In this document: one piece after another, positions 1 to 37,382 of the stretch
Position numbering within the stretch: the stretch's first letter is position 1
How the letters are laid out: each line of letters opens with the position of its first letter
Assembly (NCBI GenBank): GCA_902799075.1
Contig: CADBYZ010000012.1
Span: 1 to 37,382, forward strand
From: Oscillospiraceae bacterium
Lineage (GTDB): Bacteria > Bacillota > Clostridia > Oscillospirales > Oscillospiraceae
Length of the DNA stretch: 37,382 nt
Reading direction: 5' to 3'
Position numbers and translations under genes: made by a program
The notes under the pieces: generated by a model
What the model was told of the DNA's origin: nothing
Seen by the model: the letters and a program-made list of their open reading frames with translations, nothing else
Databases searched by the model: none

Positions 1-702
1 GTTCGCGGCATAGGTTGCCGTGTCGGAGAAGGTAAAGCCGGACACCTTCCAGCCTGCGATCTCGCCGTCAAGAGCGCCGATCACATACTCATAGCCGTTG
101 TCGCCGGACTTGAAGCTGACCTCGTATACAGGCTCGCCCTCGTCGTTTTTCGTGCGGTAGACGCCGCCGATATCCGCGTCTGTCTCCGCGACCCCTGCGT
201 GGTTCAGGGCGATCTCAAGGGCTGCGCCGACACCGATGAATTTCTTCTCCGTCTCATCGCTGCTTTTGATAACGGGAGCATCCGTCATCGCGGCAACAGG
301 GGCAAGCGTTTCTAAGGGCGCAGGTGTTTCGGCAGGCTCCGGCGTAAGCTCGGGCTCGGCGGCGGCTGCAGGCTCCGGCACGGCTGCGGGTTCAGGTTCC
401 ACGGTCGGCTCCGGTGTTGCAATGGGCTCGGGCTCTGCAGTAGGCTCAAGCTCTGCGGTGGGCTCCGGGGTCACAGCGATATCGTCAGGCGTGCGCGGCG
501 TTGTGGAGCCGGGGATATAGGATTCCAGGATAGGGTAAACGCGGGCCCGGAATTCCGTGGGCAGCGGCAGGGTGTTGATTTTCAGGCCCAGCATGATGCC
601 CCCGGCGAAGGCGGCCAGGATCAGCAGGAACCACAGCCACCACAGGGAACGCTTTTTCTTGCGCGGCTTCTCGCCGCTGACAACCGTGTTTTCTTCGTTC
701 AT
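1..702 (-). CDS. Membrane-anchored PepSY-domain protein (3' part outside window)
   Basis: The frame opens at ATG 702 behind AGAGAGGAG and stays open for 234 codons to the window edge, so the C-terminus is missing. Residues 1-18 are polar and end in a basic KPRKKKR stretch. Residues 19-40 are one hydrophobic helix. Residues about 70-135 are a low-complexity Pro/Glu/Ala linker with repeated PEP-type units (PEPTAE, PEPAA), typical of a wall-spanning spacer. From about 150 a folded domain begins with the pattern of PepSY repeats (ALEIALNHAGV, then a YEVSF strand and a GYEYVIGALDGEI strand). This suggests a cytoplasmic tail, one TM helix, a stalk and extracytoplasmic PepSY domain(s). PepSY domains are thought to modulate peptidases or bind ligands outside the cell; the specific role here is unknown. 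It lies downstream of ribF on the same strand with a 32-base gap. Confidence 0.75.
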   Translation of the reverse strand, partial: MNEENTVVSGEKPRKKKRSLWWLWFLLILAAFAGGIMLGLKINTLPLPTEFRARVYPILESYIPGSTTPRTPDDIAVTPEPTAELEPTAEPEPIATPEPTVEPEPAAVPEPAAAAEPELTPEPAETPAPLETLAPVAAMTDAPVIKSSDETEKKFIGVGAALEIALNHAGVAETDADIGGVYRTKNDEGEPVYEVSFKSGDNGYEYVIGALDGEIAGWKVSGFTFSDTATYAAN

Positions 703-734
703 GATTTACTCCTCTCTGCATCAAAGCCGATGCT

Positions 735-1661
735 TCACTGCATTATATCCGATGGTTCGCTCGAGTATTGCCGAAAGTAGTCTCTGGCCGCGTCGGCATC
801 CCGATGGATCTGACGGGACAGCTCCTCGTAATCGTCAAATTTCTTTTCATCCCGGAGAAATTTATAAAACTCCACGCGCACCTGGCGCCCGTAGAGGTTG
901 CCGGAAAAGGCCAGCAAGTGGCTCTCCACATTCACACGCGTCCCGTCGCTGACCGTGGGGCGGACGCCGACGTTCGCCACCGCGATGTGGGAGCTGCCGT
1001 CCTCGAGGAACACTCGAGCGGCGTATACCCCGTGGCGCGGGACGATGACCCCCTCGGGAAAATCCATGTTGATGGTCGGCGCGCCGAGCTTTGTACCGAG
1101 GTGATAGCCGGAGTGCACCGTGTCCTGAAGCGTGTGCGGATGGCCGAGATAGCGGGCCGCCTGCTCCATGTCCCCGTCGGCGATGAGGGTGCGGATATAG
1201 GTGGAGCTCACGATCCGCCCGTCCAGAGTGACGGCTCGGATAATGTCGCAGCCGATCCCCTTTTGCTCACTGTAGGCCTTGAGCTTTTCCGCCGTGCCCT
1301 CACCCCGGTAGCCGAAGCAGAAATCGTGTCCCACCACGATCCAGGCAAGCCCCAGCTCGTCAATGATGGTATCGGCAAATTCCTGCCAAGGCATGTGCAT
1401 CATGCGCCGATTGAAGTGGATGAAGATCACATCGTCGATGCCGTAGCAGCGGCGGATGATCTCCTCTCTGCCAAGGGCGCTGTTGATGAGCGGGACATCC
1501 TTGCCGAAGACGAGCTTGTCCGGATGCACGTCAAAGGACAGGACCGAGGGCGTGATGCCGAGCTCCGCTGCACGCTCCGCCGTCTTTCTAAGCAGCGCGC
1601 CGTGTCCGATATGAACGCCGTCAAAAAAGCCCAGCGCGATGGCGCGCCTGATGTCTGCCAT
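735..1661 (-). CDS. ribF: Bifunctional riboflavin kinase / FAD synthetase RibF
   Basis: Converts riboflavin to FMN and FMN to FAD in the cytoplasm. The 308-residue length is normal for the bifunctional family. The N-terminal adenylyltransferase half shows GFFDGVHIGH (residues 11-20, the HxGH-type nucleotide site) and VSSTYIR (161-167, the ISSTxIR motif). The C-terminal flavokinase half starts near 180, with TKLGAPTINM as the PTxN-type site and NVGVRPTV. The start is ATG 1661, six bases after the truB stop at 1668, so the two are co-transcribed. It is the last recognisable gene of the rbfA-nrnA-truB-ribF set. This order is common in Firmicutes. No FMN riboswitch is visible in front of it, which fits transcription from the upstream rbfA promoter. 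Confidence 0.95.
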   Translation of the reverse strand: MADIRRAIALGFFDGVHIGHGALLRKTAERAAELGITPSVLSFDVHPDKLVFGKDVPLINSALGREEIIRRCYGIDDVIFIHFNRRMMHMPWQEFADTIIDELGLAWIVVGHDFCFGYRGEGTAEKLKAYSEQKGIGCDIIRAVTLDGRIVSSTYIRTLIADGDMEQAARYLGHPHTLQDTVHSGYHLGTKLGAPTINMDFPEGVIVPRHGVYAARVFLEDGSSHIAVANVGVRPTVSDGTRVNVESHLLAFSGNLYGRQVRVEFYKFLRDEKKFDDYEELSRQIHRDADAARDYFRQYSSEPSDIMQ

Positions 1662-1667
1662 AGCCGT

Positions 1668-2537
1668 CTATACCTCAAAAAAGTTTTTTATCGTCTTCAT
1701 GAAACCGTGCTCAGCTCTTGCGAACATGAGGAATGCGCCGGATTTGCTGTAAACGCGGTAAAGTCCATCCGGCAGCTTTGTCCGGTACTCCGTGCCGCAG
1801 CGGATGCGCTTTTCCTCTTCCGGTGAGGCGGTACAGGCCATTTCCCGGGAAAAGAGCGTGTCGACCGGGAGAAGATGCTGCTCGATCTCCCCCGCGTCCC
1901 GCAGGCGCTGAGCCTCGCCGATCGTGATAGCGTCTTCCACCAGGAAGGCGCCCGCCTCCGTGCGGCGCAGGGCGCTCATGCACCCGCCGCAGCCAAGGGC
2001 CAGGCCGATGTCGTGGCAGAGGGTGCGGATGTATGTTCCTTTGGAGCAGTGCACGTCAAGCAGCCAGTCCTCCCCTTCCCGGCCCACGATGCTCAGCTCG
2101 TGGATCGTGACAGGGCGCGGCGCACGCTCCACCGTGCCGCCCTTGCGGGCAATTTCATACAGGCGCTTCCCGCCGATCTGGATGGCGGAGTACATGGGCG
2201 GGATCTGTTCGATCTCACCGCGAAAGCGCTCGAGTGCCGCTTCGAGTTCAGCCTGCGTGACTGTTGCGTCTTTCTGTTCCAGGATATTTCCGGTGATGTC
2301 CTGGGTATCGGTGGTAATGCCGAGTCTGAGAGCTGCAAGATAGTGTTTGCTGTCGCTCTCGGCAAACTGTACGGCGCGGGTGGCTCTGCCGACGAAGATC
2401 ACGAGCAGTCCCGTCGCCATCGGGTCAAGGGTACCGGCGTGGCCGATGCGGCGCTCGTGCAGGATGCCCTTGAGCTTGACTACCACGTCATTGCTTGTCC
2501 AGTCCGGTTCCTTGTCAATAAGCAGGATGCCGTTCAT
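1668..2537 (-). CDS. truB: tRNA pseudouridine-55 synthase TruB
   Basis: Makes pseudouridine 55 in the T-loop of tRNAs. The 289-residue protein starts at ATG 2537 (MNGILLIDKEPDWTSND). An in-frame extension upstream overlaps nrnA and has no family similarity, so it was dropped. The catalytic motif GHAGTLDPMATG is at residues 32-43, with D38 the expected nucleophile. IPPMYSAIQIGGKRLYE and CSKGTYIRTLCHDIG are the other family motifs. The start overlaps the nrnA stop in an ATGA (2534-2537), which implies translational coupling. The C-terminal part is a short PUA-like tail. Confidence 0.95.
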   Translation of the reverse strand: MNGILLIDKEPDWTSNDVVVKLKGILHERRIGHAGTLDPMATGLLVIFVGRATRAVQFAESDSKHYLAALRLGITTDTQDITGNILEQKDATVTQAELEAALERFRGEIEQIPPMYSAIQIGGKRLYEIARKGGTVERAPRPVTIHELSIVGREGEDWLLDVHCSKGTYIRTLCHDIGLALGCGGCMSALRRTEAGAFLVEDAITIGEAQRLRDAGEIEQHLLPVDTLFSREMACTASPEEEKRIRCGTEYRTKLPDGLYRVYSKSGAFLMFARAEHGFMKTIKNFFEV

Positions 2538-3469
2538 TTCCAGAACTCTTCCGTGACCCCGACCAGCAGATCGCGCACATGCTCCGGGCTTCCCGGCACG
2601 GTGCAGCCCGCCGCCATGGCGTGGCCGCCGCCGCCGAAGACCGCGCAGATGTCGCTGCTGTTGACTTCCTGGAAGGAGCGCACGGAGACGCGGCAGGTGC
2701 CGTCTTCCTTCTCGCGCACGGTAATGTTGACACGGCTGGTCTCGCACCTTCCCGCAAGGCCCGCCAGATCGTCCAGATCGTCTTCGACCGCGCCTGCTTC
2801 CCGGAGCATTTTGAGTGTCACAACGGCGACGGCGATGGTGCCGTCCCGGTAAAAACGGATACTGTCATAGATCATGCTCTCGAGGCGGATGCGGGCGGCC
2901 GAGACCTTGCGAAAGAAAACGGTGTTGACGGTCGTGTTGTCGGCCCCGGCACGCAGGAGCTCCGCCGCCGCGCTGAAGGCAGCGGTGTCGGTGTTGGCAT
3001 ACTGGAAGCAGCCAGTATCGGTTGAAAGGCCGATATAGAGAATCGTCGCCTCCTCCGGTGTCAGGTCCGCGTTCATCATCAGGATCAGCTCCATGACGAT
3101 CTCGGCGCAGGAGGCGCGCTCCCCCTGAACAAAGCTCTCCTTCGCAAAATGGGTATTGGAGGGGTGGTGGTCGATACAGAGATCGACTTTTCCCTCGAAG
3201 CCCTGGCAAAAGAGCTTCGCGTCCGCTACATCAACGGACACGATGTATTTGGCCTTGAACCCCTCCGGTGCGAAATACTTCTCGCAATAGGTGCGCAGCT
3301 TGCGGCCCAGCTGGGGATTGGGAAACATACAGGCTCTGCGTCCGGCCCGTCTAAGACCGCTGCACAGCGCGGCGGCACAGGAGGCCGTGTCCCCGTCCGG
3401 GTTCTTGTGTGTGACGATGAGGATATCCTCATGGGTCAGCAGGCGCTTTGCGCAGTCTTTATAGTCCAT
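2534..3469 (-). CDS. nrnA: DHH-family nanoRNase / pAp phosphatase (NrnA type)
   Basis: A 311-residue DHH/DHHA1 phosphoesterase. NrnA enzymes degrade 2-5 nt oligoribonucleotides and 3'-phosphoadenosine 5'-phosphate. Seen here: THKNPDGDT near residues 20-28 (first metal motif), SVDVADAKLF, the DHH signature CIDHHPSNTHFA, and the C-terminal DHHA1 motif GGGGHAMAAGC. Length and motif order match the family. The chosen start is ATG 3469 (MDYKDCAKRLL), which overlaps the rbfA 3' end by 11 bases. The longer frame upstream is antisense-like filler inside rbfA. NrnA-type enzymes also clear pGpG from c-di-GMP breakdown in some bacteria. Any link to the c-di-GMP operon downstream in this window is speculation. 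Confidence 0.92.
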   Translation of the reverse strand: MDYKDCAKRLLTHEDILIVTHKNPDGDTASCAAALCSGLRRAGRRACMFPNPQLGRKLRTYCEKYFAPEGFKAKYIVSVDVADAKLFCQGFEGKVDLCIDHHPSNTHFAKESFVQGERASCAEIVMELILMMNADLTPEEATILYIGLSTDTGCFQYANTDTAAFSAAAELLRAGADNTTVNTVFFRKVSAARIRLESMIYDSIRFYRDGTIAVAVVTLKMLREAGAVEDDLDDLAGLAGRCETSRVNITVREKEDGTCRVSVRSFQEVNSSDICAVFGGGGHAMAAGCTVPGSPEHVRDLLVGVTEEFWK

Positions 3470-3830
3470 CGTCCTCATCCTCGTCCTGTTTGATGTCCAG
3501 GGAGTTGATGACCTCGTTGATGTGCGCGCCGTACTCGATGCTGTGATCCAGCTCAAACACCAGCTCCGGCGTATAGCGCAGATCCAGCACGCTCCCGAGC
3601 TCACGACGGAGCCAGCCGGAGGCCGACTTGATACCGCGGCGAAATTCCTTTTCGTTCTGTAATCCCAGCACGGAAAGCCAGATCTTGCTATAGCGAAGGT
3701 CGCCGGTGGTCTCCACGCGCGTGACGCTGATCATGCCCTGCTGCACACGGGGATCCTTGATGTCCCGGAGCTTTGCCGAGACAACGCGTTGGATGTCGTC
3801 ATTGATTCTTGCGATTTTATTGGATGACAT
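3459..3830 (-). CDS. rbfA: 30S ribosome-binding factor RbfA
   Basis: A late 30S assembly factor that binds near the 16S rRNA 5' helix. It is 123 residues, the usual length, with a KH-type fold. Visible family motifs are RINDDIQRVVSAKLRDIKDPR and VETTGDLRYSKIWLSVLG (each about 20 residues). The C-terminus is acidic (DEDEDDG). The start is ATG 3830 behind GGAGAA. Upstream in-frame codons run through the promoter and were rejected. It is the first gene of the operon; the usual upstream partners nusA, ylxR, rplGA-like and infB are absent, and a divergent GH2 gene lies there instead. Confidence 0.93.
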   Translation of the reverse strand: MSSNKIARINDDIQRVVSAKLRDIKDPRVQQGMISVTRVETTGDLRYSKIWLSVLGLQNEKEFRRGIKSASGWLRRELGSVLDLRYTPELVFELDHSIEYGAHINEVINSLDIKQDEDEDDGL

Positions 3831-3912
3831 GTTGTATTCTCCAAACCATGGGCACCGTGTCGGGCGCCCGGTGTATTGTAAAGATCGGGTTATCGGTTCA
3901 CAGGCAGAGTTT

Positions 3913-3941
3913 ATTATAGCATGTAATGTTTCGTCCCGCAA
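3913..3941 (-). promoter_or_regulatory. Sigma-A type promoter of rbfA operon
   Basis: Reading the minus strand: TTGCGG (3936-3941), a 17-base spacer, then TATAAT (3913-3918). The start would be near 3906, giving a leader of about 75 bases to the rbfA ATG. Confidence 0.7.
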
Positions 3942-3999
3942 GTGGGAAAAGTCGGGCAAAATGTGTATCGAATGCGTTCTGTGTTTTTTATGCAGCATC

Positions 4000-4028
4000 T
4001 TGCAAAAAACATACTTTGCGGCTAAACT
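4000..4028 (+). promoter_or_regulatory. Probable promoter of the GH2 gene
   Basis: TTGCAA (4000-4005), 17-base spacer, TAAACT (4023-4028). It sits only about 15-20 bases before the ribosome site GGGAGGG (4039-4045) of the gene starting at 4051, so the leader would be very short. The -10 is a moderate match. Confidence 0.45.
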
Positions 4029-4050
4029 CTTATCAGATGGGAGGGATTCC

Positions 4051-5715
4051 ATGAATAAGCTGTACACAAGTGAAGGCCGCGCGCTTCCCGCGGTACCCTG
4101 GGAGCGTTATCCCAGACCCCAGATGGTGCGGAAGGAATGGCTGTGCCTCAACGGAGAATGGGAGCTGTTTTGTCACGGACGCTGTGGGACGATCCGCGTA
4201 CCCTTCTGTGCGGAGAGCCTGCTGTCCGGTTTGTCCGCGACGCCGGAGCCGGGGGAGGATTTCGTATATCGCCGCCGCTTTGCCGTGCCCGAAGGCTGGA
4301 CCGGAAAACGTATCCTTCTCCATTTCGGCGCGGTCATGCGCGAGGCGGAAGTAAGTCTGAACGGGAAAGTTCTGTACCGTCATGACAACGGCTATCTTCC
4401 TTTCACAGTCGACCTCACGGATGCTCTGCTGGCGGGAGAAAACGAAATCAATGTCCGCGTCGTGAATGATCTGGACCCGCACTATCCCTGGGGCAAGCAG
4501 AGCAAAAAGCGCGGCGGTATGTGGTACACGCCCTGTTCCGGCATCTGGCAAAGCGTGTGGCTTGAGCCTGTTCCGTCGGAGTATATTCGCTCCCTGCATA
4601 TTTTGACCGGCACTGACTGGGTCGAAATCTGCGCGGACGGTGTACAGGACGGCGTGGTGGAGCTTCTGGGAGAAACTTACACACTGAAAAACGGGAAGGT
4701 GCGGATCCCGCTTTCCGCCCCACATCTGTGGAGTCCGGAGGACCCGTTTCTCTATCGTTTCACCCTTGTCTCCGGCGAGGACCGTACAGCGTCCTATTTT
4801 GCGCTGCGTACGCTGACGGTTGAAACCGTACGCGGCATCTCCCGCCTGTGCCTGAACGGAAAGCCGTACTTTTTCAACGCGCTTCTTGATCAGGGCTATT
4901 GGAGCGACGGCCTGTACACCCCCGCCGATCCCGGCGCTTACGAGCGTGACATTATTGCCATGAAGTCCCTCGGCTTCAACACGCTGCGCAAACACATCAA
5001 AGTTGAGCCGGAGCAGTTTTACTATGACTGTGACCGCCTGGGTATGATCGTATTTCAGGACATGGTCAACAGCGGTGAATACCGTTTTCTTCGCGATACC
5101 GCGCTTCCCACCGTCGGTTTGCTCAGACGCCGGGATCATCGTCTGAACCCCGATCCCGGGACGCGTGAAAACTTCCTTGCTGCCATGGATGAAACGGTCC
5201 GGCAGCTGCGAAACCATCCCTGTATCGTTCTATGGACGATTTTCAACGAGGGCTGGGGGCAATTCTGCGCCGATGAAGCCTACACCCGCCTGAAGGCCCT
5301 CGACCCGAGCCGCTTTATCGACAGCAGCTCCGGCTGGTTCCATCAGGAGAAGAGTGACGTGGACAGCCTTCATATCTATTTCGGAAGGCTGCGTCTCGGC
5401 CGCCGGAAGCTGCCGCAGCTTCTCAGTGAGTTCGGCGGTTACGTCTGGAAGCTCCCGGAGCACAGCTTCAACCCCGCTCACACCTACGGCTACCGTATAT
5501 ACAAGACCCGGGAAGCCTATGTACAGGCTTTGCGTGCGCTCTATCAGTCACTGATCCCGCTGGTACGGCAGGGGCTTTGCGGCGCAGTATACACCCAGGT
5601 ATCGGACGTGGAGGATGAGACCAACGGTCTGTACACTTTTGACAGGGCGGTTTTGAAGCTGAAGCCCGAGGAACTGCGGGATATCGCCGCGCAGCTTTCC
5701 GACGCGATCCTATAA
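4051..5715 (+). CDS. Glycoside hydrolase family 2 enzyme (beta-galactosidase/glucuronidase type)
   Basis: A 554-residue GH2 enzyme without signal peptide, so probably cytoplasmic and acting on imported oligosaccharides or glycosides. Residues about 25-175 form the sugar-binding jelly roll (LNGEWELF, VSLNGKVLYRHDNGYLPF, PCSGIWQSVWLEP). Then comes a short Ig-like domain (about 180-260) and the TIM barrel from about 265. Catalytic residues are visible: the acid/base Glu in WTIFNEGWGQ (N399-E400) and the nucleophile in LLSEFGGY (E460). RKHIKVEPEQFYYDCDRLGM is the typical barrel strand. The start is ATG 4051 behind GGGAGGG; the long upstream extension crosses the promoter region and was rejected. 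It is short for the family, lacking the C-terminal domains of LacZ-like enzymes. It stands alone, divergent from rbfA, with no transporter or sugar regulator beside it, so the substrate cannot be told. Confidence 0.85.
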   Translation: MNKLYTSEGRALPAVPWERYPRPQMVRKEWLCLNGEWELFCHGRCGTIRVPFCAESLLSGLSATPEPGEDFVYRRRFAVPEGWTGKRILLHFGAVMREAEVSLNGKVLYRHDNGYLPFTVDLTDALLAGENEINVRVVNDLDPHYPWGKQSKKRGGMWYTPCSGIWQSVWLEPVPSEYIRSLHILTGTDWVEICADGVQDGVVELLGETYTLKNGKVRIPLSAPHLWSPEDPFLYRFTLVSGEDRTASYFALRTLTVETVRGISRLCLNGKPYFFNALLDQGYWSDGLYTPADPGAYERDIIAMKSLGFNTLRKHIKVEPEQFYYDCDRLGMIVFQDMVNSGEYRFLRDTALPTVGLLRRRDHRLNPDPGTRENFLAAMDETVRQLRNHPCIVLWTIFNEGWGQFCADEAYTRLKALDPSRFIDSSSGWFHQEKSDVDSLHIYFGRLRLGRRKLPQLLSEFGGYVWKLPEHSFNPAHTYGYRIYKTREAYVQALRALYQSLIPLVRQGLCGAVYTQVSDVEDETNGLYTFDRAVLKLKPEELRDIAAQLSDAIL

Positions 5716-5720
5716 ACTTG

Positions 5721-5750
5721 AACACCCCGCGGAACGCTCCGCGGGGTGTT
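5721..5750. terminator. Bidirectional hairpin between convergent genes
   Basis: A perfect 13-bp stem (5721-5733 with 5738-5750) and a four-base loop ACGC. It lies between the GH2 stop (5715, +) and the stop of the APC-GGDEF gene (5771, -). The T-tract is short on both sides, so it is likely used in both directions but is not a strong textbook terminator. Confidence 0.7.
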
Positions 5751-5770
5751 TGGAATAATATTGGCTCTGA

Positions 5771-8020
5771 TCAGGTCCCTGCCGGGGCGGCGAGAGCCAT
5801 CTGCTGCTTGAGCTGCTTTTTCCGCTCGTACATGCAGCGGTCCGCCTGCTCGAAAACGCGCAGCATGGAGTTGTGCTCGCCGGGAACGTATTCCGCCAGG
5901 CCTGCGGCAATGGAGTCACCTGCATGGGAGAGGTTGGATTCCGCCTGCTCGTCTATCATTGTAAGAAGCTCCCTGCAGTGGTCATAATCTTCACCCCGCA
6001 GAATGACGACAAATTCATCCCCGCCGTAACGGAACACCGGCGAATGGGAAAAGATCTTGCAGATGGAGTTGCAGGCGCGCCGTATGCATTCGTCACCCGC
6101 TATATGCCCCTGTACATCGTTAATCGCTTTCAGATCGTTGATATCGCAGACCACGATGGCGAAGGGCAGGCAGTCCCCGCTGTTGATCTGTTCGTCGATG
6201 TGCTCCTCCCACTGAGAAAAGGCACGCTTGTTCTTGACGCCTGTCAGGGCGTCGGTCAGGCCGGTCTCCCGCGCGGTGCCGAACTTTTCCTGCCATTCCT
6301 TTGCCTTGGTGTTCGCCGCGTTGTAGTTGTTGCCGAGAATGACGACGGCGACGATGAACATGACAAAGGAGGTCATGGTAGTGCGGATGTTCGCGTTTTC
6401 AATGCGATCCTCCTGCCCGGAGACGAAGGTCTCTGCCTCGTCCACCTGTACGCTCCCCTGCTCCACGCGCTCGGTGTAATAATCCTGGATGGACTGGATG
6501 GAATCCTCGGTGATGAGCTGGGTGTCGCGGCTTGTCCACATCATGCTGGTCAGCAGCATCAGCAGCAGGAGCACCACCCACACGACCACCGAGTGGCCGT
6601 AGCGGGCCTCGGTATCCCGCCTCAGAACCGACCGGAAGGCGATCATGCCCACCAGCGACCAGACGGCAAACAGCAGATAGGACTCCGGCTCCATGGCTTC
6701 GTAGGCGATAAGCTTCGGCGCCAAGAGCAGGACAATAACGCCGATCATCAGCGCCGTGCCCGCAGCGCCGGTCCATTTGGCGCTTTTGTCGCCGTGCCCG
6801 GCGGCATACAGCCACACAGAGTCCGAGAGCAGGCCGTAAATGATCGCGGCTCCGAGAGTCGTCACATCCACGATCCAGCCGATGGCGGTGCGCCCGAGAA
6901 ACGGGATCACGCAGGAAATCAGGACCACCACAAGGATGGCATGGCCGGGGATGCCGTATTTGTTCAGCTTCCCGAGCTTTCCGACCCACGTGTGCTCTCT
7001 GCCGAAGGAGAAGAGCAGGCGGCTGATGGCGGTGAGGTTGCCGATGATGCTCGTGATTATCACTGCGAGCAGGGACAGGATCATCACCGTGATCCCGGCG
7101 GAGCCCATATAGTACTCGGCCGCGTAAAATGCCGGAATACCCTTGATGCCCTCGATCTTATCCATGTCGCGGATATAGGCAAACCAGCTTTCGTACTCGG
7201 GCGGATAGGCGCTGACGGAGAGGATCGACATGAGCACATACACGAGCGTGGTCATGACCACCGAAGCGAGCATCACACCGTGTATCTTTTTGAGGGGGAA
7301 GTCGTATTCCTCGGAAAAATGTGCCACGTTTTCAAAGCCAACGAACGCCCACGGCGAGATGACCGCGATGCGCACGATCTGTCCCAGAGCCGAGCGGTCA
7401 GGCAGGAAGCCGGGTTCGTAGATAAAACCGCTCGCGCCGTGGCGGATGCAGGCGGCGGCGGTCGTCACGATCAGGCCGCCGACAAAGAAGCAGGCCAGCA
7501 CGATCATGATAAGCTGTGGGATGCGCTTGCTTCTGGCACACAGCAGCCCCACCAGGCCCACGGCTGCCATGGAGAGCAGCGCCTCGCCCAGATAGACCCT
7601 GTAGCCGAAAACAACATAGCTGAAGCCGAACTGGAACATCCTGCCGAAAATGCGCTGGGCAAAAAGCGGCATGGACGTGATGTTGGCCCACAGCACCGCA
7701 AGATAGGTCAGCAGCAGTAACCACGCGATCAGAAAGCCGATATCGTGGCCGCGCACCTGGCCGCCCCAGGCGTAGATGCCGCCCGCGCTCGGCGCGCGCT
7801 CCAGCATATAGCAGAGATTGTGGTTGATGATCAGGATGACAGCCATGCCGACCGCAAGGCCAAAGACGGTGCCGAGAATGCCCGCCTGGAACAGATAGGT
7901 ATTGCACGTCACGACGAAGGAGCCCCAGCCGATGCTGGTTCCGATCGAAAACGCCCATACGCCCGCGCGGCTGAAATACGGGCTCAGTCTGTTATCCTTT
8001 ATGTTTTGATTGCTGTCCAT
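5771..8020 (-). CDS. APC-family transporter-like protein fused to GGDEF diguanylate cyclase
   Basis: A 749-residue fusion. Residues about 15-405 form an amino acid-polyamine-organocation (APC, LeuT-fold) permease core. TM1 carries the unwound-helix motif IGTSIGWGSF, and a later segment reads SPWAFVGFENVAHFSEE. Extra helices follow at about 420-495, then an extracytoplasmic segment of about 50 residues (500-548) and one more TM (about 549-563). A short linker leads to GGDEF (about 588-735): TDALTGVKNKRAF opens the domain, D626 is in the metal region, and RYGGDEF (G666-F670) is intact. No RxxD inhibitory site is seen at the usual position before GGDEF. Predicted to make c-di-GMP under control of a membrane solute-sensing module. 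The start is ATG 8020; an alternative GTG at 8053 has no better ribosome site. It is the last gene of the operon, 158 bases after its paralogue. Confidence 0.85.
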   Translation of the reverse strand: MDSNQNIKDNRLSPYFSRAGVWAFSIGTSIGWGSFVVTCNTYLFQAGILGTVFGLAVGMAVILIINHNLCYMLERAPSAGGIYAWGGQVRGHDIGFLIAWLLLLTYLAVLWANITSMPLFAQRIFGRMFQFGFSYVVFGYRVYLGEALLSMAAVGLVGLLCARSKRIPQLIMIVLACFFVGGLIVTTAAACIRHGASGFIYEPGFLPDRSALGQIVRIAVISPWAFVGFENVAHFSEEYDFPLKKIHGVMLASVVMTTLVYVLMSILSVSAYPPEYESWFAYIRDMDKIEGIKGIPAFYAAEYYMGSAGITVMILSLLAVIITSIIGNLTAISRLLFSFGREHTWVGKLGKLNKYGIPGHAILVVVLISCVIPFLGRTAIGWIVDVTTLGAAIIYGLLSDSVWLYAAGHGDKSAKWTGAAGTALMIGVIVLLLAPKLIAYEAMEPESYLLFAVWSLVGMIAFRSVLRRDTEARYGHSVVVWVVLLLLMLLTSMMWTSRDTQLITEDSIQSIQDYYTERVEQGSVQVDEAETFVSGQEDRIENANIRTTMTSFVMFIVAVVILGNNYNAANTKAKEWQEKFGTARETGLTDALTGVKNKRAFSQWEEHIDEQINSGDCLPFAIVVCDINDLKAINDVQGHIAGDECIRRACNSICKIFSHSPVFRYGGDEFVVILRGEDYDHCRELLTMIDEQAESNLSHAGDSIAAGLAEYVPGEHNSMLRVFEQADRCMYERKKQLKQQMALAAPAGT

Positions 8021-8071
8021 TGGATCGAAGACGGCCTCTCTTTCAGGAAACACGAATCACGGAGCTTCTGT

Positions 8072-8084
8072 CAGGACTGTCCTG
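8072..8084. promoter_or_regulatory. 13-base palindrome in the gap between the two APC fusion genes
   Basis: CAGGAC-T-GTCCTG, a perfect inverted repeat in the 158-base gap 8021-8178. No sigma-A promoter and no T-tract on the minus strand were found there. It may be a small hairpin affecting mRNA processing or translation of the downstream cyclase gene, or chance. Confidence 0.3.
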
Positions 8085-8178
8085 TTTATTCAGGTCTTGC
8101 GCCGATGACGATATGCTGGTCATCGCCGCGGAAGTCAGTACCGTCGGGGCGGCGCACAGCATGATGCCCGCTTGGGGA

Positions 8179-11100
8179 TCATCGGATCATATTGGCGAGC
8201 GTCTCATACAGCCGCTCCGGCTCGACGGGCTTGCCCAGATGGGCGTTCATGCCCGCTTTCCGGGTGCTCTCCACATCCTCGTCGAAGACATTGGCGGTCA
8301 TAGCGATAATCGGGATCGTAGCCGCGTCCGGACGCTCGAGCGCGCGGATGGCCCTGGTTGCGGTGATGCCGTCCATGACCGGCATGCGCATGTCCATGAG
8401 GATCGCGTCATAATACCCGGCGGGATGCTTGCCGAACATCTCGAGGGCGACCGCGCCGTTTTCGGCGTGCTCGGTGAGCATGTCCTCGATCTCGAGAAGA
8501 TCCTGCAGGATCTCGGCGTTCTGCTCCACATCCTCCACGATGAGGACACGGTGCCCGGCAAGACTGTTCTCCTGTTCGGGCTCTTCCTCAATCTCGGCAG
8601 GCTCAGCGTCGGAGCGGTGCAGCAGCACATTATGGATCTGCTGCAGAAGGCTGTCGGCGAAGAGGGGCTTTGCGATGATACCGTCCACGCCGTCCTCGCG
8701 GGCCTCCTCGTCGATGATGTCCCAGTTGTAGCTTGTGAGCATGATGACGGCAGTCTCGCCTTCGTCAAAGGATCTCAGCTCCCTTGTAAGCTCCAGTCCG
8801 CTCATGCCGGGCATCTTGTAGTCGGTCAGCAGCAGGTCATAGCCGCGGCCCTTGGCATGCGCGTCGCGCAGGATGGCAAGGCCTTCTCTGCCGCTTGCGG
8901 TGGAATCTGCCGCGATGCCGATGGTCTGCAGCACGATCCTCGCATGCTCGCAGGCGATCTCGTCATCGTCCACCACCAGGGCGCGCAGGTTCTCCGGCAG
9001 GCTGATCCCCTGCGCCACATGCGCCCGGCGTTTGGATGCCTTGAGTGTGACGGTCACGGTGAAGACGGAGCCGACGCCTTTTTCGCTGTCGACATGGATG
9101 TCGCCGTTCATCATCTCGACGAAGTTCTTGGTGATGGCCATGCCGAGACCGCTGCCGCCGTAGCGGTTTGTGACGGTGGCGTTCTCCTGGGAGAATGCCT
9201 CGAAGAGCTTGGGGATGAATGCCTTGTCCATGCCGATACCGGTGTCACGCATGATAAAGCGCATGGTGCAGACATCGTCCTCGCGGGCGGTCTGCTCCAC
9301 GGTCAGGGTCACTTCGCCGGGGGCCTCGGTAAACTTGACGGAGTTTCCGAGGATATTGATGAGCACCTGCTTGAGCTTCATATCGTCGCCAAAGTAGTAG
9401 TCCCCTACATGGCCTACGATCTGGCACTCATAGCGCAGGCCCTTGTCCTGGCACTGGCCGTTGATGATGATATTGATCTGATCCAGAAATTCCCGGAAAG
9501 AAAACTCCTCGTTATTGAGCATCATGCGGCCGGACTCGATACGGCTCATGTCGAGGATGTCATTGATAAGGCCGAGCAGATGCTTCGCGCTGGCCCCGAT
9601 CTTTTCCAGCTGCTCCCTGGTCTGGGGCTGAAGGTTGGGGTTTCTCAGCGCGATATTGTCAAGGCCGATGATGGCGTTCATGGGGGTGCGGATCTCGTGG
9701 CTCATGTTGGAAAGGAAGCTGGTCTTGGCGCGGCTTGCCTCCTCGGCCAGGACCTTTTCCACCTCGATCTGTTTTTCCCGCTTCTGGATCTGGTGATAGA
9801 TGTCAAAGAGGATGATCAGAGCGAAGATGATGAGCACCATATGTATCGTGTCGCTTACGGTATGGGCCGCCTTGGCCTGTTCCAGAACCTCGCGCATGTA
9901 GTCCGCGCCGGGCTCATCCGCAGCGGGCATGCCGGCGTCAGTGAATTTCTCCGTATAGTAGTGCTGGATGGGCTCGACAGACCGGTCGATGGCGGCATCG
10001 GTCGTCTCGTTGGTCCAGACGCTGGAGGCGTAAATAATAAGCGCCAGGAGCACCACCCACACGATGACCGAGCGCCCGAAGCGGCGTTCGGTGTCTCTGC
10101 GGAAAACCCAGCGGAAAAAAACCATGCCCAGGATAGCCCAGGCGGCCAGGATGAAATAGGATTCCATCGAGAGCGTCTTCACATCCGTGAGGTTCGGGAT
10201 CAAAAACTCGGCCGCGAACAGGAGCGAAACGATAAAGCCCGCAAAGCCCGTCACGGTAAAGAGCTTGTTTTTCTCCCCGCGCGCGTTTTTCCAGGCCGCC
10301 GCAGAGGCATAGGCATAGGCGATGGTCGCGCCCACGGTGGTCACGTCCACGATCCAGCTGATGGCGGTCCTGCCGAAGAAGGGCAGCACCACGGACACCG
10401 CAAGGATCGAGAAGATTGCACGGCGCGGCACGCAGTTTTCATCGCACTCGCCGACCCAGCCGGGCAGCATCCCGTCATCCGAGATGGATTTGAGAAGTCT
10501 GCTCAGCGCGATGTAATTACCGATGAGCCCCGTAAAGATGCCGCAAAGCGCGGCTGTGCCAAGGATCAGCGTGCCGCCGTTTCCAAGTGCCCGATGGGCG
10601 GCATAGAAGGTAGGCTGGGAGGCAAGACCCGAGCGGTCGCCCAGAGAGGAGACATAGTCAAGCCAGCTTGCGCAGCCCTCGGGCAGCGCCGTCACCGCAA
10701 GAAGCACCAGCAGAATATACGCAAGCCCCGCCGTCACGACCGCGGCGCTCAGGATCACGAAGGAGCGCTTGAGCGGGAATTTGGCCTCCTCAGAGGAGTG
10801 GGAGATGGATTCAAAGCCCACGAAGGCCCAGGGTGTCAGGGCAAAAATTGTGAACACGCCGCCGAATTTGCTGTGCGTCGGCGCATAGCCGGGCTCAAAC
10901 ACAGCCCCCCGAGCGCCGACACGCGCCGCGGCAAAGCACACGACAACACCGCCGAAGAGCAGGATCGCCATGATGATCTGCGTTTTTTCACTGAGCTTTT
11001 TTTGCAGGCACAAAAGGGCCGCGATCAGCAGCGCCCCCGCCGCCAGCAGGATCTCCCCCATGTACACATGGTAGCCCGCGATCACATAGTGAAAGCCGAA

Positions 11101-11493
11101 CTGGAAGGTCGAGCCCAGGAGCGTGCGGGCGATCAGCGGCAGGGCGGTGGCATTTGCCCAGATGATGGCCACATAGGTGATGATCAGAAACCAGGCGCTC
11201 ACAAAGCCGTGATCGTAGCCGAAGCTGCGCTTGGTGAAGGTATAGGCGCCGCCGCAGCCGGGGAAACGGTTCATGAGATAGTGGTAGTTTGCCGCCAGCA
11301 GCAGCATGACCGCCGCGCCGAGGCCAAGACCGAGCGCGGTGCCCACCGGGCCCGCGATCGGCAGGAAGGTGTTGCCGGGCATGACAAAAGCGCCCCAGCC
11401 CACGGCACACCCGAAGGCCAGCGCCCACGCGCCGAGCGGTGTCAGGTACGCGCAGACCCGGCGGTCTTCATGGTTTCGTTCTTCTGTGCTCAT
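8179..11493 (-). CDS. APC-family transporter-like hybrid histidine kinase (APC-HisKA-HATPase-REC-REC)
   Basis: A 1104-residue multidomain sensor. Residues about 15-405 are an APC/LeuT-fold permease core with the TM1 motif FGCAVGWGAF. Further helices follow (410-495), then an extracytoplasmic segment (about 496-548), a TM (about 550-567) and a coiled coil (568-590). HisKA follows with SHEIRTPMNAIIG, phospho-acceptor H599. HATPase_c has the N-box region NILGNSVKF, G1 DTGIGM and G2 GGSGLGM (750-785). Receiver 1 has VVDDDE with acceptor D891 (LLTDYKMPG). Receiver 2 has IVEDVE with acceptor D1034 (LMDMRMPVMDG). All catalytic residues look intact. The N-terminal 560 residues are clearly paralogous to the APC-GGDEF protein downstream, for example FQFGF-YV--GY-VY-GE, TAI-WIVDVTT-GA, and RRDTE-R-G-SV-VWVVLL. 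It starts at ATG 11493, 26 bases after the HPt gene. The logic resembles CbrA, an SLC5 transporter-kinase, but with a different transporter family. Substrate and whether it still transports are unknown. Confidence 0.87.
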   Translation of the reverse strand: MSTEERNHEDRRVCAYLTPLGAWALAFGCAVGWGAFVMPGNTFLPIAGPVGTALGLGLGAAVMLLLAANYHYLMNRFPGCGGAYTFTKRSFGYDHGFVSAWFLIITYVAIIWANATALPLIARTLLGSTFQFGFHYVIAGYHVYMGEILLAAGALLIAALLCLQKKLSEKTQIIMAILLFGGVVVCFAAARVGARGAVFEPGYAPTHSKFGGVFTIFALTPWAFVGFESISHSSEEAKFPLKRSFVILSAAVVTAGLAYILLVLLAVTALPEGCASWLDYVSSLGDRSGLASQPTFYAAHRALGNGGTLILGTAALCGIFTGLIGNYIALSRLLKSISDDGMLPGWVGECDENCVPRRAIFSILAVSVVLPFFGRTAISWIVDVTTVGATIAYAYASAAAWKNARGEKNKLFTVTGFAGFIVSLLFAAEFLIPNLTDVKTLSMESYFILAAWAILGMVFFRWVFRRDTERRFGRSVIVWVVLLALIIYASSVWTNETTDAAIDRSVEPIQHYYTEKFTDAGMPAADEPGADYMREVLEQAKAAHTVSDTIHMVLIIFALIILFDIYHQIQKREKQIEVEKVLAEEASRAKTSFLSNMSHEIRTPMNAIIGLDNIALRNPNLQPQTREQLEKIGASAKHLLGLINDILDMSRIESGRMMLNNEEFSFREFLDQINIIINGQCQDKGLRYECQIVGHVGDYYFGDDMKLKQVLINILGNSVKFTEAPGEVTLTVEQTAREDDVCTMRFIMRDTGIGMDKAFIPKLFEAFSQENATVTNRYGGSGLGMAITKNFVEMMNGDIHVDSEKGVGSVFTVTVTLKASKRRAHVAQGISLPENLRALVVDDDEIACEHARIVLQTIGIAADSTASGREGLAILRDAHAKGRGYDLLLTDYKMPGMSGLELTRELRSFDEGETAVIMLTSYNWDIIDEEAREDGVDGIIAKPLFADSLLQQIHNVLLHRSDAEPAEIEEEPEQENSLAGHRVLIVEDVEQNAEILQDLLEIEDMLTEHAENGAVALEMFGKHPAGYYDAILMDMRMPVMDGITATRAIRALERPDAATIPIIAMTANVFDEDVESTRKAGMNAHLGKPVEPERLYETLANMIR

Positions 11494-11519
11494 TTATGCA
11501 ACGGCTCCTTTTCGAGTAA

Positions 11520-11888
11520 TCAGCCCTCTTCGTACTGACGGATACCCGCTGAGATTTTGCTGTACATTTCCTCGATTTTATTGAGCTTTTCGCCGACCTC
11601 CGCGTCGGAAAGCATGCGGGCGTTTCCGGGGCGAAATTCCTCAGTGATCTCTGCCGCCGCGTCCGAAAGCGCCGTGAGGCCGAGATTGGCGCTCACGCCC
11701 TTGACCGCGTGGGCTGTCTCGAAAAGTGCGGTGGGATCCATGGTCTTTCCGGCGGCAAGCATTGTATCCACCACGCCGTTTTTCGGGAATTTGCGGATGT
11801 GCTTGTCGATCAGCTTTTCGATATGCAGCACGCGCAGCGCCTGGTCATAGTCGCCGCCGATGTTCTGATAGAGTTCCTGTAATGTCAT
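11520..11888 (-). CDS. Stand-alone HPt phosphotransfer protein
   Basis: A 122-residue soluble helical-bundle protein that shuttles phosphate between receiver domains. The HPt signature TAHAVKGVSANLGL is present with acceptor H60. The rest is the expected amphipathic helices, with a family-like C-terminal helix (KLNKIEEMYSKISAG). The start is ATG 11888 (MTLQELYQN) behind AGAAAGGA; a TTG three codons upstream overlaps the previous stop and is less likely. The gene lies between the REC-EAL gene and the APC-kinase gene. Both hybrid kinases in the operon end in receivers, so HPt is the obvious link to the receiver of the EAL protein. Confidence 0.88.
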   Translation of the reverse strand: MTLQELYQNIGGDYDQALRVLHIEKLIDKHIRKFPKNGVVDTMLAAGKTMDPTALFETAHAVKGVSANLGLTALSDAAAEITEEFRPGNARMLSDAEVGEKLNKIEEMYSKISAGIRQYEEG

Positions 11889-11893
11889 CTGAA

Positions 11894-13588
11894 TCAATTC
11901 CTTTCTATGGCGAGTTCTTTCTCGATCAGCTTTTCAAAATCCTCGCTCGGCAGCGGACGAGAGAAGTAGTAGCCCTGTACCAGGTCGCATTTCCCTTTGC
12001 TCAGGATCTCCAGCTGCTTCTCGGTCTCCACGCCCTCGGCCACCACCGACACCTTGAGGTAGCGGGCGATATCCAGGATCAGCGATACCAGGCGGCGGTC
12101 AGTCTCACTCTTCTCGATGTTGCGAACGAATTTCATGTCCATCTTCAACACATCAATGGGCATGTCCGACAGCATGTTCAGGGACGAGTAACCGGAGCCG
12201 AAGTCGTCCATCTCGACCTCAAAGCCCTTGCTCCGAAGGCCGCTTATCACATCCAGCACCTGCTTTGCGTTGTCCGTGTAGGCAGACTCCGTAACCTCGA
12301 GCTTGAGGTCCTTGTAGCTCAGGCCGTTGTCCAGGATCAGGAGGTCAAGCCTGTCCATCAGCGCGGGATCGAACACGTCCGAGCGGGACAGGTTCACGGA
12401 CACCGGCAGCGTAAAGTTGTATTTTTCCTTCCAGCGGGCGATCTGCTTTGCCGCCTCCTGCCAGACGAAGTTGTCCACCACGCCGATAAGGCCGTTGCCC
12501 TCAAAGAGCGGGACAAAGCTGCCGGGTGAGATCATGCCGAGGTCGGGGTGCTTCCAGCGGATGAGCGCCTCAGCGCTCGAAAGGCGGGGCGGGTAGACCT
12601 GGATGTTGTACTTGGGCTGGTAGTAGACCTGGAACTGCCTCTCCTCTACCGCGGGACGCAGGTCATTGAGCAGGCGGCTGTTGAGCAGTTCCCGCATGCG
12701 CATGTCCTCATCGTAGATCATGATGGGATTCTGATAATCCCCGCGGACCATGTTGCAGGCGGTGTGCGCCTGGTCAAAGAGCAGGATGGGCTCCACATCC
12801 TCACTCCATGGCTTGATGCCCATGCGCAGGTGGATATTGGTGCTCGGTGAGAGGCTGTTTACCTTCTCCTGGAAGCGGTTGAGCAGCGCGCGGTAATCCG
12901 GCTGGTGCGGGCAGTAGATATCAAAGCGGTCCGACTCGATGCGGCTGGCGATGCCCTCGGTCTCGCCGAGGAAGGCGCGGATCTCGTTGCCGATGAGGCG
13001 CAGGACATCGTCGCCGAAGTCGCGGCCGTTGAGGGCGTTGATGGTATGGAACTGCTCGATGTTCATGACGATGGCGTCCAGGTGAAGCTCCGGATGGTAA
13101 TGATAGAGGCGGTTTGCGTATTCAAAGAAGAAGCTGCGGCTGTAGAGCATGGTGAGCCGGTCATGCTCGGCAGCGGAGATGAGCTGACGGCCTTCGCTCA
13201 GCTCGATGATCCTGCCCACGCGGGCGAGGATGACCTCCGGCATGTCAAAGGGCTTGGTGATGAAATCCGCCGCTCCCATCTGCAAAGCCTGCAGCTCGGC
13301 GCTCTTTTCGGCGGTCAGCACGATGATGGGGATGTGCTTTAGCTGCTCGTCGTCCCGGACGATCTCCATCACTTCAAAGCCGTTCATCACCGGCATCATC
13401 AGATCCAGCAGCACCAGCGACAGCTCGTTTGTGTGCTCGCGCATCCGGTCAACGGCCTCTTTGCCGTTTTCGGCGTATAGAATCTCATAGTCATCCTCCA
13501 GGATGATCCCCAGAGAGTCACGGTTGATTTCCTGATCGTCAACCACCAATACAAGCTTTGGCCGCTGCATCTGTGTCGATTCAATCAA
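11894..13588 (-). CDS. Response regulator REC-(degenerate GGDEF)-EAL, predicted c-di-GMP phosphodiesterase
   Basis: A 564-residue protein. REC (about 9-125) has VVDDQE, acceptor D62 (LLDLMMPVMNG) and K112. A GGDEF-like domain (about 140-295) has a broken active site: ESDRF (218-222) replaces GGDEF, so no cyclase activity is expected. EAL (about 300-560) looks complete: EAL at E340-L342, N399 (SVNLSR), E431/E434 (EVTES), DDFGSGYSS (461-469), K482, E518 (VAEGVE) and Q538 (VQGYYF). It should hydrolyse c-di-GMP to pGpG when phosphorylated. The start is a TTG at 13588 with a strong AAAGGAGG eight bases upstream, overlapping the kinase stop codon by eight bases. The next ATG (13570) is too far from that site, and a longer TTG start at 13618 reads through the ribosome site. 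Confidence 0.88.
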   Translation of the reverse strand: MIESTQMQRPKLVLVVDDQEINRDSLGIILEDDYEILYAENGKEAVDRMREHTNELSLVLLDLMMPVMNGFEVMEIVRDDEQLKHIPIIVLTAEKSAELQALQMGAADFITKPFDMPEVILARVGRIIELSEGRQLISAAEHDRLTMLYSRSFFFEYANRLYHYHPELHLDAIVMNIEQFHTINALNGRDFGDDVLRLIGNEIRAFLGETEGIASRIESDRFDIYCPHQPDYRALLNRFQEKVNSLSPSTNIHLRMGIKPWSEDVEPILLFDQAHTACNMVRGDYQNPIMIYDEDMRMRELLNSRLLNDLRPAVEERQFQVYYQPKYNIQVYPPRLSSAEALIRWKHPDLGMISPGSFVPLFEGNGLIGVVDNFVWQEAAKQIARWKEKYNFTLPVSVNLSRSDVFDPALMDRLDLLILDNGLSYKDLKLEVTESAYTDNAKQVLDVISGLRSKGFEVEMDDFGSGYSSLNMLSDMPIDVLKMDMKFVRNIEKSETDRRLVSLILDIARYLKVSVVAEGVETEKQLEILSKGKCDLVQGYYFSRPLPSEDFEKLIEKELAIERN

Positions 13589-15167
13589 GGCAGGGGCCTC
13601 CTTTCTTCTTTTGGGCAATTGAGATCCATTGTTTCAGGGTATTATACAGAAGCTCCGCATCCACAGGCTTGGCAAGGTGCGCGTTCATACCCGCAGCCCT
13701 GGTGGCCTCCACGTCGCTTGGAAGGGCGTTTGCCGTCAGAGCCAGGATGGGGATATTCTTTGCGTCCTCGCGCTGTAGCGCCCTGATCTGCCGGGCAGAC
13801 TCGAGCCCGTCCATGATCGGCATGCGCAAATCCATGAGAATCGCGTCATAATACCACGGCGCGGAAGCCTTGATCTTGTCGACGGCTTCCCGGCCGTTTT
13901 CGGCGCGGTCGCTCTCCGCGTCCTCCAGCTCCAGAAGATCCGCTACGATCTCGGCATTGAGATCCATATCCTCCACGATCAGAATGCGTTTGCCCGCAAG
14001 GCTGACCTGTGGTGTCTCCTGCTGCTCGGCGGGCAGCGTTTCCCTCACGTGCGGGCAGCCCGCGCAATTGGCGCACATCTCGCTCTGGTCGGGCACACAT
14101 CCGTCGCAGCTGGCACTCACATCGCCTCCGACGGATAAAAGCGGCAGTCTGACCGTAAAGGTGGAGCCCTCCCCCTTCCGGCTTTCCACTTCAATCGTTC
14201 CGCCCATACGCCTGACAATGCTGTTTGCCGCGCTCAGTCCCATGCCGCTGCCGCCGAAGCGGTTGGTAAAGCTCTGGTCCTCCTGGGTCAGGGGCTGGAA
14301 GATTTTCGACAGGAATTCATCGTCGATGCCGATGCCCGTGTCTGAGATGACAAAGCGCAAGCAGGTATACGCGTCCTGTTCCCGCTCGTACATGACGCAA
14401 AAGCGCACGGTGCCCGGCGCGTCCGTAAACTTCACGGCGTTATCCAGGATGCACATGAGCGCGCGTTCGATCGCGCTTTTGTCTCCGGCGTAATCGCGGT
14501 TTGCGCATTTGGAAAAGGAGAACTGGAAGTTCAGGCCCTTCTGTGCGCACAGAAAGGAGATCTGGGCACAGATCTGGTCCAGGACCTCCTTGAGCGAGAA
14601 GCGCTCCTCCCTTGTGACAGCATCGTCGTTTTTTTCCTGCTGAAAGGTCAGGATGTTCTCAAGCAGTTCGGCGAGATGTCTTGCGCTGACCCCGATCTTC
14701 ACCAGCTGGTCACGCGTCTCGGCGGGCAGCTCGGGATTCTTGAGAGCCAGGGTGTCCAGACCCAGGATCATGTTCATGGGAGTCAGCATCTCATGGCTCA
14801 TGCTGGCAAGGAAGGCGGCCTTGCTGCGGCTTGTCTCCTCGGCTGCCATAAGCTTCGCCTCCATCTGCTCATTTTCCAGGATGCGGTTGGTGATGCTGTT
14901 GATGAGCCAGTACATGACGGACACGAACACGCTGCCGAAAAACAGGATGCCCGCGACGATCAGATCCGGCTTTCCGAAGATGCCGACAAACAGATAGCCC
15001 AGAAGAAAGAAGACCAGCAGGACGATGGGGATGTACAGGATGCGTCCCTTGTTTCCCCAGTTTTTCATGCTCTGCATGCGGCGGGCAAAGCTGACAAAGC
15101 CGCAGATGTTGTATACCATCAAAATGCTTCCCAGATATACCAGGCTGTAGATTATCCACTTGATCAT
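13581..15167 (-). CDS. Membrane hybrid histidine kinase (3 TM-HisKA-HATPase-Cys linker-REC)
   Basis: A 528-residue kinase, first gene of the operon. Three TM helices (about 3-24, 43-62, 66-90) with almost no extracytoplasmic loops lead to a coiled coil (95-118). HisKA has SHEMLTPMNMILG, acceptor H125. HATPase_c has ILDNAVKF, DTGIGID and FGGSGMGL. Between the ATPase and the receiver (residues 345-392) lies a linker with five cysteines, C354, C357, C365, C368 and C371 (CX2C-X7-CX2CX2C), suggesting metal or redox binding. REC has IVEDMD and acceptor D446 (LMDLRMPIMDG). The start is ATG 15167 with AAAGGAGG six to seven bases upstream. An in-frame extension to 15245 runs through a terminator hairpin and has no ribosome site. 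With no large sensor loop, the input may come through the membrane, the cysteine linker, or partner proteins. Confidence 0.87.
   Translation of the reverse strand: MIKWIIYSLVYLGSILMVYNICGFVSFARRMQSMKNWGNKGRILYIPIVLLVFFLLGYLFVGIFGKPDLIVAGILFFGSVFVSVMYWLINSITNRILENEQMEAKLMAAEETSRSKAAFLASMSHEMLTPMNMILGLDTLALKNPELPAETRDQLVKIGVSARHLAELLENILTFQQEKNDDAVTREERFSLKEVLDQICAQISFLCAQKGLNFQFSFSKCANRDYAGDKSAIERALMCILDNAVKFTDAPGTVRFCVMYEREQDAYTCLRFVISDTGIGIDDEFLSKIFQPLTQEDQSFTNRFGGSGMGLSAANSIVRRMGGTIEVESRKGEGSTFTVRLPLLSVGGDVSASCDGCVPDQSEMCANCAGCPHVRETLPAEQQETPQVSLAGKRILIVEDMDLNAEIVADLLELEDAESDRAENGREAVDKIKASAPWYYDAILMDLRMPIMDGLESARQIRALQREDAKNIPILALTANALPSDVEATRAAGMNAHLAKPVDAELLYNTLKQWISIAQKKKGGPCLD
13597..13604 (-). 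promoter_or_regulatory. Ribosome binding site that fixes a TTG start
   Basis: AAAGGAGG on the minus strand lies inside the end of the upstream kinase gene and eight bases before TTG 13588. It decides the start of the REC-EAL gene and shows tight translational coupling of the first two genes of the operon. Confidence 0.7.
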
Positions 15168-15182
15168 GGCTGACCTCCTTTC

Positions 15183-15206
15183 AAAAAAAGCAGCCTGAAA
15201 GCTGCT
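15183..15206 (-). terminator. Attenuator-like hairpin immediately before the kinase ribosome site
   Basis: On the minus strand: AGCAGC, loop TTTCAG, GCTGCT, then seven T. The T-tract ends three bases before the AAGGAGG ribosome site of the gene starting at 15167. An intrinsic terminator in the 5' leader, rather than after a gene, points to conditional read-through. Confidence 0.6.
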
Positions 15207-15283
15207 CGGTTTGTCGGGGCACAGGGTGGGTATCAGGATTGCCATATTCTGTAAATATAATCTTCTGATTTTCCTATTAATGC
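15207..15283 (-). ncRNA. Structured 5' leader of the signalling operon (possible riboswitch or attenuator)
   Basis: From the predicted start near 15283 to the terminator hairpin. Two nested helices can be drawn on the minus-strand RNA: AUCAG (15265-15269) with CUGAU (15232-15236), enclosing AUAUU/AAUAU (15254-15258 with 15244-15248) with loop UACAG. A C-rich single strand follows to the terminator. No match to c-di-GMP-I/II, preQ1, fluoride, guanidine or ZTP consensus was recognised by eye. No antiterminator pairing with the terminator arm was found, so regulation is inference. Confidence 0.35.
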
Positions 15284-15289
15284 TATTAT

Positions 15290-15318
15290 ATCATACCACA
15301 GAGCGCTTCGGTTTTCAA
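15290..15318 (-). promoter_or_regulatory. Sigma-A type promoter of the signalling operon
   Basis: Minus strand TTGAAA (15313-15318), 17-base spacer, TATGAT (15290-15295), overlapping a second -10-like TATAAT just downstream. It is the only good promoter found for the five genes down to 5771. Confidence 0.7.
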
Positions 15319-15400
15319 TAGCTTCCTCTTTTTCCTGATATAGCAAAAACGGATTATTTTCAGCTTTCCCTCTCCGTTTTGCGCTGTAAGGCTGAGACTC

Positions 15401-15475
15401 TGTCATGCTGAGCGCAGCGAAGAATCGTTCGTTCCGCCAAGCCCGGAGAAAGATCCTTCGCTGACGCTCAGGTCG
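15401..15475. repeat. Palindromic interspersed repeat, copy 1 (degenerate)
   Basis: Left arm TGTCATGCTGAGCGCAGCGA (15401-15420, continuing AGAATC) and right arm GATCCTTCGCTGACGCTCAGG (about 15452-15472) are imperfect inverted copies. The same arm occurs in the element at 25537-25677. It is a MITE-like or REP-like non-coding element lying just downstream of the aminotransferase stop (15483), where it may act as a 3' hairpin. A small open frame over it (15233-15481, -) is repeat translation, not a gene. Confidence 0.65.
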
Positions 15476-15482
15476 GCCCATA

Positions 15483-16604
15483 TTATCCCTTACCGCCGCA
15501 CAGCTCTCCGACGGCGGCGCAGCAGGCTTTCACATCCTCGTGTTTGACGAAGGGGGAAAAGCTCATGCGCAGGGTGCCGGTATCGAGCGTCCCGGCGCTG
15601 CGGTGCGCAAGGGGCGCGCAGTGGAGCCCGCTTCTCAGGCAGATCCCGCGCTCGGACAGGAGCCGGGCCGCCTCGTCACAGTCGCGGCCCCGGATGCGCA
15701 GGGAGAGGACGCCGCTCTGCGTGCCCTCCGGTCCGGTGAAAGTTTCGACTCCTTCCATTCCCCGAAGCGCGGAAACGGCATCGTGAAGAAGTGTCTGCTC
15801 CGTGTGCTTGATCTTGGGTATGCCCTGCTTAGAGACATATTCCATACCCGCCAGCAGCCCTGCAATACCGGGCACATTGTGTGTCCCGGCCTCCAGCCGG
15901 TCGGGCAGATAGTCCGGCATCAGCTGCAGAAGGCTGTCGGAGCCGGAGCCGCCGGCGAGCAGCGGCTCTCCCCTCTCCCCGCACAGAAGCAGCCCCGTCC
16001 CCTGCGGACCGAGCAGGCCCTTGTGCCCGGGCATGGCGACAAACGCCGCGCCGAGCTCCATGAAATCCACCGGGAGCACGCCTGCCGCCTGGGAGGCGTC
16101 CACGATCAGCGGTACGCCCCGGCTTTTGCACAGGGCCGCGATTTCGTACACAGGCAGGATGAAGCCGAAGACATTGGAGACCATGGTGCACACCGCGAGC
16201 TCTGCGCCTCTGATACGTTCCTCAAAAGCCCGCAGGCAGGCAGCCTGATCGAAAAGCGGCGACGCGGCGACGATGATCTCCGCGCCCAGGGCCTTGAGCG
16301 GACGGGTGACGGCGTTGTGCTCATAGCCGGAGATCAGCACCTTTGTTCCCGGCTTTGCAAGGGAGCGTATGGCGATATTCAGGCCGTGGGTGGCATTCAT
16401 GGTGAAAACGACATCCGCGGGGTCCGGGACATTGAAAAGCGCCGCCGCCTTTTCGCGGCAGCGGTAGACCAGCCGGGATGCACGCATGGCGGCCTCGTGG
16501 CCTCCGCGTCCGGGGCTTGCGCAGGTCTGCATGGCCCGTACCATGGCGCGGGCAACCGCCGGGGGCTTTATGAGCGTTGTGGCGGCATTATCGAGATAGA
16601 TCAT
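15483..16604 (-). CDS. Cysteine desulfurase-family aminotransferase class V
   Basis: A PLP enzyme of the NifS/SufS-like superfamily, 373 residues from ATG 16604 (MIYLDNAATT). ATG 16610 is also possible but is only three bases from GGGAGG. The Schiff-base lysine is in MPGHKGLLGPQGTG (K195), VDASQAAG holds the PLP-nitrogen aspartate, and the C-terminal active-site loop cysteine is in RSGLHCAPLAH (C329). This fits the subgroup of class V enzymes found next to small Se/S-carrier-like proteins, as here (16588-16851, overlapping by 17-23 bases). The likely role is mobilising sulfur or selenium from cysteine/selenocysteine. No SufU, IscU, selD or molybdenum hydroxylase gene is in the window, so the acceptor pathway is open. 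Confidence 0.85.
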   Translation of the reverse strand: MIYLDNAATTLIKPPAVARAMVRAMQTCASPGRGGHEAAMRASRLVYRCREKAAALFNVPDPADVVFTMNATHGLNIAIRSLAKPGTKVLISGYEHNAVTRPLKALGAEIIVAASPLFDQAACLRAFEERIRGAELAVCTMVSNVFGFILPVYEIAALCKSRGVPLIVDASQAAGVLPVDFMELGAAFVAMPGHKGLLGPQGTGLLLCGERGEPLLAGGSGSDSLLQLMPDYLPDRLEAGTHNVPGIAGLLAGMEYVSKQGIPKIKHTEQTLLHDAVSALRGMEGVETFTGPEGTQSGVLSLRIRGRDCDEAARLLSERGICLRSGLHCAPLAHRSAGTLDTGTLRMSFSPFVKHEDVKACCAAVGELCGGKG

Positions 16605-16851
16605 TTTCATGAGCCTCCCGGTAGCTGTCGTCGGCCTCGCGCAGATAGACCTTCCCTGTCAGCAGCCCCGCGCTTTTGAGCAGACTTACCGCCTCCCCCA
16701 GACGGCGGTAGAGGCTGACCGCGTAGCCGCAGCCGTTTGCGCGCATGTGCTGGGGCGCTTTGACAACAGTCGCGCCGATGCCGTGCCGCTCCAGTACCAG
16801 AGCTGCGCGCTGCGCATTCGTCAGGGATTTGCATAGAATCAAATATTTCAT
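16588..16851 (-). CDS. DUF3343 / putative Se/S carrier-like small protein
   Basis: An 87-residue ferredoxin-like-fold protein starting at ATG 16851 behind CGGAGG (spacing 6). It begins MKYLILCKSLTNAQRAALVLE and contains the family's NGCGYAVSL motif, with C41 the candidate carrier cysteine. The family is annotated as putative Se/S carrier-like. It overlaps the start of the class V aminotransferase, consistent with an enzyme/acceptor pair. A longer frame upstream (to 16941) crosses the ispF terminator and was rejected. Confidence 0.75.
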   Translation of the reverse strand: MKYLILCKSLTNAQRAALVLERHGIGATVVKAPQHMRANGCGYAVSLYRRLGEAVSLLKSAGLLTGKVYLREADDSYREAHENDLSR

Positions 16852-16867
16852 ATCATACCTCCGAAAA

Positions 16868-16916
16868 GGCAAAAGGAGATCCGCCCCATTCACCCATGGA
16901 GCGGATCTCCTTTGCC
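16868..16916 (-). terminator. Terminator after ispF
   Basis: Long hairpin: GGCAAAGGAGATCCGC-type arm (16898-16916) with its complement (16868-16887), ten-base loop, followed on the minus strand by TTTT. It separates the ybaK-to-ispF run from the DUF3343 gene, whose ribosome site follows directly. Confidence 0.7.
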
Positions 16917-16965
16917 GGATACTCACACAGGAACATAACATCCTATGCGTAGCTTCCGGATTCTG

Positions 16966-17439
16966 TTATTGTTCTTCCAGCAGGGCCACGCTGTGCGCCG
17001 CGATACCGAGGCCCTCCCCGGTGAAGCCCAGGTGCTCCTCGGTGGTGGCCTTCACGCTGACGCGGTACACATCGACGCCCATGGCCTTCGCAAGCTTTTC
17101 GCGCATGGCGGGGATATAGGGCGCGAGCTTCGGGCGCTGGGCAATGACAGTGCAGTCGACGTTTCCGACGCGATAGCCCGCCTTAGCGACGACGGCGCAG
17201 ACCTTCTTCAAAAGCTCAACACTGTCCGCGCCCGCGTAGTCGGGGTCGTTGTCGGGAAAGAGCTTGCCGATGTCCCCCAGCGCCGCCGCGCCCAGCAGCG
17301 CGTCCATCAGCGCATGGGTCAGGACATCCGCGTCCGAGTGGCCCAGCAGGCCCTTTTCATAGGGAACTTCGATGCCGCCGAGGATGAGCTTTCGCCCCTC
17401 GACAAGCTTATGCACATCATACCCATGTCCGATTCGCAT
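16966..17439 (-). CDS. ispF: 2-C-methyl-D-erythritol 2,4-cyclodiphosphate synthase
   Basis: Fifth enzyme of the MEP isoprenoid pathway; cyclises CDP-ME 2-phosphate. It is 157 residues, normal length, and acts as a trimer. Metal ligands are visible: D8 and H10 in GYDVHK, and H42 in [26 protein letters not shown] and VNVDCT-like [14 protein letters not shown] are the other motifs, and [23 protein letters not shown] closes the protein in family style. The ATG at 17439 overlaps the ispD 3' end by 23 bases, so the two are translationally coupled. Confidence 0.96.
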
Positions 17440-18160
17440 TCCAGTCCCCCCTGTCCTCGACGATCGCCTTCGCCGTGACCATGTCCTCCGGCGTTGTGAT
17501 CTTGATATTGGTGAGCTCCCCCTCTACAGTGATGGTCTTGACGCCCATCATATCCATGGCGGAGCAGTCGTCCGTCAGCGTCAGCTTGAGCTCGACCGCC
17601 TTGGTGAGCGCGCCCTTGATGAGATCCGCTTCAAAGACCTGCGGCGTCTGCACGCGTCTCGTCATGGTCCGGTCCAGCGTGCCGGTAATGAAGCCTCTTT
17701 CGTCCACGGCCTTGAGCGTGTCGGTGCTGGCGACCGCCGGAACAGCCGCCCGGTAAGCCCTCGCCGCCTCGATGGTCCGGGTGATCAGCTCCTGGCTTAC
17801 GAGCGGGCGCGCTCCGTCGTGGATGGCGATCAGCTCCGCCCCATGGCGGCAGGCCGAGACTCCGGCCAGGGCCGATTCCATGCGCGTCGCGCCGCCGCTG
17901 ACCACCTGCTTGACCTTGTGCAGGCCGTTTTTGAAGCATAGATCGGCGATCTCCTCCAGCTTCTCGGTTTTTGTGACAATGATGATCTCATCCACATATT
18001 CGTTGTTCTCAAAGGCCAGCACTGTTCTGGCCAGCACAGGCATGGCCCCGAGCTTCATCATGATCTTGTCGCTTCCCATGCGCTGTGAGCTTCCGGCTGC
18101 CACAATGACCGCCGAGCAGCTCAGCTTTTCCTTTTTGCACTTAAACGGACAGGACTTCAC
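17417..18160 (-). CDS. ispD: 2-C-methyl-D-erythritol 4-phosphate cytidylyltransferase
   Basis: Third MEP-pathway enzyme; joins MEP to CTP. It is 247 residues from a GTG at 18160, eight bases after GGAGG. A TTG at 18175 would lie within the ribosome site. The CTP motif [15 protein letters not shown] starts near residue 17. [10 protein letters not shown] and [12 protein letters not shown] are the other diagnostic motifs, with [11 protein letters not shown] near the end. The N-terminus before the core carries three cysteines (C4, C8, C15), which is unusual. ispD and ispF are separate but overlapping genes, not the fused IspDF form. Confidence 0.94.
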
Positions 18161-18182
18161 AGTATTCCCCTCCAATCAGCTT

Positions 18183-19214
18183 TTATCCTTTTAATTGACG
18201 TTTGCGATAGAAGTTCATCATGCCGTCCTGAAGCATGTCCAGATGCATGAGCATTTTGCCCGCACCGTAAGCGGCGCAGGAAACTGCGTCGTCCACAACC
18301 AGGGTGCGGATGCCGGTGGAGCGCTCAATGAGGCGATCGATGCCGTAGATAAGGCTGCCGCCGCCGGACATGATGATGCCGTTCTTGTCGAGGTCCCCCA
18401 CGAGCTGGGGCGGTGTGCTCTCAAGGACGATGTGGATGGTCTCGAGGATGCGGTTCATGGGCTCGACAAAGGCTTCGATGAGCTCGGTGGAGCTGACCTT
18501 CACGGTCTTGGGCAGACCGTTTGAGAGGTCACGGCCCTTGACCTCCTCGACGCTGATGTCGGGGCGCTGGATGACACAGCCGATGCTGCGCTTGAGCTCC
18601 TCGGCGGTACTCAGGCCGATGAGCAGATCATACTTGCGGCGGATGAATTTGACGATGGATTCATCGAAGCTGGTGCCGGCGACCTTGATGGACTGGCACT
18701 CCACGACGCCGCCGCCGGAGACCACAGCGACCTCCGTGGTGCCGCCGCCGATGTCGATGACCATGTGACCGTCGGCCTTGGAGATATCCACGCCCGCGCC
18801 CATGGCGGTGGCGACGGCGGTCTCCAGGAGGTACACCTTCCTGGCGCCCGCCTCGATGGCGGCGTCAATGACGGCGCGCTCCTCCACACCGGTGATGGAG
18901 CTCGGCACACACGCCAGCACGCAGGGCTTGAAGAGACTGAAGGAGGTGATGCGGCTGACAAGCTCGCGAAGCATCTGGGCCGTGATTTCATAGTCGGAGA
19001 TGACGCCGGCGTTGACTGGGTGGATCGCCACGATGTTTGCTGGCGTCCTGCCCAGCATCTTCTGCGCGTCCTGGCCGATTTTCAGGATCTTGCCGCTGAA
19101 TTTGTCCACCGCCACGACGGTGGGTTCTCTGGCTACGACGCCCTTGCCCTGCACAAACAGCAGGGTCGACGAGGTGCCAAGGTCCACGGCTATATCTCTC
19201 TCAAACAGATTCAT
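18183..19214 (-). CDS. mreB: MreB/Mbl family rod-shape actin homologue
   Basis: An actin-like cytoskeletal ATPase that guides lateral wall synthesis, 343 residues. Phosphate-1 motif AVDLGTSSTLLF (residues 9-20), phosphate-2 MVIDIGGGTTEVAV, and the adenosine motif GIIMSGGGSLIYGIDR are all present. The amphipathic N-terminus MNLFERDIAVDLG is family-like. The start is ATG 19214 with AAGGAGTG; the longer frame lies inside comF sequence. No mreC/mreD follows: the downstream gene is ispD. This suits an Mbl- or MreBH-like paralogue more than the canonical mreBCD copy. Confidence 0.92.
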   Translation of the reverse strand: MNLFERDIAVDLGTSSTLLFVQGKGVVAREPTVVAVDKFSGKILKIGQDAQKMLGRTPANIVAIHPVNAGVISDYEITAQMLRELVSRITSFSLFKPCVLACVPSSITGVEERAVIDAAIEAGARKVYLLETAVATAMGAGVDISKADGHMVIDIGGGTTEVAVVSGGGVVECQSIKVAGTSFDESIVKFIRRKYDLLIGLSTAEELKRSIGCVIQRPDISVEEVKGRDLSNGLPKTVKVSSTELIEAFVEPMNRILETIHIVLESTPPQLVGDLDKNGIIMSGGGSLIYGIDRLIERSTGIRTLVVDDAVSCAAYGAGKMLMHLDMLQDGMMNFYRKRQLKG

Positions 19215-19225
19215 GCTTTCACTCC

Positions 19226-19870
19226 TTAATGCCTCGAGGCCGCTGCCGCCGCATAAACTTCGGCGCACCCGGCTTTTCTGAGCTCCGAAGCGCACTCGGA
19301 GAGTGTCGCGCCGGTGGTGACAATATCGTCAATGACCAGCACCCGCCTGTCCTTCGCCTTCTCAGGCGCGCAGCAGACATAGACGCCCTTGGCGTTTTTC
19401 TGCCGCGCCTCGGCATCCTTGATGCCGGACTGTGGTCTGGTGTCGATTCTCTTTTTCAGCAGCTTTTCACAGGGGATGCCCAGTCTCTTTGCCGTCTCCT
19501 CCGCGAGAATGCGGGCCTGGTCATAGCCGCGCTTTCTGAGACGGCGGCGGCTCAAAGGCACCCATGTAATAATATCGCAGGAAATGTCCGATTCGTCAAT
19601 ACATTTTGCGAGAAAATCCGCATACGCCGCGCCATACGCGGTCACACCGCGGAATTTGTAGCGCAGCAGGGACTCGCGTACCTGATCCTCATAGCGCAGC
19701 GGCGCCACGCACAGGAGCTGATCCCTGAGCTCCCGCCTGGTGCCGGTACTCGCATAGCGCCTGCGGCAGAAGCGGCAGACACCGCGTTCGGCGTCGTTTA
19801 AGAGTCTGCGGCAGAAGGCGCATCGCGGCGGATAGAGCAGGTCCAGAAGCCAGTTGATGATCGCGTTCAT
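19226..19870 (-). CDS. comF: ComF family phosphoribosyltransferase-like protein
   Basis: 214 residues. The N-terminal zinc ribbon shows CAFC and CRFC pairs (residues about 17-36). The C-terminal PRTase fold has the PRPP loop VLVIDDIVTTGATLSE. Also visible is the ComF-type VPLSRRRLRKRGYDQARILAE. ComF is needed for DNA uptake in competent bacteria, but homologues occur widely in non-competent Clostridia. The start ATG overlaps the recD2 stop (ATGA, 19867-19870). Confidence 0.9.
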   Translation of the reverse strand: MNAIINWLLDLLYPPRCAFCRRLLNDAERGVCRFCRRRYASTGTRRELRDQLLCVAPLRYEDQVRESLLRYKFRGVTAYGAAYADFLAKCIDESDISCDIITWVPLSRRRLRKRGYDQARILAEETAKRLGIPCEKLLKKRIDTRPQSGIKDAEARQKNAKGVYVCCAPEKAKDRRVLVIDDIVTTGATLSECASELRKAGCAEVYAAAAASRH

Positions 19871-22086
19871 AGGCCGCAGAGCGCGCGCAGGCGCACACGA
19901 AGGGCCGTATAGCGCCTTGCCTGGCGGAAATTGTCGATCATGCGCGTCGCCACAGCGTCATCTCCCACGAGGATCAGCAGCTCCTTTGCACGCGTGACGG
20001 CTGTATAGAGTACGCTTCTTGTCATCAGCTGCTGGCTTGTCCCCGTCAGGGCCAGGATCACCGCGCGGTACTCGCTGCCCTGGGCCTTATGTACCGTCAC
20101 CGCCCAGGCGTGCTCAAGCTCGGTCAGCGCGTCAAAGCCGTAAGTCGCAAGGTGGCCGTCAAAGTCGACGGTCAGGGTCTCGCTCTCCGGGTCTATCCTG
20201 CGCAGCACGCCCATGTCGCCGTTATAGATGCCGGTGCCCGCCTCGGTATTGTTCGCGTTTTTCCAGAGAATATCATAGTTGTTGCGGATCTGCATGACCC
20301 GGTCGCCCTCGCGGAAGATCGCGTCGCCGAAGGGCTTTTCCTTTTTCTCCGGTGCGGCGGGGTTCAGGACTTCCTGCAGTTTTTTGTTGAGGTTCACGGT
20401 GCCGGTCTCCCCTTTTCTGGTTGGGGAAAGGACCTGGATCTCCTCGGGTGGGATGTGCATTTTATTCGGAAGGCGCACGGCGCACAGCTCCGTGATCGTC
20501 TCCACGGCGCTGGCGCCCTGCAGGCGTTTGAGCCTAAAGAAGTCCCGCGCGTTTTCTCCGAAATTCGGGTACGCGCCGTCCTTGATCATGTGGGCGTTGC
20601 GTATGATATGGCTGCCCTCCCCCTGGCGGTGGATGAGGGACAGCGTGCCCGTCGCCACGACCTGGCTTCGGATGAGGGCGGAGAAGACATTGCCGGGGCC
20701 GACGGAGGGGAGCTGATCGGCATCGCCCACCAGGATAAGCCGCGCATCCGGCGGCAGTGCCCGCAGCAGAGCGTCCATCAGCAGGATATCCACCATGGAG
20801 CACTCGTCGAGGATGACGACGTCACAGTCCAGACGGTCATTTTCCTTCTTGGTAAAGACGACGCGGTCGCCTTCCTCGTCGAATTTGGCCCCGAGAAGGC
20901 GGTGTACCGTCGCGGCCTCGCGTCCCGTGACCTCGGTCATGCGCTTGGCGGCTCGGCCCGTGGGGGCGCAGAGCAGGGTCTTGAGGCCCAGCTCGTCGAA
21001 CATGGCGAGGATCGCGCGGATACAGGTGGTCTTGCCGGTGCCGGGGCCGCCGGTGAGCACCATCAACTGGTTATCCAGCGCCATGCTGATCGCCTGCCGC
21101 TGGTCAGGGTCATAGCTGACACGCTGCTGCACCTCGAGCCTGCTCAAAAACTTTTCGGTGTTGAGCCTCTCCTTGAAGTGCCGCTTTGTCATGCGGGCAA
21201 AGGTCTCGGCGGCGTTGGTTTCGGCCTCGTAAAGCTCCGGCAGGTAGCAGGCCTTGACCCCGGCGATCTCCTCATAACGTAAATGATGCTCTTCGATGAG
21301 CTCGTCTATGCATTCATCGGCCTCCTCAGCCTCCACGCCGATGAGCTCCGCCGTCACGGCGGCGAGCTTTTCGCGCGGGATGAAGCAGTGGCCGTTGCCG
21401 GTATTGTGAACAAGCTCGAACAGGAGCGCCGCGGCAATGCGGTTTTTGCTGTTGCCGCCCATGCCGAGGCCGAGGGCCATGGTGTCCGCCTCCCGGAAGG
21501 TGGCGCCGATGAGCGTGGAGCATAAAAGGTACGGGTTTTCCCGCAGCTGCTCGAGGGCCTTGTCGCCGTAGTATTTATAGGCGCGCAATGCCAGGATCGG
21601 GCGAAGGCCGAAGGAGCAGACAAACTCCATCAGCATGCGAAGCCCCGCCTGCTGGCGGAAGCTTTTGGAAATCTGCTGGGCCTTGGCGGAGCTGATGCCG
21701 CGGACCTCACAGAGCTCCTGGGGACGGTTCAGGATCACGTCCAGGGTCTTGTCGCCAAAGCGGTCCACGATCAGGGACGCGGTCGCGGGGCCCACGCCCT
21801 TTACCGAGCCGCCCGCGAGAAACTGATAGATGGCAGGGCCGGAGGAGGGCAGAAAGCGCTGGGCGTATTCAGCCTTGAACTGCCTGCCGTGGACGTTGTG
21901 GGTCATCCACTCACCGCTTGCGATCATGGATTCGCCGGGCGCGGCAAAGGGGAAGCAGCCCACGACCGTCACCGTCTCGCCGCTGTCGGCGCGCAGGCGC
22001 AGGACCGTATAGCCGTTTTCTTCATTTTTGAAAATGACCGTTTCAATCGTGCCGGTCAGCTCCTGGTATTCCAGCTCCTGATCCAT
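19867..22086 (-). CDS. recD2: ATP-dependent RecD2 DNA helicase
   Basis: A 739-residue SF1B 5'-3' helicase that works without RecBC. It has an N-terminal OB-like region (7-75), helix-hairpin-helix region (about 90-190, GGSVKGVGPATAS), then the motor: Walker A TGGPGTGKTT (345-354), DECS (427-430), GDADQLPSVGPGN and the C-terminal motif VHKAQGSEY with TAVTRAK. Length is normal for RecD2. The start is ATG 22086 behind CGAGGTG, 22 bases after the uvrA stop; an upstream extension overlaps uvrA. Confidence 0.94.
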   Translation of the reverse strand: MDQELEYQELTGTIETVIFKNEENGYTVLRLRADSGETVTVVGCFPFAAPGESMIASGEWMTHNVHGRQFKAEYAQRFLPSSGPAIYQFLAGGSVKGVGPATASLIVDRFGDKTLDVILNRPQELCEVRGISSAKAQQISKSFRQQAGLRMLMEFVCSFGLRPILALRAYKYYGDKALEQLRENPYLLCSTLIGATFREADTMALGLGMGGNSKNRIAAALLFELVHNTGNGHCFIPREKLAAVTAELIGVEAEEADECIDELIEEHHLRYEEIAGVKACYLPELYEAETNAAETFARMTKRHFKERLNTEKFLSRLEVQQRVSYDPDQRQAISMALDNQLMVLTGGPGTGKTTCIRAILAMFDELGLKTLLCAPTGRAAKRMTEVTGREAATVHRLLGAKFDEEGDRVVFTKKENDRLDCDVVILDECSMVDILLMDALLRALPPDARLILVGDADQLPSVGPGNVFSALIRSQVVATGTLSLIHRQGEGSHIIRNAHMIKDGAYPNFGENARDFFRLKRLQGASAVETITELCAVRLPNKMHIPPEEIQVLSPTRKGETGTVNLNKKLQEVLNPAAPEKKEKPFGDAIFREGDRVMQIRNNYDILWKNANNTEAGTGIYNGDMGVLRRIDPESETLTVDFDGHLATYGFDALTELEHAWAVTVHKAQGSEYRAVILALTGTSQQLMTRSVLYTAVTRAKELLILVGDDAVATRMIDNFRQARRYTALRVRLRALCGL

Positions 22087-22108
22087 GGGACACCTCGTGG
22101 GTAAAATG

Positions 22109-24937
<2,829 letters not shown>

Positions 24938-24948
24938 AGATGTATCTC

Positions 24949-25425
24949 CTAAACAATGAGGTCGGCGGTTTTGCCGCGTGTGATTTTGATAAGCGCGTCG
25001 GGTGAAAGCTCCGCCTGCGCGCCGATCTTTCCGGCGCTGACGGCGATGGTCGGCAGCTTCAGGCAGCTTTTGTGATAAAAGGTCTCGAACTGCTTTTTCA
25101 TCCCGATGGGCGAGCAGCCGCCGCGCACATAGCCGGTCAGGGCATTGATCTCGCTGACGTGGATCATGGCGACGGACTTCTCCCCCGCCGCCTTCGCGGC
25201 CTTTTTCAGGTCAAGCTCCTCCGCCACGGGGATCACAAAGACATAGTTCCTTTTGCTGGCCCCGACTGTTACCAGGGTCTTGAAAACCTGCGCCGGGTCA
25301 AGGCCTGTGAGCCTTGCCACCGTGACGCCGTCCACCGCCTCGTCCCCGTGGGGATAGCTGTGGGCGGTATAGGGGATCTTTTTCTGTTCGAGCACCCGCA
25401 TGACATTGGTTTTCTGCTCTGCCAT
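24949..25425 (-). CDS. ybaK: Cys-tRNA(Pro)/Cys-tRNA(Cys) deacylase YbaK/EbsC family
   Basis: A 158-residue trans-editing enzyme that clears Cys mischarged on tRNA-Pro. Family motifs: [43 protein letters not shown] with the active-site lysine region, [15 protein letters not shown], and [19 protein letters not shown]. The chosen start is ATG 25425 behind AAAGGGGGG, which gives the usual family length. An in-frame ATG 22 codons upstream has a better-spaced GGAGG but overlaps the predicted promoter. It is the first gene of the seven-gene run to ispF. Confidence 0.92.
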
Positions 25426-25464
25426 CAGCGCGCCCCCCTTTGCCGTTATTTTCGTAACTTGTAT

Positions 25465-25493
25465 AGTATAACGCATTTTTTCCTCCGTTTCAA
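25465..25493 (-). promoter_or_regulatory. Sigma-A promoter of the ybaK-uvrA-recD2-comF-mreB-ispDF run
   Basis: Minus strand TTGAAA (25488-25493), 17-base spacer, TATACT (25465-25470). The spacer also contains GGAGGAAAAAATG, a ready-made translation start in the ybaK frame, so the region could be read in two ways. Confidence 0.65.
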
Positions 25494-25536
25494 CTGTCCA
25501 GTTCGTTATATTCCATAAAAATCTTTTAAAGTACAA

Positions 25537-25677
25537 AGGGCACGCTGCGAAATGCTTATCGTTTTGTCAGCCCGAGAAACGAAGTGACAAAGGATCTTTC
25601 TTTTGAAAGGTTTTGCAAACTTTCAGAAGAGATCCTTCGCTTGCGCTCAGGATGACACGCATTTCGCAACGTGCCCT
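25537..25677. repeat. Palindromic interspersed repeat, copy 2 (141-base long hairpin, MITE-like)
   Basis: The entire element is one imperfect inverted repeat. Outer arms AGGGCACGCTGCGAAATGC (25537-25555) pair with GCATTTCGCAACGTGCCCT (25659-25677), one mismatch. Next arms TGTCAGCCCGAGAAACG (from 25565) pair with TGTCATCCTGAGCGC on the opposite strand (ending 25657). The centre CTTTTGAAAG / CTTTCAGAAG closes around 25598-25629. No ORF or transposase. It lies 12 bases downstream of the tetR stop, like copy 1 downstream of another stop. Confidence 0.75.
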
Positions 25678-25689
25678 CAGGTTTTCTTT

Positions 25690-26247
25690 TCAATCTTTCT
25701 GGAATCGTGCCATAATGTTCTCGATGCTGTTGTCGAGCACCCTGAGCACCTTGTCGGTGGTGATCTCCTTGGGAAGCTGCATGCCCTGGTCCATCCACTG
25801 GGCGATGAGGCCGACGACAATGTTGGAATAAAATTCCACGATGAATTCAAAATCCTGCCGGTCAATGGAACGGTTCTCCGCCACGATCTCCGAGAAGCTG
25901 CGGATGCACTCACGGAGCCTGCCCTTGATGTAGCGCAGCATGTACAGACGGCTGTTGGAGTTATAGACATTCAGCGCAAAGGTGGAGTTGTCGTACAGAT
26001 ACTTGAACCACAGCGTCACATCGTGCTTCCAGTTGTCGTAGACCACCTCGCTCGGGAGATTGGCGTTGGCATCTTCCTCAAAGACCCACTCGAGCAGATC
26101 GTACACATCGTCGAAATGATAATAGAAGGTCTGGCGGCTGACCCCGCAGGTCTCTACAAGGTCGTTGACGGTAATGCGGTCGATGGGCTTGATGACCATC
26201 ATTTTTTTCAGCGCATCCGCAAGCGCCTTTTTTGTCGATGTCGCCAT
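25690..26247 (-). CDS. TetR/AcrR family transcriptional regulator
   Basis: 185 residues. The N-terminal helix-turn-helix is clear: ITVNDLVETCGVSRQTFYYHFDDVYDLL (residues about 25-52, shown in part). The C-terminal domain has aromatic-rich helices (WKHDVTLWFKYLYDNSTF) as in the DhaS/TetR-C group of Firmicutes. The start is ATG 26247 with GGAGG. It is divergent from a small Spx/ArsC-like gene, and an 18-bp palindrome lies between them, so regulation of that gene and/or itself is likely. The ligand is unknown. Confidence 0.9.
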   Translation of the reverse strand: MATSTKKALADALKKMMVIKPIDRITVNDLVETCGVSRQTFYYHFDDVYDLLEWVFEEDANANLPSEVVYDNWKHDVTLWFKYLYDNSTFALNVYNSNSRLYMLRYIKGRLRECIRSFSEIVAENRSIDRQDFEFIVEFYSNIVVGLIAQWMDQGMQLPKEITTDKVLRVLDNSIENIMARFQKD

Positions 26248-26282
26248 GGTGATTCCTCCAGAGCTTTGGGTTTAATGAAGAT

Positions 26283-26288
26283 ATTATA
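26283..26288 (-). promoter_or_regulatory. -10 element of tetR
   Basis: TATAAT on the minus strand, with a weak TTCCAA 17 bases upstream as -35. The predicted start is about 30 bases before the ATG. Confidence 0.5.
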
Positions 26289-26356
26289 GCACAAAGCATT
26301 TTGAATTGGAACACTTTTTTCACATTTTTGCGATTGTGTAAATACAAATTTTCGTA

Positions 26357-26385
26357 TTGTACATACCATGCAATTATGGTAAAAT
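26357..26385 (+). promoter_or_regulatory. Promoter of the Spx/ArsC-like gene
   Basis: TTGTAC (26357-26362), 17-base spacer, TAAAAT (26380-26385). The -35 is weak and the -10 good. The 18-bp palindrome at 26364-26381 covers the spacer and the first -10 bases. Confidence 0.5.
26364..26381. promoter_or_regulatory. Candidate operator: TACCAT-N6-ATGGTA
   Basis: A perfect inverted repeat with six-base arms and centre GCAATT. It lies between divergent tetR and the Spx/ArsC-like gene and overlaps the latter's promoter, where a bound repressor would block polymerase. TetR operators are often palindromes of this size; binding is inference. Confidence 0.5.
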
Positions 26386-26408
26386 TTCCGAAAAGGAGGA
26401 TGAAAACC

Positions 26409-26756
26409 ATGACGATACTTTGTCTTGAAACCTGCACCACCTGCCGCAGAGCACGCAAATGGCTGGATGACAGGGGTGTGGAATATACGGTACGGCCCAT
26501 CCGGGAGCAGCACCCGACTTATGAGGAGCTTCACGACTGGTTGAAAAAGAGCGGACTGCCGATCCGGCGCTTTTTCAACACCACAGGTGTGATGTACCGG
26601 GAGCTCAAGCTCAAGGACAAAATTGACACCATGAGCGAGGATGAACTGCTCAGGCTGCTGGCGGGCGACGGCATGCTGGTCAAGCGTCCGATTTTGGTGA
26701 GCGAGAAAGCCGTGATCCCGGGCTTTAACGAAAAGACCTGGGAAAAGGCTTTGTAA
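26409..26756 (+). CDS. Spx/ArsC (YffB-like) thioredoxin-fold protein
   Basis: 115 residues starting at ATG 26409, nine bases after GGAGG; an ATG at 26400 touches the ribosome site and is unlikely. The active site is C9-TT-C12 (LETCTTCRRARKW), followed by the ArsC/Spx pattern RRFFNTTGVMYRELKLKDK, MSEDELLRLLAGDGMLVKRPIL, and GFNEKTWEKAL. The family includes arsenate reductase-like proteins and the Spx regulators that bind RNA polymerase. The CxxC pair resembles Spx, but no evidence for polymerase binding can be read here. It is probably controlled by the divergent TetR. Confidence 0.85.
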   Translation: MTILCLETCTTCRRARKWLDDRGVEYTVRPIREQHPTYEELHDWLKKSGLPIRRFFNTTGVMYRELKLKDKIDTMSEDELLRLLAGDGMLVKRPILVSEKAVIPGFNEKTWEKAL

Positions 26757-26760
26757 ACCA

Positions 26761-26784
26761 AAGACGGGGCCGCAGCCCCGTCTT
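26761..26784. terminator. Bidirectional terminator between the Spx-like gene and the SNF2 gene
   Basis: Stem AAGACGGGGC / GCCCCGTCTT (26761-26770 with 26775-26784), loop CGCA, followed by TT on the plus strand and preceded by A-rich sequence. Confidence 0.8.
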
Positions 26785-26787
26785 TTC

Positions 26788-28935
26788 TTATTCTTTGGGC
26801 AGCTCCTCCGCGGCAAGGCGCTCCTTTTCCATCTGGATGATGGCGGCGCTGATGCTCTTTTCCGCGCGGAGATACTCACTGCCGACTGTGGATTCCTCGG
26901 CAAAGGAATCGAAGATATCCTGCTTTTCCCGCAAAAGCTCCAGGATACGCTCGTCCACCGTGTTGTCGCAGAGCAGACGGTGCACCATCACGCTCCTGAG
27001 CTGCCCCATGCGGTAGGCGCGGGAAATGGCCTGATTCTCGATCGAGGGCTTGATCTGCGGCTCGCAGAAGATGATGACGCTGGCTGCCTGGATATTGAGG
27101 CCCGTGCCGCCCGCCTGTACCTGGCAGATGAGCACCGTGCCATCCCCGGCGGCGGTGAAGGCGTCCACGATCGCCTGCCGTCCGGCGGATGAGACGCTGC
27201 CGGTGATGGGCTCCAGCGCCCGCTCTCCGAGGAGCTTCTGCACCGCGCGGATGGTCTCTCGGAAATAGGAGAAGACGATGATCTTCCGTCCTTCCTCCTT
27301 TGCCTCATCGCACAGCTCCAGCAGGCGCTTTGCCTTGGAGGAGTGCTTGAGGTCCACGTCCCATGATACCTGCCGCATAGCCATGAAGTTTTCCGCAGCC
27401 ACCGAGAGGGTGTATGCCTTCCACTCGGCAAGGCCCATTTCGCACCACTCTTCCTTTTCGATCAGCTCCGGAAGCTCCGAAAGCACATCCTCCCGCGTGC
27501 GGCGCAGGTAGACCGGGGCCAGCTTCTCCCGAAACTGCGGCGCGGAGGAGATGTATTTCATCTCCTTGAGCTCGCCCGCGATATCGCTTCTCAGGCAGGA
27601 GATGAGAAAGCACATCTCATCCACCCGGTTTTCAAGGGGCGTGCCCGTCATGAAGAGCAGTCTTTCAGCCTTTCTCCGCAAAAGCATCAGGGCATGGGTG
27701 CGCTTCGCCGCCGGGTTTTTGACATAGTGGGCCTCGTCGGCTATGAGCATGGCAAAGGAAAAGCTCTCCGGCAGGGCGAAGCGGCTGACGGATTCGTAGG
27801 TGGTGACGGCAACGCCGCCCTGCTCCCGCCATCTGCGCGCAGCCATCTGATCGCCGCCGCGGATAGGGGCGACGCTCAAATCACTGAACTGTTTGGTTTC
27901 CCGGCACCAGTTGACCAGCACGCTTGCGGGGCACACCACCATGAAATGCGTGGCTCCCAGCGCTTTGAGAGACACCATGGCGGCGATGGCCTGGACGGTT
28001 TTGCCGAGGCCCATCTCATCGCCGAGCAGGACCTTCCCCTGCCGCAGGATGTAGCGCACGCCGAACTCCTGATAGGAGCGCAGAGAGGCGTGCAGGCCGT
28101 CCAAATAGATCGGCTGCATCTCCACCTGCTGTACGAGCTCCTCCGGCAGGCCGCTGTAGCTGTTGTCAACGAGCGTACCTTCCACCCGGTCGAGCCTGTC
28201 AAACTCCGCGTAATAGGCGGCGCTGTGCTTTTGAAAATCCTCCCATACCGTGTCGGCGTTCAGCAGCTCACGGGCATCGTATACGTCCATGGCGGCGCGG
28301 ACACCGTCGCCGTAGTCGCCTTCCAGAAGGCCATAGAGATAGAGTGCCGCGTCGAGGGCGCGTTTTTTCTTTTCCGGCTTTGTTACGAGCCAGCGCAAAC
28401 TGCTCACGGCGGGCTTTGCGTCGAGGTATGCGGCCTGCACCGCGTCGTGATATTCCTCCCACAGCGCCCGGGCCTTCCGGGCAGCGTCCGATGTCTGCAT
28501 GGAGGCGCGGGCCGCGAGCAGGAGCAGTGATGCGTCTTCGTTTCTGTCGTCCAGGCTCACGCGCACCTTGAGGCCTGCCGCTGTCTCCTGCCGGATACGG
28601 CTCGCGAGGGTATAGATGAGCATGGCTGCCTCATCGCCGATGCCCTTGACGGCGTTGATCTGATCCGCCGTCAGGGCGCAAAGCTGCTCCATGTTCTCGA
28701 TCCCGGCGGCGCGGAGGCTTGCCACCCTGATGCCAAGCTTTTCACGGTTGATATTCTCCACATCCATGCCGCGCAGGATGTTTGAAAGCTCCTTCTCCGA
28801 AAGGCGTCTGATGGCCCCGGCGGCGCTCTCCTGCTGACTCTGCGGCTGGGACGCGATCTCGGCCAGTGCCTCGTCGTACTCTTCGATGAGCGTCAGGATG
28901 ACCTGTATCTGCTGTTTGTCGCGTTTGAAAGCCAT
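26788..28935 (-). CDS. SNF2/DEAD-box family helicase with helix-hairpin-helix
   Basis: 715 residues. The N-terminal part (1-260) is mostly helical and has a helix-hairpin-helix-like region (about 66-112, VKGIGDEAAMLIYTLASRI). The SNF2 motor follows: motif I GDEMGLGKT (305-313), DEAH box at 400-403 (LIADEAHYVKNP), motif III MTGTPLENR, and the C-terminal helicase lobe with SRAYRMGQ. Such proteins remodel protein-DNA contacts; bacterial relatives include RapA and orphan Swi2/Snf2 proteins. The usual SWIM zinc finger is not seen; HhH takes its place. The start is ATG 28935 with AAGGAG. Confidence 0.88.
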   Translation of the reverse strand: MAFKRDKQQIQVILTLIEEYDEALAEIASQPQSQQESAAGAIRRLSEKELSNILRGMDVENINREKLGIRVASLRAAGIENMEQLCALTADQINAVKGIGDEAAMLIYTLASRIRQETAAGLKVRVSLDDRNEDASLLLLAARASMQTSDAARKARALWEEYHDAVQAAYLDAKPAVSSLRWLVTKPEKKKRALDAALYLYGLLEGDYGDGVRAAMDVYDARELLNADTVWEDFQKHSAAYYAEFDRLDRVEGTLVDNSYSGLPEELVQQVEMQPIYLDGLHASLRSYQEFGVRYILRQGKVLLGDEMGLGKTVQAIAAMVSLKALGATHFMVVCPASVLVNWCRETKQFSDLSVAPIRGGDQMAARRWREQGGVAVTTYESVSRFALPESFSFAMLIADEAHYVKNPAAKRTHALMLLRRKAERLLFMTGTPLENRVDEMCFLISCLRSDIAGELKEMKYISSAPQFREKLAPVYLRRTREDVLSELPELIEKEEWCEMGLAEWKAYTLSVAAENFMAMRQVSWDVDLKHSSKAKRLLELCDEAKEEGRKIIVFSYFRETIRAVQKLLGERALEPITGSVSSAGRQAIVDAFTAAGDGTVLICQVQAGGTGLNIQAASVIIFCEPQIKPSIENQAISRAYRMGQLRSVMVHRLLCDNTVDERILELLREKQDIFDSFAEESTVGSEYLRAEKSISAAIIQMEKERLAAEELPKE

Positions 28936-28952
28936 GGTTTGCTCCTTAAAAC

Positions 28953-28977
28953 GAAAGCCGCAGAAACTGCGGCTTTC
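28953..28977 (-). terminator. Terminator after the ACT-domain gene
   Basis: Stem GAAAGCCGCAG / CTGCGGCTTTC, loop of three, then on the minus strand CGTTTTAAGGAG, where the SNF2 ribosome site begins. It may allow partial read-through into the SNF2 gene. Confidence 0.65.
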
Positions 28978-28986
28978 CTGTCTTTC

Positions 28987-29424
28987 TTATTCCACTGCCA
29001 GCACGCGGACCTGCTCCACGCCGGGGACCTGAGACAGCTTTGTGACAAAGTCCTCCATGCTGCCGTCCACCTCGCTGACATCGAGCGAGATGGTGACGCT
29101 GGCCCGGTCACGGATCGGAAGGCTCTGCGTAATGGTGAGCACATTGGCCCGCGCCTCGCAGATTTGCTGCAAAAGCGCGCTCAGGATGCCCTGCTCGTGG
29201 TTGAGCATCATGGACAATACCGCCTTGCGCCCGCCGGAGATCTCCGTGGGCTCGAGGATAAAATCCTTATATTTATAGTACGTGCTGCGGGAGATGCCCA
29301 CCTCGCGCACGGCCTGGCTCACGTCCCGGATCTTGCCGGTCTCGATGAGCCTGCGCGCCTCAATAACCTTCTCATAGTATTCGGGCAGGATGCTCTTGTG
29401 GATGATGAGATACTGATCCAGCAT
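28987..29424 (-). CDS. ACT-domain protein of the PheB/UPF0735 family
   Basis: 145 residues. The N-terminus (residues about 35-60) has a helix-turn-helix-like pattern, VSQAVREVGISRSTYYKYKDF. The C-terminal ACT domain, which usually binds an amino acid, covers about 75-145 (LSMMLNHEQGILSALLQQI, VTISLDVSE, VPGVEQVRVLAVE). The start is ATG 29424, eight bases after GGAGG; a GTG two codons earlier is too close. Relatives sit near homoserine dehydrogenase genes in Bacillus, but no such gene is here. A small amino-acid-responsive regulator is the best guess. Confidence 0.82.
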   Translation of the reverse strand: MLDQYLIIHKSILPEYYEKVIEARRLIETGKIRDVSQAVREVGISRSTYYKYKDFILEPTEISGGRKAVLSMMLNHEQGILSALLQQICEARANVLTITQSLPIRDRASVTISLDVSEVDGSMEDFVTKLSQVPGVEQVRVLAVE

Positions 29425-29450
29425 GTACACGCCCTCCTTTACAGGCTATT

Positions 29451-29479
29451 ATTCTAACCCGTCCGCGAGAAAAAGACAA
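29451..29479 (-). promoter_or_regulatory. Promoter of the ACT-domain gene
   Basis: Minus strand TTGTCT (29474-29479), 17-base spacer, TAGAAT (29451-29456). Confidence 0.65.
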
Positions 29480-29544
29480 GTGTGTTTTTCCGTTTCGGAC
29501 AGTTTTGTAGATTTGTATAAAGAAGCGAGAAATACGGTTGAAAT

Positions 29545-29572
29545 TGTGTTAATTTTATGTTAATGTGATAAA
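29545..29572 (+). promoter_or_regulatory. Probable promoter of the FeS oxidoreductase-hypA operon
   Basis: TTGTGT (29545-29550), 16-base spacer, extended -10 TGT-GATAAA (29564-29572). The region also has a direct repeat GTTAAT at 29548-29553 and 29559-29564, one helical turn apart, as might a regulator site. The ribosome site is AAAGGAGAC before ATG 29630. Confidence 0.4.
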
Positions 29573-29629
29573 AAGCAGTATTGTGGGCTTTTGTCGTTTT
29601 TCAACATATAAACCGAAAGGAGACTTTAT

Positions 29630-32329
29630 ATGGCAAGAGAGATTTTATTTGACCTTGGCAAAATGATTACCGATCGCCTCCCCTATAAGTTCGGCCTCAA
29701 GCGTCTGACCGAAACCGACCCCGAGTACATCATCCTTGACCGCGCATGTTCCAGCGACGAGATCGCGGAGGTCATGCTGAAGATGGGCCTTCGCAAGCCC
29801 AAGACCACCGCTGAGATCGCAAAGCTCACCGGCAAATCCGAAGCAAAGATCGAGGAGCTGCTGACGGACGCTGCCAACCACGGCATTGTGGAATACCACT
29901 GGGAAAACCCTCAGCATGAAAAGCAGTGGTACGTCCAGCTCTTTGTCCCCGGCATCGCGGAGATGACCAATATGGTGCTCTGGCAGGTCGAGAAATACCC
30001 TGAGCTTGCCGACTCCTTTGACAAGATGACCTTCCTGCCCCTGGCTGGAAAGACCCATCTGATCCCTCCCGGCGGCGACGGCATCGGCATGCACGTCATC
30101 CCCGTGGAGAGCGCCATCCCCGCCAAGAGCGTTTCCGCCTCCATCGAGCATATCTCCCACTGGCTGGATAAGTACGACGGCCAGCTCTCCGTCGGCTACT
30201 GCTCCTGCCGCAACGCCCGCCGCCTGTACGGCGAGGGCTCCGGCGAGATCCAGGACGACTGCTGCATCGGCCTCGGCGATTTTGCCACCTATCTCATCGA
30301 GACCGGCAAGGGCCGCCCCATCACCAAGCAGGAGGCTCTCGAAATCTGCAAGCGCGCCGAAGACAACGGCTACGTCCACCAAACCACCAACATCGACGGC
30401 AAGGAGAAGATCTTCGGTCTCTGCAACTGCGACCTGGGCGTCTGCTTTGCCCTGCGCACCAGCCAGTACTTCAACACCCCGAACCTCTCCGCCTCCGCCT
30501 ACCGCGCCCATGTGGACAAGGACAACTGCGTGGCCTGCGGCAAGTGCGTCGAAGTATGTCCCGCCGGCGCCGTGAAGCTTGGTCAGAAGCTCTGCACCAA
30601 AAACGGCGAGGTCGAGTACCCCAAGCAGGAGCTTCCCCACGGCCTCAAGTGGGGCGAGGACAAGTGGAACCCCAACTACGTCATCGACAATCGCAAGAAC
30701 TGCCACGAATCCGGCACCGCGCCCTGCAAGACCGCGTGCCCGGCGCATATCGCCATCCAAGGCTACATCAAGCTTGCAAAAGAGGGCCGCTATCTTGACG
30801 CCGTCAAGCTCATCAAGCAGGATAACCCCTTCCCCTCAGTCTGCGGCTACGTCTGCAACCGCAGATGCGAGGACGCCTGCACCCGCGGCGCGTTCGACAA
30901 GGCCGTCGCCATCGACGAGATCAAGAAGTTCATCGCCGAGCAGGACCTCAAGAGTGAAACGCCCTACGTCCCCGAACATCTCTACCGCCGCCCCATCGAC
31001 AAGGGCTACGACCAGAAGGTCGCCGTCATCGGCGCAGGCCCCGCGGGCTTAAGCTGCGCCTACTATCTCGCCCGCATGGGTTACGAAAACGTCACCGTCT
31101 TTGACCGCAACCCCGCCCCCGGCGGTATGCTCGTCATGGGCATCCCCTCCTACCGTCTCGACCGCAAGGCCCTGCAGGGCGAGATCGCGGTGCTCGAGAA
31201 GATGGGCGTCAAGTTCCAAATGAACACCGAGATCGGCAAGGATATCACCATCCAGCAGCTCCGCGACGAGGGCTACAAGGGCTTCTATGTCGCCATCGGC
31301 GCACAGAAGAGCTCCAAGCTCAATATTCCCGGTGAGGAGCTGAAGGGCGTATACGGCGGCGTGGATTTCCTGCGTGAAGTGAACCTCGGCAACAAACCCG
31401 CCGTCGGCAAGAAGTGCGCCGTCATCGGCGGCGGTAATGTCGCCATGGACGTGTGCCGCACGGCTGTCCGTCTCGGCGCGGAGACCTACGTCATCTACCG
31501 CCGCAGCGAGGCCGAGATGCCCGCCGACAAAGAAGAGGTCGCCGAGGCTAAGGCCGAAGGCGTGAAGTTCTGCTTCCTCAACGCCCCTGCCGAGATTATC
31601 GGCAAGGACGGCAAGGTCTGCGGCCTCAAGGTCGAGCTCATGGAGCTCGGCGAACCCGATGAGAAGGGCCGCCGCTCCCCCGTCGGCACCGGCACATTTG
31701 AGACCATCGAGGTCGACTCCGTCCTCTCCGCCGTCGGTCAGGTCATCGACTGGGGCGGCCTGGACGTGGGCGCGCTCAAGACCGACAGGAAGGGCAACGC
31801 CCTCGCTGACGCCGTCACCTACCAGACCGAACAGAAGGACATCTTCGTCGGCGGCGACGTGTACACCGGCCCGAAGTTTGCCATCGACGCCATTGCCGCC
31901 GGCCGCGAAGGCGCCGAGTCCCTGCACCGCTTTGTCAACGACGGTCAGAGCCTGACTGTTGGCCGCAACCTGCGCGAGTTCTACGAGCTCAACAAAGACG
32001 ACATCGTCCTCGGCGTGGACAGCTTTGACCGCCCGGCCCGCCAGCCCATCCTGCATGACGAATCGAAGGCACGCTCCTTTGATCATGACCGCCTCACCTT
32101 CACCGAGGAGCAGGTCAAGGCCGAGACCAGCCGCTGCCTGGGCTGCGGCGTGAGCGTTGTCGACCCCAACCGCTGCATCGGCTGCGGCCTGTGCACCACC
32201 AAGTGCATGTTCGACGCCATCCACCTGCAGCGTGACGTGCCCGAGGCCTCCAACCTGGTAAGGTGCGAGGATAAGGTCGGCCCGATGCTCAAGCACGCGG
32301 CAAAGCAGATCCGCATCATCCGCAAGTAA
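29630..32329 (+). CDS. Multi-FeS, FAD/NAD(P)-dependent oxidoreductase (GltD-like)
   Basis: 899 residues. The N-terminal part (1-290) has a helical winged-helix-like segment (TTAEIAKLTGKSEAKIEELL) and scattered cysteines (C191, C193, C211, C212, C265, C267, C272). A 4Fe-4S motif follows: C300, C303, C306, C310. The GltD-type cysteine domain has C358, C366, C370, C405, C409, C413 and C417. FAD binding is at VIGAGPAGLSCAYYLARMG (466-484), NAD(P)H binding at VIGGGNVAMDVCR (598-610), with VGGDVYTGP as the second FAD motif. A C-terminal ferredoxin carries C836, C839, C849, C852, C855 and C859. This is an electron-transfer flavoenzyme like the small subunit of glutamate synthase or NfnB, but without a GltB partner. 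The natural electron donor and acceptor are unknown. Codons are strongly C-ending, unlike most neighbours, which suggests high expression. Four bases separate it from hypA. Confidence 0.85.
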   Translation: MAREILFDLGKMITDRLPYKFGLKRLTETDPEYIILDRACSSDEIAEVMLKMGLRKPKTTAEIAKLTGKSEAKIEELLTDAANHGIVEYHWENPQHEKQWYVQLFVPGIAEMTNMVLWQVEKYPELADSFDKMTFLPLAGKTHLIPPGGDGIGMHVIPVESAIPAKSVSASIEHISHWLDKYDGQLSVGYCSCRNARRLYGEGSGEIQDDCCIGLGDFATYLIETGKGRPITKQEALEICKRAEDNGYVHQTTNIDGKEKIFGLCNCDLGVCFALRTSQYFNTPNLSASAYRAHVDKDNCVACGKCVEVCPAGAVKLGQKLCTKNGEVEYPKQELPHGLKWGEDKWNPNYVIDNRKNCHESGTAPCKTACPAHIAIQGYIKLAKEGRYLDAVKLIKQDNPFPSVCGYVCNRRCEDACTRGAFDKAVAIDEIKKFIAEQDLKSETPYVPEHLYRRPIDKGYDQKVAVIGAGPAGLSCAYYLARMGYENVTVFDRNPAPGGMLVMGIPSYRLDRKALQGEIAVLEKMGVKFQMNTEIGKDITIQQLRDEGYKGFYVAIGAQKSSKLNIPGEELKGVYGGVDFLREVNLGNKPAVGKKCAVIGGGNVAMDVCRTAVRLGAETYVIYRRSEAEMPADKEEVAEAKAEGVKFCFLNAPAEIIGKDGKVCGLKVELMELGEPDEKGRRSPVGTGTFETIEVDSVLSAVGQVIDWGGLDVGALKTDRKGNALADAVTYQTEQKDIFVGGDVYTGPKFAIDAIAAGREGAESLHRFVNDGQSLTVGRNLREFYELNKDDIVLGVDSFDRPARQPILHDESKARSFDHDRLTFTEEQVKAETSRCLGCGVSVVDPNRCIGCGLCTTKCMFDAIHLQRDVPEASNLVRCEDKVGPMLKHAAKQIRIIRK

Positions 32330-32332
32330 GAT

Positions 32333-32677
32333 ATGCACGAATTAAGCACGATCTATTACGTTATCGAGACGGTGGAAAAGCTGATGGTGGAAAACGACCT
32401 CAAGAAGGTCGGCTCCATCACGCTGGAGGTCGGTGAGGTCAGCGGCATCATCCCGAGCTACCTGACCGATTTCTGGGAGTGGGCCCGCGCCAAGACGGAT
32501 CATTTTCAGGAAACCGAGCTCAAGATCGAAGAGCTCAAGGCCGTGACCTACTGCCAGGACTGCAAAAAGACCTACCCCACCATGCAATACGGCAAGGAAT
32601 GCCCCTACTGCCACAGCGGCAACACCTTCCTTGTCACCGGCAACGAATACAATATCAAGGAGATCGAGGCCATGTAG
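32333..32677 (+). CDS. hypA: HypA-like nickel metallochaperone
   Basis: 114 residues. It begins MHELS, with M1/H2/E3 the nickel site of HypA. The zinc site is C74-x2-C77 and C90-x2-C93 (TYCQDCKKTY, KECPYCHSG). Length is normal. HypA delivers Ni to [NiFe]-hydrogenase precursors. No hypB-F or hydrogenase subunits are in the window, and the gene is co-transcribed with the FeS flavoprotein. It could serve a hydrogenase encoded elsewhere or have a changed job as partner of the flavoprotein. Confidence 0.88.
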   Translation: MHELSTIYYVIETVEKLMVENDLKKVGSITLEVGEVSGIIPSYLTDFWEWARAKTDHFQETELKIEELKAVTYCQDCKKTYPTMQYGKECPYCHSGNTFLVTGNEYNIKEIEAM

Positions 32678-32700
32678 CCGCGATCTCCGAAGCAGGCAAA

Positions 32701-32727
32701 AACGAGACCGGGGTTTCCGGTCTCGTT
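32701..32727 (+). terminator. First terminator after hypA
   Basis: Stem AACGAGACCGG / CCGGTCTCGTT with a five-base loop, followed by CTTGTT. Confidence 0.7.
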
Positions 32728-32778
32728 CTTGTTCGGTGGGGTTTATTTCCTGTGATACTCACAGCCCGCCCGTATAAC

Positions 32779-32800
32779 AGCCGGTCACCCGGCTTTTTTC
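32779..32800 (+). terminator. Second terminator after hypA
   Basis: Stem AGCCGG / CCGGCT, loop TCAC, then a run of T. Tandem terminators fit a highly expressed operon. Confidence 0.75.
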
Positions 32801-32840
32801 TTTCGTACCCTTGCGCCGATCATCAGCGCACACTCAGCAA

Positions 32841-32954
32841 TCAGAGATTGCAGATGGGCAGCGTCCAGTAATAAAAGGCAAAATCCTTATCCTCAAGCAG
32901 GTTGGGAAACTGGGACGCTTGCTCAGGCTCGAAAACATTCACGTTGTTATACAT
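32841..32954 (-). CDS. 37-residue small protein, unknown
   Basis: ATG 32954 to TGA 32841. It reads MYNNVNVFEPEQASQF at the N-terminus and ends YYWTLPICNL. It has no signal peptide or TM helix, an acidic middle (EDKD) and an aromatic C-terminal half with one Cys. AAAGGAGG lies upstream of the ATG (11-base spacing), and a near-consensus promoter TTGAAA-17-TATAAT is placed to transcribe it. I do not recognise a family. It could be a small regulatory or stress protein or a peptide precursor. The longer frame to 33086 begins upstream of the promoter and is not likely translated. Confidence 0.55.
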   Translation of the reverse strand: MYNNVNVFEPEQASQFPNLLEDKDFAFYYWTLPICNL

Positions 32955-32990
32955 GTTTTCTGTCGCCTCCTTTCCTTGAGTTCGCGGTGG

Positions 32991-33019
32991 ATTATAGTCT
33001 TTTCCGCGCCCGGTTTCAA
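32991..33019 (-). promoter_or_regulatory. Strong sigma-A promoter of the 37-codon gene
   Basis: Minus strand TTGAAA (33014-33019), 17-base spacer, TATAAT (32991-32996). This is one of the best promoter matches in the window. The start would be near 32984, about 30 bases before the ATG. Confidence 0.7.
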
Positions 33020-33155
33020 GAGCCGATTTGCCCAAAGTTTTGTTTAAGTTCTCTAAATGAACAAGCTCATTTTTGTTTGTTTTCACAAATTTTGTGGGGT
33101 TTGCGCTGCTTTTTCATTTTCGTTTTCCTTTCGTCGATTTCATAATAAGCGCAAA

Positions 33156-33171
33156 ATTATGTTGACATAAT
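33156..33171. promoter_or_regulatory. 16-base palindrome upstream of the GH25 promoter
   Basis: ATTATGT-TG-ACATAAT, perfect seven-base arms, containing TTGACA (33162-33167). It is 14 bases upstream of the -35 of the lysozyme gene, so it may be an operator; no adjacent regulator gene is known. The rest of 32678-33238 shows nothing else beyond the terminators, promoters and small gene listed. Confidence 0.35.
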
Positions 33172-33185
33172 CTATTTTGTATGGC

Positions 33186-33214
33186 TTGATAAGTCGGAAA
33201 AAACTGTATATAAT
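33186..33214 (+). promoter_or_regulatory. Promoter of the GH25 gene
   Basis: TTGATA (33186-33191), 17-base spacer, TATAAT (33209-33214), start near 33221 and a leader of only about 18 bases. Confidence 0.7.
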
Positions 33215-33238
33215 ACCAACATAACACAACAGAAAGAG

Positions 33239-34144
33239 ATGATGGATTTGGGCCGGGGACGCAATCTCCTTTACTTCATCGCAACGGGGCTTGTCATGCT
33301 GATCGCCCTGGCGCTGATGATTGCCTTCTTCTTTGACCTTTCGCCGCGCAAGCCCAAGGACCCCCACGAGGGGCAGGTGTATCTCTACGACGGCAAGGAC
33401 TGGATCTGGATGACGCCGCTGGAGGGCGTGCCGGTCAACACGCTGACGGCGGAGCACTTTGCAAGCGAGGGGCCGGTGCGCTATCTCGGCCGGGATTACG
33501 ACGTGCTGCGCGGGATCGATGTGTCCGAGCATCAGCGGGAAATCGACTGGCGGCAGGCAGCCTATGGGCTGGACTTTGCCTGTGTGCGTCTCGGGCGGCG
33601 CGGCTATACCGAGGGCGGGCTGTTTGAGGACCCTTGGTTTGAAAAGAACATGCAGGGCGCGTCTGACGCCGGGCTCCGGGTCGGGGTATACTTCTTCTCC
33701 CAGGCGGTCAATGTGGCGGAGGCCATCGAGGAGGCCAATTTTGTTCTGTCCCGCATTGCGCCCTATTCGGTGACGGCCCCGGTGGTCTATGACTGGGAGC
33801 TTGTGTCGGAGGAGGGTTCCCGCACGGCGGAGCTGAGCGCCGCGACCCGCACCGACTGTGCCGTGGCCTTCTGCGAGACCATCCGGCGCGCGGGCTATAC
33901 CCCCTGTGTGTACTTTAACCGCGACATGGGTTATTACGGCTATGACCTGACGCGGCTGACAGACTACATGTTCTGGTTCTCCCTGCCGGTCAGCCCCTTC
34001 CCCAATTTCTACTACGCCTGCGACATGTGGCAGTACAGCTTTACCGAGGAGGTCCCGGGCGTAACGGGTTACACGGATATGAACCTCTGGTTCATCCCCA
34101 GGCCGCAGGAGCAAAGCGCGGAAAGTGTTGAAGGAAAGACTTGA
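33239..34144 (+). CDS. Membrane-anchored GH25 lysozyme-like muramidase
   Basis: 301 residues. One N-terminal TM helix (about 9-31) anchors the protein with the domain outside. A linker and a small region (40-85) precede the GH25 barrel (about 88-290): RGIDVSEHQREIDW is the family start with catalytic Asp, VYDWELV carries the D-x-E pair, and WQYSFTEEVPGVTGYTDMNLW closes the barrel. It should cleave MurNAc-GlcNAc bonds of peptidoglycan. The start is ATG 33239 or the adjacent ATG 33242; the ribosome site GAAAGAG is weak and close. No phage genes surround it, so a cell-wall housekeeping role is more likely than a phage endolysin. Confidence 0.87.
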   Translation: MMDLGRGRNLLYFIATGLVMLIALALMIAFFFDLSPRKPKDPHEGQVYLYDGKDWIWMTPLEGVPVNTLTAEHFASEGPVRYLGRDYDVLRGIDVSEHQREIDWRQAAYGLDFACVRLGRRGYTEGGLFEDPWFEKNMQGASDAGLRVGVYFFSQAVNVAEAIEEANFVLSRIAPYSVTAPVVYDWELVSEEGSRTAELSAATRTDCAVAFCETIRRAGYTPCVYFNRDMGYYGYDLTRLTDYMFWFSLPVSPFPNFYYACDMWQYSFTEEVPGVTGYTDMNLWFIPRPQEQSAESVEGKT

Positions 34145-34169
34145 TATTTTTTGAAATCTGTTATATACT
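34141..34169 (+). promoter_or_regulatory. Promoter of tRNA-Leu
   Basis: TTGATA (34141-34146, overlapping the lysozyme stop), 17-base spacer, TATACT (34164-34169), start about 34176, six bases before the tRNA. Confidence 0.7.
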
Positions 34170-34181
34170 TTCTGTCAGCAC

Positions 34182-34267
34182 GCCGGTGTGATGGAATGGT
34201 AGACGTAGCGGATTCAAAATCCGCCGATGGCGACATCGTGTGGGTTCGAGTCCCACCACCGGCACCA
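34182..34267 (+). tRNA. tRNA-Leu (anticodon CAA)
   Basis: Acceptor GCCGGTG pairs with CACCGGC, followed by A and an encoded CCA (34265-34267). Anticodon stem GCGGA/TCCGC with loop TTCAAAA gives CAA, decoding UUG. The long variable arm is typical of Leu tRNA, and the T-arm contains GGTTCGAGTCC. Confidence 0.95.
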
Positions 34268-34273
34268 AACCAA

Positions 34274-34320
34274 CAAAATCCGAACCAGATCTTCCCTATG
34301 GGAGACGGGTTCGGATTTTG
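34274..34320 (+). terminator. Terminator after tRNA-Leu
   Basis: Stem CAAAATCCGAACC / GGTTCGGATTTTG (34274-34286 with 34308-34320) with an inner CTTCCC/GGGAG helix, then CGTTTTC. Confidence 0.75.
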
Positions 34321-34424
34321 CGTTTTCTACAGGAAACAATTCTTCACCAACGGTATGCCCTGCCGACCAGACTCCAAACCTCGAGGCCCGAAAAAGAAAA
34401 AATCAAAATGATTTGGAGGTTTTG

Positions 34425-34688
34425 ATGATGAGAACACTGATTTCCTGCAAGTATCACGAAGATTCCCAGACTGTAGAGCTGCTGTACACCGACGGGATGA
34501 TGATCGACATCGACTGCATGGCCGTCGAAGATGAGGTCGCCCGGAACATGTACGAGCGGTCAGAACTGGATAACCTGCTCTATAATCTTGCACGGTATTC
34601 CTTGTCTGCTTTCTATCAGGCCTCCTCTGGTTTTGGAGCGAAAAAGGCTGTATCCCGTTCCTGTGTAAGCTGCAGTTTATGGATTTGA
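34425..34688 (+). CDS. Small DUF6061-like protein
   Basis: 87 residues from ATG 34425, five bases after GGAGG (an ATG three bases on is also possible). The pattern ISCKYHEDSQTVELLYTDG, MIDIDCMAVEDEVARNMYERSELDNLLYN resembles the DUF6061 family of Clostridia as I remember it, normally about 80 residues. The C-terminal 25 residues (from about SGFGAKK) do not look like the family and may reflect a frameshift or a diverged end. Function unknown. Confidence 0.5.
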   Translation: MMRTLISCKYHEDSQTVELLYTDGMMIDIDCMAVEDEVARNMYERSELDNLLYNLARYSLSAFYQASSGFGAKKAVSRSCVSCSLWI

Positions 34689-34713
34689 CAGAAATGCGGA
34701 AGCTTGCTAAACT
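34685..34713 (+). promoter_or_regulatory. Promoter of the LytS-type two-component operon
   Basis: TTGACA (34685-34690, perfect -35), 17-base spacer, TAAACT (34708-34713). It overlaps the end of the DUF6061-like gene; the leader to ATG 34776 is about 55 bases. Confidence 0.6.
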
Positions 34714-34775
34714 CAGGAGCGGGAAGCATGACCGTGCCCGGCGCGGGCGTAACTCAGCAGTGAGGAGACAGATCA

Positions 34776-36119
34776 ATGGATTTCAAGCGGAAAGAGATAT
34801 GGAATCGCGGCAGGCTGACGGCTATCACGGCGCTGGTCGCGGCGACCATCCTGTTCGCGGTGTGGGCGCTTGTTTTTCACCATCACGAGCTGTGTGTTTT
34901 CATAGTCGAGAACTATGTAGCGACCCATATCGACGCCTATATCCGCCCCGACCTCAAGCGGATCATGCGGATCATTGTCGCCGTGGTGTTCAGTCTTTTG
35001 CTCCAGGATCATCTGGAATACCGCCTGATGATCGGGCAGGCGCGGCCGTTTGCGCGGACGCTGACGGCAATCTACGGCTATGCCGTGCGCCCGGTGGTGC
35101 TGGCTCTTTTTCTGCGCATCATGGCGCCGGAAAAGAAATTCGGGTGGGTCTGGGCGCTGGTGGGCATAAATGCCGCAATATACGCCACGGCGCTGTTTTC
35201 GCCCGTCTGCTTTCGAATCAACTGGGACAACCATTACATCGGGGGCCCCCTGTCTGACACGAGCTTCTATGTCGGCGCGCTTCTTCTCAGCTACTGGCTC
35301 CTGCTGACGGTGCGTTTGTTTGAACCGGAGACGCGCCGGGAGACCTGGCTGCCGGTACTGATGTTCGAGCTCATTATCGGCGCACTGGCGCTGGACTTCA
35401 ACACCTATGACTTCGACCAGCCCGTGTCCTACTTCATCCTCGCCGCCGTCATTGACTGCGTGATCAATTATATCTGGCTGCATCTCCAGTTCGTGCGGGA
35501 GCACGAGCGGGCGCTGCAGGCGGAGCAGCGCATTCAGATCATGATGACCCAGATCCAGCCCCATTTTCTGTATAACGCCCTCACCGTGATCCAGTCGCTC
35601 TGCCGCTCCGACCCGGCTCAGGCGGAAGAGGCCACGGTGCAGTTTGCCAATTACCTGCGCGGGAACATGGACGCCCTGCAGACGAACGCCCCCATCCCCT
35701 TCGCAAGAGAGCTGGAGCATACCATGGAGTATCTCGCGCTGGAGCAGATGCGCTTTGAGGACAAGCTGAGCGTGCGTTACGACATCCCATGCCAGTCCTT
35801 TACGCTGCCGATCCTGACCCTGCAGCCCATCGTGGAGAACGCCGTGCGCCACGGCGTGCGCGGCAATGCCGACGGCCGGGGCGAGGTGGTCATTTCCACC
35901 AGGGAATACGCCGACCGCTATGAGATCACCGTGACCGACAACGGCCCCGGCTTTGATCCGGAAAAGCAGAAAAAGGATACGGGGAAATCCCATGTGGGCC
36001 TCCAGAACGTGCGGGAGCGGCTTGCCCAGATGTGCGGCGGCAGCCTGCGCGTCGAATCCGCGCCCGGCGCGGGTACCGCCGTGACCATCACATTGCCCAG
36101 GGAGGCGAACAAACGATGA
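34776..36119 (+). CDS. LytS/YehU-type sensor histidine kinase
   Basis: 447 residues. The N-terminus has about six to seven TM helices (residues 15-235), with no large extracytoplasmic domain. A short coiled coil precedes the His_kinase domain, IQPHFLYNALTVIQ, with acceptor H263. HATPase_c has PIVENAVRHG and DNGPGFD, then GLQNVRERL. This is the LytTR-type sensor class that pairs with regulators of secreted or wall functions. The start is ATG 34776 with GAGGAG. It overlaps the regulator gene by ATGA. Confidence 0.9.
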   Translation: MDFKRKEIWNRGRLTAITALVAATILFAVWALVFHHHELCVFIVENYVATHIDAYIRPDLKRIMRIIVAVVFSLLLQDHLEYRLMIGQARPFARTLTAIYGYAVRPVVLALFLRIMAPEKKFGWVWALVGINAAIYATALFSPVCFRINWDNHYIGGPLSDTSFYVGALLLSYWLLLTVRLFEPETRRETWLPVLMFELIIGALALDFNTYDFDQPVSYFILAAVIDCVINYIWLHLQFVREHERALQAEQRIQIMMTQIQPHFLYNALTVIQSLCRSDPAQAEEATVQFANYLRGNMDALQTNAPIPFARELEHTMEYLALEQMRFEDKLSVRYDIPCQSFTLPILTLQPIVENAVRHGVRGNADGRGEVVISTREYADRYEITVTDNGPGFDPEKQKKDTGKSHVGLQNVRERLAQMCGGSLRVESAPGAGTAVTITLPREANKR

Positions 36120-36916
36120 TGATTTTTGCCATAGACGATGAACCAAAGGCTCTGCGGGTACTCTGCCGCTGTGTCGAGGAAGCAGCGCCGAGCGCAGAGC
36201 TGAGAGCCTTCGACAAGGCTGCCAACGCGCTGGACGCCATTCGGGCCGGGGGCCTCTCCCCGGACATTGTGTTCAGCGATATCGAAATGCCCGGCGCCTC
36301 CGGGCTGGAGTTTGCCGTCGCGCTCAAGACGGCCTCTCCGGACACGCGGGTGGTCTTCGTCACCGCCTTTTCCCAATATGCGCTGGACGCCTTTCGGGTG
36401 CGGGCCCAGGGCTATATCATGAAGCCGCTGACGCCGGAGCTTGTCCGGGAGGAGCTGGACGCGCTGCCGACAGCGCCGAAGCCGCAGACAAACAGACTGC
36501 GGGTGCAATGCTTCGGCAGCTTTGAGGTGTTCTGGCAGGGGGAGCCGCTGAAATTCGCCCGGCGGCAGACGAAGGAGCTGCTGGCCTATCTCATTGACCG
36601 CAAGGGCGCGGCGTGCACGTCGGAAGAGCTGGTCTCAGCGCTGTGGGGCGACAGCAGCGGCAGAAAGGACGCCAAGCACGGCATCCGCAATCTCGTCGGC
36701 GATCTGCGGGAGACTTTGAAGCAGATCGGGATGGAGGATGTGCTGATCCGTCGCGGGGCGCATATCGCGATCCGCCCGGAGCTGCTGGACTGCGATTATT
36801 ACCGGATGCTGGCGGGCGATATGGCGGCGGTCAACGCCTTCCGGGGCGAGTACATGAGCAATTACAGCTGGGCGGAGCTGACGGCGGGGACGCTGTATTT
36901 TCACGAGCTGACATAG
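36116..36916 (+). CDS. Response regulator with winged-helix (SARP-like) output
   Basis: 266 residues. Receiver (1-120): IDDEP, acceptor D55 (FSDIEMPG), switch T/F region VTAFSQYALDAF and K108 region GYIMKPL. The output is a Trans_reg_C-type winged helix (about 127-205: FGSFEVFWQGEPLKFARRQ, LVSALWGD) and a short C-terminal helical part that resembles the start of a BTAD domain but is truncated. LytS-type kinases usually pair with LytTR regulators, so the winged-helix output is unusual. Start ATG 36116 with GGAGG. Confidence 0.85.
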   Translation: MMIFAIDDEPKALRVLCRCVEEAAPSAELRAFDKAANALDAIRAGGLSPDIVFSDIEMPGASGLEFAVALKTASPDTRVVFVTAFSQYALDAFRVRAQGYIMKPLTPELVREELDALPTAPKPQTNRLRVQCFGSFEVFWQGEPLKFARRQTKELLAYLIDRKGAACTSEELVSALWGDSSGRKDAKHGIRNLVGDLRETLKQIGMEDVLIRRGAHIAIRPELLDCDYYRMLAGDMAAVNAFRGEYMSNYSWAELTAGTLYFHELT

Positions 36917-36921
36917 GATTT

Positions 36922-36953
36922 TCCGGGGCGCGGTCTGCGTCCCGGATTTTTTT
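36922..36953 (+). terminator. Terminator after the response regulator
   Basis: Stem TCCGGG-GCGC / GCG-T-CCCGGA with loop GGTCT, followed by seven T (36947-36953). Confidence 0.8.
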
Positions 36954-37056
36954 ACCGGCACAGGCAAAAACCGGGGATTTTTGAGTCGGTTTTGAGCGTC
37001 CTGTGTGCTATAGTAAATTTATTTCATACTCCCGCTGGGAGAGAAAGGAAAACGAT

Positions 37057-37382
37057 ATGAAGAAAATACTCAGCATTCTCTTGGCGCTGACGATGCTCCT
37101 GCCCCTCGGCGTCCCGGCTTTTGCGGCGGACGCGCATGAGATCTCCAGCGCCGCGTTTCCCATCTATCACAACAGCGTCAGCCTCGGGAGGGATGTGAAA
37201 CTCTACTTCCTGGACGGTGCAGCGGACCTGCCCTATATCGAGGCCAATGACTTCCTGTCCCTGCTCAATGACTTCATACTCGGCAGTTCTGAAAAAGGCC
37301 TCTGCTTTACGCTGGAGGCGGACGGCCCCGTCGTAACCTATATCCGTCAGAACCCAGCAGAAAATGCCGACGATAACGGCGC
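37057..37382 (+). CDS. Secreted protein, N-terminal part (open at window edge)
   Basis: ATG 37057 with GAAAGGA. A clear signal peptide of about 24 residues (MKKILSILLALTMLLPL, then AFAA cleavage) precedes the mature start around ADAHEISS. The next 80 residues (YHNSVSLGRDVKLYFLDGAADLPYIEANDFLSLLND) have the look of the N-terminal region of exported S41-type peptidases in Clostridia, but this is recollection and cannot be proven from the fragment. It may be controlled by the adjacent two-component system. The C-terminus is outside the window. Confidence 0.6.
   Translation, partial: MKKILSILLALTMLLPLGVPAFAADAHEISSAAFPIYHNSVSLGRDVKLYFLDGAADLPYIEANDFLSLLNDFILGSSEKGLCFTLEADGPVVTYIRQNPAENADDNG

What the first reader, a model, noticed from the sequence alone, without database searches (positions are those of the whole stretch)
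5771..15318. A complete c-di-GMP phosphorelay with transporter-type receptors in one operon
Five co-directional genes from one promoter encode a hybrid kinase, a REC-EAL phosphodiesterase, a free HPt, an APC-type hybrid kinase with two receivers, and an APC-type diguanylate cyclase. All catalytic residues except the GGDEF of the EAL protein look intact. Known APC, HisKA, REC, HPt, GGDEF and EAL functions imply solute sensing linked to c-di-GMP turnover; the wiring itself is inference. I know of no described system with this set.
Basis: partly seen in the sequence, partly recalled or inferred. Interest (0 to 1): 0.88.

Follow-up and report, generated by a model that had tools for sequence, protein, structure and literature searches.

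The report
Permease-derived receptors driving c-di-GMP relay
A gut bacterium's operon joins receptors that look like former amino-acid transporters to a phosphate relay and to enzymes that make and destroy the signal c-di-GMP; the receptors belong to a family that seems to have left transport genes once and then swapped its signalling ends several times.

Summary
The five genes are real and arranged as described, with corrected start codons. The set recurs: B-C-D (REC-EAL phosphodiesterase, HPt, permease-type hybrid kinase) in 18 loci, 15 with A directly upstream. Phosphotransfer and EAL residues checked are kept wherever the domain is present, with two single-locus exceptions; the GGDEF of B is degenerate in 18 of 18. 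A GGDEF gene follows D in 10 of 13 loci with readable sequence there. The window once held a sixth gene, F (APC-GGDEF-REC-GGDEF-EAL), between D and E; a 47-base remnant remains. In a tree, 55 fused APC domains lie across a 100/99 branch from 17 stand-alone permeases, with changes of output among them. The 48 long-linker fusions share a TM3/TM6 signature (W-A 48/48, E 48/48, H 46/48; 0/17 stand-alone). Best reading: a permease-derived receptor family senses a small solute and drives both a phosphorelay to a c-di-GMP phosphodiesterase and a direct cyclase. Ligand, transport ability, response sign and wiring are inference; parts of the block also occur apart. Precedents: Roc (HPt to REC-EAL), CbrA, yeast Ssy1.

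The parts
15290..15318 (-). promoter-like site TTGAAA-17-TATGAT
   Evidence: 10 of 12, same site and spacing in G027 and G485
13581..15167 (-). gene A: membrane hybrid histidine kinase (about 3 predicted TM helices, HisKA-HATPase-REC)
   Evidence: Pfam; His, N, G1 and receiver residues invariant in 15 of 15, G2-box position S in 14 and T in 1; hydropathy; start from relatives. ORF as listed runs to 15245
11894..13570 (-). gene B: REC-GGDEF(degenerate)-EAL, predicted phosphorylation-controlled c-di-GMP phosphodiesterase
   Evidence: Pfam; REC and EAL residues invariant in 18 of 18, GGDEF motif lost in 18 of 18. ORF as listed runs to 13618
11520..11888 (-). gene C: free HPt protein, 122 aa
   Evidence: Pfam; His, Lys, Gly invariant in 18 of 18. 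ORF as listed runs to 11897
8179..11493 (-). gene D: APC permease fold, 2-TM hairpin linker, HisKA-HATPase, REC1, REC2
   Evidence: Pfam; model of residues 1-600 (pLDDT 84); Foldseek AdiC TMt 0.79-0.81 among the top rows
8080..8126 (-). scar of deleted gene F (last codons and stop of APC-GGDEF-REC-GGDEF-EAL)
   Evidence: blastn 91.5% over 47 bases to L034, E 1.6e-12
5771..8020 (-). gene E: APC permease fold, 2-TM hairpin linker, intact GGDEF; no RxxD at the I-site position (motif recalled)
   Evidence: Pfam; model (pLDDT 86); Foldseek AdiC TMt 0.84; motif. ORF as listed runs to 8053
11155..11160 (-). D receptor signature W112-A113 in TM3
10798..10812 (-). D receptor signature E228...H232 in TM6
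7685..7690 (-). E receptor signature W122-A123 in TM3 (numbering from 8053)
7319..7333 (-). E receptor signature E241...H245 in TM6 (numbering from 8053)

Best explanation
The operon encodes a nutrient-type sensing unit that sets c-di-GMP from two sides. D and E carry the same receptor module: an APC (amino acid-polyamine-organocation) permease fold followed by a 2-TM helical hairpin and a signalling helix. The module binds a small, probably amino-acid-like solute, and its change of shape is passed through the hairpin. In D this controls autophosphorylation; phosphate goes from the D histidine to a D receiver (probably REC2), to the HPt protein C, and to the receiver of B, whose EAL domain hydrolyses c-di-GMP. 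A, a second hybrid kinase, feeds the same HPt with a different input. In E the same kind of receptor controls a GGDEF cyclase directly. Shown here: domains, conserved residues, conserved order, grouping of the fused APC domains, receptor-specific signature, predicted fold, loss of F. Inferred: ligand class, signal transmission, the phosphate path, enzyme activities and the sign of the response.
For: B-C-D in 18 loci, A upstream in 15. Catalytic residues kept wherever the domain is present, apart from one receiver acid (G044), one G2-box change in A (G480) and one unreliable column (G472). GGDEF of B lost in 18/18 while EAL is kept in 18/18. A GGDEF gene lies downstream of D in the same direction in 10 of 13 loci with readable sequence, of three architectures, so a cyclase at that position seems favoured rather than one protein. 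The separate short-linker APC-kinase branch also lies near a REC-GGDEF-EAL gene in 6 of 12 loci read (G051, G040, G458, G462, G476, G091). All 17 genus genomes with B-C-D carry 7-20 EAL matches; of the other 85 only G470 (13), G031 (10) and G052 (6) have more than 4. Fused APC domains lie across one 100/99 branch. TM3 W-A 48/48, TM6 E 48/48 and H 46/48 in long-linker fusions against 0/17 stand-alone. APC fold in both models. PilZ in 8 of 102 genus genomes, all EAL-rich; the one PilZ protein checked (G031) is a PilZ-glycosyltransferase.
Against: No ligand, transport, phosphotransfer or c-di-GMP measurement exists. The terminal receivers of A and D are alike (mean 62%, n 14), but receivers of 10 hybrid kinases outside the A-D set are nearly as close (43-63%), so C may serve other kinases. 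The parts also occur apart: A-C-D without B (G404), B-C without D (G470) and A-C alone (G052); HPt with REC-GGDEF-EAL and no APC receptor in G038:C69 and G475:C66. Distance correlations among A-D (r 0.83-0.94) had no unrelated control gene. G000 has no PilZ hit, though it is about 76% complete. The c-di-GMP-I riboswitch search found none, but its control did not ring. In CbrA, the nearest bacterial precedent, histidine did not significantly change kinase activity in vitro (abstract PMC7096432).
Confidence: 0.6

Rival explanations
1. D and E are still working transporters: the APC part imports a solute and the flux or transport cycle, not mere binding, is read by the output domain (true transceptors, as for CbrA).
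For: TM1 G-W-G, TM3 N and TM10 D are shared with most or all stand-alone permeases examined (W 16/17, N 14/17, D 17/17); CbrA takes up histidine and its kinase domain is not needed for it (abstract of PMC7096432).
Against: Fused and stand-alone domains differ by fixed residues in TM3, TM6, TM8 and TM10, helices that line the site in LeuT-fold carriers (recalled), as expected if the fused form changed its job or ligand.
Confidence: 0.3
2. The genes sit together, but the relay is mixed: C collects phosphate from many hybrid kinases and delivers it to other receivers, and B is controlled elsewhere.
For: 1 to 4 HPt matches in each of the 17 genus genomes with B-C-D, more than one in 16; similar receivers on other hybrid kinases; G404, G470 and G052 keep only parts of the block; the membrane part of A is found away from the block in G044 and in G031, G470 and G052, which lack it.
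Against: B and C are neighbours in the same direction in 18 of 18 B-C-D loci and also in G470 without D, which points to a fixed pair.
Confidence: 0.25
3. The APC part is only a membrane anchor and dimer scaffold with no ligand.
For: At least one fused form carries a PAS domain between linker and output (L047), which could be the real sensor there.
Against: Invariant or near-invariant polar and aromatic residues in TM3 and TM6 across classes of the phylum and different outputs are not expected of an anchor.
Confidence: 0.1

Closest known systems
CbrA / CrbS / RpuS (SLC5-STAC histidine kinases)
   Same: A LeuT-fold transporter domain fused to a (hybrid) histidine kinase; CbrA binds and transports histidine (abstract PMC7096432; abstract and passages PMC13022988; passages PMC9100948).
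   Different: SLC5 family with 13 TM helices and a STAC domain, with CbrA acting on a sigma-54-dependent transcription factor and RpuS paired with a LuxR-family regulator; here an APC-type permease with a 2-TM hairpin, only about 25 residues between TM14 and HisKA in D, and c-di-GMP enzymes as predicted outputs.
Roc network of Pseudomonas (RocS4-HptA-RocR3; RocR)
   Same: Hybrid kinase, free HPt and REC-EAL protein; HptA interacts with RocS4 and with the receiver of RocR3 in two-hybrid tests (passages PMC12051241).
   Different: Sensors have SBP_bac_3 periplasmic domains, genes lie in different loci, RocR3's activity may be compromised, and no permease-type receptor or linked cyclase is mentioned in the passages seen.
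Ssy1 of Saccharomyces cerevisiae
   Same: An APC-family amino acid permease turned receptor; its conformations are proposed to signal (abstract in listing; passages PMC12958826).
   Different: Eukaryotic; signals through Ptr3 and Ssy5, not by a fused enzyme.
5TMR / S-component transceptors
   Same: Transporter fold used as receptor and combined with HK, PAS, GGDEF and EAL domains (abstract and passages PMC11109136).
   Different: Different fold (ECF S-component), found by structure comparison.

Membership tests
Multistep phosphorelay ending in a REC-EAL phosphodiesterase (Roc-like) | hybrid kinase with intact His, N and G1 boxes and terminal receiver | tested here: met
   A 15/15; D His in 16 and N/G1 in 17 of 18 (G294 truncated; G472 split and joined in the script, so its His column is not reliable)
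Multistep phosphorelay ending in a REC-EAL phosphodiesterase (Roc-like) | free HPt with HxxKG | tested here: met
   18/18
Multistep phosphorelay ending in a REC-EAL phosphodiesterase (Roc-like) | response regulator with intact REC and EAL catalytic residues | tested here: met
   18/18
Multistep phosphorelay ending in a REC-EAL phosphodiesterase (Roc-like) | phosphotransfer A/D to C to B | not testable with these tools
   needs purified proteins
APC amino acid permease family | sequence and fold of APC (AA_permease) | tested here: met
   Pfam; bacterial CAT homologue chains 5oqt/6f34 by profile; AdiC, LAT1 and 5oqt/6f34 by Foldseek
APC amino acid permease family | transport of a substrate | not testable with these tools
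   needs uptake assay
SLC5-STAC transceptor kinases | SLC5 domain | tested here: not met
   Pfam gives only amino acid permease families for the membrane part
SLC5-STAC transceptor kinases | STAC four-helix domain between carrier and kinase | tested here: not met
   in D TM14 ends near residue 563 and HisKA begins at 589, too short for it; linker is a 2-TM hairpin in the models. Whether Pfam holds a STAC model was not checked
Active diguanylate cyclase (E) | GGDEF motif | tested here: met
   RYGGDEF
Active diguanylate cyclase (B) | GGDEF motif | tested here: not met
   SDRFD in the window, degenerate in 18/18

The most novel reading that the evidence does not exclude
A bacterial receptor family arose once from APC amino-acid permeases by gaining a 2-TM hairpin and an output domain. 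It then exchanged outputs (kinase, cyclase, cyclase-phosphodiesterase, kinase again) while keeping one binding site, so that a single solute sets c-di-GMP synthesis and breakdown through parallel enzymes in one operon, with exopolysaccharide synthesis by a PilZ-glycosyltransferase as one likely target.
Probability: 0.45. Interest if true: 0.78.

Novelty: new variant of a known kind. Interest (0 to 1): 0.62.

Why it matters
Bacterial proteins in which a transporter fold became a signalling receptor are rare as experimental cases (CbrA is called rare in PMC13022988). A whole family with stand-alone permease relatives, a fixed signature in the core helices and several outputs makes the step from transporter to receptor testable by swapping residues and domains. 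It also gives a candidate route by which rumen and gut Bacillota couple small nutrients to c-di-GMP; the one search made on rumen c-di-GMP signalling (8 of 42 papers listed) showed no such route.

Tried and rejected
Leader RNA: Rfam found nothing up to E 5 in 15100-15600. The leader hairpin before A is seen only in the closest relatives G027 and G485 (by eye), so it is not counted as part of the system. c-di-GMP-I riboswitch: 0 of 20 genomes, but no control genome rang, so uninformative.

Same-partner evidence from receiver similarity (A-REC with D-REC2, mean 62%) was rejected as specific evidence, because 10 other terminal receivers score 43-63%. Distance correlations among A-D lack an unrelated control gene and carry little weight.

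G000:C89 (F with a broken start, HPt and REC) was first read as a second module of the same genome. It is 97.4% identical to G053, whose D is only about 47% identical to the window's, so it may be a misbinned contig or recent transfer and is not used as evidence for this genome.

A first count of '11 of 14' loci with a GGDEF gene behind D included G056, where only 95 residues of an APC gene are seen before the contig ends; it is now 10 of 13 with G056 set aside. 'HPt beside D in 18 of 19' was recounted as 17 of 18 in the genus, with the cases outside told apart. 

Plasmid search with D: the 10 rows shown of at least 5000 matched the kinase part only; 0 records covered 80% of the query. Gene neighbours of six of the seven near stand-alone permeases (L083 not read; only part of the neighbours tested): relatives of polysaccharide or cell-wall genes in 5 of 6 (L125, L126, L127, L128, L130), in L127 and L128 by the ATP-grasp family PF14397 alone. 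A weak hint about the substrate, not used in the argument. Literature: 10 searches in an open-access library; long hit lists were shown in part; subscription papers are not covered.
Full report
Comparison with relatives and spacing move the likely starts to 15167 (A), 13570 (B), 11888 (C), 11493 (D) and 8020 (E). The gaps between A, B, C and D are then 10, 5 and 26 bases. A promoter-like site lies upstream of A at 15318-15290, scoring 10 of 12. Of 14 loci scanned, 13 have a 9- or 10-of-12 site upstream of A, but single sites are often within chance; L044 has none and L046 was not scanned.

The window is a contig of a 2.4 Mb, about 76% complete genome.

Conservation. I searched 99 relatives with E (60 match at E 0.001), then with the APC plus linker part of D 394 order genomes (25 match at 1e-30), 102 genus genomes (33 at 1e-100) and 398 phylum genomes (8 at 1e-60). 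I read at least one matching neighbourhood in each of the 33 genus genomes and most of the stronger ones outside (annotated in 20, 28, 33, 37, 50, 96). B-C-D occurs together in 18 loci: the window, 16 other genus genomes and G294 of another family. A stands directly upstream in 15 of the 18; G053, G483 and G044 lack it there, and only G044 has a relative of A's membrane part elsewhere.

The exceptions are told as well. The paralogue G048:C10 has D without B or C. G404 of another family has A-C-D with no B between. G470 has B-C without D behind it, and G052 has A-C with neither B nor D. G439 has a D-type gene with no HPt beside it. G035 has only one receiver in D, and G472 has D split in two frames. 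HPt with REC-GGDEF-EAL also occurs without an APC receptor, in G038:C69 and, with hybrid kinases, in G475:C66. So the HPt to REC-EAL pair is a wider module, and the APC receptor is one way into it.

Residues (all 18 B-C-D loci). In A: His, N, G1, and receiver D, D, T, K in 15 of 15; the checked G2-box position is S in 14 and T in 1. In B: receiver residues and all eight EAL positions checked in 18 of 18, while the GGDEF signature is degenerate in 18 of 18 (E replaced by R 11, Q 3, S 2, H 1, L 1). In C: His, Lys, Gly in 18 of 18. In D: the checked residues are present where the domain is present, except one receiver acid (N in G044) and the His column of G472, where I had joined the halves; G294, G483 and G035 lack parts of D. 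So B looks like a receiver-controlled phosphodiesterase and not a cyclase.

The last position. Of the 18 loci, four have no sequence beyond D (G038, G483, G294, G044), and in G056 only the first 95 residues of an APC gene are seen. Of the 13 left, a GGDEF gene follows D in the same direction in 10: E in the window; F in G027, G485 and G048; an APC-less membrane GGDEF protein of about 460-490 aa in G475, G484, G480 and G053, and after a PAS-kinase and receiver in G482 and G060. G035, G015 and G472 have none. F is APC-linker-GGDEF-REC-GGDEF-EAL, about 1445 aa. In G027 and G485 the order is A-B-C-D-F-E, with E of G485 split in two frames. In the window the D-E spacer holds 47 bases matching the last codons and stop of F (91.5%, E 1.6e-12), so the window lineage lost F.

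The receptor. Both models show the APC fold followed by two long helices, TM13 with an outer part and an outer part with TM14 and the signalling helix (E: helices 488-531 and 537-598, mean pLDDT 86; D: 476-519 and 528-598, pLDDT 84; TM placement by hydropathy). Foldseek gives AdiC, LAT1-type carriers and a bacterial CAT homologue (TMt up to 0.84). A tree of 72 APC domains (those of at least 330 matched residues in the loci chosen) puts 55 fused ones on one side of a branch with support 100/99 and all 17 stand-alone ones on the other. Within the fused set, 22 rows (E, F and kin) form a 100/100 group in which two rows (L049, L052) carry a kinase. HK needs 4 changes, GGDEF 5 and GGDEF-EAL 3 on the tree, so outputs have been exchanged. 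The root is by midpoint only, and one origin is not ruled out rather than proved.

Eleven positions are fixed differently in 29 long-linker fused and 7 near stand-alone domains (two short-linker rows were left out of that count). On the wider set, TM3 W-A is 48 of 48 and TM6 E 48 of 48 and H 46 of 48 in long-linker fusions including five of other classes, against 0 of 17 stand-alone. The TM8 N and TM10 T-T hold less widely. The seven short-linker kinases have F-L in TM3 and F at the H position (E in 6 of 7), so they lack most of the signature; yet 6 of 12 short-linker APC-kinase loci read lie near a REC-GGDEF-EAL gene (G051, G040, G458, G462, G476, G091; not G465, G058, G466, G052, G357, G111), and G462 has an HPt there too. 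That these helices line the substrate site in LeuT-fold carriers is recalled, not computed here. A fixed change of this kind across different outputs argues for one kind of ligand and a changed job, not for a dead anchor.

Cell context. Of 102 genus genomes, 53 have an EAL match. The 17 with B-C-D have 7 to 20; among the other 85 only G470 (13, which holds B-C), G031 (10) and G052 (6, which holds A-C) exceed 4. PilZ occurs in 8 of 102, all among the EAL-rich genomes, six of them B-C-D carriers; the window's genome shows none. The one PilZ protein examined (G031) is PilZ fused to a family-2 glycosyltransferase, so exopolysaccharide synthesis is a likely output in relatives.

Mechanism. From established knowledge of hybrid kinases and HPt proteins, phosphate should pass from D (and from A) through C to the receiver of B. 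The Roc network gives the precedent: RocS4 and HptA interact, and HptA with RocR3, a REC-EAL protein (passages of PMC12051241). From CbrA (abstract of PMC7096432; abstract and passages of PMC13022988) and Ssy1 (passages of PMC12958826), a carrier fold can serve as sensor, though in CbrA histidine did not significantly change the kinase activity measured. The combination proposed is: solute bound by D sets phosphate flow and thus c-di-GMP breakdown; solute bound by E sets c-di-GMP synthesis. The sign of each response is unknown. E has no RxxD at the inhibition-site position (sequence; the motif is recalled), which would suit a cyclase ruled by its receptor.

Against this reading: nothing has been measured; receivers of other hybrid kinases are nearly as similar to those of A and D; 16 of 17 B-C-D genomes of the genus hold more than one HPt match; parts of the block occur apart. 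The co-inheritance correlations have no control. The second F copy on G000:C89 may be a misbinned contig.

Novelty. In the open-access library I found no paper on APC-type permeases fused to kinases or GGDEF domains (of only 12 of 52 papers were listed); the mentions of amino acid permease in PMC11109136 are in its reference list. The parts are known kinds; the permease-derived receptor family with exchangeable outputs, tied to a conserved HPt-EAL relay, is a new variant.

Noticed in passing
window 8080-8126: Remnant of the 3' end of gene F between D and E shows a deletion in this lineage.
   Followed up: yes
L037 (G000:C89) 781-5921: F gene with a broken start, followed by HPt and a single receiver; 97.4% identical to G053, so perhaps a misbinned contig or recent transfer.
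   Followed up: partly
L159 7286-9375; L166 980-9798: HPt with REC-GGDEF-EAL (and hybrid kinases in L166) without any APC receptor: the relay module is wider than the APC system.
   Followed up: partly
L162 3929-9411: Short-linker APC-kinase between a REC-GGDEF-EAL gene and a small HPt gene, outside the A-D block.
   Followed up: no
L146 4506-9405; L147 396-5382: Two tandem APC-kinase fusions with divergent kinase domains in each of two genomes of the same phylum outside the class.
   Followed up: partly
L125, L127, L128: Three of six stand-alone relatives of the permease lie near a sugar-transfer-associated ATP-grasp gene (PF14397), a hint that the carrier serves surface-polymer assembly.
   Followed up: partly
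L035 9986-12229: An E-type APC-GGDEF gene in a MAG labelled Anaerolineaceae; mislabelled contig or transfer.
   Followed up: no
L034 10019-12376: E of RUG14036 (G485) is split over two frames at its GGDEF domain.
   Followed up: no
window 13581-15167: A's N-terminus has about three predicted TM helices with a conserved YLGSxLMVYN-like motif and no outer domain; the same module occurs on another kinase (L057 13409-14935).
   Followed up: partly
L047 6659-10159; L049 5928-10148: APC domains joined to GGDEF (with a PAS domain) or to a kinase through long middle regions; the kinase one lies inside the cyclase group of the tree.
   Followed up: partly
window 15380-15460: A spacer sequence upstream of the operon that looks like a dispersed repeat; read by eye only.
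   Followed up: no
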